A stretch of 64,000 bases of DNA from Mesostigma viride (Eukaryota > Streptophyta > Mesostigmatophyceae > Mesostigmatales > Mesostigmataceae), in NCBI GenBank assembly GCA_009746045.1, contig RPFO01000022.1, positions 748,036-812,035 on the forward strand. Reading direction: 5' to 3'. Shown in pieces: positions 1 through 64,000 of this stretch. The stretch's first letter is position 1. The number at the start of each line of letters is the position of its first letter. A model generated the notes under the pieces. It was given only the letters and a program-made list of their open reading frames with translations. It had not been told where the DNA came from and did not search any database. The position numbers and the translations under genes are program-made.

Positions 1-740
1 TGTCAACCGGCGCATGGAGGCTTTCTTTCAGGACGGATATGCGTCGTCTCCGTCCTGGCTGGGGTCGCCGGCGTGTCGACTGGGCCTCATCCCGCTCAAG
101 GCGGGCTAGGAGGCGTGTAAGGCTGGTAAATTGGCGGGAAGGTTGACCGTGGCGTGCCTGGCGACCTTGCATCCTGATCATGCTCGCACGGTGCGACATG
201 AGGATGGAAAGGGGCTTGTTTATAAAGGCTGTGCCCAAAGCCTATTGTACCGCGAGGCCGCGAGGGTGTGCCCTTACCGGGCGCCATCCATACCCGGGAC
301 GTGCGTAGACGATGATGACGCAGCTGGGGCGGGCCTGGTACGGCCTGACTTGTGCCGCTTGTTAGGAGCCTGCGCCTCCGTGCGCTGGCCGTTGATGAAT
401 AGCACGGGGGTGTCGTGGACGAGGCGGACGTAGACCTTCTGGCCATCCTGCCTGGCCTTGATCGCCACGTCGCTGCCCAGCAGACCATTCTTGATGACTA
501 GCTGGGCCGGTGAGAGGAGGTCGTCGAGGCTCGGCGCGTTCCTCCCGCCTAGGAGCTTGCGGGCCTGGAGTACCTTCACCTTGCTGGCCACATTCGCAAA
601 GGTCACCCCGGGATGGGGCCAGGCTGGCCCGCCATCCAGGCTGCCGACTCAATGCGGATGCGTTCGTTGCCCAGTTGCAGCCTGCCCACGATGAGGCTGT
701 GGTACAGGCGTTGCGCTAGCATCAGGTCCGTTTCAGGCTG
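1..740 (-). pseudogene. Fragment of an L1-ORF1p-like retroposon protein
   Basis: The minus-strand reading frame at 274-606 (110 residues) resembles the C-terminal part of the ORF1-type proteins elsewhere in this window: a segment with LLSPAQ, then a KVYVRLVHDTPVLFING stretch. This parallels the LTPAQ and KVYWRGGDLYVNKK segments of the intact protein at 61504-62952, in the place where L1 ORF1p-type proteins have their C-terminal domain. No complete frame and no start were found, and no reverse transcriptase follows. It is a decayed fragment; the rest of the interval shows no other recognisable feature. Confidence 0.45.
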
Positions 741-838
741 CTGTGCGACCTGGAAATACCGGACCACTATACTGCGTGCAGGTCCTCCTCGATAGCAGTC
801 TTGTGGGCTGCAGCCCCCCTGCGTGCGGCATCCTCCAT

Positions 839-1495
839 TGGATGGATGGATGGATGGATGGATGGATGGATGGATGGATGGATGGATGGATGGATGGATG
901 GATGGATGGATGGATGGATGGATGGATGGATGGATGGATGGATGGATGGATGGATGGATGATGGATGGATGGATGGATGGATGGATGGATGGATGGATGG
1001 ATGGATGGATGGATGGATGGATGGATGGATGGATGGATGGATGGATGGATGGATGGATGGATGGATGGATGGATGGATGGATGGATGGATGGATGGATGG
1101 ATGGATGGATGGATGGATGGATGGATGGATGGATGGATGGATGGATGGATGGATGGATGGATGGATGGATGGATGGATGGATGGATGGATGGATGGATGG
1201 ATGGATGGATGGATGGATGGATGGATGGATGGATGGATGGATGGATGGATGGATGGATGGATGGATGGATGGATGGATGGATGGATGGATGGATGGATGG
1301 ATGGATGGATGGATGGATGGATGGATGGATGGATGGATGGATGGATGGATGGATGGATGGATGGATGGATGGATGGATGGATGGATGGATGGATGGATGG
1401 ATGGATGGATGGATGGATGGATGGATGGATGGATGGATGGATGGATGGATGGATGGATGGATGGATGGATGGATGGATGGATGGATGGATGGATG
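839..1495. repeat. (GGAT)n microsatellite, about 650 bp
   Basis: Uninterrupted GGAT units fill this stretch, with a single phase slip near 959-961 where one G is missing. Every long frame across it (WMDG on plus, HPSI on minus) is a by-product of the repeat. Collapse or expansion in assembly is possible. Confidence 0.98.
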
Positions 1496-1689
1496 GTGCA
1501 AACAGTCCTACCGGTCTAATCTATATCTACATCAGCTACCTACAACATCTATCTAACAGTGCTCATTCTAACTATAACATCTATCTCAGTAGACAGCCTC
1601 ACGCTGCCCTAGGGGAGCTGTCTGGCGTGCCTCCCGCGGGTTTGCATGCACACGCGGGCGCTTCCCCACAGGGGGGGGCTCGTTGTCCT

Positions 1690-2112
1690 CTATATGACCT
1701 GGGCCCACTTGGCCTTGTCCATCATCCTCGTCCAAATCACGGAGAGGCTTAGGCCCCCCATGTCCTCTACTAGCTGTTCTTTGAAGGTGCGGGCCTTGCG
1801 GCGTCTAACATCACTGGGCCCAGCCCACGTCAGCAGGTGCCGGCCAGGCTGAGCTGGTCGCAGTCCTGCGGGGGGGCCGCGTGAGGTGTCTACCTGGTTG
1901 GTGCAAGCTAGGTGCGGCTACGAGCTATAGCTGCAGGCGCCGCTGCTTAATGGTGCTGGTGATATATGGCATGCCCTGGTACAGGTCCTCATTGCGGACA
2001 TGAGCAGCATATCCTACTCTGAAAATGGAGCGCAGCATGTTGGTGACCGCGCCGTCCAGCTTGCGGGCCAGGTCGGCGGTGAGGGTCCACGTCTCGGCCC
2101 CATACGTGAGAA
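1690..2112 (-). pseudogene. Decayed RTE-like LINE, C-terminal coding fragment
   Basis: Read on the minus strand from 2112, the sequence follows the C-terminal part of the intact LINE at 57030-57260: a TYGAE-W-TLTA segment, KLDGAVT-ML, then LYQGMPYI and KQRRL. Frames are broken. It lies beside a plus-strand fragment of the same family (2256 onward), so two copies sit back to back. Confidence 0.65.
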
Positions 2113-2255
2113 CCGTAATACATCATCCTCAATGCATTCATCATGAATATATATTGAAAATGAAAATAACTTACATCAGACGGAGTGAAAGCACCCAATC
2201 AAACATTATTATGTGGCTAAGATGCCTGATCGAGCTTGAGCCTTTCCTCCGCGGT

Positions 2256-3970
2256 GTTTGCAACCGGATTCTACGAGATGGCCTCGGACCCCCCGCCGAC
2301 GTATTCAGAAGACCGCTTTCCGCGCCGGGTCATGCCCTACAAGGGCAAGCCTGGGTCCGCCGCGGATACCGGCAACTACCGCGGCGTATGCCTCCAAAGC
2401 TGCGTGCTGAAAGTCTTCATGCGTCTCCCGCTGAACCGCATGCGCGCCAGCCTGGATCCCCACCTAGGTGAGTCCCAGATGGGCCACCGTGTTGGTCGCA
2501 ATTGTGTTATGGTCATTTGGCTCAATTACCGTGCGCCGCCTGATATCGAGGAAGTGGGCCGCCTGGCCCCCGGCCTCTTGCCATTGCTACTAGTGATCTT
2601 CGTGGATTACACCAAGGCATACAATACTGTTATATATGGGACGCCCTGTGGGTCAGGTCCTTCACCTGTTCCGTGTCCCATCGCCCGGGTACATCGTTGA
2701 GATCATCTATGAAGGGTGTGGCAGGGCTGTGTGCTCTCCCCATATCTATTCATCATTATGGTGGACTATATTATGCGGGGTGCACAAGCCCGCTTTGCCC
2801 GGGTGGAGGGGCGCCCGCCGGGGATCGAGGTCACGGAGTACGCCAGCTACGGCGGGGTTGACCCACCCTATCGCCTGAGCGATCTGATCTACGCTGATGA
2901 CACGACGCTCGTGGAAACCCCGAGTCAGCCCAGTTACTCTGGCTAGACAGCTTATCACTGGAAGGGTGGGTGGTGGGGCTTATGATCAGCAAGAAAACGG
3001 AGGTCATGGCCATCGGCTTCCCTGCTGGAATAGCCCCACCCACCCTCCTCTTGCTGCTGGACGGCAGCCCCGTCCCTGCGGCGGCGACTCGCTTCAAGCG
3101 ATCCTTGGCAGCTGGCTTCCCTCCACGGCCGACGTCATTAACACCCGCATTGGCTAGGCCTGGGCGGCCCTCCGCCGCCTCTACTGGACCTGCCGCTGCC
3201 TGAGTGAGCGACGCAAGCGCATTCTGTTCTTGAAAGGCCCTTGTCCTCAGCATCCTCCTTTACGGCTGCGAGGCGTGGGCCCTGGACCAGGCGCTGAGCC
3301 AGCAGCTTGACGGCACCGTCACTAGACTGCCCCGTCATATATCCTCGGCGTCCGCTACCAAGAACGCCGCACCCGGGCCGAGCTCTATACTGCGAGCTCC
3401 CTCTTGTCACCCATACCATCCGACACCGCCGCCTCCTTCTTGCCGGCCAGATGTCTTGCCCGCACAGACCAGGTGAATACCGACGGTGGGCCCTAAATAA
3501 GAAAGTAAGTACTTGCGTGTCATGCGCAAAGGCATGCCACGGAGTACTATGCTAATCTCATTAGAAAAATAATGACACAAAAGTTTAATTAAACAAATAT
3601 CGTCTGCATCATCCCCCAACCGTTAAGCACTAGATGGGGATGTAATCCTCATCCGAGCTGTCCTCTACTGTAATGGCAGACGAGGCGGTAGTGTAGCGGC
3701 TATCCTCAGGACCAATAACCTCCACCTGCGGACTTCTACCCTGGCTAGCAACGGGCCGCGGGGCCCGTGGGGAGAAAACAGGAGCATACCCCTCGGGAAG
3801 GTGCTTATCGCAGATGGCAGCCCATTTCTCCCTGTCAATCATGCGGGCGCGGAATCATGTGGGCCCTGCCGGGGGGCTTAATTAAGACGGGGCTGACGGG
3901 CCAACCAGGTAGACACCTCCTCGGCTATGGCAGGGTCCCCTTGTCCCATCGCAATTACCCACTGGCAAAC
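2256..3970 (+). pseudogene. Decayed RTE-like LINE reverse transcriptase
   Basis: Several frames together recover the RT core of the intact LINE at 54056-57697: NYRGVCLQS near 2370, LDPHLGESQMGHRVGRN near 2450, IFVDYTKAYNTV near 2600, WQGCVLSPYLFIIMVDYI near 2720 and LIYADDTTLVE near 2885, so the YADD box is visible. Stops and frameshifts break it throughout. After 3494 it is interrupted by another element (3495-3858), and the coding sequence resumes at 3868 with the region matching LAGPQRLGQPGRHI. It is a dead copy. Confidence 0.85.
3495..3858 (-). mobile_element. 5'-truncated retroposon 3' end (SSDEDYIPI family)
   Basis: A 364-bp insertion flanked by a 9-bp target duplication, GTGGGCCCT at 3486-3494 and 3859-3867, splits the LINE fragment. 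On the minus strand it carries the end of a reading frame (3630-3842, 70 residues) that starts near MIDREKWAAICD and ends SSDEDYIPI-stop. A short 3' untranslated region and an AAGTA/CTTA-like tail follow. An inverted second copy lies at 4073-4437 and a third piece at 44896-45073. The parent element is not in the window and the protein is not one I recognise. Confidence 0.75.
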
Positions 3971-4072
3971 TTGGGCGCACCCGGCACCGGCGCGGCGCGA
4001 CCCGGACCTATGTGACGTACACAACTGCTTGAAGATGCAGGGCTTCTGGGACTATCCGTACTGACTCCGCAC

Positions 4073-4437
4073 CCGCATGATTGACAAGGAGAAATGGGCT
4101 GCCATCTGCGATGAGTGCTCACCTTCCGGCCTGAGGGGTATGCTCCTGTTTTCTCCCCACGGGCCCCGCGGCCCCTTCAATGCTAGCCAGGGTAGAAGTC
4201 CGCAGGTGGAGGTTATTGGTCCTGAGGATACTAGCCGCTATGTACACTACCGCCTCGTCTGCCATTACAGTAGAGGACAGCTCGGATGAGGATTATATCC
4301 CCATCTAGTGCGTAATGGTTGGGGAATGATGCAGACGATGTTTGTTTAAATTTTGTGTAATTATTTTTTTTTCTAATGAGATTAACATAGTACTCCGTGG
4401 CATGCCTTTGCGCATGACACGCAAGTGCTTACTGAGC
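4073..4437 (+). pseudogene. Second copy of the SSDEDYIPI-family 3' end, inverted
   Basis: This is the reverse-complement partner of 3495-3858, about 90% similar by eye, so together they form a roughly 360-bp inverted repeat with a 215-bp spacer. The frame begins MIDKEKWAAICDE at 4077 but is shifted relative to the other copy. Among the causes are a GGCC insertion at 4126-4131 (TTCC to TTCCGGCC) and a TGTA insertion near 4240. Confidence 0.75.
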
Positions 4438-4877
4438 CAACGCTACTGAACAAGAGAGGCACGACATAATAATTACGTACAGCCGGCATGCCGACCGCTG
4501 GGACACGCGATCCACACCGCGGAACATGAAGTAGAAATGCGGAGCAGCCTAATAACCGTGCTGCGCCGCAAAGCTAGTCAGCCCGCGCGTGCGGCGGAGC
4601 AAGATATCAGCCACAGCCCGGGTAAGCGCTACCGAAAGGCGTTGGCGCCAATACGATGTCCAGGTCCGTGCTGCCCAAGGGGGGGTAATTAATAACCGTT
4701 CACGAGTAAATCTCTATCTGTACATATCGCTGGAAGAGCACAAAAACGACAATATATCAGCTAGTATATGTACCTGGATTGATTTCTGCGCCAGCTGGTT
4801 GAGTCTTTCACATATCACAACACCTTTCCTATATGGAGACTGGCTGGCCGTGCATAATTAGCTTATTAATTTATTGT
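4438..4877. other. No gene seen
   Basis: Mixed-composition DNA with no convincing frame. A LINE-like fragment is possible but I could not align it. Confidence 0.4.
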
Positions 4878-5045
4878 CACGTTCAGGCTGGGTCACATGG
4901 GTACCGATAAAGGAACCTTCAACCCCTACTGTACACACAATGAGGAGGGAGGGCGCCCTAGCTTCTCTCACTGCTTCAAGTGGGCAGACCACAGAGGACT
5001 CTCTCTGCATCTGTGTGCACAAAACCAACTGTGGGTGCAATACAA
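4878..5045 (-). repeat. 3' end of ORF1-only retroposon (family of 61096-63125)
   Basis: This 168-bp stretch aligns with the 3' untranslated region at 61130-61290: GGGTACC/GGGTGCC, AAAGGAACCTTCAACCC, GAGGGCGCCCTAGCTTC, CTCTCACTGC and TGTGGGTGCAATACAAC appear in the same order. No coding part is attached, as expected for a 5'-truncated retroposed end. Another partial copy lies near 8785-8890. Confidence 0.75.
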
Positions 5046-5458
5046 CAGGAAGTAGCAAAAGCGCAGCGGATGCAGTAAGGCTGCCCCATCGATCGTCCAG
5101 AGGCCACAGATAGGCTTGGAACTCATTGAGAGCTGCCGGTTTGGCCGGTTTGGGACATGAAGGCCTCTCCCGGGGCCTGAGGGATTGTAGGGGCACACCC
5201 AGGGTTCACCCACAAAACCCATGGATAGCATGTCCATAAGGACTTTGACCGCATTCAGTGCACGCACTGGCCAGTCTGTGCACACCAGGTGCAACATAAT
5301 GAATCGTATATTACATGAACACTCACGGGTTGCTACGCCAGTATTTGTTCAGAACGCATATTGCGGTCATACCCCGACTGGGATTTTGTCAATCAGCCCA
5401 GGACTCGTGCCATCCCAACTTAACACGCACAGGGCGACCCCGTGTCACCCCACCCCGT

Positions 5459-5584
5459 TCAGTGGGGTGGCTGAGGGTATAATGCTGGCTGCACTGCACC
5501 AGCTCCCATGACTTGCACTGGGGGTGGCGCACCGTATGACACCGGCGGTGGGTTCATGGAGTTGGGCATCGTCATGCCATGGAC
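5459..5584 (-). CDS. PLAC8-family protein, exon 4 (C-terminal)
   Basis: Last exon of the minus-strand PLAC8 gene. The acceptor is GCAATGCAG just before the exon, and the frame reads VHGMTMPNSMNPPP and on through a proline-rich tail to PQPPH-stop (TGA, 5459-5461). It adds 41 residues after the core domain. A proline-rich, low-complexity tail after the PLAC8 core is common in the family. The join to exon 3 preserves the frame (AAG then GTC), which supports the model. Confidence 0.8.
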   Translation of the reverse strand, partial: VHGMTMPNSMNPPPVSYGAPPPVQVMGAGAVQPALYPQPPH

Positions 5585-5849
5585 CTGCATTGCCATGCAC
5601 ATAGAGAAAATGGTATGTCATCATTAGGATTGAACACAGAAGGTATCCCAGGCCCTTAGCCTGAAGTCCAACTGTGCAGGATTGACAGCTTGATCAAATA
5701 ACTAAAATGTTGTGGGGTCAGTGGTCAAATTCTTACTGTCACATTCATCATCACTGCCCCAACGAAGAAAAAAATGACGGCCTTTGAATTCACATACTAC
5801 TACTTGAGCATGCACCCTTGGCAGTTAAGTCTCATCTCTCATCGCTTAC

Positions 5850-5991
5850 CTTGAGCTCCCTGGCTTCCTGCAGGTAGGAGCAGCACGTGCACCACCAGTG
5901 CATGCAGCAGTCGCCGGCCTCCGACCCTGGGATGCCAAACCTCTGGCGGATCTTGCCGCGGAACTGGTAGCTGTAGATGCAATGGAGGCTT
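5850..5991 (-). CDS. PLAC8-family protein, exon 3 (second half of core domain)
   Basis: Exon of 142 bp with acceptor GTCACAG and donor GTAAGC. It encodes SLHCIYSYQFRGKIRQRFGI, then GDCCMHWWCTCCSYLQEAREL, the second PLAC8 signature (CC, then CxxCC and Q-x-REL). It completes a glycine codon begun in exon 2, so the frame is kept. In PLAC8 proteins this half carries cysteines linked to metal homeostasis or membrane topology. That role is family knowledge, not shown here. Confidence 0.88.
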
Positions 5992-6860
5992 CTGTGACCG
6001 TGACGAACGCACCATGTGGGGAGGGCCAGAGACGTAGGGATTACAGGGGGAGGCCGCAAGATCGCGTTAGCCAGCCATTATGCATTGCATGGGTATAACC
6101 ACTCGACCAGACTTGCAATAGTGAATTGGCGACATCACATGGTATCAGTCACAGGTCCCTGTACCAGACCATGACTACCGCAACTTGGGCAGGGGTGCAC
6201 ATGTGCCGTATCCATGAGACACCCAGCGCGGCCAGAAATCTGGAGAATCCGGGCCAGGGTGCCGTATGCCCACGAAGAGTGCACATAATTATTTGCGCAA
6301 TACACTTTGCTCGATGCGCTGGTCTGCATATTAGCAGCTGGAGGATACTGCGTGAGAGGGCCGCCAGTTTTGAGTCACTAATCGCGAAAAGCAGTACATA
6401 CCTGGTGATCCCAGCCCGTTATCAACACAAGGCCAGGAAGCTGAATCAGCCTTACGCAGCTGCTGCCAAATTCCCAGATGGCATGTTCCAATTATGCCTA
6501 CACACCACCCGCATTCAAGGCGTACCTGATATAAACTTTGCAGGCCGCAAAGTGAAACGGCCTCGCCACCTACCCCAAGAACACGGTTTCACTCAGAGAG
6601 ATTAATACCTGCTGGTCGTTGCGTCTGCATCAAGGCATCTGCCAATCCAGGGAGCCACAACATTGCCATGATGGCCGACGGGTACATCTATCTATGAAGC
6701 TGTAACTTCAATAGGCCAATAGTACAGTAGTCGATCGAACCGCTGTTACTGTAGCACAGGTAGTCCAACAGAGATTTTGTTCAGAATCCATGCCAACAGA
6801 TGAAGAGCGTGTGTGAAATAGCCGCCAAGCGATGCCCACATATCACTGAGCTATACATAC

Positions 6861-7016
6861 CCGATATACAAAAGGATGCCGGCGATGCCGCCGGCAATTG
6901 CGCAAGGCGTCCCATCCACGATCTCAGCATACTGGCCGAACGTCACGCACGGGAACCAAAAGGCCATACAACACTTGAAGACGCCATCATCGCAACAGTC
7001 TGCGCAACCCGTCGAC
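6861..7016 (-). CDS. PLAC8-family protein, exon 2 (first half of core domain)
   Basis: Exon of 156 bp with acceptor TTTTGCGCAG and donor GTATGT. It encodes STGCADCCDDGVFKCC, then FWFPCVTFGQYAEIVDG and a hydrophobic glycine-rich segment (AIAGGIAGILLYIG). This is the first PLAC8 signature (W-STG-C-DCC, PCVTFGQ-AEI-D) followed by a likely membrane segment. The invariant tryptophan before STG is built across the exon 1/2 junction (TG then G), strong support for the splice model. Confidence 0.9.
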
Positions 7017-7182
7017 CTGCGCAAAAGACGACATATTGCCAACGGTTTGTAAATAATTAGAAGTTAAAGCAAATTTGGTAGAAAGCGGTTGTAGCGTAAA
7101 CGTAGTTAATGCAACGATCGAACTCCTGCAACCGCAACATGCAGCGTATCAATGTACATGACAATAGCGGCGGAGAGCTCAC

Positions 7183-7280
7183 CATTGTCCGGCAGGACCG
7201 GCGACGCTGCCGTTCATGGTTTTCCACTCGGGGTTGGCCGGCGGGGCCGGGTTCACCGGAGGCCCGCTCTCAGCTCCCAT
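7183..7280 (-). CDS. PLAC8-family protein, exon 1 with start codon
   Basis: The ATG at 7278-7280 opens a 98-bp exon that encodes MGAESGPPVNPAPPANPEW, then KTMNGSVAGPAGQ and the first two bases of a tryptophan codon, ending at donor GTGAGC. Spliced to the three exons downstream (7016-6861, 5991-5850, 5584-5459) it gives a 173-residue protein, a normal size for plant PLAC8/PCR/CNR-type proteins. These are small cysteine-rich membrane proteins implicated in metal transport or cell-size control in plants. An internal Met at residue 22 is an alternative start. No promoter motif was recognised. Confidence 0.8.
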
Positions 7281-8784
7281 TTTGTTTCAAAAATGCCGAA
7301 AGGAAAACCGGATTGTGCGCCGCAGCTGGAAGCCCACGCACACTACAAGCAGCGCGCGGTTAGCGAAAGCACAGCAGCGAGGTGACGAACTTGATGAACG
7401 AACGTATGGTAATATGTAGTCAACGACGAGAGATATGTTTAGTTAGCCCAGCTCATTGTTTATGGCAATTGGCAGGCAGGCGGGTAAGAACTTAGAACCG
7501 TACAATCTAAGGTTCGCTGGTTTTGACAACAAGCTGTGCTTTAGTTCACACGGAAATGTGCACGTGCCGGACTGCCAAGCGCAACCGCGTGGCAGCATTT
7601 CCGAGCTGGCAGCCTGGCACGCGCTGAGATTTTTTGAGGGCTTCCCAGTTGGCGTCCGGGCCTGTCCGGGTCTCCATTTTTAGCTGGCTCAATACTGTAG
7701 ACTTTGACAAGTGGATTTTCACCCGGCGGCCTGAAGGGGTCATGGCCGCCAGCATCATCAATCGTGCAACAAACGGATGGGGTCACAGTCACCACGTGGC
7801 GCGTGGCGCGTGCCGCGCAATTAGGTACTGTATGTATGTTGTGCGCTATGTATGCTGCCAACCGCTGATGGCCTGTTCCGGTGTTCCCAGCGTTATTTGT
7901 GCAGTCGCACCGGTGATGAGCAGCGATGATTTTTACAAGTAATATATTACTAGTTTGACAAAATATTATCAAGCAGGTTGGGCACGCTTCTGCGAATTCG
8001 TATGCGGTTGTTGGTGCCGCCGAAGCCTGCGGGCTAGTTTGACCATCAGTCATATATTCAGTTTGCGGCAGATACCTAGCACACATACCGAAAATATCTT
8101 AGTGGACGGTCCGCATCCACTTAACCGCGATTGACCAACTCAAGAGGGCCGGTGAGATAATCTTGGTTTTAATTTTGTCGGTGCATGCTTCGTGCTCGAA
8201 CATTTGCGAAAGAATTGGGATGCCTCATCTATGTGACCAGCACCTTCCCGAAGGGCTTGGCACCGGTCCATTCGTTGTGGACCACCCGCGTGCGGCCCAC
8301 GAGCTTGTACGTAGCCTACATGCATAGAAACTTTATTGCCGGCCCTGACGCCAACTCCATTGTTGAATGTAACTCGCATGCCGCCTCTCTGGGGCATGTG
8401 GCATGGTACAGATTGATTGGTGCATTAGTGGATTCATTCACGTGCATCCGTTGGGCGTTGGGCGTTGGGCCATCGGTCTTCATGGGGTACAACTGTTGGG
8501 GTACAACTGTTTGAGTAGGTATCTACGTACGTCTTTCATTCCGGGTATATGCACAGCAAGAAGGGGAAAGACACTATGGGCCGAGCTGCTTTAGAACTCT
8601 CCGTCATTGGAAGGGAAGCTCACCGGGAAGGTCTCATAGCCTGAACTACTACATGGGTCGATCACTGAACAATTATGTGATAGAGTAAGATAGAGCCAAT
8701 TCAGATCAAGCAATATGGCCAGCATGATGACGCGTTTGCACTATTGATAAGGTAATTGACAAGCACTTCTGCGAATGCGTCACG
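7281..8784. other. Upstream of PLAC8 gene; possible unassigned terminal exon
   Basis: No complete gene was found. On the minus strand near 8310-8230, after a GCATGTAG acceptor-like site, a frame reads YKLVGRTRVVHNEWTGAKPF, then GKVLVT-stop. It looks like a real C-terminal exon of an enzyme, but I could not build upstream exons or name the family. The rest is non-coding by eye. Confidence 0.3.
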
Positions 8785-8900
8785 TTGGTACAATAAAGAA
8801 ACTTCAAACCACTATAAACAGTGAGGAGGGAGAGCGCCCATGCAAGCTTCTCTAAATCACTGCCGCAAGCGTGGGCAGGCAACATGTATCAGTATATCGT

Positions 8901-8970
<70 letters not shown>

Positions 8971-9362
8971 TCCTCCCTCTCCTCTCCTCCCTCCCTCCCT
9001 CCCTCCCTCCCTCCCTCCCTCCCTCCTCCCTCCCTCCTCCCTCCCTCCCTCCCTCCCTCCCCCTCCCTCCCTCCCTCCCTCCCTCCCTCCCTCCCTCCCT
9101 CCCTCCCTCCCCCTCCCTCCCTCCCTCCCTCCCTCCCTCCCTCCCTCCCTCCCTCCCTCCCTCCCTCCCTCCCTCCCTCCCTCCCTCCCTCCTCCTCCCT
9201 CCCTCCCTCCCTCCCTCCCTCCCTCCCTCCCTCCCTCCCTCCCTCCCTCCCTCCCTCCCTCCCTCCCTCCCTCCCTCCCTCCCTCCCTCCCTCCTCCCTC
9301 CCTCCCTCCCTCCCTCCCTCCCTCCCTCCCTCCCTCCTCCCTCCCTCCCTCCCTCCCTCCCT

Positions 9363-9457
<95 letters not shown>

Positions 9458-9462
9458 TCTTT
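8901..9462. repeat. Compound (CT)n-(CCCT)n-(CT)n microsatellite
   Basis: CT repeats (about 8905-8966) change to CCCT/CCT units (about 8967-9370) and return to CT (about 9371-9462), giving a symmetric polypyrimidine tract of 560 bp on the plus strand. Such tracts can form triplex DNA. All SLSL, LPPS and EREG frames across it are artefacts of the repeat. Confidence 0.97.
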
Positions 9463-10350
9463 GCATCATGTTGCAGGCCGACCCAACTGGTTTTTGGTGG
9501 TGATACAACGAGAGATACTACCACGGGCATGTCATAGTTGATGATGTGGCCACTTCAGATTAGCTTGTGCAAGGCTGCAGGTGTTTGAATCGATCAACAT
9601 CAATTAGACAACCAGTGCCGGGGGTAAATCTGGAGAATCCATGGCAGCTCGAGCTTGCTCTGCTCACTTATCCCCGTTTGTTGATCCGTTTAGGAAGATG
9701 GAGGTTAATGAATGGCCGGAGGTGGAAATGTGTAGCTGTGTACACACACACATGCGCGCGCGTGTTCAGTGCGTTCGCATGCATACATGTCCATGTATCA
9801 AGGAGACAACCAGCGCAGGCCAGAAACGGAAAAGGAGACAACCAGCGCATGTCCATGTATGTCTTGATCGCACGTACCTCACTTTTATATTGTACATTAA
9901 TTAGAATATAGTGCATATGGCATGGCATGCAGCGTACATGTGCCTAGAGCTTGCTGTATGATTGTGCACACCCACTGCAGCATGTGCAGTGGGCCAGCCT
10001 AGCCATTATGGAGAGAGATCGGTCGGTCCCCATTAGTTGTAGCGCCCGCGGCCGCCATATGCCTGCTATAGTTGCATGCAGCCAGCAGTGAGATTGCGAT
10101 CTAGCTAGAAGCCAGTGTGGAAACGAGCTAGTGAAACCTTTCTTTCCCCTTGAGTGAAATTAAACGACCTTTGTCTCTTTGATATTAGATTGGTTGAATA
10201 TAGTTCGTTTTCGGCTAGGAGGCGTGGCCTTTGCATGACGGGCAAGAGGATTTCAGCCGTGGGCAACCAAGCACACATGTCGTCGGGCTAGTCCGACGAG
10301 TGCGCACGTGAACCGGCACTCCCGGTCACACACGACACCATAGAGATAAT
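9463..10350. other. Intergenic; short dispersed motif
   Basis: No gene seen. The motif AATCTGGAGAATCC with nearby CAGCTCGAGC (about 9628-9655) and CCAGCGCAGGCCAGAAA (about 9819-9836) recurs at 6225-6250 and, inverted, at 16205-16255. It is a short dispersed repeat of unknown origin. Confidence 0.35.
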
Positions 10351-11930
10351 TAATTAATTAATTAATTAAACTCGTGCTCCCGTTGGGGAGTCACGGAGCA
10401 CCGAAGTGCTTTTAATCCCTGTGTGTGCACTACAGGAGAAAGGGCAGAGACCCCCAGTCTCCTTCATGCCAAAGGCATGCCACAGCTGCAATCGGGCGCG
10501 GCTAGCGAAAAGGACAGGCTAACGATCCGGCAAACTGTGGGTGCAATAAGACCCATGTGAGCATATCATAGCAAGGAGCGTGGGCAAGTAATCTGAACAT
10601 AGCCAGGGCGTAGCATGGCTGTACTAGGACTAGGCTAAGGCTATGGCTGGTTGTGTACCGTGCGTTGGCGGCACGTGACTAGGTGTGTTGGCACAGCTAG
10701 GCATGGCTGCCTTAGCGGCAGTGACGCCAATGGTTACAAGCTAGGGCTATTGCTATTCTAGCCCGCTGGGGGCGTCCACATCTTGTGGTTGATCATCAGG
10801 TCCCCGCCCCTCCAGTACACCTTGGGCTTCTGGGGGTCCTGCTTATGGCGGAGGTATTCCGGCCACAGGTCGCGTCGCTGCTGTTGCTGAGCGGGGGTGA
10901 GGTCGTCATCCAGCGTCCAGGTGAGGTCGTGCAACCGCTTGCGACGAGAGAGGAACCGCTGCTTATCCTCAGGGGAGGGGAAGGTGAGTAGGACTGGTGG
11001 GGGGCCGCCTTGTCCCGTGAGTGGGGAAGGCGGTGGCACCCACGCAGTTCTACCTCACCTACCAGGCCCATGAGGGTAAGAAGCTGGTTCTTGAGCTCGT
11101 CAGCAAGAGAGGTTGACGTCTCACCTGGCTTCTGGGGGAAGCGACGTAGCACCACTCGGCACTCGCGGCGAGCGCGATCGGTGACCTCCCGTTGCTGGGC
11201 CTGGCGGTGGTCCTCCAGCTCCTGGAGCTTTGTGGCGATGGCGTCGGTGGTGGAGGCGGTCGCTGACCGCAGCAGGTCCGCGTAGGAGAGCGGCGGGAGG
11301 TCGCCAGCATCCTGCCGGGGTGGCTGGGATGCAATGGTGGCCGTCTGCTCCGCTATCTTGGGGACCTGTGTGGCCAGGGCCTCGGTGTGGGCGGTGATGG
11401 CCTCAAGCTTCTTCAGGAGCACGCCACACTTGCCCTCCACCTGGTTAAGGCGAGAGACAAGTGCAGCATGCGTTTCCGAAGCCTGCGCCGTGGTGTGTAG
11501 CGCCGTGAACTGGGGTTGTAGCTTGTGGACGACCTTGGTTTCCACGTTGGAGACCCGGGCCTCGACCGTGTTGAGCGTGGTGTTCAGCGATGTCAGCTGC
11601 TCGGCCAGCGGCCAGGTCACGTGCTCCTCCAGCACTGCGCGGATGTCATCCTTGCCGAGGGAGGAAGCCGATGGCGCTGCCGGCTGTGCGGGGGCTGGGG
11701 TGCGGAGCGTTCTGGTGATGTCGCCGAGGCGGATCTGGAATTGGCTGGTCAGGATAATCAGGCGTTGTTGTACTTCGTTCAAAGCATAGAGCCAGGACAT
11801 GTCTCCATTGTAGTCGATAGCCGCCCCCTTCCTGGGCACGAAGAGCTTCCGCTCCTGTTCGAGGAACTGGAGAACCATAGAGATAGTCAGCTGCACCGCC
11901 TCATGTCGGCGAAACCCATAGTTCCATCGG
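10351..11930 (-). mobile_element. ORF1-only retroposon with TTAA-repeat tail
   Basis: On the minus strand an ORF1-type protein gene (11896 to 10758) is followed by a roughly 380-bp 3' untranslated region. That region ends in the hairpin GACTCCCCAACGGGAGCACG and a (TTAA)n tail at 10351-10370. The protein has an N-terminal helical domain (QLTISMVLQFLEQERKLFVP), a long coiled coil (about residues 110-210), and a C-terminal segment with LTWTLDDDLTPAQQQQRRD and YWRGGDLMINHKMW. This resembles the RRM plus C-terminal domain of L1 ORF1p (Transposase_22). No reverse transcriptase is present. The frame shifts once, at a C6 run near 11000-11010. The 5' end near 11930 is not sharply defined. Confidence 0.75.
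10758..11896 (-). pseudogene. ORF1p-like RNA-binding protein (one frameshift)
   Basis: Two overlapping frames (11896-10796 and 11039-10758) form one protein of roughly 375 residues if a single-base slip at the C6 run near 11005 is ignored. Order: helical N-terminal domain, proline/alanine linker, heptad-like coiled coil (LNTTLNTVEARVSNVETKV), linker, RRM-like part (RRECRVVLRRFPQ), and a C-terminal basic domain (FLSRRKRLHDLTWTLDDD). By analogy with L1 ORF1p it should trimerise and bind retroposon RNA; that is inference. A decayed homologue lies at 46874-48390. Confidence 0.7.
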
Positions 11931-12655
11931 AATCGTTTCAGCGGCCGGCATTTCCTCTCCGCGTTTCCTCAACCTCGTTTTCAGGATCATACTCATCGTT
12001 CCTGCATTTTCCTCTTCCACGCAGGTTGTGGCTTTTTTGAAAGCCACGAATGTACCCGGGGATGGGACGCTTCGGCTGCCTCAATGCCTACACATTCAAT
12101 ACGATGTCCCCCTCTCACCTTCCTCCATCATTCCGCTCACATTGCACTACGTGTCTGTGTTTTGTTCTTTTTCTTGTTCTCGTTTGTTTTGCTGTTCTTG
12201 TCCTTTTTCTTTTACTTACTGAGGGAGCTAGGCTGGGCTGCGCGCTGTGTGTGCTACTCTCGTGTTTTTCTGTGGGCACTTGAGAGACTAACCAAGGATC
12301 GGGCCCCCCACACGGCAATATCAGCCTTTGCTTTTGTTTACCCTCCCATATCTCTTTACAAACGCCAAAAAAACACAAAGGCAGGAGCACGGTGACTCAT
12401 CTGGAACATGAAGAAGGGAAATCTTTTCGTTACAGGAAAGAGGTGTCAAGTATGACAATTGGAAGGCCCCCCCACTGGGAATCCACATGTTCCGAGTCCA
12501 TTCAGCTGTGTTGTTAGCCACATCCTGCCCCGGGGAGATGCATCATGGACCACCGCTATCGCGTAACGGGTGTTACGCAGTGAATATTGACTTACCTCAA
12601 TATGCTCCGCTCTGGTTCTGTTTGATGTCTTAGCTCTCAGTGCATCTGAATCATC
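11931..12655. other. Upstream region of the Penelope-like element
   Basis: No gene seen. It is pyrimidine-rich (TTTTTCTTGTTCTCG near 12170). Penelope-like elements often carry a hammerhead ribozyme in their terminal repeats. I looked for CTGATGA followed by GAAAC on both strands here and found no convincing core. Confidence 0.35.
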
Positions 12656-15600
12656 ATGAAACACCTTATGACTTTCTGGCATGCTCTTACCCTCCACAGA
12701 ATACGGCAATCCAGTGGCATTGATTACCGGAAGTACACTGCTATTTCTCGGCAGTTCCCCTATCGTATCTCCTCACAGGCATGGCGGAAGCGTTGTCGCA
12801 TCAACACGCGCCATAACCATCACTGCAAGGATGACCATACTCTACGTCGCCTCCGGCGCTTACAGCGCACGCATTTGTCGCTTACCAACTCCACTCGCCC
12901 ACACCCCGTAAGCACCCATCGCGTCATTTATGCCATTTACAACCGCAGGTACCCTCAGCGTATCTACGTTGGCCAGACGCAACGGGATGCCTGGACGCGT
13001 TTTCAGGAACATGTCCGAGCGGCACGCCGCCTTCATATTGGCCGCCCTGCCGCCAACGACGACACCCCCCTACATGGCGCCATGGCCCAATACGGGTGGT
13101 GGGATTGGCGAGTCGTCCCCTTGGAACATGTCCCCGGCACCTTTACCGGCGCCGCTTTTCGCAAAGCCGCAGGGCATCGGGAAACGTTTTGGAAACGAAT
13201 GTTACATGCATTTCTGCCCCACGGTTTTTGCATTGAAGGCAAGAGTTTCAAAGCTCGGTCTCGCCGCCGCCCGCCTCCCCTCCGTCCCCGCCCTCTTATG
13301 TTCATCCGTGCCTGGCGTCTGAAGCACAATCTCCACCCATATCGCCCCTATCCCCCCAGCGTCACCCCGGCCCCTCCACCTTCCACACATGTGTCCACCG
13401 ATCCTTCCCTTTACTCCACCAGTCTCCGCTGCTTACGTCACATGTCTCGGCTTATGCAACGCGGCAACTTTCATGCATCCTATCTCGAAGCCTGCAGCTT
13501 GAAGAAGCTTACCAGCTTACACATTGCCGTCGGGTCGTGCTCCCCAGCTGATCTGCAAGTCCCCCGCTCCCATGCCACTAGTCTGCGAGGCCTTCTCTCA
13601 CGTATCATTCGGCACCGTGTCAATGGGAATGCAGATGCACTGCGTCCGCGCCGTTTGCTGATCTCACCTTTCATTCATGCTGCGATGGATGAGCTGTGTT
13701 TGCCACACATTCTGCATTTGCCGCAAGTGCAGGCTGCGATGCCGCTCGTGGTGCGCAACACTTTCGGCACTCCCATTGCCGCCTGGCATTACTCTCCCAC
13801 CTTGGGACAAATGGTTTTCAGCAACGGGAAGGTCAGCCGCGATACAACGCCCACCGAGCTGGCCACCATCTTGGCAGGGCCCTGCCCCTGCCAACAACAA
13901 CGGTATTTCAAGTACCTTGATCCCACCTCACAGCACGTCATGACCGCTGACCTCAGCATCCTGCCGAGCCACACGCTTGTAGACCTTTTTGCCAAAGGCA
14001 CCAAGTTTCGGCCGTGGGTCCAGCGCACGTGTGCCAAAGAGGTGAATGCACTGCTCTCCACATCACTGCGCAAATTCTGCAATGCCATGAGCACGGACCT
14101 ACAGCTTGCTCCCCTTGCCATGGAACCGTGGTTTCGCGCCGTCATTCACGAATGCAATGCACGTCTCACCAGGCTTGATTACCGTCTCCAGCAGGTCCAC
14201 CGCACCACCTGGCTCAACACCACAGATAAAGCACTTCTTGACCACTTCAAGCAGGACTTTATCATCACGTGTGTTGACAAGAGTGCCAACAACTTTGCTT
14301 TCATATGCAAGAAGCACTACCTTGCTACTTTGCAACACGAGTTGGCGTCCAGCCCTACCTATGTTCAGCGTGCACAGTCCACCGCCAGTATCACTGCTGC
14401 TCATCGGGCTTTTCTGCACAGCCAAAACATTTTTGCTCGGGCATTCCTTAAGCGGCAGCGACGCGCCACCACCACTACGTTCCCATATCTGTATCTCACT
14501 CTTAAGCTGCACAAAACTCCTGTTGCTTTGCGCACCATTGCTGCGTCGCATTCAGCCCCACTGATGCCTCTCTCGAAACTCATCTGCCATGCTTTGAATG
14601 CTCTTCTCCCCGAAGCCAATGCATTATGGGTGGAGGTGCTGTCGAATGCCGGGTATGAATGCGCTGGTAGTTGGATCGTCATAGACTCAGCCCAAGTACG
14701 CCTACGCCTTGCCGCCCTTAGCCGTTCTAAGACAGCAGCAGAGAAACGTATACCTATGCCCATAGCCACCTATGATTTCACCACTCTATATACCACACTA
14801 GATTTGCACGATTTGAAAGCTCGTTTAGATAGCCTCCTTACTCGTCTGTATGCACGTAGGCCTCACGGGCGCAACCACCTGCACGTGCGTGTTTCTCAGA
14901 CCAAGCCCACGGCAACGTGGCTCTCAGGGATCGCGGCAGGTGCTATCGTGCGGGATGGTTATAATTATATTATCACGAAGGCTGACCTTGTCCATTGGAT
15001 CTCTTATCTTGTTGATAACACCTTCATCTGTTTTGCGGGCAATGTATACCAACAAGCTATCGGCATCCCTATGGGCACTAACTGTGCCGGGCTCCTTGCA
15101 AACCTCTATCTATACACTTATGAGCTTGCATTCATGGAGAATCTCATTGCCTCAAACGATGATGTTCTCATCAGGCGTTTTATCCATACATGTCGATACA
15201 TTGATGATGTCATCGCTTTCGACAACCCTGATTTCGCAACCCATTTGTATATCACCGCTGGTCTGCCTGGCATCTACCCGCAAGCGTCCCTCACATTAAA
15301 GCTCACGTCGGAGGATACTCATTGCAATTACCTCGATCTTAACATTACCCATAACAAGAAGGGCTGGCGTACGGCTGTCTATGATAAGCGCAAGGATCCT
15401 AAATACCAGCAAATTCCTTTTATTCGTTACCCCGATATTCACAGTCTCCTTTCCCACACAGCAAAATATGGTGTTGTTCTTTCTCAGTTACATCGTTTTT
15501 CCCGTCTTTGTTCTTATCGTGTTGATTTCATCACGACTCTTGTTGAACTCTTGCAGCGTTTATTGGTCAAAGACTATGACCGAGCCATTATGCTCCGTCA

Positions 15601-15712
15601 AGTCCGATGTTTTTTGCAACGTCACCCACATCTGTTCGGTGCTGCCCCTTGGCACAAGCTCTACAAACAGGTCGTGGACCGGCTGGATCGCATAGTATCT
15701 CCGCACATCTGA
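12656..15712 (+). CDS. Penelope-like element: N-terminal GIY-YIG endonuclease fused to reverse transcriptase
   Basis: One uninterrupted frame of 1018 residues. A GIY-YIG nuclease lies at the N-terminus: VIYAIYN (89-95), RIYVGQT (102-108), the catalytic-type RFQEH (116-120) and a downstream HRETFW glutamate near 177. A central region includes a DKS motif (VDKSANNFAFICKKHYL, about 541-557). The RT then follows: LKLHKTP, motif A YDFTTLYTTLDL (about 703), motif B GIPMGTNCAGLLANLYLYT (about 803-821), motif C CRYIDDVIAFD (about 845). Classical Penelope elements carry GIY-YIG at the C-terminus. The N-terminal order matches the permuted Naiad/Chlamys-type elements. The frame is intact, unlike all neighbouring retroelements, so this copy may be young. 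Terminal repeats were not identified. Confidence 0.92.
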   Translation: MKHLMTFWHALTLHRIRQSSGIDYRKYTAISRQFPYRISSQAWRKRCRINTRHNHHCKDDHTLRRLRRLQRTHLSLTNSTRPHPVSTHRVIYAIYNRRYPQRIYVGQTQRDAWTRFQEHVRAARRLHIGRPAANDDTPLHGAMAQYGWWDWRVVPLEHVPGTFTGAAFRKAAGHRETFWKRMLHAFLPHGFCIEGKSFKARSRRRPPPLRPRPLMFIRAWRLKHNLHPYRPYPPSVTPAPPPSTHVSTDPSLYSTSLRCLRHMSRLMQRGNFHASYLEACSLKKLTSLHIAVGSCSPADLQVPRSHATSLRGLLSRIIRHRVNGNADALRPRRLLISPFIHAAMDELCLPHILHLPQVQAAMPLVVRNTFGTPIAAWHYSPTLGQMVFSNGKVSRDTTPTELATILAGPCPCQQQRYFKYLDPTSQHVMTADLSILPSHTLVDLFAKGTKFRPWVQRTCAKEVNALLSTSLRKFCNAMSTDLQLAPLAMEPWFRAVIHECNARLTRLDYRLQQVHRTTWLNTTDKALLDHFKQDFIITCVDKSANNFAFICKKHYLATLQHELASSPTYVQRAQSTASITAAHRAFLHSQNIFARAFLKRQRRATTTTFPYLYLTLKLHKTPVALRTIAASHSAPLMPLSKLICHALNALLPEANALWVEVLSNAGYECAGSWIVIDSAQVRLRLAALSRSKTAAEKRIPMPIATYDFTTLYTTLDLHDLKARLDSLLTRLYARRPHGRNHLHVRVSQTKPTATWLSGIAAGAIVRDGYNYIITKADLVHWISYLVDNTFICFAGNVYQQAIGIPMGTNCAGLLANLYLYTYELAFMENLIASNDDVLIRRFIHTCRYIDDVIAFDNPDFATHLYITAGLPGIYPQASLTLKLTSEDTHCNYLDLNITHNKKGWRTAVYDKRKDPKYQQIPFIRYPDIHSLLSHTAKYGVVLSQLHRFSRLCSYRVDFITTLVELLQRLLVKDYDRAIMLRQVRCFLQRHPHLFGAAPWHKLYKQVVDRLDRIVSPHI

Positions 15713-17687
15713 ACCCTGTGATGCCAGATCTCCTTTGCGGCCGTTCCGAGCTTGGCACTGGATTCGTTGTCCACATCGTCGCGTCGCTGCCGCAACACGA
15801 TGTTTTCTGGCATCCGCGGGCTTTTGGTTCCCGCCGCACATTTGAAAGTGCTGTCCTCCGGCTTTTTGCCTTTGCACCGTGTGCAGTTCTTGGACGTTTG
15901 GAATCATGGCATGGCTAACGTGATGACTGACTAGCTAGACCTTTTCAGTGGTTTTCCATTTGCGGGTATTTCCTCGTAAATGGTGGGAGAGCGATCGCAG
16001 CAATGGTGCTCACCACTAGACACTCCCGGCCAGTTAGGCTCGAAACACACGCCCTGATCAAGCATGCTGTTTCCGGCCCCACCGTCTAGGTCATCTAGTC
16101 GCTCCACACGTAAGCCAGCCATAATTTCAATGCACAAGGATACACATTTCCATCACCATTCATCTTCATCATCCTGAACGACTCGAAAACGCGGAAAAGA
16201 TAACGGCAGGCTCGAGCTACCATGGTCCGGATTCTCCCGATTTCTGGCCTGCGCTGGTTGTCTCTTTGACCTTGATCTCAATAGATCAAGGTCGGCAGCC
16301 TCGGTCCACCTGAACTCGCTGCCTTGCAGAGCAATTATTCTGGTGTGCACATGCAATCCTTCACCCTGACGCCCAGCATTCTCAACATCCGTCAATATGG
16401 TTTTTCTTATTTACAATTTATATTGATTGATCATTCTGTAGTTATCATATGCAGCAACTGAGATGGAAGATTGGTTGCCCAGCACTTGTTGGCTGATTCT
16501 GTCAGAGACTGTAAGGACCAGCTCCGAAAAATCCACGTCAGTACTCTTCATTCACCCTTCTTCCAGCGTCACAATCTCGCACAACTACTATCTTCTAGTC
16601 GCTCTCTCACTTATACAAGCTTGGGGATGCCTCCTTATGGCATGGTAGCCTGGGCACTTGGTGCTCCGAAGGTAGTTAATACGAGTTATTATCAGGTGCC
16701 GAAATTCTGCATAAACAAGGAACCAAGCTTAGCCCAGGTCGATAGACCCTGCGCACTGTGCACAGCCAAGAATAATCCACCCATACGACAACTTTCCGTG
16801 TAATCCAGCAGGCAGGCCTGTTCGGTTGCGGCATCCCCTGGGCACCGATGCTAATCCCTTTTGTCAGGGGTCACTGCCGCTGGTCAGCCTTATTTCTGCA
16901 CAAGATGCTCCAGAGCGCGAGCTGATGCATTCTGATGTCGTCATGCACCTTGCCACATCGCACGCACTCATTGGATCACGGTGAATCCATACAAACGCAG
17001 CATGGCTGGTGCAAAGCCTGTCCAATGACAGCCAGGGCCGCCAGTGCTGGGACATGCTTTGCAAGCTCCTCAACGACCACAACAACCTGCCATCCCCACA
17101 CACCACATCACCTGCTGGGTTGCCTGGTAGTCACCCCGATAAGTGCCAATCTGGCATGACAACAATGACAACTCGGTGCGCCACCCAGAACAAGTGGGCC
17201 ATGAATGCAGTTCGGCACTCCACTTCCTTGTCCAACTGACCCAACACGGTGACAACAACTGCCCCTAGACACCTGGGGGGCTAGACCCGAACCTCCCCCC
17301 TCCACCATTATCCCCCCGGGACCGCCCGTTATTCCTCCAGACCATACCCATCAATTCGTCCCGTTGGACCATCAATCAGCCACGTCAAATAGCGCATCAA
17401 CTGGCTATGGGCAAAACAACCCATCCCCCGTCACGCTGGATCACCCGTCGACATGTCACACGTAGGAACACCCATCAATTTATCTTCAGGTCAGACTTGC
17501 CCATAAAGCCTTCACAATCGGATTACACATTAACTCCTCGCGTGGTGGCCTTGGCTGGTTCTGGTATGTTCTCCAAGTCCAGCTCCAACTCCCTTAGAGT
17601 CCGATGACCAAGAAAATTGGATAGGCCGCGTTGCCCATGCAGTCCCCCATTCATCCTTCACGTGGGATCACATCACACAACCATCCC
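15713..17687. other. Penelope 3' flank and intergenic DNA
   Basis: No host gene recognised. The first 200 bp may be 3' untranslated region of the Penelope-like element. At 16195-16265 an inverted copy of the short dispersed motif also seen near 9630 and 6225 occurs. A block at 17530-17590 (GGCCTTGGCTGGTTCTGGTA and following) repeats the 3' end of the RELCH coding sequence at 17695-17760, a local duplication of the C-terminal codons. Confidence 0.4.
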
Positions 17688-18737
17688 TCACGTGGCCGCC
17701 TTGGCCGGCTCCGGCATGTTCTCCAAATCCAGTTCCAGTTCTCGGAAGATGGAGCTGACGCGCTCCTTCTCCTTCTCCTTCTCCCGTTCGCGCGCCTCCT
17801 TGAAGTTTGCGTACTTCTCCATCATCATGCGCTTGAGGCGGCTGCTGCCTTCCACCAGCGTGCCGGCCGCCGCCACCGCCGCCATGCCCGCCACACCTGC
17901 TGCCGCCGCGCCCGCCGCGCCCGCGCTCGCCGCAACGGCCCTCGCGGTCGACCCAGCCCCATCCGGCCCAACCCCTTCCTCCCCTGCGAGCTGCGAGAGT
18001 GTCTGGGAGATCGCCGACATGGACGGTATGGACGAGGAAATGGAGGAGATGGCAGCAGATGGGTGGAAGGGGAGCGTCACGTTGACCACGATCTGCGACC
18101 CTCCGGCACCCGGGGGCGGCGGCGGCGGCGCGAGCGTGGTCTTCCGGTCACTCAAGATCGTCGCCAGCAGCTCCTTCGACTCGGCCTCGAGTAGCTCCGC
18201 GTGATGCTGCAGCGCCTCCAGCGCGGGCAGGAACACGTTGGCCACTATAGCGGCCGACATGTCGCAGTTCTCGAGCGACCGGAGCGCCTCAAACAGCGCG
18301 GCGGCCTTCTCCTGCTGGCGCGCCGACTGGCTCGCCGAGAGCTTGACGCCGTTCGCCAGCAGCAGCAGCTTCTGGAGGATGAAGTCCCGCAGGCTGGGCT
18401 CCGCGGGGGGGCCCGCGTTTGCAAACATGCGGATGACGGCGACCGTGACCTCGTGCGAGCCGTCCTCGAGGAACGCGTCGATCTGGGCCTTGATGCGCTC
18501 GATCGCGTCGTAGTCCCGCACCTGCTTGGCCACCTCGCCCAGCGCAGATATGCTGGCGGCCTTCACCTCCAGGTTGGAGTCGGCGCCCATGATCATCAAT
18601 GGCTCCATGATGCGGTGGGGCAGCTCCTCAAGCTTCACGTACCCAGCCATCGCGCCGAAGAGCACCGCACAGGACACGCGCACGGGCGCGAAGGGGCTGC
18701 CCATCAGGTCGTCCACCAGAATGCTGTGCGCGACGCC
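17688..18737 (-). CDS. RELCH-like LisH/HEAT protein, exon 2 (C-terminal)
   Basis: Second coding exon, 349 residues plus stop. The acceptor is TCCTCCCCCCAG before GGCGTCGCG, so the frame continues from exon 1 as DMQ-GVAHSILVDD. HEAT-like helices (PVRVSCAVLFGAMAGYV, EVKAASISALGEVAKQV, EVTVAVIRMFANAG) run to about residue 150. Then come a proline run, an alanine-rich linker and a charged coiled coil ending ELDLENMPEPAKAAT. In RELCH the C-terminal half links recycling endosomes and the trans-Golgi for cholesterol transport (animal family knowledge). The alanine/proline-rich C-terminus looks lineage-specific. Confidence 0.85.
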   Translation of the reverse strand, partial: GVAHSILVDDLMGSPFAPVRVSCAVLFGAMAGYVKLEELPHRIMEPLMIMGADSNLEVKAASISALGEVAKQVRDYDAIERIKAQIDAFLEDGSHEVTVAVIRMFANAGPPAEPSLRDFILQKLLLLANGVKLSASQSARQQEKAAALFEALRSLENCDMSAAIVANVFLPALEALQHHAELLEAESKELLATILSDRKTTLAPPPPPPGAGGSQIVVNVTLPFHPSAAISSISSSIPSMSAISQTLSQLAGEEGVGPDGAGSTARAVAASAGAAGAAAAGVAGMAAVAAAGTLVEGSSRLKRMMMEKYANFKEAREREKEKEKERVSSIFRELELDLENMPEPAKAAT

Positions 18738-19777
18738 CTGGGGGGAGGAACAGGATAGGACAGGACAGGACAAGAGGAGGACAGGACGGGATGAGATACG
18801 AATGGAGGCGAGGCAGCAAGGGCACGGTACGTGATCGGGATGATTTCACCAGTGACGAACCGCGTACGGACACAACACAGCCATGATTACCCACAGACAC
18901 ACACATGCACAAACACACAACCGCACATGCACACACGCACACACACATATACACGCAAACGAAGACAACCAAGAAGAAGACCCCCAACAACAACAAAACA
19001 CGCTGGTCTTTGTACGTCCCAGTGCCTCCCCCAGCCCCCCCCCCATTTCCACCACACTTTCCCCAACCATAAACCCGCCCCCACATGATAAACACATCTG
19101 GGCAGTAGCAGCTGTGTAAACAACTTCAGATCAGGCTGAAAACAAAAATGCTCATATGCATAGGGCATAATACGCCCACATTCCCACCTGGAACCCTGAA
19201 TCCCCCAATGGCCCCATCCCCGCACGGCCCCATCTCCCCCCCCCCCCCCCCAAACCCCCCCCAGCCCCCACCCACCCACCCACCCCCCCACCCCCACCCC
19301 CCACCCCCCAACCCCCCCACCCCACCCCCCCCACCCCCACCCCACCCCCCTTTCCCCCCGCCCCTCCCCCCTCCCCCTGCTCACCCACGTACCAACACCT
19401 GCCCACCCATAAGCGTCCCCTTACCCCCCTGCCAGCCCCATGCCGTCCCCCTACACCTCCTCCTATCCATCCTGCCTAACACCCCACCTCCCCCCATCCA
19501 TCCTGCCTAACACCCCACCTCCCCCATCCATCCCGCCTAACACCCCACCTCCCCCATCCATCCTGCCTAACACCCCACCTCTCCCCATCCATCCTGCCTA
19601 ACACCCCACCTCCCCCATCCATCCTGCCTAACACCCCACCTCTCCCCATCCAGCCAGCCTAATAACCCACCTCCCCCCATCCATCCTGCCCAACACCCCA
19701 TCTCACCCCATCCATTCCGCCTGGCACCCCACCTTCCCTCTTCCCTCCTGCCTTAACCACCCCTACTGCCCACCCAC
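18738..19777 (-). other. RELCH intron with C-rich and 30-bp tandem repeats
   Basis: Intron of 1040 bp between donor GTGGGT (19772-19777) and acceptor CCCCAG (18738 side). It holds a CA-rich tract (18890-18960), a very C-rich tract (19235-19380) and, at about 19440-19735, roughly eight imperfect 29-32-bp units of the type CATCCTGCCTAACACCCC. Reading frames here are G- or P-runs without coding value. Confidence 0.85.
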
Positions 19778-22630
19778 CTGCATGTCCTCGAACGAGCACA
19801 GGAACGCGAACGCGTGCACCAGCTCGGGCGTGCGTGCCTTGTCCCACGCGCCCTCGCGCTGGCTGGACCCCGTGACCAGCTCCCTCAAATACGTGCGCAG
19901 CCGCGGCTGGCCCAGGCACGGCAGCACCGCCGCCAAAAACTGCGGCATGAGGCACATGACCGCGCCGTGCTGCGCCTCGTCATTGATGGGGGCGACCACA
20001 GCGATGGCCGCCAGTAGCGCGTCCGATAGAATAAACGCGTCTGCATGGGCCCCAGCACCCATACCGCCACCGCTGCCGGGATCCACAATCAAATGACCAG
20101 CCGATTTCCCTGAGGCCGCCACGGGCACAGGCGCCACCATTCCCCCGCTGCCGGTGCGACCCAGCGCATGCCCCGTGCTTGCTGCCCCCTCGGCGAGCGC
20201 CCCCCCCCCCATCGCCGCCACGAAGAACGGCCGCATGACGCTCTCGACAAACACCGGCCCAAATGCGTCGCACAGCCCGCGGAACACCTGGCAGAGCCGG
20301 TGGCAGATGCCGTCCTCGCGCGTGTGCACGAGCGATGTGAGCCGCAGCAAGGTGGGCAGGTACTCAAGACAGATCGCGTCCAGCAGCGCACTGGGGGCCA
20401 GCCCCGTCGTGTACGATTCCAACAGCGACTGGAGCGCGAGGAAGTGGGGCGTGGCCGAGGGGGCCGTGGGCGCGGGGGCCGACTCTGCCTGTGAGGACGC
20501 TGTCATCGTCAATGACGTCAGTGCTGCCGAGAGTGACAGCGAGGATGACAACACCGGGTGCACGGCGGGGGCAGCTAGTGTGGTGCCCGCTGACGTCGGT
20601 GCATCGTCGTTTGCTGCGTCAGCGCCGCCCTCGGCCTCCCTGCCAGCCCGTGCCCCGCTGGCTTCCACAGTATTGCTATCCGCCGCACCCTCCACCGCTG
20701 CCACACCCGTCCGGTCCAACCCCTTGCTGCTGTCTTCTTCCAAGGAATCAACCGCCCCACCCACTGCCGCGTCCACGTGTCCCCCATCCCCCCCGCCGTC
20801 TCCCCCCTCCTGCTTCTCTTTCCCCCCCTCAGCCCCCTCGGCCTCGGCCTCCTCCTCATACTCCTCCCCTCGCCGCGCGTACTCGGCCGCGACCACCGCT
20901 GCCCGCAATGGCTTGATGAGCGCCAGCATCATGCGCAGCAGCACGTCCAGGTGCCACCGCTCCCCTTCCCCCAGGCACGCCATCTGTAGCGACCCACCCC
21001 CCCCGACGGCCATGCTCATCTTGGGGCTGGCCTCCACGATCGCATTAACGCGCGCAAGCAGCGACGGCAGGAGCGCCGTGTGCAGCCGCCCGCAGCCGCG
21101 CAGCCACTTTGTGATCGCGGGGAGCAGGTGGGCAAGACAGGTGGCGGCGACGCCGTCGTCCGCGTCCAACGCGAGCGTGAAGCAGAGCGACTCCAGCTGA
21201 GGATACTTGTCCGCGTCGGCCAGCGAGGGGACCAGCCGGCCCAGGTTGCGTGCGGCAGCATCGCGGACGATCGGGGACGCATCCTCGGCGAGCTGCTGCA
21301 GGATGGAAAGCAGGAGGGACTGGCGGATCTCGGGGCGGAGGTACGGCGCCAGGTCACCGCATGCATCGGCGCCGAGGACCCTCCGCTCAGGGTGCTTGTG
21401 GGGGACCTGCTCGACCACGTGCGGCAGCAGCTCCTCCTCGCAGCGCCGCTCGCCCATGGCGCGCGCGAGCGAGGCGAGTCCCTGGGAGATGTGCCGTCGC
21501 TGTTCGGACGAGGGCTTCTTGAGCAAGGAGAAGAGGGTGGCGAGCAGGGCATCGCGCGCGCCTGCGTCGCGGTGGTGCTGCGCGGTGGCCACGATGAGGG
21601 GCAGCAGCTCCTCGCGCTTGTTGAGGAGCACGTTGGGGATGATGCGGGGCAGGCACTCGGCAACGAGCGCGACAGGGAAGCGTGTCAACTGCGGATCCGC
21701 CCCGCCCCCGCCCCCGCTGTTATTCTTGCGCACACCCGCGCCCTCACACGACTCACAGGGGTCGAGTGCGCTGTTGGATGCGCGCGCACGCAGGCCAGAA
21801 AGCTCGCTCTCAGCCGCGTCTAGTGCCGACCGGAGCGCCGCCATCTCCTCCTCCTGGGAGGCACGGATCGCTTCCAGGGATGTTGCGGAATCAGTGGCAG
21901 CCGCCAGCTGTTCCTGCGCGGATTTCAGCTCGGCGGCCAGCCGGTCGCGCTCCTCGAGAAGCTCCGCATTCACCTCAGCGGCCGCGATAGATGACTTGTG
22001 GAGGCGATAGTAACGCGCGAGCGCGTGGGGGACCCTGGTGCCCCCAGGCCACTGGTCCAGGTTGCTCCCGCTCTCGTCGCACATCGTCATCGCAGTCAGC
22101 CGCAGACCTTGCTGCACAAGAAAGTCCTTGACCGCACAGCTCAGCTCCGAGATCTCCAGCTGCGTCAGCGGCTTCTCGCGGATGGATGCGGCCGCCGGGT
22201 CGTCCTCGTCGGTGCCGTTCGGGGCCTGCTCCGCGCCGGGGGCGGACCCGCTGTCGATGAACGTCGCGCGCTCGAGGTCCTCGGCCTGCTTCTCGAGCTT
22301 TGCGGTCAGATCCGCGATGTCCTCTCGAGCCAAGCGCAGGTCATACTCGACGACGCCTAGCTTCTGCGCCAGCGCTTCCTTCTCCCTGACCACTTTCTGC
22401 CTGGCATATTCCTCGGATGCCTCAAACTTGCGGACTTCGTCGGGCGGGAACTTGTTAACATCAGAGAAATATCGACGCAGCCGTTGTAGAGCTTCGGCTG
22501 CCACGGTGCCTTCTTCCCCGCGCTCAATAAGCTCGTGCATGAGCTCAAATGCCGTGAGATCCGCATTGTGCTCCAACAGAAATGTGGCCACGCCATTCCA
22601 ACCCCCACCAGGGCCCGCGGCGCTGACCAT
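19778..22630 (-). CDS. RELCH-like LisH/HEAT protein, exon 1 (N-terminal)
   Basis: Start ATG at 22628-22630; 951 residues before the donor. A first LisH (FLLEHNADLTAFELMHELI, about 18-36) is followed by a coiled coil (about 80-120). A second LisH-like segment (LSCAVKDFLVQQGLRLTAM, then DESGSNLDQW) matches the RELCH/KIAA1468 pattern. A second coiled coil follows (residues about 210-270), then HEAT repeats from about 310: RIIPNVLLNKREELLPLI, EELLPHVVEQVPHKHPERRV, ACGDLAPYLRPEIRQSLL. An acidic, low-complexity insertion occupies about 600-720. With exon 2 the protein is 1300 residues, near animal RELCH (about 1200). Predicted role: endosome to Golgi lipid or sterol traffic. Confidence 0.88.
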
Positions 22631-24514
22631 TGATTGAAACGTGCTATGGAAGTTTTACCTTCCGAAGCACCTGACCGCAACGCGCCATTCTAGGAGGCAA
22701 TGTTACCGTTACGCAGCAATCCGTAGGCCCAACGAAAACAACAGGTTAGCAACTCATCCCTATAGATTCGCATTAAATCAACATTTCGTCCGGTAACCTC
22801 AAGCGGTCTAGTGCCATTGCCATTTCTCCGGAAAGTGTATTTACCGTTCGAACACCATATACATAACTCACACGTACGCTCTTGGCTATGAAAGGCCATG
22901 GCGAGGCTTGCGTTGAAAGTTGAAACCGTGCCCAATATTCCAATATCGCCCGCCCCGCCGTACTTCAGGTGGCACCCTTCTCTATGAGTGAAGCGTTAGG
23001 AGTTGAAAAGAGGCCCTACTGTACAGTACAGTACAGTACTGTACTGTACTGTAGAAAGGCGACGGTTTTATTTCAGGGTGCGTATTTTTTTTAACTCAGG
23101 GTACTTAAGGTCCTTGGAGCTACCTGCGAAAGATCGCACAGTCGGCAGAGGATTCGCGCCCGTACCAGCAGCATCCAGCAGGAGACCAGGCAGGAAACCT
23201 GTCAGTTGTCACAAGTCACCATTCCCAACTTCGGGTAAGTCCTGGGTAAGTCCTGGGTAAGTCCTGGGTTATTGGGTATATTTATTATCCCATTCCTGTC
23301 CCATTAAATATACCAGAGGCTTAAAATGGAGTATCAGCAAATCACAATTCACAAATCACATTTCACAATCGAGCGGGCGTTAACTCCCACGACCGTCGCC
23401 CGTTGGATCTTGTAACCTCTCTTGGTTGGGTGGTGGTGGTTCCCACGCCGCAACAAGTACAGTACAATATTGTGCGGCGTGGGACACAACAACAACAACA
23501 ACAACAACAACAACACAACAACAACAACAACAGTACAATATTGATTCGCAACAACAAAACGATCGAAGTCAATGACCATCAGAAGAGAGTCTACCATCAG
23601 TACCCTTTCATCAGTAACCTTTCACCTATCACACTACACACAGTTCAGTGGTAACCAGCTGATCGATACGTGGTACCTCTTAACCTAACGATATTCCTAT
23701 TGGTTTAAAAAAAATACCCATTTACCCGGAAAGTCTACTATTAGTCCATCACTACATGTACATAGACTAGAACAAAAATTGTGCAGTTCCCCCAAGTTCC
23801 CCGCGCCTTTATATCCCATATCCCTTGCCCACCTACATACACTGTTTCGCTGCGAAGTTGATGATGGTCCGTCTCACTGAAGCAGGACATCGATCACAAA
23901 AGCGGGCTTGCAGCCTGCGGATTCCGGAGTTGCAACAAGCCCATGAAACACTTCGCGGCCCCGGAAAACGACTGAAATGAGCGGTGCAGTTGCTGTGTAA
24001 CGCGCAACGGGTATAATTGGCTGCTAGCTCGGTTAACGGCCAGGCTTTGCGGTTCTAATGGTGTGCCGTGCCGCTTCTTGGTGAGCTTGCTAGGGTAAAG
24101 CATCTCTGCCCGCCGTGTTTCATTTACCCGACTCTTAGAATATCCTATTTATGAAGCCCCGCCCCGCTGCGACCCTGCGTTAGATCTGGCGAGTTTGGGG
24201 AATTTGTCAAGTTGAAGTCATAAACCACTGACGATTGCCGTAATGGCGACCATTGCTCTTGGGACATTAATACGTACACCGGGTTCGAGGATTCTGTTGT
24301 CATGATACACCTGCGCCGGCCGCGTCATGAATGTTCCGTTATTTCATGGCAGCCATCCGAAATTGAATTACTTTGTGGCTGGCACGATCTGGTCAGCGGA
24401 TAGGATGCGGTTCGATGCACGGAAGGTCGAGCGCGACGCAGCGATTTTGGCGACGCCAACCTCAAACGTAGTGCTCTCAGGACCGACCTCGTAAACTCAA
24501 AATCGCTCGATGAC
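22631..24514. promoter_or_regulatory. Shared upstream region of RELCH (-) and SET gene (+)
   Basis: A 1.9-kb divergent intergenic region. It contains a perfect 32-bp palindrome of TACAG/CTGTA units (23022-23053) and three tandem copies of GGGTAAGTCCT (about 23234-23268). An interrupted (CAA)n tract (23488-23532) is flanked by GTACAGTACAATATTG (23456) and ACAGTACAATATTGA (23530). No TATA box is obvious near either start. A bidirectional promoter function is inferred from position only. Confidence 0.5.
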
Positions 24515-25348
24515 ATGGAGGTCGACGAAGAAGATCTCTTTGGCGTCAAGGATTACTTCGAATGGGAGCCGAACGTGTTGTGCAAGAAGCAGCCATCGGA
24601 CTACGGCTTTACGTACGTGACCAAGCGGTTCCGGCAGATCGTGGACGAGTCCGGCCAGCCCCGCATGCAATTCGAGGACGAACCGACCCCCGGTCGACCC
24701 CAGGGACCCCCGAAATCTCGGCCCCGGTGCCCCTGCACCGGCGCCCTGCGCCGCGAGCACTGCCTGAAGGGCTTCTGCCCCGGCCAGTGCATCCCTAAAG
24801 GCGTTCAGGTCCCGCTTCTAGTCACCGAGACACAGAACGGTCGCGGTCTGGGCCTGATCGCCCTGGATGCGATTCCCCAGGGCGCATTCATCGCGACGTA
24901 TGTGGGTGAGCTGATCTCGTTCAACGAGGCGCGGCGGCGTGAGGAGATGTACCGGCAGGAGTCGCTCTACTACCTGCACGACGTCACGCTGTCAGTAGGG
25001 AGCCGGGAGGTTGTCTTTGCGCTTGACCCGACGCACATGGGCAACCTGGGCCGGCTGCTGAACCACTCCTGCACCCCTAACTTGTGCACATTCGAGGTGC
25101 CGACGGTGTCACCGTCAGACCTTGTGCTTACCAAGCGTGGCCGGTGCAAGCAGAATGGTGTTCCCTCCATCACCGACGATGATATCTGGGACTACCTACC
25201 CAGGGTCTCGTTCTTCACGTTGCGCGACGTGGAGATGGGGGAGGAGCTGCTGATTGACTATAGTCCCGGCCGGCATTTTTACTCACAGCTGCGAAAGGAG
25301 ATTCGGTGCCAGTGTGGGTCTCCGCTGTGCAAGGGCTGGCTGTTCTAG
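24515..25348 (+). CDS. SET-domain lysine methyltransferase-like protein
   Basis: Single-exon frame of 277 residues with a complete SET domain: NGRGLG (108-113), YVGE (129-132), NHSC (183-186, the SAM-binding pseudoknot motif) and ELLIDY (244-249). A post-SET cysteine cluster CQCGSPLC (265-272) follows. A short cysteine-rich segment before it (C72, C74, C83, C88, C92) is a reduced pre-SET. The order resembles SUV39/CLR4-type or other pre-/post-SET histone H3 methyltransferases, but no chromo or SRA domain is present and the pre-SET is incomplete. The start is the first Met, preceded by an in-frame stop. Substrate cannot be told from sequence. Confidence 0.88.
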   Translation: MEVDEEDLFGVKDYFEWEPNVLCKKQPSDYGFTYVTKRFRQIVDESGQPRMQFEDEPTPGRPQGPPKSRPRCPCTGALRREHCLKGFCPGQCIPKGVQVPLLVTETQNGRGLGLIALDAIPQGAFIATYVGELISFNEARRREEMYRQESLYYLHDVTLSVGSREVVFALDPTHMGNLGRLLNHSCTPNLCTFEVPTVSPSDLVLTKRGRCKQNGVPSITDDDIWDYLPRVSFFTLRDVEMGEELLIDYSPGRHFYSQLRKEIRCQCGSPLCKGWLF

Positions 25349-26574
25349 CGAGTCTCTTCGCCTGATTGAGCACTTGCAGTTTTGAACTCATTGATTGGAA
25401 AGGCTATTTTGAGTTCATTGTTTGGTAATGCTGGGTTGCCATGAATGTAGCTGCAGAAGCCTACTTTGTATAGACTTGTAGCTCTGCCCACGGTACGAGC
25501 TTGCCATTATCAGGTGGCCAGCGGTGATATAAATAATGCCAGGCATCCGCGGGCAGCGCTGGTCGTGAATGAAAGCGAGGCTAACGATTTTGCAACAAGA
25601 TTTTCAGACGGTGAGGGAAGTCCGAGATAGGTTTATTGGGCCAAATGCTTGTGTTTTGAAGCGTGCAAGTTGTCCGCAATTCACAGGCAGCAGCCTGGTG
25701 GTGTGCCATGCGCATGCAGTGAGTTCCATGGCAGGCATTGTTAGTGGGAGATGAGTTACATGCAGGCATGGCGTAGCTGCCAAAGCCCACTGGAGAGTGC
25801 CTGGCCAGCCTGGGTAGGCTTCCTTTGCAGGCATGCACTCATGATATTTGTACAGTCAATCGGATCTTGACAAGTAGCTAGGCCTATGTCCTCGATTGCT
25901 AGCTACAATCCTCCTATCTAGCCGGGGCGGACCTATTATATCCTCAATTTTAATCATTATGAGCTTGGTGCATGCATGTAACTTTGTCTGCTCTGGTGCA
26001 CCAGTACATACATCTAGCTTATTTATAACCGTGGGAAGCCGCGTGTTTGCAAGCGCAGGAACCATGCTAGGCCAGACCCCTAGGATCTGGCTCACTCTAG
26101 ATATAGATGACCAGTAGAATCAATATAACAGAACGGTAGGATTGTGTGCAACCATCCATCCATCAGGGTTAATGCTCCGTGACTCCCCAACGGGAGCACG
26201 AGTTAACTTATATAAATTGAATATTACCGTGCAGCTTGGATGCATGGACCCCCTTCACCCTAGACGACGACTTGATCGACCCTGGCGCAGTAACAACGGC
26301 GACGGGAGCTATGGCCGACCTACCTCCAGCTCCGGCAGACCGCGGCGGGGAAGCCGGTGTACTGGTAGGGGGTGGCCATCTACGTCGGCCACAAGCCCTG
26401 GCACGCGACCCCTGCGGCCCCAGCACCTCCAGACAGCCCAGCTTAGGGGAATACAGAAGTAGTAGTGTAGAGTAGTAAGGCCTAGCCGTGGCCTTGTACA
26501 TGTACGCCTAGTATGGGCCCCCTAGCAGCTGATGCCTAGCTTAGCATTGTACATGTGTGCCTATATGATGTGCC
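25349..26574. other. Intergenic; short retroposon 3'-end remnant
   Basis: No gene seen. At 26170-26205 the hairpin sequence GCTCCGTGACTCCCCAACGG and GAGCACGAGTT, the 3' end of an ORF1-only retroposon family, is present. About 26220-26470 is a decayed piece of the DDDL-type C-terminal coding region (GACGACGACTTGATC-like) of the same class. Confidence 0.5.
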
Positions 26575-26584
26575 ACACATGCAC

Positions 26585-27555
26585 AGCAGCTGCAGCATCC
26601 CCGCAGAGCAGCACCTCCCCCAGCACGGACTCCATCCGAGCTGCAGTGGCGGAGCAGCTGGCGCCGATGGCTGAGCAGCTCGCCGCCCTGAACGCGCCCG
26701 ACGGCCCACTCAACACTCTCTCGGCCAAGGTCAACAACATTGAAGCCAGAGTCGCACTTAAGCTCCAGCCTCAGTTTACTGCTACGCAAGAGCACATTGC
26801 CACCAAAGTTTCCGAGGCCACAGCCACTGTGACCACCCGCCTTAACCAGGTGGAAGGCCGAGTCGGCCAAGGCACCGTGAAACTTGAGGCAGTTGCTACC
26901 AAGGTAGACGCCCTGGCCACGCAGGTCCCCGAGATCGCCGAGCGAACGGCCACCATCGCCGCCCAACCTGCTGGTAGGGCTAGCGATGACCCCTCGACTC
27001 GCGCCTCCTGGGCGGACCTGCTCAAGAGCCAGGCATCCTCTACCACGACCGCCATCACCACCAAGCTCCAGGAGCTGGAAGACACGCGCCGCGAGGCCGC
27101 TGACCGCGACCGTCGCCGCTGCCGGGTCATCCTCAGGCGCTTCGACATGCCGCCGGAGGAGACCCCAGCCAGAGTCTCTTCTTGACGAGCTGAAGAAACA
27201 GCTCTTGGCGTGCATGCAGCTGCCAGGTTCGGCACTGCAGGGCGCCTACCGCCTGCCCCATCCACGGGCCAAGGCTGGGCCCCCTCCAGTGGTCCTCACC
27301 TTCAGCGACATCACAGCCCGAGTTCGGTTCCTCTCTCGCCGCAAAAAGCTGGTGGACACGTCCTGGTCGCTTGACGACGACCTGATGCCAGCCCAGCAGC
27401 AGCAACGCCGCGATCAGTGGCCCGACTACATTCGCCACAAGACCAAACCCGAGAAGCCCCAACTGTGTACTGGCGGGGCGGGGACCTCTATGCATGTCAA
27501 CAAGAAACTGTGGAAGCCCCCCGGGCTTCCCTGGGATATAGAGCACTCCAGCTAG
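26585..27555 (+). pseudogene. ORF1p-like protein, truncated and frameshifted
   Basis: Frames at 26532-27185 and 26986-27555 join into a copy of the 482-residue ORF1p-like protein of 62952-61504, lacking the N-terminal domain. The coiled coil (LNTLSAKVNNIEARVALKLQ) and the C-terminal SWSLDDDLMPAQQQQRRDQW segment are clear. The frame breaks near 27165, where four extra bases occur (CCAGCCAGAG against CCAGAC). A second 4-base insertion, CATG at about 27493 (TATG to TATGCATG), disrupts the end. Confidence 0.8.
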
Positions 27556-27754
27556 TTGTCCAGATGGGGGCAATCGATGATGGGATAGCTTAGGCATTAC
27601 AGCACTTGAAACGAATCATATTAGCGCACAGCATTATAGTACCTTCAATTAGCTCTGGCACCTTGTGGCCATCAGCTTGCGCTCAGCCGACCTCTTGAGC
27701 CCACCTCACATTTGTAGCATAAGCTATGCGTCAGCCTACCTATATATATGGTAT

Positions 27755-28441
27755 AATCAGAATTGGTATTTGTATTTGCACACTGTCCTCCTGACGGTGG
27801 TGCTCGCCATGATTCGGTCGGTCTTCCCCCACGCGAACATCCGGTCCGAGGATGCGGATGGCGCTGCCTTCTATTCCCCCAACCACCGGCCTGACATCGT
27901 GGTGCTGGACTTTGAGGGGGGTGGACGGCATCTGCTTATTGACGTTTCGGTGGCGCGGCCCTTGGCTCTTAGCCACGTGGCTGGGGCCTCCCTCACGGCA
28001 GGTTACACGGCGGACCGGGCGGAGCGGGCCAAGCTCCTGGCCTATGGCGACGTCGGGCACCATCGTGTGGTGCCCTTTGTCCTGGAGGAGTTTGGGGCCA
28101 TGGGGCCCCTGACCTCCGCCTTCTTCAAGGAGTGTTGCCGGCTCCGGGAGGACCGGCTGGACCTGGAGGGCCAGCGGGCCCCATGGTCGGCGCGGACCTG
28201 GACGTCATATTGGCGTCAGCGCTTGTCGGTGGCGCTGACTCGGGCCATGGCTGACATCATGCTCCGCCGTACGCGGGCTGATTTTGCGGTGCAGCAGGGC
28301 TATTAGGTTCCTCCCGTTAGGCGTTTCCATTGGTCTTATCGTAGTATAGAGCTTTGACATGGCTCTGTATATAGGTTTATAGCTGGGCGTTTGCTTTGGT
28401 TTGAGTGATTTCACTCTGTTGTAAGTAATTATATTTTTTAA
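27755..28441 (+). pseudogene. 5'-truncated R2-like LINE (RLE domain and 3' end)
   Basis: A 687-bp insertion flanked by a 13-bp target duplication ATATATATGGTAT (27742-27754, 28442-28454). The frame encodes the C-terminal endonuclease region: NQNWYLYLHTVLL, then HRPDIVVLDFEGGGRHLLID, with the PD and D residues of the restriction-like endonuclease, and it runs to DFAVQQGY-stop near 28306. It is about 75% similar to residues 1120-1306 of the full-length element at 38631-44224. A 3' UTR and a short AT-rich tail follow. A near-identical shorter copy is at 50423-50696. Confidence 0.88.
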
Positions 28442-28702
28442 ATATATATGGTATTGCACTGGTTGTATTGCACCCATGCATGCACAGTGTTGCGCCCCGG
28501 CATGATGCACCATGCCGTGGAGAGAGCGCTCTGTAGCCTGCCCATGCACCTGCGCGGCAGTGAGAGAAGCTATAGATAGGGCGCCCTCCCTCCTTAATTC
28601 TCGCTGTGTATATAGGGTTGAAGGTTCCTTTACTCTGTATTGGCACCCACGTGACGACTGACGCAGTCACGTGCTTATTAATTAACACATGCACCCGATG
28701 AT

Positions 28703-28985
28703 TAAAAAAAAATTAAATTAAATTATAACATGCCTCCGTGGGGAGGTCATGTAGCACATACTCCATGATGGATGGGGTGGAGGGAGCCGCGTGATCGAAC
28801 TATCCTAACTCTAAGCTATCTAGAAAATCCTAACTACACTACTCATCAAAACGCCTCCGCCGCTTGGGGGGAGGTGGCTTGCCCACAGGGTCGGGCGTGT
28901 GCGCCTTGACAATCTTCTTCCACCGCGTCTTGTCCTGCATGGCAGTCCAAAGACGGGAGAGAGAGTGGATGCGGTGCTCAAATTT
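28703..28985 (-). mobile_element. RTE-like LINE, 3' part (left half of a split copy)
   Basis: Minus-strand copy of 57400-57697: the codons for the C-terminal KKIVKAHTP, PVGKPPPPKRR part, a short UTR, the hairpin CCTCC-CCAC-GGAGG (28733-28746) and an ATTTA-type tail. It is the left half of a 5'-truncated LINE whose right half lies at 38036-38177. A 12-bp target duplication, GCACCCGATGAT, brackets the pair (28691-28702 and 38178-38189). Confidence 0.88.
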
Positions 28986-29373
28986 GATCGAGGAGGTGCT
29001 TGTGAGGTGTGGTGCTATAAGGCCAAAGGATTATTCGAAACCCTGCATGTGGCATGAGACCGTTGATGCTGATGGTAATGTCATTCGAAAACGGATGATG
29101 GGTTATGATCTGGGAGAAGGGTGTGAGGGTTTGGGGAATGAGGGACGGTTCAAGTGGGTCATCTTGAAAGACGGCAAGTACTTCAAGCTTGACAATGAGG
29201 ACCGGCTGTTCCTGTCTTCTGGAAGTTGCAGAATCTGGTTGAGCGAATACGTGCACGAGTGGGGAACCAGCGGTGTTGACGAGTTTGAGAAGGCGGTTTC
29301 TGATGTGCTGTCCGCCTTCGGGCAGAAGTACAAGTTCGAGTGCGTCAATGATGCGACTCGATATTGTGACTGA
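28986..29373 (+). CDS. Unrecognised ORF A in the virus-like insert (5' end missing)
   Basis: The frame begins inside the insert (NLIEEVLVRCGAIRPKDYSK) and runs about 128 residues to NDATRYCD-stop at 29373. Codons upstream of 28986 belong to the antisense LINE, so the true N-terminus is lost. Visible features are charged, mixed alpha/beta-like text (GRFKWVILKDGKYFKLDNED) without a domain I can name. AATAAA-like sequences (29424-29440) follow directly, as expected of a 3' end. With ORF B (37593 onward) it was a neighbour before the LTR element inserted. It may be viral or a host gene fragment. Confidence 0.5.
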
Positions 29374-29558
29374 CAAGTTTATCGATTGAAATGATCAATA
29401 TCGGCTGCGAGTTTTTGTTGTAATAAATAAATGAATAAAAAATCTTACATTTTTTTTTAGTTTTTTCAAGCCAACGACCGTTGAAGGTGAGAAATGTATA
29501 TCCGTCCAACGGTGTTTGTGGTTCGCAGATGACATTGGAAAGAGTGGTATATGAGGCC
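29374..29558. promoter_or_regulatory. Intergenic unit with a near-palindrome, left copy
   Basis: The block AAGCCAACGACCGTTGA followed by GAGAAATG (about 29468-29496) recurs on the far side of the LTR element as AAGCCAACGGCCGTTGG and GAGAAATG (37461-37487). The right copy contains a perfect 14-bp palindrome, CCAACGGCCGTTGG. Repeated intergenic signals beside each gene are typical of compact viral or mobile genomes. Function is unknown. Confidence 0.5.
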
Positions 29559-30174
29559 AGTTGTATGAGAGTTTAACCCCGAGGGAATCCATGGCTCTTG
29601 CAGGAAAGTTGCCTTTATTATAATAAGCAAACACAGACGTAAGTCACGTCAAGTCCGAGACTGCACGTAGCACAGACGACAGGGTCGTTTTGCCAAGAGA
29701 GCGTGCACGCAAGAGCTAGCGTCCCGGTGCGACCAAGTCACACATATAGCTTGCTAGGGACGCGTCCAAGTATTCAGCTGCACTGTCACAGCTGAACTGT
29801 CAATCAATTGATTACACAGACTCTGGCACGCCTTTGGCGCGCAGATCTATCAATTGTTCATACGGCTAGTCCTGTGGACCTATCCGTACACTACTCAGCA
29901 TCAATTGTCTCATAGGTCCTGGCGCGCTACAGCACGCCTACCTATCAATTGACCATCAAGTCCTGTACAAGTCCTGTCAACGTCCTGCGGACTATCAAAG
30001 TGACACTTGTACATCCTGTGTCCGTACGCGCCCACAGTGGCGCGCCGGGTACTGTCGGCACAGCCTAGGAAACGTCATAACTTTTACGTTCCTTAACCAA
30101 ATGAGGCGTTCAAGGTGCCGTTGGAAAGAGCGTAACAATCTCTATCCATCTAACGTAAATCCTTTACGTTAACT
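29559..30174 (-). repeat. 3' LTR
   Basis: 616 bp. On plus it begins AGTTGTATGAGAG and ends CCTTTACGTTAACT, giving AGTT/AACT inverted ends rather than TG/CA. It is nearly identical to 36797-37422. The other LTR has an extra GATAGGTC-type duplication (about 37154) and CTGT (about 37283). Confidence 0.93.
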
Positions 30175-31123
30175 CCAATCCCTTCTTTTCTTTAGGGATC
30201 ACATCCCCTGCCAGGGACCCTTGAAGTAGCTTGAAATGTCCTTCACTCCAGCTTGAAGCTTGAACAGATGTCTTTAATGGCCAATGCCATTCCCCCAGCC
30301 CTTTCTTTTAAGGAACTGGAAAAGAAACAGATCTGCCACAGGGAAAACCATTTCATGAGAAATGGATAAAAACCTATGGAAGTGGCATTACAGAGTACCA
30401 CCAGATATTAGAAACACACAAAATTAAATACATACAGGTTAATTCTATGAGGTCTTCTCCAGGAATTAATCCCATCACCTCGGTAGAGCCTCCAGTACAA
30501 TGACCTTCTGGCGGTGAGTTACATTAATCCCAGATACTAATCCCATAAAACCCAGTACATATTCAATATAAGCACAATAAATCCATGACAATTAAATACC
30601 ACTTGACAAAGTAAGACGTATTACAATAGTTTCCCCGTCATACTCTCAACAGGTTAGTATTGGCGCCCGTCTTATGGCGCCCGTCTACTTGTCAGATGAT
30701 AAATTGCCACAGCAAACAAATGACAAAATGAAACACATAGGCAACAATTAAATCCTGCCCTGGGGAACTAGGGAAGTCTGAACAGGTAAAACACCTGAGC
30801 AGGCCAGCTTGTAGAAACATAATACCAGGGAATCGAACCCCGCCCTATAAACCCCAGAATAAAGGTTCCCAGACCATTGTGAGAGGTATGTACAAATATA
30901 CATTTCTTTTAAATAGAATACATGGTCTGTAATGGACCTGTCAACCTTGTGTAGTCAACAGCATGAACCCCAGCCAAAACCTGGCTGTATCCTGATTAAA
31001 ATCAGAGTGAGTGTACCATGGTCCATGAGCCTTAGTACAGACTAAAATACAGGTATTATGCCAGTCACAATGCTGACACTACCACACAATCTGCTCTCCA
31101 ATGCCCTATAACCAGGCACCAGC
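30175..31123 (-). other. 3' untranslated part of LTR retrotransposon
   Basis: About 950 bp between the RNase H stop codon and the 3' LTR without a convincing frame. It ends next to the LTR in the polypurine tract AAAGAAAAGAAGGGATTGG (minus strand). Nothing else was recognised. Confidence 0.6.
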
Positions 31124-31867
31124 TTAGACAGCTTGCTGAGATGGGTCCATCAGAGACTGAAGAACCTTGTATTGCACTGCTGCCTTCTGCACTAGCTTGG
31201 TCAAAGCATCAGCAGGATTGTCAACCCCAGGGATATGCTCAATATTGGCCAAGGAGGACAATTCCTTAAGAAGGAGATAATCCAAGTCCCTACTTCTGGC
31301 CATCTGCCTGTGCACAAACTGCACCATCCCCATGGAGTCTGTTTTTAGAAGAGTGGTAACCTGAAGTGGCCAAGGAGTGTTAGAAGTCATCTGATGAAGC
31401 AACTCCTTCAGATAAAGGCTTGTGTGAATGCCTTCACAAATAGCCCTGCATTCTGCCACATCACTGCTGACAGCCACCCGTTTGTGCAGGCGACTGAACC
31501 AGCTCACCAAACTCCCCAGGCCTTCCTGTCTGAGCACAAAGAGCCCTGCAGCCCTGCCCCTGACCTTGGAGACCTGCCTGCTGTCCATTGAGCTATCCAC
31601 ATACAGCTCCATGCAAATGGGTTGTGATAAATCCACTGCAGACAACAGAATGCCAGATGAAGCCCTGACCTGATCAGCCACCTTGGCAGACCCTAGCTCT
31701 GTCAGCATGTCATCAGGCAACCTGGCTATGACCATAAGGTCTGGCCTGGAAATGCCTGCCACCCAAGCAACCATGCCCCTCACCATGGGACACAGTGCCT
31801 GTGTGATGACTGGAGGAAGCTTGCTAATGAGGGTCTCTTGATAATCATTGCCCCCCACCAGCAGCAT
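31124..31867 (-). CDS. RNase H domain of LTR retrotransposon
   Basis: The frame of 247 residues carries a copia-type RNase H: MELYVDSSMDSRQV (first catalytic Asp), SSDVAECRAICEGI (Glu), KTDSMGMVQFV (Asp) and HIPGVDNPADALTKLV, the usual DxxTK-like ending of copia Pol. It continues from the RT frame (31780-32946). The frame changes at a six-base G/C run near 31850-31855, so it is part of one polyprotein interrupted by a single-base indel. Confidence 0.85.
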   Translation of the reverse strand: MLLVGGNDYQETLISKLPPVITQALCPMVRGMVAWVAGISRPDLMVIARLPDDMLTELGSAKVADQVRASSGILLSAVDLSQPICMELYVDSSMDSRQVSKVRGRAAGLFVLRQEGLGSLVSWFSRLHKRVAVSSDVAECRAICEGIHTSLYLKELLHQMTSNTPWPLQVTTLLKTDSMGMVQFVHRQMARSRDLDYLLLKELSSLANIEHIPGVDNPADALTKLVQKAAVQYKVLQSLMDPSQQAV

Positions 31868-32946
31868 ACGCCACTCCCCCCCTTCTTCACCAGTGTGGCC
31901 TCCATGCCCACAAACAGGAGAGGCTCATTCTCCACCTGCCATTGCTCCCTACCCAGAGGAAACTTGGACTTAATGATGGAGATCAGCTCCTTAAGCCACG
32001 ACGTGGGAGCTATCAGATGTAGGTCATCCCCGTGCAGCGAAGCATACACTGGTAGGCCTTCCCATTGCCCCAGAAACAGACAGGGGTCTACAGGAGAGAC
32101 CTTCAAGTTGCAATGCTCCTTCAGGAAACGGTTGAGAGTCTCCCTCCAGATTATTGGACTTGACCTCAGGCCCTCCAGGCCCTTGAGGATTTTAAGGAAC
32201 TCAGTGTGAATGTCCCTTTTCCATACAGCAGGCACCCTGACATAGAAAGGCGTCTTGCCCTCCCACTTTTCCTGTGCCACATCTGCATCCCCCTCCAGAA
32301 ATGCCCTCTTGAAGTCTACCACCACTGAGCCATAGTCCAAGCCCTTGTTGAGAAGGCCTAGAAATACACACAGCAGCAGCCTCCAAGTGTCATGCAGCAT
32401 GCCAGGGGTATACAACTCCTCAGCAGTGCACTCACCAGTACCCTTGAACTCATTCAGCACTGGCCTGACATGTGGTACCTTGACCCCGTCCACCTCCTTC
32501 ATCTTGATGACAAACTTGAGCTTGAGTAGACGTCGTGCAGGAGGCAGGTCATTGACAGGTTCCACGCATTTCTTGGAGATCCAGTCCTCCCCAGATTTAA
32601 TCAGACCCAGTGTGACCTGGGGACACATAATGGGAGAGGACATGAGCTTCACCAGGCCTTGGTAGTTGATAGGGCTGTGTCCAGCAAGTGAGTGAGGACC
32701 AATGCCCAAACTGCTTGGATGACTAGCAGCTGGCAATATGAGGTCATCAACCAAGGGCTCCTGCCCCTGGCACACTTGCACACGCTTAACCGTCCTGGTT
32801 ACTGCACGTGATAGGTGAGTGGTCCTGAAATTAATCAGTGGGACCTGACCAGCCCCTTCCTTAGTCAGGAGAGAGGACGTGATCACTACCCCATCCTGGC
32901 ATAGGAAATTCTGCCCCAGAAGAGCAGGTCCCTGATAGCCCTCCAA
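31780..32946 (-). CDS. Protease end plus reverse transcriptase of LTR retrotransposon
   Basis: The frame opens with the end of a retropepsin (EGYQGPALLGQNFL, equivalent of the ILG-x-x-L motif). About 120 residues later it enters a Ty1/copia-like RT: PARRLLKLKFVIKMKEVDG, VVVDFKRAFLEGD (motif A Asp), GLEGLRSSPIIWRETLNRFL (motif B region), VYASLHGDDLHLIA (motif C, GDD in place of the usual YVDD). The RT is otherwise complete. The upstream frame (32886-34607) overlaps it by 61 bases in another phase, so one frameshift lies within the protease between about 32930 and 33010. Confidence 0.88.
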   Translation of the reverse strand: MEGYQGPALLGQNFLCQDGVVITSSLLTKEGAGQVPLINFRTTHLSRAVTRTVKRVQVCQGQEPLVDDLILPAASHPSSLGIGPHSLAGHSPINYQGLVKLMSSPIMCPQVTLGLIKSGEDWISKKCVEPVNDLPPARRLLKLKFVIKMKEVDGVKVPHVRPVLNEFKGTGECTAEELYTPGMLHDTWRLLLCVFLGLLNKGLDYGSVVVDFKRAFLEGDADVAQEKWEGKTPFYVRVPAVWKRDIHTEFLKILKGLEGLRSSPIIWRETLNRFLKEHCNLKVSPVDPCLFLGQWEGLPVYASLHGDDLHLIAPTSWLKELISIIKSKFPLGREQWQVENEPLLFVGMEATLVKKGGSGVCCWWGAMIIKRPSLASFLQSSHRHCVPW

Positions 32947-34607
32947 GACACAAAAAGCAGTGTCCTGTCCAAGGATAGGAATGATACCTCACCCAGTACC
33001 TTCACGTGTACCCCGCCACTGAAGTCAGACACAAACTGATAGCTGGGTTCAGTCATGCTGTACCCTGCTGCAGCTCTGGTCCCAATGATGGAAACCTGAG
33101 AATTAGTGTCTACCTCTAAGGCAGTGTCCAGCCCCAGATTGCCATGCCACCTGAGCTTGGCTACCTTGGGCTGCTTCTTGGCCCTTTGCAGAGCCCCAAT
33201 CAATCCAGCCAAACTTGTCCCCCTGGGCTTGGTTAGAGCCTTGGGCTTGACAGTTGACTCCCCAGCTGTTGACCTTGCAGCCTGTTCAACAGGTACCTCT
33301 GCAACCTGGCCAGGGCTGACAGATTCCCCTGCAACAGATGTGGTCGTTGCGTCAGTGATGTCACTTGGGACCTGAAAATCCTGCAGGTCCTGTGAGCCTT
33401 GTGCCTGACTGCCCTCATTCATCAGGTTAGGCTTGACATATGACCAACTCAGCCGGTGCACATGCTTTGGTTCGTCCTCCATGCTGACCAAGCATGCGTG
33501 GCTAGCTTCATCAACCTGGGTAACCACCCCAGGACTCCAGCTACCACGTTTGCCATAAAGGCTAGGTTCCTTCCAAGCTAGGACCTTCTGACCCACTTGT
33601 GGCTCCAGCATCTTCCAACCCCGGTCCTTCTCCCTCAGCTTGGCAAAGGTGACATGTGCAGCATGTTTCCAGCCCTCCAGCACATGTGGTGGGCACAGGC
33701 CATGATATAGACCCATTGGGCTGACAGCAACTCCATCATAGTAGAAGTTAACCCTGCTGTTCAGCTGCTGCTCCACGTTCCTCAGCCATGCACTCCTGAC
33801 AAGTGCAGGTGCAGACAAGGGTACCCAGTCTTCAGAGATGATCAATTTCTTGACCTCCTGGATTGCCCTCTCTATAGCACCCTGCTGCCCATGAGCCTCC
33901 CTAGGTGTAACCAGCAACTCAGGAAGGGTGGGATCACCCTTGAGATGCTGAAACTGCATGTCCACCTGGATCCTTGTGGTAGGAAACTTGGCTCTTACAT
34001 TCTGCAGGGCAGCCAGCAAGTACCTGTTCTTCATAGAAGGTAAATGCTCCAGCACCTTGTATTTTGTGTACCTGTCCACGCACACCAACAGTTGCATGCC
34101 CCTGATGTGTTGGATATCACACTGCAGATCACCAATGCTCTGAGGTAGAGCTTTGGCATGTGATTTCCTGGGCTTGTTGGAGGACAACTGGCACTTACAC
34201 CGTGAGGCAGCTTGCTGACACGCCTTAAGAAGGGGTGCCCTGCCCATACGGAAGGCAAAGTTGTTTGACAGAGAAGTGGCATGCCCAAACATGTTGTGGA
34301 TTCGGGCACCCAACTCCTGGTACACAGAGGAAGCAGTCCCTGGCACAGTCAGGACTGTGCTGTCAGGTTGTCCAGCATCACCATGCTGACTTCCATCCTG
34401 TTCTGACTCAGAGCCTGAGTCACCCTGCTCATGCCCAACACCTGGACCGCCAGCAGGGACCACATGCATACCACCAGAGGCCTTCACACCCCTCTGTGGT
34501 TGTACATTGGTTTCTCTCAAAATGAGAGGTCCACCCTCGTGCCCAGCACGAGGATGCATGGGGTCAGACATTCTTACAGCTGCACCAGCTGTCAAGGACG
34601 TCTTCAT
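32886..34607 (-). CDS. Integrase followed by aspartic protease of LTR retrotransposon
   Basis: 573 residues. An HHCC-like zinc site opens the integrase (IHNMFGHATS, then KACQQAASRCKCQ). The DDE core follows: LQCDIQHIRGMQLLVCVDRY, RIQVDMQF, and GQQGAIERAIQEVKKL (Glu). A proline-poor C-terminal domain follows (GQKVLAWKEPSLYGKRGSW, an SH3-like or GKGY-type equivalent). Near residue 495 a retropepsin-like segment appears: ALEVDTNSQVSIIG, with DTN in place of DTG/DSG, then FSGGVHVKVLGEVSFL. So the protease lies after, not before, the integrase. Stops separate this frame from Gag. Confidence 0.82.
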   Translation of the reverse strand: MKTSLTAGAAVRMSDPMHPRAGHEGGPLILRETNVQPQRGVKASGGMHVVPAGGPGVGHEQGDSGSESEQDGSQHGDAGQPDSTVLTVPGTASSVYQELGARIHNMFGHATSLSNNFAFRMGRAPLLKACQQAASRCKCQLSSNKPRKSHAKALPQSIGDLQCDIQHIRGMQLLVCVDRYTKYKVLEHLPSMKNRYLLAALQNVRAKFPTTRIQVDMQFQHLKGDPTLPELLVTPREAHGQQGAIERAIQEVKKLIISEDWVPLSAPALVRSAWLRNVEQQLNSRVNFYYDGVAVSPMGLYHGLCPPHVLEGWKHAAHVTFAKLREKDRGWKMLEPQVGQKVLAWKEPSLYGKRGSWSPGVVTQVDEASHACLVSMEDEPKHVHRLSWSYVKPNLMNEGSQAQGSQDLQDFQVPSDITDATTTSVAGESVSPGQVAEVPVEQAARSTAGESTVKPKALTKPRGTSLAGLIGALQRAKKQPKVAKLRWHGNLGLDTALEVDTNSQVSIIGTRAAAGYSMTEPSYQFVSDFSGGVHVKVLGEVSFLSLDRTLLFVSWRAIRDLLFWGRISYARMG

Positions 34608-34739
34608 AGGAACCTGTACCTCTCCAGGTGACCTGGGGCCACCTGAACCTGGAGATCACCCTCTTGTTGCCCAGATATAAAATCTGCATTGGAGCACCTG
34701 GCCTCCCCCTTGGGTGAATTAAGGTGTGTAGGGGTTGCC

Positions 34740-35857
34740 TCAGACAGTCACTGCTCCTTGTTGTCTTCTTGCTGACTGCCCTTTGAAGGCTGGCCTGCCT
34801 GGGACTTGTTGTTTGTTGTTTTTGTTGTTGTTATTCTTGTTGCTGCCCTGGCCCTGGGTCTTCTTGAAGCTGGGACACTCCTTCTTGATGTGCCCCCACC
34901 CCTTGCACAGGTAGCATTGGATCTTTGACTTGCCCTGGCCACCGCCCCCGTTGTCAGGCGCGTTGCCCTGCTTGGGCTGACCACCCACCCGCCTGAACAC
35001 CGACTTGGAGTGTGACCTCCCGTCAGGGTCGGGTGAATGATTGGCCTTCCGCTTGTTGTGGTTGCCCCTACGCCCTCCTTGGCTTCTGTCAGCCTCAGAC
35101 GTCTTGGAGCCCCCCTGGGTACGCCCACCTGCCTGGGTAGCCTTCACTGCTGGCACTCCACCCTCAAACAGCTCCTCTGCCTCGAGTGCTTGTTTGATTA
35201 TGACCTTGTAGGCCTTGAGGGTTGAGTGTGGGGCACACATGACCTTTAAAGAGCCACGTGTGGCCTTATCCAGCCCAGAGACCTTCAACCAGTTGGTCAG
35301 GGCTATGTTGTCTGCCACGTTGAAACCGTGGGCCCTGCCTTCCTCAACCATTTTGCAATAGCTAAGGAAATTCTGGATGAGATCCCCCTTGACCTCCCAC
35401 CCTTGATACTTGTCTTGCCAATGGATGCCGACCTTCTTGCGCTGGTCTTCAAGCAACTCCTTCAGCTCAGCTACATATACTGCCCAGGCCTTGTTGGCCT
35501 TCTTGCATTCCCTGGTTAGGTCCTTGATCTGATCAGTGCACTTGCCAAACGTGCTGCTGCCTATCCAGATCTGATAGTAGTTGGTACCCCCGTACAAACT
35601 AGGAAACCCTTCCAGCCCTTCTACAAACTCTTCTGCCTGCTTAGGCTTGGAGTCTGATGTTACAGGTTGCAGCTGATTAACAATTAATAAGCCCTGAGTG
35701 GTAAGGTCAAAACCATGAACAGCTTGTGTATTATTATTAAAGGTACATTGGTAATCTCACCGGTAACCCCCACGTCATCTACGTGGGCAGTCCCACTACC
35801 AGCACCCCCATTATTATTCCCACTGGCTAGGCCCTTGCTACGGCGTCCCTCAGCCAT
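34740..35857 (-). CDS. Gag of LTR retrotransposon (one frameshift)
   Basis: The long frame 35597-34740 encodes a copia-type Gag: capsid region (LTNWLKVSGLDKATRGSLKV) and a CCHC knuckle, CYLCKGWGHIKKEC (CX2CX4HX4C), then a basic tail. A better start is the ATG at 35855-35857 (MAEGRRSKGLASGNNNGG). That frame runs into a stop unless it shifts near 35740, after which NNTQAVHGFDLTTQGLLIV leads into the Gag body. Between Gag and integrase are three in-frame stops, so read-through or decay must be assumed. A pyrimidine tract ending TTTTACAG (minus, near 35905) could be a splice acceptor. Confidence 0.8.
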
Positions 35858-35981
35858 GGTAAACTACACTAGCTGTGTGTATGGCCCTGAGCTAAGCAGC
35901 TGTAAAACAAAAGACAGGTAGATATGTACAATCTGTCAAAAAGCCGCCTGCCCCGGTGCCGACCGCGCCACCATGCCGAAT

Positions 35982-36767
35982 TCAGTCGAGACCACGAAAA
36001 TCGCAGTAGTCGTAGTCGTAAATTGGATCGTTGACGACAGGCGCAGGCCCCTCCTGGCCTTGCCCAACCTCAATCGTCACCGGAGTTTCGATGACAATGG
36101 GGTCCAACCGACGGCCCGTCACCGGATCAATGCGGCGACGACGGCGGCGGGTGACGATGCGGAGCGGGCTGGTAAGAATCGTTAGAAAATCCCACCCGTC
36201 CGGCGCCCACTCTCGCAATGCAGACAAGAACGCGACAAGATTGAGCAGCAATTGCCGCTCTCGCGTCCGGAAGCCTCGCGACAGCAACTGCAGAATCGCA
36301 AGGTCTTGAAACAGGTTGGTCGTAATCGTCGGAATGACGCCCGAACGAACCGACAGCCAGTTAGCGAGATTGCGCTGATAACCTGTAAGCGATGAAACCG
36401 CGTTGTCGATCTCCTCAGAGACCTCGGCAACCGCGCTGGGCGCTTGCAACCCCGCCCGGGTATGGACTTCGAAGTCCGCAAGCAAAGCTCGAATGGAATC
36501 GAGATAATCGCGAAACCCCGAAACAATCGAAGGTTGCGGAGGCGGGGGAGGCAGTCGTAAGCCTTGCAGCAGTGCCTGCTGCTGAGCGCGTAGCTCCGAG
36601 CTGGACGCTACCGCCTGGTCAACAACACGCTGCCACGCCGGATTAAGAACCGGACGATCTTCACGAACAGGAGTCGTCGAAGGACCAGCCGGAGATTCGG
36701 CGATGTCCGCTGGACTGCCCAAAATTTCAGAATCCCTCGGTATGCGGAACTCCATTGAGTCCGGCAT
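35982..36767 (-). CDS. Extra ORF upstream of gag, unknown function
   Basis: 261 residues from MPDSMEFRIPRDSE to YDYDYCDFRGLD-stop. The frame stays open 35 codons further into the LTR, but the ATG at 36765-36767 is the natural start. Order: a proline-rich N-terminus, a helical middle (FRDYLDSIRALLADFEVHTR; DLAILQLLSRGF; LLLNLVAFLSALREW), then a strongly basic RRRRRRIDPVTGRRLDP segment and an acidic tyrosine-rich tail. It is not Gag, protease or envelope-like and shows no membrane segment I trust. It lies inside the LTR-bounded element, co-oriented with gag. It may be a captured cellular or viral gene. Confidence 0.7.
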   Translation of the reverse strand: MPDSMEFRIPRDSEILGSPADIAESPAGPSTTPVREDRPVLNPAWQRVVDQAVASSSELRAQQQALLQGLRLPPPPPQPSIVSGFRDYLDSIRALLADFEVHTRAGLQAPSAVAEVSEEIDNAVSSLTGYQRNLANWLSVRSGVIPTITTNLFQDLAILQLLSRGFRTRERQLLLNLVAFLSALREWAPDGWDFLTILTSPLRIVTRRRRRRIDPVTGRRLDPIVIETPVTIEVGQGQEGPAPVVNDPIYDYDYCDFRGLD

Positions 36768-36796
36768 TTTTCTTGTTATACGAAGATTGTAATACG

Positions 36797-37422
36797 AGTT
36801 GTATGAGAGTTTAACCCCGAGGGAATCCATGGCTCTTGCAGGAAAGTTGCCTTTATTATAATAAGCAAACACAGACGTAAGTCACGTCAAGTCCGAGACT
36901 GCACGTAGCACAGACGACAGGGTCGTTTTGCCAAGAGAGCGTGCACGCAAGAGCTAGCGTCCCGGTGCGACCAAGTCACACATATAGCTTGCTAGGGACG
37001 CGTCCTAGTATTCAGCTGCACTGTCACAGCTGAACTGTCAATCAATTGATTACACAGACTCTGGCACGCCTTTGGCGCGCAGATCTATCAATTGTTCATA
37101 CAGCTAGTCCTGTGGACCTATCCGTACACTACTCAGCATCAATTGTCTCATAGGTGATAGGTCCTGGCGCGCTACAGCACGCCTACCTACCAATTGACCA
37201 TCAAGTCCTGTACAAGTCCTGTCAACGTCCTGCGGACTATCAAAGTGACACTTGTACATCCTGTGTCCGTACGCGCCCACAGCTGTGGCGCGCCGGGAAC
37301 TGTCGGCACAGCCTAGGAAACGTCATAACTTTTACGTCCCATAACCAAATGAGGTGTTCAAGGTGCCGTTGGAAAGAGCGTAACAATCTCTATCCATCTA
37401 ACGTAAATCCTTTACGTTAACT
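36797..37422 (-). repeat. 5' LTR
   Basis: 626 bp, partner of 29559-30174, in the same orientation. Just inside it (minus strand CGTATTACAATCTTCG) I see no standard initiator-tRNA primer-binding site, so priming may use another tRNA or an internal tRNA region. Confidence 0.93.
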
Positions 37423-37427
37423 AGGCC

Positions 37428-38035
37428 ATCATCAATAGTTTGGGATTACTAGTTTTTGGAAGCCAACGGCCGTTGGGATGGAGAAATGTCAAAAGGGGGG
37501 GGTGAGTAAAATATAAGGACATGTGTACGTCTTATAAGGACAACCAACTTAAATTTACGTATTACGCACGTGCCAATTGGCGCAGGGCAGGGATGGCGGA
37601 GACGGGCGAGCTGGAGTCTTCGATGAACGCTGCGATTGCCTGTGTGGCAGCAAACGTACTTAACCGGGCTCGCGAGATCCACGGATGGGTACGGCAGTAC
37701 GAGAAGCGCCTGGGTCGCCAGTTTGCGGTTTTGGTCGTGTATGACTCGTTCGCCTCGGTGGGACGACAGATTAAGCTCCAGTTGCTGGACATGTACTTCG
37801 CCTTGGCTGGCGGATTCTACAAGCCCACGCCGGCGGATCGGGTTCCACTCAATCGAGACGTCGAGTTTCGACTTTTGGTGTCGTATGTCGGAAAGGTTGG
37901 GTGGGACCAGTGGGAGAAAGACCAGTGGGAGAATATGCCAGATCGACGCGATGGAGGCGCAGCCGAGATTGACCGTATCGGCGAGAGTAGAGGGGGGGGG
38001 GGGTTGAAGGTTTCCATTTTACATTCGGGAATTCC
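37428..38035 (+). CDS. Unrecognised ORF B in the virus-like insert
   Basis: The ATG at 37593 (MAETGELESSMNAAIACVAA), or an upstream in-frame ATG at 37521, opens a frame of about 130-150 residues. It is largely helical (FAVLVVYDSFASVGRQIKLQ; LLDMYFALAGGFYKP). It runs through DQWEKDQWENMPD into a G-run near 37990, beyond which the reading is unsafe; the stop at 38066 lies in flanking LINE DNA. A palindrome-bearing intergenic block (37461-37487) lies upstream. I do not recognise the family. Its neighbour in the ancestral insert was ORF A. Confidence 0.5.
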
Positions 38036-38177
38036 TGGGACCACTAGGTCGTCCAGCAACATCTGAACGTAGTTCGTGACAGGTTTCCCTACCCTTTTGG
38101 GAATGTCCTCGGGGCCAGGCCAGGTCAGAATGTGCCGCCCTGGCTGGCCAAGCCGCTGGGGGCCGGCCAGACCCCCA
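38036..38177 (-). mobile_element. RTE-like LINE, 5' part of the split copy
   Basis: Reverse complement of 57250-57392: the codons for GRHILTWPGPKNIP, MLLDDLVVP. It ends at GGGACCAC, exactly upstream of where the left half (28985) begins, with about six LINE bases missing at the junction. It is followed by the right-hand target duplication GCACCCGATGAT (38178-38189). Confidence 0.88.
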
Positions 38178-38194
38178 GCACCCGATGATGCCTA

Positions 38195-38470
38195 GCTTTA
38201 TTTAGCTATGTTGTGCCCACGCAGAGAGCTGCTCTCTGCTGAGATGCCACGCTCTAGCCATTGTCTAGCCATGATGATCTTCCCCCCTCTGTCGGCGCCG
38301 GCCTATGTAGTAGACCTGTGCCTGAATACAGTGGTGGGCAGGTGCACTTCGTGCATGCAACCAGAGTCTAAGGTGGCAGTTTACATTCCCCCACCTGCAG
38401 GAAGTAGCCAAGAGTGTATTAAAAGCCATATGCCCCTTCTCAGGGCTGTGTGCTATATAAACTCCCAACG
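38195..38470. repeat. Dispersed retroposon 3'-end repeat
   Basis: Shared with 49035-49260: AGCCATGATGATCTTCC, GCAGGAAGTAGCC, TGTATTAAAAGCCATATGCC and CTCCCAACGGA occur in the same order. It is probably the 3' end of another RTE-like or dependent retroposon family. Confidence 0.6.
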
Positions 38471-38479
38471 GAACTAGTT

Positions 38480-38630
38480 ATTCTGATCAGGCACTCCGCA
38501 AAGGTGAAAACCATTTGCGTTCAGTGCCGGGCCGCGGAAAACGCGGAAAAACGCGATCTGCAAATGAATCCGACCGGAATCGAACTGGGGACCTCTCGCA
38601 CCAACTTTCGCTGACTATATATATAGGACG
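38480..38630 (-). repeat. tRNA-like SINE candidate, copy 1
   Basis: About 150 bp, more than 90% similar to 60070-60215. Read on minus, CTATAGTCAGCAAAATTGG-like sequence resembles a pol III A box, and CAGTTCGATTCCGG fits the B-box pattern GWTCRANNC about 30 bases downstream. A GC-rich tail with CGCGTTTTTCCGCG follows. It does not fold as a full tRNA in my reading. The full-length R2-like element inserted at its end. Confidence 0.45.
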
Positions 38631-38910
38631 TTTTTTTCTTCATGCACAGCTGAAAAAACCTGCGCCGAGGTGCGGCACCGCGGCCGCCCCGCGTTGGGGG
38701 GCTGCCGCCCCCCAAACCCCCCGCTTGGGGGGCACGCCCCCCAAACCCCCCGCGTCCGCATCTCGCTCTCCCCCCGCGCTTCCGGTTCCGTTGTTTTACG
38801 CACCTCCCCATGCCTCCTTCACGACGACGCACCTCCCGGGCGCGGGATGCGCTGCCTAGCGGCGCCCTGCGCCGCGTCGGTCCTTACGCATCGCGGCGCA
38901 CCTGCAGGAG

Positions 38911-40080
38911 ATGGGCGACCTGGACGACGGCGGTCGTGGCGCCCCTGTGCCACTCTCGCTTGTGTGCGAGGTCTGCCACAGTGGTGAGGATGCCCCCCGT
39001 CTCCTTGTGTGTGATTCGTGCCAATGCGGCTGGCACACGCGCTGCTTGGTCCCGCCCCTCTTCCGGCTGCCTCCCCCGGGTCCTTGGGCGTGCCCTCATT
39101 GCGTGGCCCCGCCTCGGCCGTCCCTAGGCTCCCGACGCGCGGCCGTGTCGACCCCGGGATCCCATTCGGCCCGCGCCCCCTCCCGCAGCCCCTCGCTGGA
39201 CCCTCTCCTGGGCCTTGCGGCCCTCGTGGAGGGTTCCACACCGTGCTCCCGCTCTCCCCGCGCCGTCACGTCCGGCCCCTCCGCGGGGTCCCCTGGCCCT
39301 GCCCCGCCTAGCTCTGGGGATCCACCTCCGGCCAGCACGGCGGTGGCCACTGACCTGCGTCCTCCTGTGCTTGAGGGGTCCCTGGCGGCTCTCCTCCCTG
39401 AGGCTGTGGGACACCCTGCGGCGACTCCTGTGGTGGGCCCCTGGTCGGCCGCGCTTGGGTCCCACGACTTCTCCGTTTGGCCCCCCACCAACATTGCGGG
39501 CGTCAGCGCGCTCCGGCACGCCACGTTCTCTTGGCTGTATTGCCCCTTGCTGTTGGACGCTGTCGGCTTGCACGCGGCGTTTCCTACGCTCCCACGGCCC
39601 CCTGAATTTAGTGCCCTTGTGGTTCGTGTCCGGCACATGCTGCAGGCAGCCTCCCCCCCTGTCCTTGCCTCCACGCTTTGGGGGTTTGTCCTCGAGGACT
39701 ACCATGCCGGCGGCCGCCTGCCTTGGCACCTGCCCGCGGTGCGCCAAGAATGGCTCCTGAATCTGGACGCTCAAGTGGCGCAGGCGGTGGTGCTCTTTGC
39801 TACAGGGCTTGCCGTGCAGGCCCAGCAGGCCGCCCGTGCGACATATCTCGCTGGGGGGGCCACCGACCACGCCTTGCTCGATCGCCCTCAGCTGCACACG
39901 TTTCTTGCCTCTGCCGGGCCCGGCTCGGCCGGCCTTGTTGCGCAGGCCCACGGGCGCTTGACTACGGCGGTCACCCCAGCGCAAGCCGCCCGCCTGCGCG
40001 TTGACTTCGGGGCTCCTGTCACCGTGCACGCCGGCGACCTGGTTCTGTACGATGCGGGGGGGGGCGTGTTCTTGAGCTGA
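38911..40080 (+). CDS. R2-like LINE N-terminal part with PHD finger
   Basis: 389 residues. Near the start is a PHD-type zinc finger, CEVCHSGEDAPRLLVCDSCQ, then CGWHTRCLVPP and WACPHC (C4-H-C3, residues about 20-63). A proline/serine/alanine-rich region follows, then a helical domain rich in Ala/Gln. The frame stops shortly after a G run (YDAGGG, 40056-40066). Reading on in the neighbouring phase joins VLELSAGAAVPAILHDV of the next frame, so this is probably the N-terminal third of one polyprotein. PHD fingers bind histone tails, so targeting of the LINE to chromatin states is a possible role. Confidence 0.85.
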   Translation: MGDLDDGGRGAPVPLSLVCEVCHSGEDAPRLLVCDSCQCGWHTRCLVPPLFRLPPPGPWACPHCVAPPRPSLGSRRAAVSTPGSHSARAPSRSPSLDPLLGLAALVEGSTPCSRSPRAVTSGPSAGSPGPAPPSSGDPPPASTAVATDLRPPVLEGSLAALLPEAVGHPAATPVVGPWSAALGSHDFSVWPPTNIAGVSALRHATFSWLYCPLLLDAVGLHAAFPTLPRPPEFSALVVRVRHMLQAASPPVLASTLWGFVLEDYHAGGRLPWHLPAVRQEWLLNLDAQVAQAVVLFATGLAVQAQQAARATYLAGGATDHALLDRPQLHTFLASAGPGSAGLVAQAHGRLTTAVTPAQAARLRVDFGAPVTVHAGDLVLYDAGGGVFLS

Positions 40081-43000
40081 GCGCGGGTGCGGCCGTGCCC
40101 GCCATCTTGCACGATGTGCTCGAGCTTGCGGGCATCCCCCATGTCTGGCACCCTGCTGGTCCGCGCCGCCGTCTTCTCTCCGCCGATGAGATCGCCCGAC
40201 TGCCGAGCTGGGAGCTGGGGTGGGACGCGGCGCCCGCCCACTACGGGCCGGCCCACTTGGTGGATGTCACTGCCAGCGGCCCCTCCTGCCCCATCTGCTT
40301 GGACCTGCCTCGCCCTGGTGACGGTCTCTGCCGCCTCCCTGCTTGCGGCCACGTCTTCCATCAAGCTTGCATCGCCACGAGCTTGCACACGACCTCCGCC
40401 ACCTGCCCCCTTTGCCGGGCCGCGGTCCTTTCCCCCTTGCCTCCTGGCGTTCTCCCGCTGGGGCCCTCGCCCGTGTCCGTGCGCCGCCAGTCCCACGCGC
40501 CTGCCCCGACACCTGCCTCCCCTGTGCGTGGTCGTGGGTCGCGCGCCGGCTTGGCTGCCTCCTCCAGCGCCCCCCTCCCGGCCGTGGGGGCCGTCCCCGC
40601 GCCGGTCTTGTCCTCGGCTGCCACGAGCCCTGCTGACCGCCCGGCGGCCGGCCCCGCCCTGGGTTCCGCTGCAGCTGTAGTTCCTCTGGCTGAGGGTGCT
40701 CCCGACCCCTCCCCCTCTCGACCCGGGCCGGCCCAACCGGGTGGGCGCACCCCCTCAGATGGCTTCCATTATTGCCAAGTCGATGGTCCCCTTGGTGACC
40801 CGTGTGGCGCGCGCCTGCCCAACCGGAATTCGTTGCTGGTGCACATTCGGGCTTCCCACCCCCACATCACGGAGGCCGCCATGCGCGCCATGGACTGCTA
40901 CCGCTGCCCGGCAGCCCATTGCCAGCGGATTTTTTCGATCCACGGGCGGTACCAGCATGAGCGGCAGTGCCGCCGCCAAACCCCCCAGAACGGCCTGCCC
41001 GGCGGCCCGGCGGCCGCACCGGCCTCCCGGTCCGGGGCGGCCCCTCGGTCGGCCCCTGCCCCTCCACCGGCATCGCAGGGTACGAGCGATCCGGGGGACC
41101 TCTCGGCAGGCTGGGCATTCCTGGCCACGCTCCCTTTTGCCGCCTGTGCGCGCAACCCTTGCATGACGCTCCCGGACGTCCCTCACCGCGCCCGGAGCTT
41201 GTTTACGCGCTGCGCCCTGCTTTCCCTGGCCCGGATGCATAGTCACCCTCTCGACGAACTCGGCCACAAGCTGTTTCTCGTCACCCCCCGGCTCCTCTTA
41301 GCGCCGTTGGAGCGGGGCGTGCGTGGCGTACAGGGTGCGGTCATCGCTCGCTGCCGGCGGTTCCTCCTCGGGGATTGGGAAGGGCTGTGGGCGCTGCAGC
41401 CTCCGGCCTCCACCCGGGTGTCGGGGGCCGCCTCCTTTGCCCGGGTGGAAGCTGACGTCATGCGGTTGGTGAAGGTAGGTGAATTGAGCCGGGCCATGCA
41501 AAAGCTTGAACTGACCGCGTTGGCTCCCTCCACTCCCCCGACCCTGCAGGCTTTGCGCGACCTTCACCCCGACGAACCGGCCTTTGCGGTGCCCGCCCCG
41601 GCCACCCCCCCGCCCCCGCCTATTGTCCTGGACCTGGACATCTTCACGGCTGTGCTGAAGGATCTGCCGAACGCCTCCTCCACCGGCCCCTCAGGCTGGC
41701 GCTACGAGCACCTCTCCGTGATGGCGGGCCATGGCGGGGCGACCGCACTCTTTGAGGCTGCCGCCGACTTGGCCGCGGGGTCCCTGGCCCCCGCGGCGCG
41801 CCCTTGGCTGGCTGGGGCACGCCTCATTGCCCTCCTGAAAGACGACGTCCCCCCGCCTGCTGGCCGCGTTCGTCCCATTGCTTGCGGCGAGGTCCTACGC
41901 AAGCTGGTGAGTAAGGTCATTTGTCGCCAAAAGGCCCCCGAGTTTCGCGCCTACTTCTGCCCCAACCGGAGTGATACTGAGGAGTCCGTCGCGGCCCAGC
42001 TTGGCGTCGCCACCAAAGGGGGCAGCGACATCATCGTGCACACAGTTCAGGCCTACCTCGAGACGCATCCGACCCATGTGGCGCTGAAGGTGGATTGCCA
42101 CAATGCGTTCAATGCTGTCACCAAGGCTAGCATCTTTGAGGCCGTCGGCGAGGCGTTCCCTGACCTTCTTGCGTGGACAGCAGCCTGCTACGGCGAACCC
42201 ACTCAACTCTCCTTCCTCATGGAGGATGGGACGTTCGCCGACATCGCTTCCCGCACGGGAACCCAGCAAGGTGACCCCCTCGGCCCCTTTTACCTGTCTG
42301 CCCCGCTGCACAAGGCTCTCCAAGGTGTCCACGCTGCGCACCCGGATGTCGTGCTCCTCGCCTACATGGACGATATCCATGCCCTTGGCCCGGCCGACGC
42401 TGTGGTTGCCGCCCTGGCTGCCCTTGAAGTGGCCATGGCGGCCATCAACCTTCGGCTCACCCTCCCCAAGTGTGCAGTCTTTTCGCCCCAGGGGGACTGC
42501 TCTGGCTTCCCCGCGGCTATCCCGGGGGCATTGGCGCGGGCGCGTGGTTTCTCGTGCCTGGGCGTCCCTGTGGGTGACCCTGACTACGTCGAAGAGGAGC
42601 TCCGGGCCACCGTGGAACAGCGCACCCATGTCCTTGAGACTTGGGCGCGCCTCAAGGACCCCCAGACCAAAGGGCTCCTCCTGTGGTTTTGCGCCCACCC
42701 GCGGGTGGTTCACTGGCTCCGTGGCGCTCCCCCCCACTTGGTGCGGCTTGCCGCGGAAGGCCATGACGAGCGCATTCAGGCCGCCTTGCAGGTGCTCCTC
42801 CCCGGCCCTAGCCTGCCAGCTCACTCCATGCGCTTGGCCACCCTCCCCTGCCGCATGGGCGGGTGTGGGCTCACCCGCGCCGCCCGCCTCGCCCCCGCCG
42901 CCTTCCTTGGCTCTGTTGCTCAGGCCTGGGCGGAGATCCGCCGGTTGGTCCCCAGCGCCGTCAGCGCCATTCCCGACTTGGTCACCCCATCCCCCTTCCC

Positions 43001-44015
43001 CTTTGTGCAGGCTGTGCAGGATTCTTACCTCGGGATCCAGCAGGCTTGCGACCTCGTCCGCCCCGCTCAGGCCGTCCACCGTCGCCTGCCCCGGGGCACG
43101 CCCGGCGTGTCCACTGTCGTCAGTCCTAGTGTCTTCCCTGCCTGCGTTCATGAAAAACAACAAAAGACCTACGCGGGTATACTACACTGTGCCGACTGGA
43201 TGGGTCTGCATGCGAGCTTGAACGATCAGGGGAAGGCTTGGCTTCACTCCGTTTCCCTTGAGGGGAGCGTGGGGTCCGCATTCCTGCGCGCCCTCCCCAT
43301 GAGCCCTTTGTTCACACTGGTTCCGGCCCTTTACGCCATCGCTCTCCGCCACCAGCTCTTTGCCCCGCAACCTCTCATCACGGCGGGTGCGTCCTGCGGC
43401 AGCTGCGGGCTTGCTCTGGATACTACTGGGACGCACTACATCGCGTGCATGGGTGGCCAGCAGAACCAGAACTGGTTCCTCTATCTCCATACCGCTCTCC
43501 TCCGGGTGGTGTGTGCCATGGTTCGGTCGGTCTTTCCCCACTCCACCATTAAGTGCGAGGACGCGGATGGGGCCGCCCTCTACTCACCCAACCACCGCCC
43601 CGACATTACCGTGCTTGACTACGACGGGCAGGGTTGCCACCTGCTCATCGATGTCTCCGTGGCTCGGCCGCTTTCCGGTCGCCACATCCTCCGGGCGGCT
43701 GTGGATGCCGGCGCTGCTGCCGCTGTGGCTGAGCGCGACAAGTTTGCCTCCTACGGCAATGTGGGGCCCCACCGGGTCATCCCCTTTGTCCTTGAGGAGT
43801 TCGGGGCCATGGGCCCCAAGACAGCGGAGTTTTTCCACGAGTGCTGCCAGCGCCGTGAAGACCGCCTCGACCTCGAGGGTCAGACCGCCCCGTGGTCGGC
43901 CCGCACGTGGTCCTCGTATTGGCGGCAGCGTCTGTCACTCGCCCTCACTCGCACCGTGGCTGATGTGTTATTCCGCCGCACCCGGGCCGACTTTGTCGCG
44001 ACCCACGCGGTCTAG
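40081..44015 (+). CDS. R2-like LINE: RING, C2H2 fingers, RT and restriction-like endonuclease
   Basis: About 1306 residues counted from 40095. A RING-H2 finger: CPIC (65-68), C84, H86, H89, C92, CPLC (104-107). Two C2H2-like fingers: CQVDGPLGDPC with H-x5-H, and CPAAHCQRIF with H and C (about 215-295). RT: TGPSGWRYEHL (about 530), KVDCHNAFNAV (motif A, about 665), GTQQGDPLGPFYL (motif B), LAYMDDIHALG (motif C, about 757). Near the C-terminus come CGSCG with H-x3-C (a CCHC) and the endonuclease NHRPDITVLDYDGQGCHLLI-D (about 1175). This matches R2-superfamily elements, with RING as an added, potentially E3-ligase, domain. Confidence 0.92.
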
Positions 44016-44238
44016 ATTCCTTCCAGGCCTGCATGGTGGGCCGGCAGCGCTGTTGCTGCGTGTAGTTTTGTGATGTATAGTTAGTTGTACCTTGTGCCGC
44101 TGGCGTGATCCTTGGATGTCTGTGTCAGATTACTATTAATTTCTTCAGGGTTATTCTCCCAGTCATCGGTTTTTTCCTTATGTTGCATGCCTATCTCACC
44201 TTCGTAATCTATCATTCTCAATGAATATATATAGGACG

Positions 44239-44390
44239 GACGTATACTAGTTATGTTCCTTATTAATTAATTAATTAATTGGATGGACGCAGGCAAATTA
44301 AATCTTCAAAATTAAACTATAAATTATAATATTATGACTCCGTGGGGAGATCATGTAGCACATATTCTCTTGCTAGTTACACGACACAAG
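44239..44390 (-). repeat. LINE 3'-end stub with AT-rich tail
   Basis: The sequence ATTATGACTCCGTGGGGAG and ATCATGTAGCACAT is the reverse complement of the RTE-like LINE 3' hairpin and its upstream box (compare 57640-57675). A TTAATTAATT tract lies at 44263-44280. Only about 80 bp of the LINE is present. Confidence 0.6.
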
Positions 44391-46215
44391 CCATTGTGAG
44401 GTAGCCATGGCTGACGGCGGAGCTCATGACTTTTACGTTTAGGCACCAAATTCGGCCGTGAAATTATATCACAATCGCTTCGTCTTTCTAAGACGCGCAT
44501 GCTGATATAATTTTCCGAAGCTATTGCGCAATATATGACGAGCAAACACTCATTGCAGCCTGGCGGCTGCGCTAAGCCCTGAAAATACGTCTGCAGCTCC
44601 GGCGCTGCAGCTTCGCCCTCAGGTCCCGAATTAAGGCAGCAGTGACATCAGTTAGTCGCGCACTGGTGGTTATAGGCCCAGCCCCGGCCCGGGCTTGCCT
44701 CGCCCTCTGCATCGCCTGATGAGCCCAATTAAGCGCAGTCGCTCTGCCGAGCCGCACTGGTCCTCGACGAGATCGCCTTTGAAATCAACGCACCTGGCTA
44801 CTGGACTCGAACCCCGGGAGCCTTCATGGAAGATGTGTTTTTCGGCGCACGCGCACGCCTCGCTTGTAGCCCTGTGCTCGCACCTCATATCCCACTGTCA
44901 AGTAAGTATAAGTAAGTAAGTACTTGCGTGTCATGCGCAAAGGCCATGCATGCCACGGACTACTATGCTAATCTCATTAGAAAAATAATCACACAAAAGT
45001 TTAAACAAATATCGTCTGCATCATCCCCCAATTAACCGTTAAGCGCTAGATGGGGATGTAATCCTCATCCGCGATATCCCACAACCGCGGCCGCTGACCC
45101 AAGGGCCTTCCTGGCACCGCCGATGATCTCCAGATTATTCCCATCATGAAACGCCGGCCCCGGCTCCAACGCTTCGCCCTCTTCTCCCTCCTCGGGCGCT
45201 CCGACGCCGAGATCTGGCCCCCCCCTCCCACCGTTGCGACAGAATCCATCGTCCACACCCTCCTTAATAAAGGAAGCTTTTGAGCAACACCGGTGACCCC
45301 CCTTGCTGCCGATCAGATCATGGCGACAATGAGCGGCCAAGCTGGCTGCTACTAAGCTCCCTCACCTGTCCACCACCGTCACCTCCACCTCCACCCTCCT
45401 CGCCTCCACCGCCACCGCCACCTCCACCTCCACCGCCAGACATGCAAGGCCCAGCTCCTCGACATCGACCAGCGCCTCAAGGACACCGCCATCGCCATCG
45501 AGTGCATGCAGAACACCGCAGGCATCACCGCCCAGGCTGTGAAGGACATTGCCGCCAAGCCAGCCCCCGCTGGCCCAGGCGGCGATCGACGCCCCTCCAG
45601 CCACCCAGCCCTGGGCGGACCTGCTCAAGCACCACGCCACCTCCACCACCTCCACCATCGCGGCACAGCTTAAGCAACAAGCCCTCGACCTCCGCGAGGA
45701 GGCCGACCGCACCCCGGCGCAGCCACAATTAGTGTCATCGTCATGCAAGCACTTCTACCATGCAGCCGGCAGTCTGATGAGACCTCGACGACTCTTCTCA
45801 CGGCATTTAAGCGCGACATATTTCTTGCCCCCATGCACATCACTGGTGATTGAGCTGCGGATGTCGGCTGCCCGCCTTTCCCGCGTGCGGGGTAAGGCTG
45901 GCCCGGCACCCCTGCGCTCAGGACTCACCTTTAAGTACATGGCGCGGACAAGCTGTTGTTTCTTTAAAATTAACCACAAGAAGCTCTTGAGGATTCGCTA
46001 CACGCTGGACGACGACCTGACCCTGGCCCATGGCAACAACGGCGACGCGATCGGCTATATGGCCGACCTACCTCTGGACAGCTCGATCCGGCACAGCGCA
46101 GCTAGGGGGGAAACCGGTATACTGCATGGCGGGGGGGCGTCATCCACGTCGACCACAAGCCCTGGCAGGCACCCCCTGCCAACCCAGTTTAGGGAATATA
46201 GCGGTAGTGTAGATT
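44391..46215 (+). pseudogene. Decayed ORF1-only retroposon, third family (copy A)
   Basis: Starts with the common leader AGGTAGCCATGGCTGACGGC (also at 49655 and, inverted, at 63080). It continues through broken ORF1-type coding sequence: the LDQRLKD-like region near 45450-45500 and TLDDDLTLAHGNNG near 46000-46030. It is interrupted at 44896-45073 by an SSDEDYIPI-family end. Copy B is 49627-51600. The pair align almost base for base apart from scattered 4-base insertions. Confidence 0.7.
44896..45073 (-). mobile_element. SSDEDYIPI-family 3' end inserted in copy A
   Basis: A 178-bp insertion with a 9-bp target duplication ATATCCCAC (44887-44895, 45074-45082). On the minus strand it encodes the last DEDYIPI codons, then a UTR and a CTTACTTA-type tail (GTAAGTATAAGTAAGTAAG on plus, near 44902-44922). 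The empty site is seen in copy B (50160-50172, CTCATCTCCCACAACTGC). Confidence 0.85.
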
Positions 46216-46429
46216 AGTAAGGCTTAGCCTACCACGCGGCCCACTGACGCGCATGTACGTGCGCCCATAATGCATGGCCATGGATGATGCCTTAAGAGTT
46301 TAGCCACGCCCTGCCTATAATGGGACCCCCCATGGATGATGCATTATTAAGAATTTAGCTCAGCCCTGCCTATGCAGAGAGTAAAAATATCATCCTATAA
46401 TAACATGCATCCACTATCATTTGCCGTAC

Positions 46430-48916
46430 ACGAAAATGGCTGACGGCGGTATGGCTGACGGCGGAGTTCAGATCTTTTGCGTATGAGCCCCAAATTCGGT
46501 CCTGAAGCAGACCACTTGCATTCGATGCGCCTTTTAATTTAAGACGCACTCGCCAGTATAATCGGTTACGGCTGAAAGGCAGTATCGACTCCAAGCAGCA
46601 CCTGACAAGCAGCTATGACGACACCAAAAGCAAAACGGGGTATAATAATATGGAAAGGAGCTTTCCGGCTCCCATGCAGCCCAACCCACTTGCCATCGCC
46701 CTTGCCCAATCGACTGGGCCCGCAAACCCACCGCGCCAGCAAACCCATCGCCAAGCGCCTCGCCAGAGCCCAAGAAATTCTGCTACCAATCAGACACTGA
46801 TGGCGACAGTACCTAGACTACGCATGCTTTACGGTCAGCGTCTGCATGGCTGCGACTGACAGACGCACAATTAATGCACCGAGATAGTGCATTAATTACT
46901 ACGCACGGGAACACAAGCTCCGTGCCAGGGCCCGATGGGCCCATTCCCGCCGACAAGGTGGAGGCGTTCCTCGCCCCGCATGCATGCCAGAGTTCAACCA
47001 TCGCCTCGATCGCCATCCTCTTCAGCTTCTACAAGCTCACTGCACGTGAACTCGACGCTCGATCGGCTCCGCAACCCATGCAGCCCGGCCTGCGCAGCCG
47101 GCAGCCACACCGGCTGCCTCGATCCCTCTGCAAGGATGACCTCCGAGCAGTGCTGGAGGAGCATGTGACCTGCATGGCCGCTGGCCGAGAAGATGACATT
47201 GATGACTACAGCGCGCTCAACACGGTGGAGGCCTTTAATAGGGTCTCCAATACGGAAACCAAGGTCGCACACAAGCTACAACCTCAGCTCACGGCGCTGC
47301 AGACCATGCACGGCGCAGGCATCCGAGGCACATGCTGCACTCCTCAGACTCCCACCTCAACCAGGTGGAGGGGGAGTGCGGCGCACGTGCTCATGTTCAT
47401 CAATTAAGAAGCTTGAAGCCGTCACCGCCCGGCGCACCGAGGCCCTGGCCATGTACACAGGTCCCAAAGATAGCGGAGCAGACGGCCACCATCGCATCCC
47501 ATGCAGCCACCCCGGCGCGGCAGGATGCTGGCAACCTCCCGCCGCTCTCCTATGCGGACCTGCTGCGGTCAGCGACCGCCTCAACCACCGACGCCATCGA
47601 TCGCCACGAAGCTCCAGGAGCTGGAGGACCACCGCCAGGCCGAACAACGGGAGGCCACCGACCGCGCTCGCCGCGAGTGCCGAGTGGTGCTGCGTCGTTT
47701 CCCCCAGAAGCCATGCAGGTGAGACGTCAACCACCCTTAATTGCCGACGAGCTCAAGGACCAGCTTCTCTGACAGTGACCCTCACGGGCCTGCATGGTAT
47801 AGGTGAGGTAGAACTGCGCGGGTGCCACCGCCTTCCCCACTCACGGTCCGACAAGGCGGCAGCCTCCCCCACCATGCAGTCCTGCTCACCTTCCCCTCCC
47901 CTGAGGACAAGCGGTGGTTCCTTTCTCGTTGCAAGAGGTTGCACGACCTCAACTGGACGCTGGACGACGACCTTCAACCCCCGATTACTTGCCCACGCTC
48001 CTTGCTATGATATGCTCACATGGGTCTTATTGCACCCACAGTTTGCCGGATCGTTAGCCTGTCCTTTTAGCTAGCCGCGCCCGATTGCAGCTGTGGCATG
48101 CCTTTGGCATGAAGGAGACTGGGGGTCTCTGCCCTTTCTCCTGTAGTGCACACACAGGGATTAAAAGCACTTCGGTGCTCCGTGACTCCCCAACGGGAGC
48201 ACGAGTTTAATTAATTAATTAATTAATTAATTCAACCCCCGCTCAGCAGCAGCAGCGACGCGACCTGTGGCCGAAATACCTCCGCCACAAGCAGGACCCC
48301 CAGAAGCCCATATGAGGTGTATTGGAGGGGCGTGGACCTGATGATGAACCACAAGACAGGTATACGTGGACGCCCCGGCCCTGCGGGCTAGAATACTGCT
48401 TGAACAGCCCTAGCTTGTATCCATTGGTAGTCACTGCCGCCATGCATGGCAGCCATGCATGGCAGCCATGCCTGGAATGTTTGCCTTATAGTATGTAGCT
48501 GTGCCACCATACCTAGTGGCACGTACGTACGTACGTGCACCGCTATAACACTACACTGTACACAACCAGCCATAGCCTCAGCTGAGCCCTAATTGTACAG
48601 CCATGCTACGTACGTCCTGGCAGTATGATCAGCTTTAAACTTGCCCGGCCACGCTATTTGTTATTGATGATATGCTCACAACATGGGTCTTATTGCACCC
48701 ACAGCACTTGCCGGATCGTCTATGTCGTGTCCGATTGCCGCTGTACGTACGTGGCATGCCTCTGCATGGCATGAAGGAGAAAGGGGGTCTCTGCCGTGTC
48801 TTCCTGTTGTGCACATCCAGGGATCAAAAGCACTTCGGTGCTCCGTGACTCCCCATGTGCAACGGGAGCACGAGTTTAATTAATTAATTAATTAATTAAT
48901 CAATTAATTAACTAAT
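46430..48916 (+). pseudogene. Decayed ORF1-only retroposon (copy E), heavily hit by 4-base insertions
   Basis: The leader ATGGCTGACGGCGG begins near 46436. ORF1-type coding sequence homologous to 11896-10758 runs from about 46900 to 48390, with the C-terminal CAGCAGCAGCGACGCGACCT part resuming after a nested insertion (47984-48230). The 3' UTR ends in GACTCCCC...CGGGAGCACGAG and a TTAATTAA tail (48876-48916). At least eight clean XY-rc(XY)-XY insertions relative to 10758-11896 shift its frame. Confidence 0.8.
47984..48230 (+). mobile_element. 3'-end-only retroposon insertion with TTAA tail
   Basis: 247 bp flanked by an 11-bp target duplication TTCAACCCCCG (47973-47983, 48231-48241). It holds only the 3' UTR of the ORF1-only family, including GGATTAAAAGCACTTCGGTG, the terminal hairpin and a TTTAATTAATT tail. 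This shows that the TTAA run is part of the inserted copy and that the terminal hairpin region suffices for retroposition. Confidence 0.88.
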
Positions 48917-48970
48917 TAATGAATTATTTACTACAGAGAGTCACTCTCTGATGATCGAGTGAGAAGCCAT

Positions 48971-49023
48971 TAATTAATTAATTAATTAATTAGACTCGTG
49001 CTCCCGTTGGGGAGTCACGGAGC
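48971..49023 (-). mobile_element. 53-bp retroposon 3'-end insertion
   Basis: A 17-bp target duplication, ATCGAGTGAGAAGCCAT (48954-48970 and 49024-49040), brackets just the tail TAATTAATTAATTAATTAAT and the terminal hairpin CTCCCGTTGGGGAGTCACGG with a few flanking bases. It is an extreme 5' truncation and marks the hairpin plus tail as the minimal unit retained. Confidence 0.85.
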
Positions 49024-49034
49024 ATCGAGTGAGA

Positions 49035-49260
49035 AGCCATGCCCTAGCCTTTGTATAGCCATGATGATCTTCCACCCCATGACGGGCATAATAATCGGGC
49101 TCTGATATATAGATCGTGGTGGTGCAGGTGCCCTTGCTGCATGCACCTATAGAGCAAGTGTCGTTTACATCCCCACCCTTGCAGGAAGTAGCCCAGAATG
49201 TATTAAAAGCCATATGCCCCTTCTCCGGGATATGTGCTACATATACTCCCAATTCGTTAC
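49035..49260 (+). repeat. Dispersed retroposon 3'-end repeat, second copy
   Basis: Aligns with 38195-38470 (see there). It ends near CTCCCAATTCGTTACGGAG, a version of the CTCCCAACGGAG hairpin with extra bases, followed by an AATTAATTAAT tail. Confidence 0.6.
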
Positions 49261-49626
49261 GGAGTTATAGTGTTCCTAATTAATTAATTTTAATTGATTA
49301 ATAATCATTTCCCTTGCTAGCTGATGGATGGAGGTGAGTGCAAAGCCGCGAAACCCTTAAAGTTGTACTCTAAGCTAATTTAGAAAATCCTAACTACTGT
49401 AGATACTAAGAAAAGCGCCCCTTCAGCTAGGACTCCTGGGGGGGGGGGGGGGGGGTGCCCATGCACAGCAGGGGCTGGCGGCCGGCGTGTGGGCCTGCAC
49501 AATGGTCTGCCACCTCTTCTTGTTCTGTAGATATATATACATGTCGCAGTCCAAGCAAGAGAGAGGGAGGAAATGCTGTGTTCAAACTGGGCTGGGAACA
49601 CTAGGTCGGCCAGCAATAAACTGCTG
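49261..49626 (-). pseudogene. RTE-like LINE 3' coding fragment
   Basis: Antisense copy of the C-terminal codons (CACCTCTTCTTGTTCTG, CAGTCCAAGCAAGAGAGAGG, GTTCAAACTGGGCTGGGA, ACTAGGTCGGCCAGCAA) matching 57370-57500. A (G)17 run at about 49439-49455 and a TATATATA insert at 49531-49539 interrupt it. Confidence 0.65.
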
Positions 49627-51600
49627 TGTATATAGTACGACTGAGTCACGAGCCACGAGGTAGCCATGGCTGACGCCCGAGCTCATAACTTTCATGTTTG
49701 GGCACCGAATTCGGCTGTGAATATCACAAATTATCACTTCGTCTTTCTAAGACGCACACACACACACACACACAAATTTCCGAAGCTGTTATGCGCAATA
49801 TATGACGAGCAAACGCTCATCTACGCAACGCAGCTTAATTGGGGGCTGCACGTTCGGGCACTGAAAATACGTCTGCAGCTCCGGCTGCAGCTTCGCCATC
49901 AGGTCCGGAAGGCAGCGGTGACAGTAGGCGCGCACTGGTGATTGCCCGGCCGGCCATGCAGCCGCCCCCCCGGGCTTGCCTCGCCCTCGATGCATCGCCT
50001 GTCAGAGCCCAAGCGCAGTCGCCCTGCCGAGCCTCACTGGGACGATCGAGATCGGCTTCGACATCAACGCATATGGCTTCTGGAATCGAGGCCCAGGAGC
50101 CTTCATGGAAGACGTGTTTTTCGGCACGCACGCCTCGCTGGTAGCCCTGTGCTCGCACCTCATCTCCCACAACTGCGGCCGCTGGCCAAACGGCATGAGT
50201 GCCCTGCAACCCCGCCGAAGATCTCCCGCGCATCCTCCGCTCGAATCGCCCCCGGCTTCAGCGCTTCGCCCTCTGCTCCCTCCTCGGGCGTTCCGACGCC
50301 GAGATCGATTTGCCCGGCTCCCCCTCCAACCGTCGCGACAGAAACCATCGTCCGCACCCTCCTTAAGGAAGCTTTCGAGCAGCACGTCGGACCCCCCTTG
50401 CCATGCACAGATGCATGTATAGGCGCCAGCGGGCCTCATGGTCGGCGCGGACCTGGACGTCATATTGGCGTCAGCGCTTGTCGGTGGCGCTGACTCGGGC
50501 CATGGCTGACATCATGCTCCGCCGTACGCGGGCTGATTTTGCGGTGCAGCAGGGCTATTAGGTTCCTCCCGTTAGGAGTTTCCATTGGTTTTATCGTAGT
50601 ATAGAGATTTGACATGGCTCTGTATAGAGGTTTATAGCTGGGCGTTTGCTTTGGTTTGAGTGATTTCACTCTGCTGTAAGTAATTATATTATTATAATGT
50701 ATAGTGTGGCGGCAATGGGACTCAGGCACGCTGGCTGCTGAGCTCCCTCACATTTCCACCACCGTCATGCACCTCCACCTCCACCCTCCTCGCCTCCACC
50801 TCCACCGCCACTTCGATCCACATACCTCCATCGCCGCCCTCAAGGCCCAGCTCCTCGACATCGACCAGCGCCTCAAAGACGTACACCGCCATCGCCATCG
50901 AGTGCATGCAGAACACCGCAGGCATCACCGCCCAGGCGGTGAAGCCCATTAATTGCCGGCCGCCAAGCCAGCCCCCGCTGGCCCAACCGGCGATGCCCCT
51001 CCCGGCCACCCAAACCCATGCCGGCGGACCTGCTCAAGCACCACGCCACCTCCACCACCTCTACCATCGCGGCACAGCTTAATTAAGCAACAAGCCCTCG
51101 ACCTCCGCGAGGAGGCCGACCGCACCCAGCGCAGCCACAGTGTCATCGTCAAGCATGCACTTCGACCAGCCTTCAAAGATGAGACCTCGACGACTCTTCT
51201 CACGGCATTTAAGCGCGACATATTTCTTGCCCCCATATGCACATGATCCCTGGTGAGCTGCGGATGTCGATCGGCTGCCCGCCTTCCCCGCGCGCGGGGT
51301 AAGGCTGGCCCGGCAGCCTCCCCTGCTCCTCACTTTTATTAGGTACATGGCGGACAAAGTGTTGTTTCTTAATTATAAACCTCAAGAAGCTCTCAGTCGA
51401 GGACTCGCTTCACGCTGGACGACGACCTGACCCTGGCCCATGCAGCAACAACGGCGACGCGAGCTATGGCCGACCTATGTACCTTCAGCTCCGGCAATTA
51501 AGCGCAGGGGGGAAACCGGTATACTGGCGGGGGGACGTCATCTGCACGTCGACCACAAGCCTTGGCAGGCACCCCCAGTCTAGTGGCTAGCCAGCTCTGG
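49627..51600 (+). pseudogene. Decayed ORF1-only retroposon, third family (copy B)
   Basis: The leader CGAGCCACGAGGTAGCCATG (49645-49664) matches the 5' end of the complete element at 63125. ORF1-type sequence follows but with many frame breaks. It is split by an R2-like LINE end (50423-50696). Compared with copy A (44391-46215) it carries 4-base palindromic insertions at other positions. Mutual comparison therefore shows which copy is ancestral at each site. Confidence 0.7.
50423..50696 (+). mobile_element. 274-bp R2-like LINE 3' end
   Basis: Flanked by an 8-bp duplication ATGTATAG (50415-50422, 50697-50704). It is nearly identical to 28168-28441, sharing GGTCGGCGCGGACCTGGACG, the QQGY-stop codons and the 3' UTR. 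Its target again contains TATAG. Confidence 0.88.
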
Positions 51601-51700
51601 GATATGTGCTACATATACTCCCAACGGAGTTATGTTCCTAATTAATTAATTAATATAGTTCATGATATACAGTACAAGCGCTCACTCTTCGCTATGTACT
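51601..51700 (+). repeat. RTE-like 3' hairpin and TTAA tail
   Basis: TATGTGCTACATATACTCCC followed by AACGGAGTTATG gives the stem ACTCC-CAAC-GGAGT with an AATTAATTAATTAAT tail. It is a third version of the LINE 3' hairpin, with a covarying base pair relative to 57653-57666. Confidence 0.6.
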
Positions 51701-51714
51701 CGCCGCATTGTGAA

Positions 51715-52400
51715 AGAACTGCACTGCCTCCAACCTCGTGAGTCCCCTCTGCACCGGCCTTGTGCTGGTGGACTTCATCCAAGCCTTCGATTCGGTTCTC
51801 TGGTCTGCGCTGTCTGTGGGACATCCTCGCTCTGTTCGATCCGGATCCACCTCCACCTTATTGCTGTCATCCGCAACCTGCATGAAGGGTCCACCACCTC
51901 GGTGCGCACTTCCTACGGGTCCACGCCACCATGCCTTCTACAGAAGGGTGTGCATGTGGCAGGGCTGCGTGCTCTCGTCATACCTGCTCATTATTGTGGT
52001 TGAATTTAGGTAATGCCTTCAGGCGCGCAAGATGTTTGCTCGCATGCATTGTGGGTACGGAACCAGGGGTTAAGGTTGCCAACAAATTCTGGCATGGCAG
52101 GGCGAACACGGAGATTCGGTTAGCGGAAATCATCTATGCTGACGACACCACCCTCAGATTTCGAGGACACTGAGCACGTGCAGCTAGACGTGGCTTGACT
52201 GCCGGCCTCGCAATCGAGGCGCCCGAGCGGAGTGGTGGCCGGCTCGAGGTCAGCAAGAAGACAGAAGCCCTGGCGGTTGGGCTCACGCAGCAACGGCCCC
52301 CCGATCTTTTCCTCCTTCAGATGGCTCTCGCGTCCAGGATAGGGACGTACCGGGTCAAGTTTCTGGGTAGCAGCTTACTCCCCAGCTAGGCGTCAGGCCG
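51715..52400 (+). pseudogene. Decayed RTE-like LINE RT fragment
   Basis: LVLVDFIQAFDSVLWSAL (motif A, near 51770), MWQGCVLSSYLLIIVVEF (near 51955), LAEIIYADDTTLRF (motif C, near 52125) and SKKTEALAVGL (near 52250) follow the order of the intact LINE. Frames are broken and the copy is dead. Confidence 0.85.
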
Positions 52401-52429
52401 ATGTGGACCATGCACGTACCGTATCTCCC

Positions 52430-52650
52430 TCGCCTCAGTGGCCCGACTACATCCGCCACAAGCCCCAACCCCGAGAAGCCCCAAGTGTACTGCATGGCGG
52501 GGCGGGGACCTTTATGTCAACAAGAAACTGTGGAAGCCCCCCCGGGCTCCCCCGGGATAGAGCACTCAAGCTAGCTAGTTGTCTAGATGCATGGGGGCAA
52601 TCGATTATGGGATAGCTTCGGCATTACAGCCTTGAAATGATATTAGCGCC
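52430..52650 (+). pseudogene. ORF1-type C-terminal fragment
   Basis: Matches the end of the 61504-62952 protein gene and its UTR (CAGTGGCCCGACTACATCCG, GTCAACAAGAAACTGTGGAA, GGGGGCAATCGAT). It carries palindromic insertions at 52491-52496 (TGCATG), 52570-52577 (AGCTAGCT) and 52588-52593 (TGCATG). Confidence 0.75.
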
Positions 52651-52664
52651 CAGAGAATGAATTA

Positions 52665-53345
52665 ATTAGGAACATATCTCCGTTAAATTAAATTAAAACT
52701 CCCCTACTCAGCAAAACGCCTCTTCCCCTTGGGGGGAGGGGGCTTGCCCACAGGGGCTGGCGTGTGAGCCAGGACAATCTTCTGCCACCTCTTCTTGTTC
52801 TGCATGCGTAGAGCAGTCCAAAGAAGAGAGAGGCAGTGAATTCATGCGGTGTTCAAACTGGGCTGGGACCACTCGGTCGCCCAGCAACATCTGGATGTAG
52901 TTCATGGCAGGTTTACGGGCTAGCTTCCTGGGAGTGTCCTTGGGGCCAGGCCAGGTCGTTCAGGATGTGCCGCCCTGGTTGGCCAAGCCGCTCGGGGCCG
53001 GCCAGACCAAGGGCGGTGTCGACCTGACTGGTGCGAGCAAGATGTCCTACAAATGCTATCCTATGCTGCCTAATATCGTCCGAAATGCGAGGCATACCCT
53101 GGTACAAAGACTCTAATGACCTATGCTTAGAAACCACTACATTCAGGACCTGTCGGAGCATCCTATAAACCGTGCCGTGGAGCTTGGCCGCCAGTGTGTC
53201 CGTGAGTGTCCATGCCCCGGCGCCATATACGTAAGCACCGTGAGGACGAGGACCTTGAAGAGCATGCGCAACCGGTGCTCGCCCAGCGCCCCTTCGAGTG
53301 CCAGTAGGTGTTGAGCGAACGAAGCCTGGCCCAGACCAGGCCGAT
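52665..53345 (-). pseudogene. RTE-like LINE 3' third, antisense
   Basis: The minus-strand frame (52913-53340) reads AWTLTDTLAAKLHGTVYRML, LYQGMPRISDDIRQHRIAFV, GHLARTSQVDTALGLAGPER, close to residues 395-500 of the intact second frame at 55852-57549. The 3' hairpin and an AAATTAAATTAAA tail lie at the left end (52685-52700). It is 5'-truncated. Confidence 0.85.
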
Positions 53346-53399
53346 GGGGATTGGGAGTATGCGGGTTGGGAGTATATGTAGCACATATATCCCGGAGAA

Positions 53400-53650
53400 T
53401 TAAGGGCATATGCTAGCTGTACATGTGCCATACCTAGCCACGTGCACCGCCAACACACGGTACACCACAAGCCATAGCCTTACATAGCTTTACTTCCTTG
53501 TACAGCCATGCTACGTCCTGGCTATGCTCATATTACTTGCCCACGCTCCTTGTTATGATATGCTCACGTACATGGGTCTTATTGCACCCACGGATCTTGC
53601 CGGGCCGTTTATCGCCGGGTCCGATTGCAGCTGTGGCATGCCTCTTTAAG
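53400..53650 (+). repeat. 3' UTR piece of ORF1-only retroposon
   Basis: Aligned with 10480-10700 (inverted) and 48540-48770: AGCCATGCTACGTCCTGGC, TGCCCACGCTCCTTG, TATGATATGCTCAC and GGGTCTTATTGCACCCAC. A GTAC insertion lies at 53566-53571 (CTCAC to CTCACGTAC). Confidence 0.7.
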
Positions 53651-54055
53651 GGGACTCGCACGTCCAAAAGCCTGAAAAACTGACTTTAATGAATTTCAGT
53701 TCCAATGCACTCGGGAACCATCTAGTGATGATTGAGTACCATAAATATGATGTTTGGACATTCATGCCACCACTTGTTGGGGGTACTACGCCCAACCACG
53801 CACCGGTGGCGAGCTAAAAATAGAAAAAGACGCTATTTATGAGATATTTTGCCCAAGACAAACCACTTATCCAAATGACCTGCCCATACATTTCTGCAAA
53901 GTTCCCCCACTTTTTTAAAAGCTGGGCTATTTACATGGCCAAAACGGTCACATTTGTTTGAGTTATTAATTTTCCCGCAAAATGGGTACTTTTTTTAGCC
54001 AAAAAAAATAAATCAAATCATTAACACATCAGATTGGGTCATCCATACATTTTAA
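53651..54055. repeat. 0.5-kb dispersed repeat, left part (split by the LINE)
   Basis: Homologous to 59225-59600: GCTAAAAATAGAAAAAGACG, GTTCCCCCACTTTT, CAAATCATTAACACATCA. The LINE at 54056-57697 inserted in it, and the repeat continues from 57709 (CACAACCCCAAAGTTT), matching 59625 onward. Confidence 0.75.
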
Positions 54056-54073
54056 CAGTCCCGTTCCACTACC

Positions 54074-55855
54074 ATGCCTCGACCTAACCGTCGGGTGAAA
54101 GCCATGGTGGTGCCGGTATTTCGGGCCACAACCTCATCTGTCAAATGTCAGATTCGTAAAACCCAACGTTTGCTAGATTACCTACGCCTCGGCGTTGTGC
54201 AATCAGCCCCAACCCCGAATACCCCGAGCAAGCGGCAGGCTCGCATCCTACGCTTGCAGGACAAAATAAATGCGATGAAAAGCACTATTTCTACCGCTTC
54301 CCTTCCCCCCTCCGTTTCACCCCCACCTCCACCCCCCGCCGCATCCACCCCCATCACCCATCGTCGTCCTCCCCTGGTGGGCCAGCAGGCATCCTTGGCC
54401 CTTGCCACTTTTAACACCCGCACATTGCTAGATGACGACCATAGCTGCCGGGTAGAGGAGCTAGTCGCATTTTGCATTGAGCATCGTGTGTCTATATTAG
54501 GCGTCCAGGAACACCGCCGCACGGTGCCACTTGGCATGGTGAGCACTGATCGCTTGGCGGGTGGCTGGCGGTTTTTCTTCGCTGGCAGCGGTACGTCTGG
54601 CCAAGGTGGTGTTGGTCTTTTGTGTTCGCCGCTGGCAGTTGCTAGCCTCAGCACGCTTAAGTTTCTAACGCCACGCCTTATGGTAGCACACTTCACCTCC
54701 GTCGAGGGGCGGTCTAAACACCACCTCACGGTGGGGGTGGGCTACGCACCCCATAGTGGTCTACCTGCGTTGGAACGCCAGAAGTTCTTCGAGGACTTGC
54801 ATAGCCTTGAGGGGGCCACCCCGGCCCGCCACTTTTTGGTTATGCTGCTAGACGCCAATGCCACGCTCCCCGTGGGTACTGCTGGCAGTCGCTTTGCGCC
54901 TGCTGACACTGCTGCTAATGACAACACTCCCCTGTTTTCTGCCTTTTTGCGGGATAGCGGGATGGTTGCTGTCAACTGCCACTTCCAACGTCCCTCCCAG
55001 GACTTGGTCACTTTTCGTGGCCCTAACGGCCGTCAGGCCTGTCTGGACTACGTGGTGGTACGGCAGCCCAGGTGTACCTCGGTTCTGGACACCCGAGTGT
55101 TTGACACGCCCACGGTGTGCTCTGACCACCGGTTGGTGCGCGCGACCCTTCGGCTCCGGTTCCACGTCCCCGCGCGCCGCGCCCCAGTGGTCCGCCCTGA
55201 CTGGTCTGCTCTACGTCCGGTCAAGGGAGATCCTGAGGACTGGACGGACGCCGAGCACGAGCGGAACTGGTGCCGACGGAAGTACCTGTCGGCACTGGAC
55301 GCCCGGGCGGACGTCGACGAGCTGGACAATGGTGCCCCCAACGCAGCCATTTTTGCGGGCTTTGCGGCCCGTGCCCCGTTGCTGGCGGCCCGGCACCTGC
55401 CGGTCATGCCCCGCCGCCGCCCCGGCCCGCTCTACCGCCAGGACCCCAAGGTCTTGGCCGCCCGGCACCGCCTCAAGCGTAACCGGGACCCGCTGCAGAA
55501 ACCATTGCTCAAGGCCGCCCTTGTGGAGGCCTACGAGCACGCTCAGGACGCGGAGGCGGCCCAGTGCATCGCGGATGCCAAGGCCTGCCAGGCTCGCAAC
55601 CAGGGCAAGGACATGTGGTACCACCTCGACCGGCTCGGCGGCCGGCGGCAGCGCACCCCGGTGGAGCACACGGGGGACGGCACGGCGCCGGTAAGCCTTG
55701 ACCGCTGGTTGGCCCACAATGTTTCCTTGACCGGTGGGGCTCGCGCCCCCCCCCGCCGCTTCACCCCGAGACGGCCGCCCGCCTCGGGGTCGCCGGACCC
55801 CCGCCGCCACCAGCGCCCCCCTCCTCGGCCGCGGACTACCAAGTCCCCGCCTTGA
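54074..55855 (+). CDS. RTE-like LINE: APE-type endonuclease part
   Basis: 593 residues. A basic N-terminus and a short helical region precede an exonuclease-endonuclease-phosphatase domain (about 113-375): FNTRTLLDDD (Asn), ILGVQEHRR (Glu), GQGGVGLLCS, GVGYAPHSG, MLLDANATLP (Asp, Asn), QACLDYVVVR (Asp) and CSDHRLVRAT (SDH, catalytic His). A lysine/arginine-rich linker follows. The frame ends at TGA 55853. At the C9 run about 55746-55754 the neighbouring phase becomes the better match (LHPETAARLGVAG leading into the RT frame), so the stop is secondary to a one-base slip. Confidence 0.92.
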   Translation: MPRPNRRVKAMVVPVFRATTSSVKCQIRKTQRLLDYLRLGVVQSAPTPNTPSKRQARILRLQDKINAMKSTISTASLPPSVSPPPPPPAASTPITHRRPPLVGQQASLALATFNTRTLLDDDHSCRVEELVAFCIEHRVSILGVQEHRRTVPLGMVSTDRLAGGWRFFFAGSGTSGQGGVGLLCSPLAVASLSTLKFLTPRLMVAHFTSVEGRSKHHLTVGVGYAPHSGLPALERQKFFEDLHSLEGATPARHFLVMLLDANATLPVGTAGSRFAPADTAANDNTPLFSAFLRDSGMVAVNCHFQRPSQDLVTFRGPNGRQACLDYVVVRQPRCTSVLDTRVFDTPTVCSDHRLVRATLRLRFHVPARRAPVVRPDWSALRPVKGDPEDWTDAEHERNWCRRKYLSALDARADVDELDNGAPNAAIFAGFAARAPLLAARHLPVMPRRRPGPLYRQDPKVLAARHRLKRNRDPLQKPLLKAALVEAYEHAQDAEAAQCIADAKACQARNQGKDMWYHLDRLGGRRQRTPVEHTGDGTAPVSLDRWLAHNVSLTGGARAPPRRFTPRRPPASGSPDPRRHQRPPPRPRTTKSPP

Positions 55856-57549
55856 AGGAGGGCTGCCTTGCCACCAACGACGTCGTCCACCCCTTCACTT
55901 TGGAGGAATTGGACGGCGCCCTTGCTCGCCTGCGGTACGATGCGGCGGTCGGTGCCGACCACCTTTCTGCTGAGCTGCTGAAGACCCCTGATCTGGCGGT
56001 TAGGGATCTTCTGCTGGCGTTCTGCAACCGTGTCCTGCTCTCTGACGAGCCTCCGCCTGCTGAGTGGCAGACGGCCATCCGCGTCATGCTGTACAAGAAG
56101 GGCTCTGCTGCTGACCCCGGTAACTACCGGGGTGTCTGCCTCCAGAGCGCCGCGCTGAAGGTCTTCATGCGCATGATGCTGCACAGGCTCCGCGCCGCGC
56201 TGGACCCACACCTGGGTGAGTCTCAGATGGGTTTCCGTAGTGGTCGTAACACTGTCATGGCTGTGTTTGTCGCGCGCCGGTTGATGGAGGAGGTGCGTCG
56301 CCTTCCCCCTGACAGTTTGCCGCTGGTCCTCATTTTTGTTGACTATATCAAGGCCTTTGACACGGTCCTCTGGGAGGCTCTTTGGGCCATCCTAGCTCTG
56401 GACCGCGTGCCACCAGCGTTTATTGCTGCCATTCGCCGACTGTATGAGGGCTCACAGGCAGTAGTGCGGACTGCGGAAGGCACCACCCCACCATTCCCCC
56501 TTCACCACGGGGTGTGGCAAGGTTGTGTCCTGTCTCCATACCTGTTCATTATTGTCGTGGACCACGTCATGCGCCAGGCACGTGCGCGCTTTACTGCTCT
56601 TAAGGGGTTCGAGCCAGGCTTGGACATCCTTAACGAGCGTGGGCACGGCGGGGTTAGCACGGGTTACCGCCTGGCTGACCTGATTTATGCGGACGACACC
56701 ACCCTCATCGCGCGCCCCGAGCACATTCAGACCTGGCTGGACTGTCTGGGCCTGGAGGCGAGGGCGGTGGGGTTGGAGATTAGTGTCAAAACTGAGGCGA
56801 TGGTGATTGGGGCCTCCAGTCGCCCACCGCTGCCGCGCCTGCTAGACGGGACGGAGGTCCCACTCCGCGACCGCTTCAAGCTGTTGGGGAGTTGGCTTCC
56901 GGACACTGCCGACGATGTGGACACCCGCATCGGCCTTTCCTGGGCCAAGCTCCGTTCGCTCAACACCTACTGGCGCTCCAAGGGCCTGGACGAGCACCGC
57001 AAGCGCATGCTCTTCAAGGTCCTCGTCCTCACGGTGCTCACGTATGGCGCCGAGGCATGGACACTCACGGCAACACTGGCAGCCAAGCTAGACGGCACGG
57101 TCACCCGGATGCTCCGACAGGTCCTGAATGTCGGGTTTTCTCAGCGTAGGTCCTTAGAGTCTTTGTATCACGGTATGCCGCGTATTTCGGACGAGATTAG
57201 ACAGCGTAGGATAGCATTTGTAGGACATCTTGCTCGCACCAGCCAGGTCGACACCGCCCTTGGTCTGGCCGGTCCCCAGCGGCTCGGCCAACCGGGGCGG
57301 CACATTTTGACCTGGCCTGGCCCCAAGAACATTCCTAAAAAGGTAGGGAAACATGCCATGACCTATACCCAGATGTTGCTGGACGACCTAGTGGTCCCAG
57401 CCCAGTTTGAGTACCGCATCCACTCTCTCTCCCGTCTTTGGACTGCCATGCAAGACAAGACGCGGTGGAAGAAGATTGTCAAGGCGCACACGCCAGCCCC
57501 TGTGGGCAAGCCGCCTCCCCCCAAACGGAGGAGCCGTTTTGATGAGTAG
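55756..57549 (+). CDS. RTE-like LINE: reverse transcriptase part
   Basis: From the phase change near 55756 the frame is open to TAG at 57547. RT blocks: ALARLRYDAAVGADHLSAEL, NYRGVCLQSAALKVFMRMM, GFRSGRNTVMAVFVARRL, LIFVDYIKAFDTVLW (motif A), GVWQGCVLSPYLFIIVVDHV (motif B), LADLIYADDTTLIARP (motif C, YADD), GLEISVKTEAMVIG. The C-terminal domain carries LTYGAEAWTLT, LYHGMPRISDEIRQRRIAFV, GHLARTSQVDTALGLAGPQR. No ATG exists before 55900, so it must be translated from the upstream frame. It ends in the basic PKRRSRFDE. Confidence 0.93.
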   Translation, partial: PLHPETAARLGVAGPPPPPAPPSSAADYQVPALKEGCLATNDVVHPFTLEELDGALARLRYDAAVGADHLSAELLKTPDLAVRDLLLAFCNRVLLSDEPPPAEWQTAIRVMLYKKGSAADPGNYRGVCLQSAALKVFMRMMLHRLRAALDPHLGESQMGFRSGRNTVMAVFVARRLMEEVRRLPPDSLPLVLIFVDYIKAFDTVLWEALWAILALDRVPPAFIAAIRRLYEGSQAVVRTAEGTTPPFPLHHGVWQGCVLSPYLFIIVVDHVMRQARARFTALKGFEPGLDILNERGHGGVSTGYRLADLIYADDTTLIARPEHIQTWLDCLGLEARAVGLEISVKTEAMVIGASSRPPLPRLLDGTEVPLRDRFKLLGSWLPDTADDVDTRIGLSWAKLRSLNTYWRSKGLDEHRKRMLFKVLVLTVLTYGAEAWTLTATLAAKLDGTVTRMLRQVLNVGFSQRRSLESLYHGMPRISDEIRQRRIAFVGHLARTSQVDTALGLAGPQRLGQPGRHILTWPGPKNIPKKVGKHAMTYTQMLLDDLVVPAQFEYRIHSLSRLWTAMQDKTRWKKIVKAHTPAPVGKPPPPKRRSRFDE

Positions 57550-57708
57550 CGTAGATAGGCTTTTCTAGACTAGATATAGCTTAGAGTTAGGTTAGTTCGA
57601 TTACGCGGCTTCCTCCACACCACCCATCCAACCTGGAATATGTGCTACATGATCTCCCAACGGAGACATGTTATAATTTAATTTAATTTAATTTTTAATA
57701 CATTTTAA

Positions 57709-57880
57709 ATTCCACTGAGTGGGGGGAAACACAACCCCAAAGTTTGAGCTCATTCTGACAAGCGTAGCTCAAGTTATTGATTTTCCTGTGATGCCACCTG
57801 GGTAGACGCTAAAAGAGAATTGAGCTAGTGCTGAGCCAAAATGACATCTGTTTTGCTACCCTAGACACCCAAAAACATGC
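57709..57880. repeat. 0.5-kb dispersed repeat, right part
   Basis: Continuation of 53651-54055 after the LINE: AACCCCAAAGTTTGAGCTC, CATTCTGACAAGCG. The block 59625-59740 is the uninterrupted homologue. Confidence 0.65.
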
Positions 57881-58440
57881 CCACTTTGATCACGGAGTGT
57901 GAGGAGGATGTCCGGAGCGTCATACGCCCCACCCCTCCATCGTCACAGCCAGCCTTGTGAGTCTACCCTTAACAACAAGGCTGGTAGGACGACACGCCTG
58001 AGCAGCATATGTCATGCCTATCTCAGGCTAATAATGTGTGATTTTGTGCCAACAACCAAGTTGTTCCACCCAACAACACATTATAAACCCTCTTCCAAAA
58101 TGCCCAACAAGCCGGACACGTGGAGGACCACACACGCAGTATATAAAGAGAAAATAAGCTGACTTTTTATCCAGCCAACCTGTGGCTAGCTGCTCTGGTT
58201 AGCATGACAAAGGCTATCATTTACTCAGTGGGAAAGGTGAAGAGACCATTGGAACAACCTACCTGACGCATGTGCCACCAAAGCATTGTGTCCCGCAAAA
58301 TGCACACTGCCTCCTTTCTAACAAGCACGAGCCACTTTCTTTAGGAGACAGGTGCCAGCTCGTCAGTGTCTGGGGAAAATGATGCCGCTGCTTAGGAAGA
58401 CCGCGTGAATTTCCTCGAACACAACTGTCTATAAAGCAAA
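57881..58440. other. No gene seen
   Basis: AT-rich non-coding DNA. Short Cys-poor frames are below the level I can support. Confidence 0.4.
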
Positions 58441-59224
58441 AGAAATTTCAGAGAAGCATGGAAATAAAAGCATTACACCTTCCCGACAGGTTGTGGGCCA
58501 CGCGCTGCAGCAAGCCAGCCACGTCACAGACGAACTTGCTAAAAAACATCCAGGAATCCAGCGATGCAGCGCCAGGACCCGCAACTTCATGGCTGCATCT
58601 GGCCGGAAAGAAGGCAAAAAGCTTACGCTCCACGAGCTAAGAAAGCAGGAAAGCGCTATCTTAGGACGTTTAATACAAGAACGTACCATAACGGGCATTT
58701 ATTCGTGCCCAGGCGCACAAGAAAGGCCACCCTTTCACGGAGAGGTCGGGCGCGCATCGCGCAGGCCTAATGTTATCTTACCGCAAAATGACGGGAAAGG
58801 TAAAGATAGCAGCGGGGATTTTTACGGCTTTAGAAACATCATTAAACTAGCTTCCATTAGGACCATCAAAACTGGCAACGATCGACAATCACACCTGCAG
58901 GCATCAATTATACTTTATTCATCCCGACAGAAATTCAGGCCGGACCCCCCTGCCGATGGTAAAGAAAAAGAGCCCGCGACATTATAGATCGCAACTATCC
59001 CACCATAAATTAGAATCAGTAACTAATTTTCTCCAAGAATCGAGCATTTTTTCTGCTTTCCGCGAGCCAGATTTGTCACGTTTCGTCTAAAAGCAGTCGC
59101 CATGGCCACTTCCGCAAGGGGGTGCGCGCACCGTGCACCCACTTTTCACGGTACGGAGGGTACCGCGGAATTTTTTTGGCGCGGAAAATATTCGCCGCGC
59201 CGAGTCCCCTGAAGGGGAGGGGAC
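58441..59224 (+). repeat. Dispersed repeat with a 164-residue frame
   Basis: Shares blocks with 63050-63762: AATTCAG..CCCCC..TGCCGATGG, AGTCGCCATGGCCACTTCCG, GTGCGCGCACCGTGCAC and a GGCGCGGAA/GGCGCGAAT region. The frame 58493-58987 (MGHALQQASHVTDELAKKHP and on, Lys/Arg-rich) is open, but the homologous copy is not, so coding status is doubtful. Element class unknown. Confidence 0.45.
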
Positions 59225-59740
59225 ATGCCTAAAGGGCACTTTTCTGGAAACCATAACTATGCATGTGCAAAAAATCCAATGATGATTGGGGACCATAAAT
59301 ATGATTTTAAAAAAATTTTCCAGCCACTTGGGGGGGGTACTAGCCCCCACCATACACCGGTAACGCGCTAAAAATAGAAAAAGACGCTATTTTAGTCACA
59401 TTTTCCCTAGGACAATGGGCAAACATATTGGGACCAAATCATATATTCCCGCATAGTTCCCCCACTTTTGAGAAATTCTACCTAATTGGGACCAAGAAAT
59501 AAGAATGTTTACTCACGTTGATGGATTTCCCGCAAAACAGGTACTTTTTTAATCAAAAAAAAAAAATCAAATCATTAACACATCATATCATGCTCCACCA
59601 TATATTCCCAAATATTACTGGTGGGGGGGCATGCAGCCCCAAATTTTCAGGTCATTCTGACGAGCGCACCTCTAGTTGATGGATTTCCTAGGTAGCCACC
59701 TGTGACGAAGCTAAGGGAGGTTTTTTAGTGTATCTTACAC
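59225..59740. repeat. 0.5-kb dispersed repeat, uninterrupted copy
   Basis: Provides the empty site for the full-length LINE: ACACATCATATCATGCTCCA, then CCATATATTCCCAAATATT. It contains GCTAAAAATAGAAAAAGACG and CCCGCAAAACAGGTACTTTT, also found at 53815 and 53970. Confidence 0.7.
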
Positions 59741-60069
59741 CATAAACACCCCTTTATCCATCCAAACCATGCAAAAACTGGCCAAACCACATGCTGCCAA
59801 CCTCTGCACATACGGTACCTCCTATGTTCAAGGCTTGACGCCATTCTGACAAGAACTGCCCAAGTTACAACCATTCCAAGACGGCCACCCATGTAGACTC
59901 TACAAGGAAATTAGAGTAACCATTCAGCCACACTAGCACCTCCTTCTTCATCAAGGACATCTGCAAACTGACCAAAGCACACATAATTAACTCTTGCACG
60001 CTGACGGCAACGCATGCTCAACGTGGGGGGTCATTGTGACAAGAACTACTCAAGTTGATGGGTTTCCTA
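59741..60069. other. Degenerate tandem-like units
   Basis: CATTCTGAC(A/G)AG(C/A) followed by CAAGTT and GATGG(A/G)TTTCC recurs at 59652, 59850 and 60030, suggesting an old tandem repeat. No gene. Confidence 0.4.
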
Positions 60070-60215
60070 TATTCTGATCAGACACTCCGCAAAGGTGAAA
60101 ACCTTTGCGTTCAGTGCCGGGCCGCGGAAAACGCGGAAAACGCGATCTGCAAATGAATCCGACCGGAATCGAACTGGGGACCTCTCGCACCAATTTTGCT
60201 GACTATAGGACGGAC
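60070..60215 (-). repeat. tRNA-like SINE candidate, copy 2
   Basis: Partner of 38480-38630 without the R2-like insertion. Minus-strand B-box-like CAGTTCGATTCCGG and A-box-like TAGTCAGC are present. The target site reads CTGACTATAGGACGGACG. Confidence 0.45.
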
Positions 60216-61084
60216 GTCTCCGGTTACCATGGCATCGCCAACTTACACCTACAGTCATCCTATATGACCACCTGACAAGGCGCTAAGGACCACTCAGTAA
60301 GTTAGTAACCCCACAATGCCACTTCATATGCCATCCAACATGCACCAAAACCATGCTGAGTATGTTTACAATGTACGAAGGGGTGGCCACGCACCTCATA
60401 TGTCTTCATCATCCCTCCAGCATGGCCAGCCTTGTAAATATTTGATCTTGTAAATATTTGATCTTGTAAAAATGTTCATAGCCTTGACGATGGTAGCCCT
60501 AATATGCCTAAGCAGCATTTCCTATGTTTCTCCTAGGTTAGAGTGTAAGGTTGATGACAACCAAGCTAATCAACTCAACAACACCTCCTAAACTGTCCTC
60601 CCCGGCATGGATGACAAACTGGGACTATGGAGGGCAAGGAACCAAGTAGGAACATGGTATATATAGCTTGCATGCAGTCATGCATGTCAACCATGGTTGG
60701 CTCAGCACATTGTAGTCTTGTCACATCATCATAACATAGGAAAGCTCAAACAACCATTGGTGCAAGCTATCTACATGCAGTCACACAAATGCAATATCTC
60801 CAACATCATCATCACTAAAACACTTCCATCCCTGCACGATAAAATGCAAAGAAACCATTGGCGGCCCTTCAACGCATGAGCGCTGTGATGCCGCTGCGAA
60901 GAGAGGGTGCGTCACTCTCACACAACAAGAAGCGTCCATACGCACAACATCCTTGCCGGAACACGTTTTATGAAATGCCTTATACCTTCCCGAAGAGCTA
61001 TAGGCTGCGACTGAAGCGGCCCTGATCACGACATCAACGAAAACAATCTAAAGCTGCCAGGTATTCGACAACACAACGGCAAGC
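60216..61084. other. No gene seen
   Basis: Non-coding by eye. A duplicated AAATATTTGATCTTGTAA (60436-60470) is the only structure noted. Confidence 0.4.
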
Positions 61085-61095
61085 GACGGCGAGAT

Positions 61096-63125
61096 TAATT
61101 AATTAATTAATAAGCACGTGACTGCGTCACGTGGGTGCCAATACAGAGTAAAGGAACCTTCAACCCTATATACACAGTGAGAAGGAGGGAGGGCGCCCTA
61201 GCTTCTCTCACTGCCGCAGGTGGGCAGGCCACAGAGCGCTCTCTCCACGGCATGGTGCCGGGGCGCAACACTGTGGGTGCAATACAACCAGTGCAATACC
61301 ATAGGTAGGCTGACGCATAGCTTATGCTACAAATGTGAGGTGGGCTCAAGACGTCGGCTAATTAAGGCGCAAGCTGATGGCCACAAGGTGCCAGAGCTAA
61401 TTGAAGGTACTATAACGCTGTGCGCTAATATCGTTTCAAGTGCTGTAATGCCTAAGCTATCCCATCATCGATTGCCCCCATCTAGACAACTAGCTGGAGT
61501 GCTCTATCCCGGGGAAGCCCGGGGGGGCTTCCACAGTTTCTTGTTGACGTAGAGGTCCCCGCCCCGCCAGTACACTTGGGGCTTCTCGGGGTTGGTCTTG
61601 TGGCGGATGTAGTCGGGCCACTGATCGCGGCGTTGCTGCTGCTGGGCTGGCGTCAGGTCGTCGTCAAGCGACCAGGAGGTGTCCACCAGCTTCTTGCGGC
61701 GAGAGAGGAACCGAACTCGGGCTGTGATGTCGCTGAAGGTGAGGACCACTGGAGGGGGCCCAGCCTTGGCCCGTGGATGGGGCAGGCGGTAGGCGCCCTG
61801 CAGTATCGCACCTGGCAGCTGCATGCGCGCCAAGAGCTGTTTCTTCAGCTCGTCGAGAAGAGAGTCTGGGGTCTCCTCCGGCAGCATGTCGAAGCGCCTG
61901 AGGATGACCCGGCAGCGGCGACGGTCGCGGTCAGCGGCCTCGCGGCGCGTGTCTTCCAGCTCCTGGAGCTTGGTGGTGATGGCGGTCGTGGTAGAGGATG
62001 CCTGGCTCTTGAGCAGGTCCGCCCAGGAGGCGCGAGTCGAGGGGTCATCACTAGCCCTACCAGCAGGTTGGGCGGCGATGGTGGCCGTTCGCTCGGCGAT
62101 CTCGGGGACCTGCGTGGCCAGGGCGTCTACCTTGGCGGCAACTGCCTCAAGTTTCACGGTGCCTTGGCCGACTCGGCCTTCCACCTGGTTAAGGCGGGTG
62201 GTCACAGTGGCTGTGGCCTCGGAAACTTTGGTGGCAATGTGCTCTTGCGTAGCAGTAAACTGAGGCTGGAGCTTAAGGGCGACTCTGGCTTCAATGTTGT
62301 TGACCTTGGCCGAGAGAGTGTTGAGTGGGCCGTCAGGCGCGTTCAGGGCGGCGAGCTGCTCAGCCATCGGCGCCAGCTGCTCCGCCACTGCAGCTCGGAT
62401 GGAGTCCGTGCTGGGGGAGGTGCTGCTCTGCGGGGATGCTGCAGCTGCTGTGGCTGCCCGTCTGCGCTCATGCAGGAGGCTCCTGAGGCCAGCGTAGCCA
62501 ATCTGGGTGATGTCGTGGGCGTCGCAGCGCAGGTAGCTGCACATGATGACTGCCTTCAAGTACGCCTCCGGTTCTTGAAGCAGCCATTCCCAGGCGGGCT
62601 TGGTGACCTTGTCGCCAGGGGTAGGCAGGAAAAGTTCGTCATGGCGGGCCAGGAACTTGATAACATCGTCACATTGTTCCTTCGTGAGCGTAAAGATTTC
62701 CAAGATGCAAAAATCCCGCTGGCCGGCGCCGAAGCGGCGGACGTCCCATTTGGTATGGGAAGTTCGGGTTTTCTTGGGAATGGGCGACGAATTTGGCGTA
62801 GAGCACTGCGTCGAGGGAGGCAGACCGGGGGGGAGAGCTTCGATCAGCGCAAAAAGGTTGGCGTCCGCAGGAGTTGATGTCGCACGTGCTGCTGTCGACG
62901 GGAATGCCGACGACAGCTCAAAATGTTTGTCAAGGCTGCGTTTTGGTGGCATTTGCAAAATACTGCGTTACAGCCGTAACCGATTATACTAGCAGATGCG
63001 TCTTGAAAAGACGCATCTGATGCAAGTAGCCTGACTGAATTTGGGGCTCAGACGCAAAAGTTCTGAGCTCCGCCGTCAGCCATGTCCGCTCGTGGCTCGT
63101 GGCTCGTGCCAGACCTCTACCATCT
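61096..63125 (-). mobile_element. Complete ORF1-only retroposon, 2.03 kb
   Basis: Flanked by an 11-bp target duplication GACGGCGAGAT (61085-61095, 63126-63136). Minus strand: a 173-bp leader (CACGAGCCACGAG, ATGGCTGACGGCGGAGC), a single intact 482-residue frame, a UTR of about 400 bp with the terminal hairpin CACGTGAC-GCA-GTCACGTG, and a TTATTAATTAATTAATTAAT tail. There is no RT or nuclease. The duplication proves that it moved as this unit. It is comparable in concept to mammalian HAL1 (half-L1) elements. Confidence 0.92.
61504..62952 (-). CDS. L1-ORF1p-like RNA-binding protein (intact)
   Basis: 482 residues from the ATG at 62950-62952 (MPPKRSLDKHFELSS). N-terminal domain with FTLTKEQCDDVIKFLARHDE and a helical DITQIGYAGLRSLLHERRR. 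A long coiled coil follows (about 185-300; VNNIEARVALKLQPQF, VTTRLNQVEGRVGQ), then an RRM-like part (RRRCRVILRRFDMLPEETPD; GAYRLPHPRAKAGPPPVVLT). The C-terminal domain reads FLSRRKKLVDTSWSLDDDLT, QQQRRDQWPDYI and YWRGGDLYVNKKLW. This is the coiled coil-RRM-CTD order of L1 ORF1p (Transposase_22). Expected role: trimeric RNA chaperone in a retroposon RNP. Alternative: another coiled-coil nucleic-acid-binding protein. Confidence 0.85.
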   Translation of the reverse strand: MPPKRSLDKHFELSSAFPSTAARATSTPADANLFALIEALPPGLPPSTQCSTPNSSPIPKKTRTSHTKWDVRRFGAGQRDFCILEIFTLTKEQCDDVIKFLARHDELFLPTPGDKVTKPAWEWLLQEPEAYLKAVIMCSYLRCDAHDITQIGYAGLRSLLHERRRAATAAAASPQSSTSPSTDSIRAAVAEQLAPMAEQLAALNAPDGPLNTLSAKVNNIEARVALKLQPQFTATQEHIATKVSEATATVTTRLNQVEGRVGQGTVKLEAVAAKVDALATQVPEIAERTATIAAQPAGRASDDPSTRASWADLLKSQASSTTTAITTKLQELEDTRREAADRDRRRCRVILRRFDMLPEETPDSLLDELKKQLLARMQLPGAILQGAYRLPHPRAKAGPPPVVLTFSDITARVRFLSRRKKLVDTSWSLDDDLTPAQQQQRRDQWPDYIRHKTNPEKPQVYWRGGDLYVNKKLWKPPRASPG

Positions 63126-63762
63126 GACGGCGAGATAGCTGGCGGAAACTGCCCAAAAAGAACGCAAAAAACCTCGAACGATGAGCTCATAGAAGAAAGC
63201 ACTGATAGCAGATAACATTCGCGACAAATCTGTACCTCGCCCTCGTAAATCCCTCGCCCAGGCGCGCAACAACCGCCGTTCTTCCATGGACAGGTCAGAC
63301 ACGCACTGCGCAGGTCTGAACAATTACTTACCGATAATGGCCGAAAATCTGGCAAAAGGCACCAGCTCGGTTTAGAAATCGATGCAAAGGGTATTAACGC
63401 CTGCTTCACGGTCAAAATAACCCTAAAAACCGCGATTTTACTGCCGCTATCATGAATTCTATTTTATTCCGCGCGACCAAAAAATTCAGATTACCCCCCA
63501 TGCCGATGGCATAAAAAAACAACAGCGATATTGTAAACCAGCTGATGTCCGCCACAAACTAACATCATAAACTCATCGTCTTTTAGATTCGAGTAAAATT
63601 TATGCATTTCGCCTGCCCTAGTGTGGTAGTTTCGCCTGAACGCAGTCGCCATGGCCACTTCCGCAAGGGGTGCGCGCACCGTGCACGTGAAATTTATGAC
63701 CTTCGGTTCCGGCGCGAATTTTTTGGCGCCAAAAAATTCGGGCATGTCCCGTCCCCTTAAGG
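63126..63762. repeat. Second copy of the 58441-59224 repeat
   Basis: Shares CGCCATGGCCACTTCCGCAA and GTGCGCGCACCGTGCAC and the flanking order. The minus frame with CLTCPWKNGGCCAPGRG and CRECYLL shows a cysteine pattern, but it is not conserved in the other copy. Confidence 0.5.
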
Positions 63763-63880
63763 CATGAAGGAGACAGGGGGTCTCTGCCCTTTCTTCCTGT
63801 TGTGCACACACAGGGATTAAAAGCACTTCGGCGCCGTCCGTGACTCCCCAACGGGAGCACGAGTTTAATTAATTAAGGGC
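63763..63880 (+). repeat. 3' end of ORF1-only retroposon
   Basis: GGCATGAAGGAGACAGGGGG, GGGATTAAAAGCACTTCGGC, CGTGACTCCCCAACGGGAGC and ACGAGTTTAATTAATTAAG. Same terminal hairpin family as 10378-10446 and 48100-48230. Confidence 0.8.
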
Positions 63881-63888
63881 ATATGGCC

Positions 63889-64000
63889 CTCCATCCATCC
63901 ACCCACCCACCCACCCACCCACCCACCCACCCACCCACCCACCCACCCACCCACCCACCCACCCACCCACCCACCCACCCACCCACCCACCCACCCACCC
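63889..64000. repeat. (CCCA)n microsatellite running off the window
   Basis: CCAT units change to CCCA/ACCC repeats from about 63899 to the last base. Its end lies outside the window. Confidence 0.97.

Follow-up and report, generated by a model that had tools for sequence, protein, structure and literature searches.

In most genomes, small insertions are regarded as slippage or as plain duplications. The window studied here, a stretch of 64,000 nucleotides that forms part of the 440-Mb assembly of Mesostigma viride, a green alga of the earliest-diverging streptophyte clade, raises the question of whether its small insertions obey a different rule and what process could write it. A second strain of the species, CCAC 1140, has been sequenced separately (PMC7027972). 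The original prediction, made by comparing repeat copies in the window, was that a dinucleotide XY becomes XY-rc(XY)-XY, where rc denotes the reverse complement, with a net gain of 4 bp. Two copies of one repeat family, F1, lie in the window on the forward strand and carry many insertions of this kind. The copy at 44391..46217, part of locus L010, is split by a 178-bp insertion, whose 9-base overlap represents a target duplication, and the second copy occupies 49657..51576 in locus L001. F1 has ragged 5' ends and a TTAA-repeat tail, and these two features suggest that it may be retrotransposon-like. No Pfam match (E up to 0.1) was found in four open-reading-frame pieces of F1 copies and one just beyond, and no Rfam match at the gathering thresholds in the window; a single LTR-like pair lies in the window and contains no 4-bp gap.

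The rule was assessed in the best 30 of 44 listed F1 places, a non-random set that includes the two copies in the window. Insertions were kept with at most two mismatches per 8-base flank and a consensus position below 1900, and deletions with the position filter only. The commonest insertion size is 4 bp (230 of 579), and over the full consensus 118 of these 230 are exactly XY-rc(XY)-XY. The reversed, complemented and direct controls give 12, 31 and 4, the complemented value being inflated by XX steps such as CC, whose complement and reverse complement are identical. Shuffling the inserts among the sites gives 18.1 fits, so the predicted excess over shuffled inserts is borne out; the chance rate of 1/256 that accompanied the prediction is slightly low (about 1% as computed), which leaves the conclusion unchanged. 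In the 30-copy core of F1, 78 of 136 4-bp insertions fit, compared with 1.4 for random inserts at those sites, and every copy (30/30) bears at least one scar.

Two further data sets give the same picture. Seven F1 copies, recovered from ten further listed places and fetched once the rule had been fixed, show the form in 26 of 57 4-bp insertions (reversed 2, complemented 6, direct 1). In other repeats, 69 of 143 4-bp insertions fit (reversed 11, direct 5). These gaps were kept with at most one mismatch per flank in alignments spanning 120 bases or more at 85% identity or better, leaving out F1, the tandem arrays at 700-2400 and 8700-9700 and the all-N locus L036; they are pairwise and unpolarised, inherited events may count repeatedly, and a few gaps are counted twice via shifted alignments (for example in L035). 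T4-like phages, taken as an outside comparison, yielded 0 4-bp gaps passing the filters in eight stretches and are uninformative. The excess of XY-rc(XY)-XY is confirmed as real and far above chance.

The dinucleotide form belongs to a broader product law, in which the first two bases of a k-base core are followed by the reverse complement of the whole core and then by its last two bases, always with a net gain of 4. For k = 3 the product is aD-rc(aDb)-Db and for k = 4 it is AB-rc(ABCD)-CD, and all products are symmetric about one axis. The law fits 264 of the 373 pooled 4-bp insertions (187 with k = 2, 37 with k = 3 and 40 with k = 4) and leaves 109 outside. With k = 2 events removed, the reversed, complemented and direct controls are 10, 8 and 2 against 37 for k = 3, and 5, 5 and 3 against 40 for k = 4. 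In the held-out copies the law fits 39 of 57 insertions, with controls of 3, 8 and 1 and a best value of 13 in 500 shuffles. With k = 2 events set aside, a core of one base shows no excess (11 versus 10 and 10), and cores of 5 to 10 bases show none in the core-length scan; in that scan, which keeps every event, k = 3 gives 15 versus 17 for the complement, no excess, and k = 1 gives 19 versus 6 reversed. A fixed target duplication is ruled out, as two, one and zero bases are duplicated for cores of two, three and four. On the 1-base scale, X-rc(X)-X is not enriched except beside a complement. Products with k = 3 or 4, the fixed net length and the site preference described below go beyond the original prediction.

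In the window, a strict caller finds at least 43 insertions that follow the law (36 with k = 2, five with k = 3 and two with k = 4), a lower bound that misses the aligned events at 44629, 44727, 50044, 47304, 47499 and 47873. The following scars all lie on the forward strand. Both the alignment and the strict caller recover the k = 2 products CATGCA (45759..45764 and 50766..50771), AGCTAG (46100..46105), TGCATG (46123..46128), TTAATT (51079..51084) and TCGATC (51267..51272), together with five in the repeat copy termed E: TCGATC (47119..47124 and 47597..47602), TGCATG (47171..47176), CATGCA (47712..47717) and TTAATT (47737..47742). Seen in the alignment are AATTAA (44629..44634 and 44727..44732), GATCGA (50044..50049), ACGTAC (50879..50884; an adjoining substitution places it outside the strict count) and the adjacent pair TTAATT and CCGGCC (50949..50961), which aligns as one 8-bp gap. 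The strict caller contributes CCGGCC (51002..51007), CATGCA (51154..51159 and 51439..51444) and AGCTAG (52569..52574), and also the longer cores: GACTCAG (50719..50725; core GAG, GA-CTC-AG) and GCAGCCT (51313..51319; core GCT, GC-AGC-CT) with k = 3, and TCTGGACA (46073..46080; core TCCA, TC-TGGA-CA) and GAATTCAT (52838..52845) with k = 4. Fifteen of the 17 events on which the rule was first proposed are as described; of the other two, the event at 47791 is best aligned as a 6-bp insertion, and the one near 52570, the AGCTAG above, has a flank substitution and fell under 'other' in one earlier classing.

Self-complementary dinucleotides behave differently. They make up 24% of the dinucleotides in the window, and a self-complementary XY occurs in 1 of 107 distinct F1 k = 2 sites and in 2 of 155 pooled products from which microsatellite-like sites and sites of ambiguous register had been removed. 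Such a step seldom yields the 4-bp product, and XYXY is found in its place: outside microsatellite-like sites, 56 of 61 2-bp tandem duplications have a self-complementary unit. The rate per step, counting XYXY for self-complementary steps, runs from 0.16 for TA and 0.15 for CA/TG down to 0.03 for GC. The k = 2 sites prefer a C-XY-G context, with a C adjoining the core on its 5' side and a G on its 3' side (in F1, 100 of 214 flank half-sites versus 0.30, p = 7e-7). Elsewhere the context is non-significant (k = 3, p = 0.11; k = 4, p = 0.05; XYXY, p = 0.18), as it is in the 2- and 3-bp classes tested, and the pooled XYXY sites show no C enrichment. On these results a single process behind all classes is not proven.

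From the product law, the single-axis symmetry, the C/G flanks at k = 2 and the XYXY excess we infer a series of break and repair steps. A symmetric double-strand break would leave a k-base 5' overhang, and each 3' end would gain two bases by fill-in. Each 3' end would next acquire the overhang's reverse complement by one of two routes: formation of a hairpin that is nicked at the original cut position, as for P nucleotides, or synthesis on the partner's 5' overhang as far as its terminus. The tails, now complementary to each other, would anneal by k bases and be sealed. Where XY is self-complementary the tails could anneal by four bases, and the gain of only two would account for XYXY at these steps. 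Control-level counts for k = 1 and for k of 5 to 10 are expected if two bases are filled in and the overhang is at least two bases long. A zero-base fill-in would be expected to leave plain XY to rc(XY) inversions without insertion, and these are not enriched among isolated dinucleotide changes (7 of 113, reversed 16), a point against the model. The model gives no reason why the fill-in should be a constant two bases whatever the value of k. We put the probability that M. viride has a mutational process leaving a +4-bp scar through short-5'-overhang breaks, fill-in and tail annealing at about 0.5.

The hairpin route recalls V(D)J recombination. In human T-cell receptor joints, P nucleotides are mostly 2 nt, a length linked to the opening of hairpins by Artemis mainly 2 nt from the tip, as described in PMC3528771; these too are short self-complementary additions at joined ends. 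In 187 of the 373 4-bp insertions (k = 2) the bases gained form the reverse complement of the neighbouring end, which they directly follow; the k = 4 order AB-D'C'B'A'-CD would need an unfilled 2-nt hairpin loop. The algal scars differ in being scattered over repeats, in their dominant net gain of 4 and in having a single shared P stretch between two copies of XY. The proposal of hairpin-end addition that accompanied the original prediction fits well while unproven, and its two rounds are unneeded because one 2-nt palindromic tail per end, annealed together, gives the product and would also account for XYXY.

The source of such breaks is a matter of analogy. Yeast Spo11 leaves a 2-nt 5' overhang, favours C immediately upstream of the cut, at -2, and is reported to show little preference at the central dinucleotide; mouse SPO11 prefers GNATNC, and Top2 leaves a 4-nt 5' overhang with C favoured 5' of the scissile bond (PMC11922745, PMC6813358). 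SPO11 is reported in the Mesostigma genome (PMC6947507). Like the breaks of these enzymes, the putative algal breaks would be symmetric with 5' overhangs, whose presence and polarity are deduced from the scars. A Spo11-type scar would call for a 2-nt 5' overhang with C directly before the cut; among the scars k = 2 dominates, and its sites are enriched in C/G flanks. Unlike yeast Spo11, the scars favour CA/TG/TA steps. The resemblance of a 2-nt 5' overhang after C to yeast Spo11 cleavage is only a lead to a putative break source.

Several other processes could produce small palindromic insertions. The excision footprints that hAT and Tc1/mariner elements leave are small insertions in which target bases are duplicated and palindromic bases sometimes occur, and XY...XY with palindromic bases between is the familiar look of a transposon excision scar. 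A DNA transposon making a 2-bp target duplication, with its flanks closed into hairpins on excision, would match that look, and a few insertions outside the rule (TATGTA, TACATA) match the Tc1 footprint. In the algal scars, however, the target itself sets the added bases and the net length is constant over a varying core. Footprint bases should presumably be independent of target-site length, whereas here the reverse complement that is added covers the entire core for k of 2, 3 and 4 with a net gain of 4, which is unexpected for a flank left by excision. All 30 F1 copies are scarred, and a matching element was not seen at ten large-insertion junctions in the 30 F1 loci, a small sample of raw alignment overlaps comprising seven overlaps of 4-16 bases, three gaps and no 2-base overlap. 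One of the seven overlaps is a fold-back in L020, where, read by eye, a 95-bp insertion repeats its own left flank in inverted orientation. Excision footprints fit less well than breakage, fill-in and tail annealing, and we consider them decidedly unlikely.

The L020 fold-back shows that such events occur here, which favours a very short there-and-back template switch during replication or repair synthesis, with the polymerase on the opposite strand for two to four bases. Short-range template-switch mutations place a reverse-complement copy of a neighbouring segment between forward copies and follow a four-point model (PMC7954356), and the algal product can be described by four points. The geometry of the 2-base strand switching offered with the original prediction thus holds, but its self-complementary cases do not: the model predicts XYXYXY, by our own derivation rather than a textbook one, and mainly XYXY is found. 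Free switching also predicts variable lengths, whereas a net gain of 4 dominates, cores are 2-4 bases with those above four at control level, and the switch points share a single axis of symmetry, as two equal ends would. Template switching is accordingly a doubtful source of the scars. A sequencing or assembly artefact is very improbable. The assembly combined PacBio, Illumina and optical-map data (PMC6947507), inserted bases dictated by their flanks are not expected of base-calling errors, L013 and L027, on different contigs, have one insertion and 65% of derived substitutions in common, and long open reading frames of 955, 1018 and 1306 aa in the window would be improbable with about four false insertions per kb. 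Ordinary slippage or duplication indels selected by eye would agree with some 2- and 3-bp gaps, which are plain duplications, but systematic calling, several types of control and the held-out copies (39/57) all contradict this explanation, which is scarcely credible.

Returning to breakage, fill-in and annealing, the scar may preserve the lengths of the overhang and of the fill-in as well as the geometry of joining, and end-joining chemistry would then be readable from genome sequence. At the commonest insertion length in F1, the site itself mostly dictates each inserted base. No description of the signature was recognised among the open-licence PubMed Central papers listed. RIP mutates repeats in fungi; that the alga has a system devoted to breakage and palindrome formation, perhaps a mutator that frameshifts repeats in a RIP-like way and whose +4-bp palindromic scars are the commonest small insertion of the genome, is a tentative and rather improbable extension. 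If aimed at repeats, the process would represent a genome-defence mutator of a new kind; a general one would steadily supply frameshifts and enlarge the genome. The assembly paper counts 7570 pseudogenes bearing frameshifts, premature stops or both (PMC6947507), and any tie between these and palindromic insertion is speculation. The scar rate per F1 copy shows no increase with divergence (Spearman -0.43, p = 0.019), perhaps because the copies were chosen by alignment score. Aged k = 2 forms with one mismatch number 33 versus controls of 24, 25 and 17, a slight excess.

The genome used for the analysis, that of the streptophyte alga Mesostigma viride, comprises 439,911,974 bases in 2243 contigs; the NIES-296 assembly is described as 441,847,188 bp with a scaffold N50 of 2,558,729 (PMC6947507). 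A HEAT-repeat open reading frame on the reverse strand of the window (19766-22630) shares 100% identity over 955 amino acids with a Mesostigma viride protein in EukProt (Mesvir1). The repeat around positions 50425-51500 belongs to family F1, of which 30 genome copies (the best 30 of 44 listed places) were aligned to their own majority consensus (44,244 aligned bases, 5.0% substitutions). One fetched stretch (L036; G000:C1106:6000001-6010000) consists of N throughout. Each insertion was parsed into a reverse-complement core with forward bases on either side of it, set between the left and right flanks, and the controls substituted a reversed, complemented or direct copy for the reverse complement.

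The F1 copies contain 579 filtered insertions and 144 deletions, and the 4-bp length class is almost entirely insertions (230 versus five deletions). The original prediction was that a dinucleotide XY becomes XY-rc(XY)-XY; 15 of its 17 listed examples are present in the sequence as described, while the remaining two are less clean. Exactly this form accounts for 118 of the 230 4-bp insertions in F1 (controls: reversed 12, complemented 31, direct 4) and for 69 of the 143 in other repeats. It also fits four of the five 4-bp insertions in non-F1 alignments of at least 98% identity, which indicates that part of the events are recent.

The dinucleotide form is one case of a broader rule, in which the net gain is constant at 4 = 2 + 2 and the length k of the reverse-complemented core varies. 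Among the 373 pooled 4-bp insertions the core is two bases long in 187 (AB-B'A'-AB), three in 37 (aD-b'D'a'-Db) and four in 40 (AB-D'C'B'A'-CD); the other 109 do not obey the rule. At least one insertion with k of 2 to 4 is found in all 30 F1 copies, at a density of about 4 per kb. The k = 3 class is not above the complement control in the raw scan (15 versus 17) and exceeds it once the k = 2 events are taken out (37 versus 8). A one-base core is above control in the raw scan with k = 2 events kept (19 versus 6 reversed) and shows no excess in the pooled insertions after their removal; cores of 5 to 10 bases show no excess in the raw scan. A related product with fewer fill-in bases fits 92 of 137 non-tandem 2-bp gaps (reversed 22, complemented 67, direct 19) and 64 of 89 3-bp gaps (18, 50 and 14, respectively), which is weaker evidence because the complement control is high at such short lengths.

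Seven further F1 copies were fetched only once the rule had been fixed. The rule is obeyed by 39 of their 57 4-bp insertions, 26 of them with k = 2, compared with three for the reversed control, eight for the complemented one and one for the direct one. Permuting the inserts among sites (500 times) gave a mean of 5.9 and a maximum of 13, and random inserts gave a mean of 1.6.

The mechanism most likely to underlie the +4 insertions is a break with fill-in, palindromic tails and annealing, the break geometry and joining being deduced from the product sequences. A symmetric break would leave 5' overhangs of two (three, four) bases; each 3' end would gain two bases by addition and would then receive the reverse complement of the entire overhang, either because a hairpin closes and is nicked opposite the cut or because the overhang of the partner is copied all the way to its end, after which the tails would anneal and be sealed. 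With an XY-rc(XY) tail on each end, two-base annealing would yield XY-rc(XY)-XY; where XY is its own reverse complement, the tails could anneal by four bases and yield XYXY. Self-complementary dinucleotides (TA, AT, CG and GC) make up 24% of those in the window, and they occur at one of 107 distinct F1 k = 2 sites and in two of 155 pooled, filtered k = 2 products; the held-out copies add one case, ATAT beside AT. The unit is self-complementary, giving XYXY, in 56 of 61 non-microsatellite 2-bp tandem duplications, and in nine of 11 in the held-out copies with microsatellite sites kept. A polymerase merely turning back and forth predicts XYXYXY at these steps, whereas XYXY appears instead, and to us this is the strongest pointer to the proposed two-ended break, in which the tails are complementary. 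Several observations count against the proposed break and annealing: inversions of a dinucleotide that lack any fill-in show no excess (7 of 113 isolated dinucleotide changes), mutated older forms of the products barely exceed control, rule insertions per copy do not rise with divergence and the constancy of the two-base fill-in is left without explanation.

Excision footprints of an element with a 2-bp target duplication are probably not the source. A few 4-bp insertions at TA (in L001, L011, L014 and L023) read TATGTA or TACATA, which we take to resemble Tc1-type footprints. However, excision should not make the added bases track target length at a constant net gain of 4, as they do, and ten junctions of large insertions in F1 copies have raw overlaps of 4-16 bases (seven, including one fold-back) or gaps (three) and none of two bases, so that this small sample gives no sign of such an element. 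An artefact of sequencing or assembly appears unlikely, since neighbouring bases dictate the inserted letters and the related copies L013 and L027, in which 65% of derived substitutions are shared, have one insertion in common. Shared insertions occur at 17 sites (20 pairs); most of the others link copies whose relatedness does not clearly exceed the average, and they have the look of recurrent insertion at preferred steps. T4-like phages, taken as an outside control, gave no usable 4-bp insertions for comparison.

At F1 k = 2 sites, C lies 5' of the core (or G 3') at 100 of 214 half-sites, against an expected 0.30 (p = 7e-7). The k = 3 and k = 4 sites of F1 alone show the same trend without significance (p = 0.11 and p = 0.05). 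There is no clear C preference at XYXY sites (p = 0.18), nor any in the pooled set, which weakens the claim of one process for all classes. Rates per step are 0.16 for TA, 0.15 for CA/TG, 0.10 for GA/TC and 0.08 for AA/TT, with GC at the lowest end (0.03). Yeast Spo11 is described as cutting after C to leave 5' overhangs of 2 nt and as showing little selectivity at the central dinucleotide, mouse SPO11 being different (PMC11922745); Top2 is described as leaving 4-nt overhangs and preferring C on the 5' side of the cut (PMC6813358). The k = 2 sites, known here from products, resemble those of yeast Spo11, and this is a resemblance only. Palindromic tails at ends, the same type of reaction, are already known from V(D)J joints. 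No earlier description of the signature was recognized in the open-licence literature searched and, as far as could be seen, its role as the leading type of 4-bp insertion in a set of repeats, with a +4 rule, is new.

Two direct repeats of about 620 bp that share 97% identity (29559-30174 and 36797-37422) lie on both sides of an RVT_2 frame and probably represent a Copia-like LTR pair. Seven substitutions separate the two copies, along with a tandem duplication of 7 bp and an insertion of 3 bp that obeys the rule with 2 + 1 fill-in; there is no 4-bp gap between them. A larger fold-back event is seen at about 1204-1300 of the oriented locus L020, where a 95-bp insertion, judged by eye, repeats the sequence on its left in inverted orientation. 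The window also holds a long (GGAT)n tetranucleotide array and (CT)n/(CCCT)n arrays (780-1800 and 8900-9540) and an open frame of 1306 amino acids that includes both a RING finger and a domain of the reverse transcriptase type (40095-44015), for which two relatives were found, the better being a Closterium protein with 28% identity.
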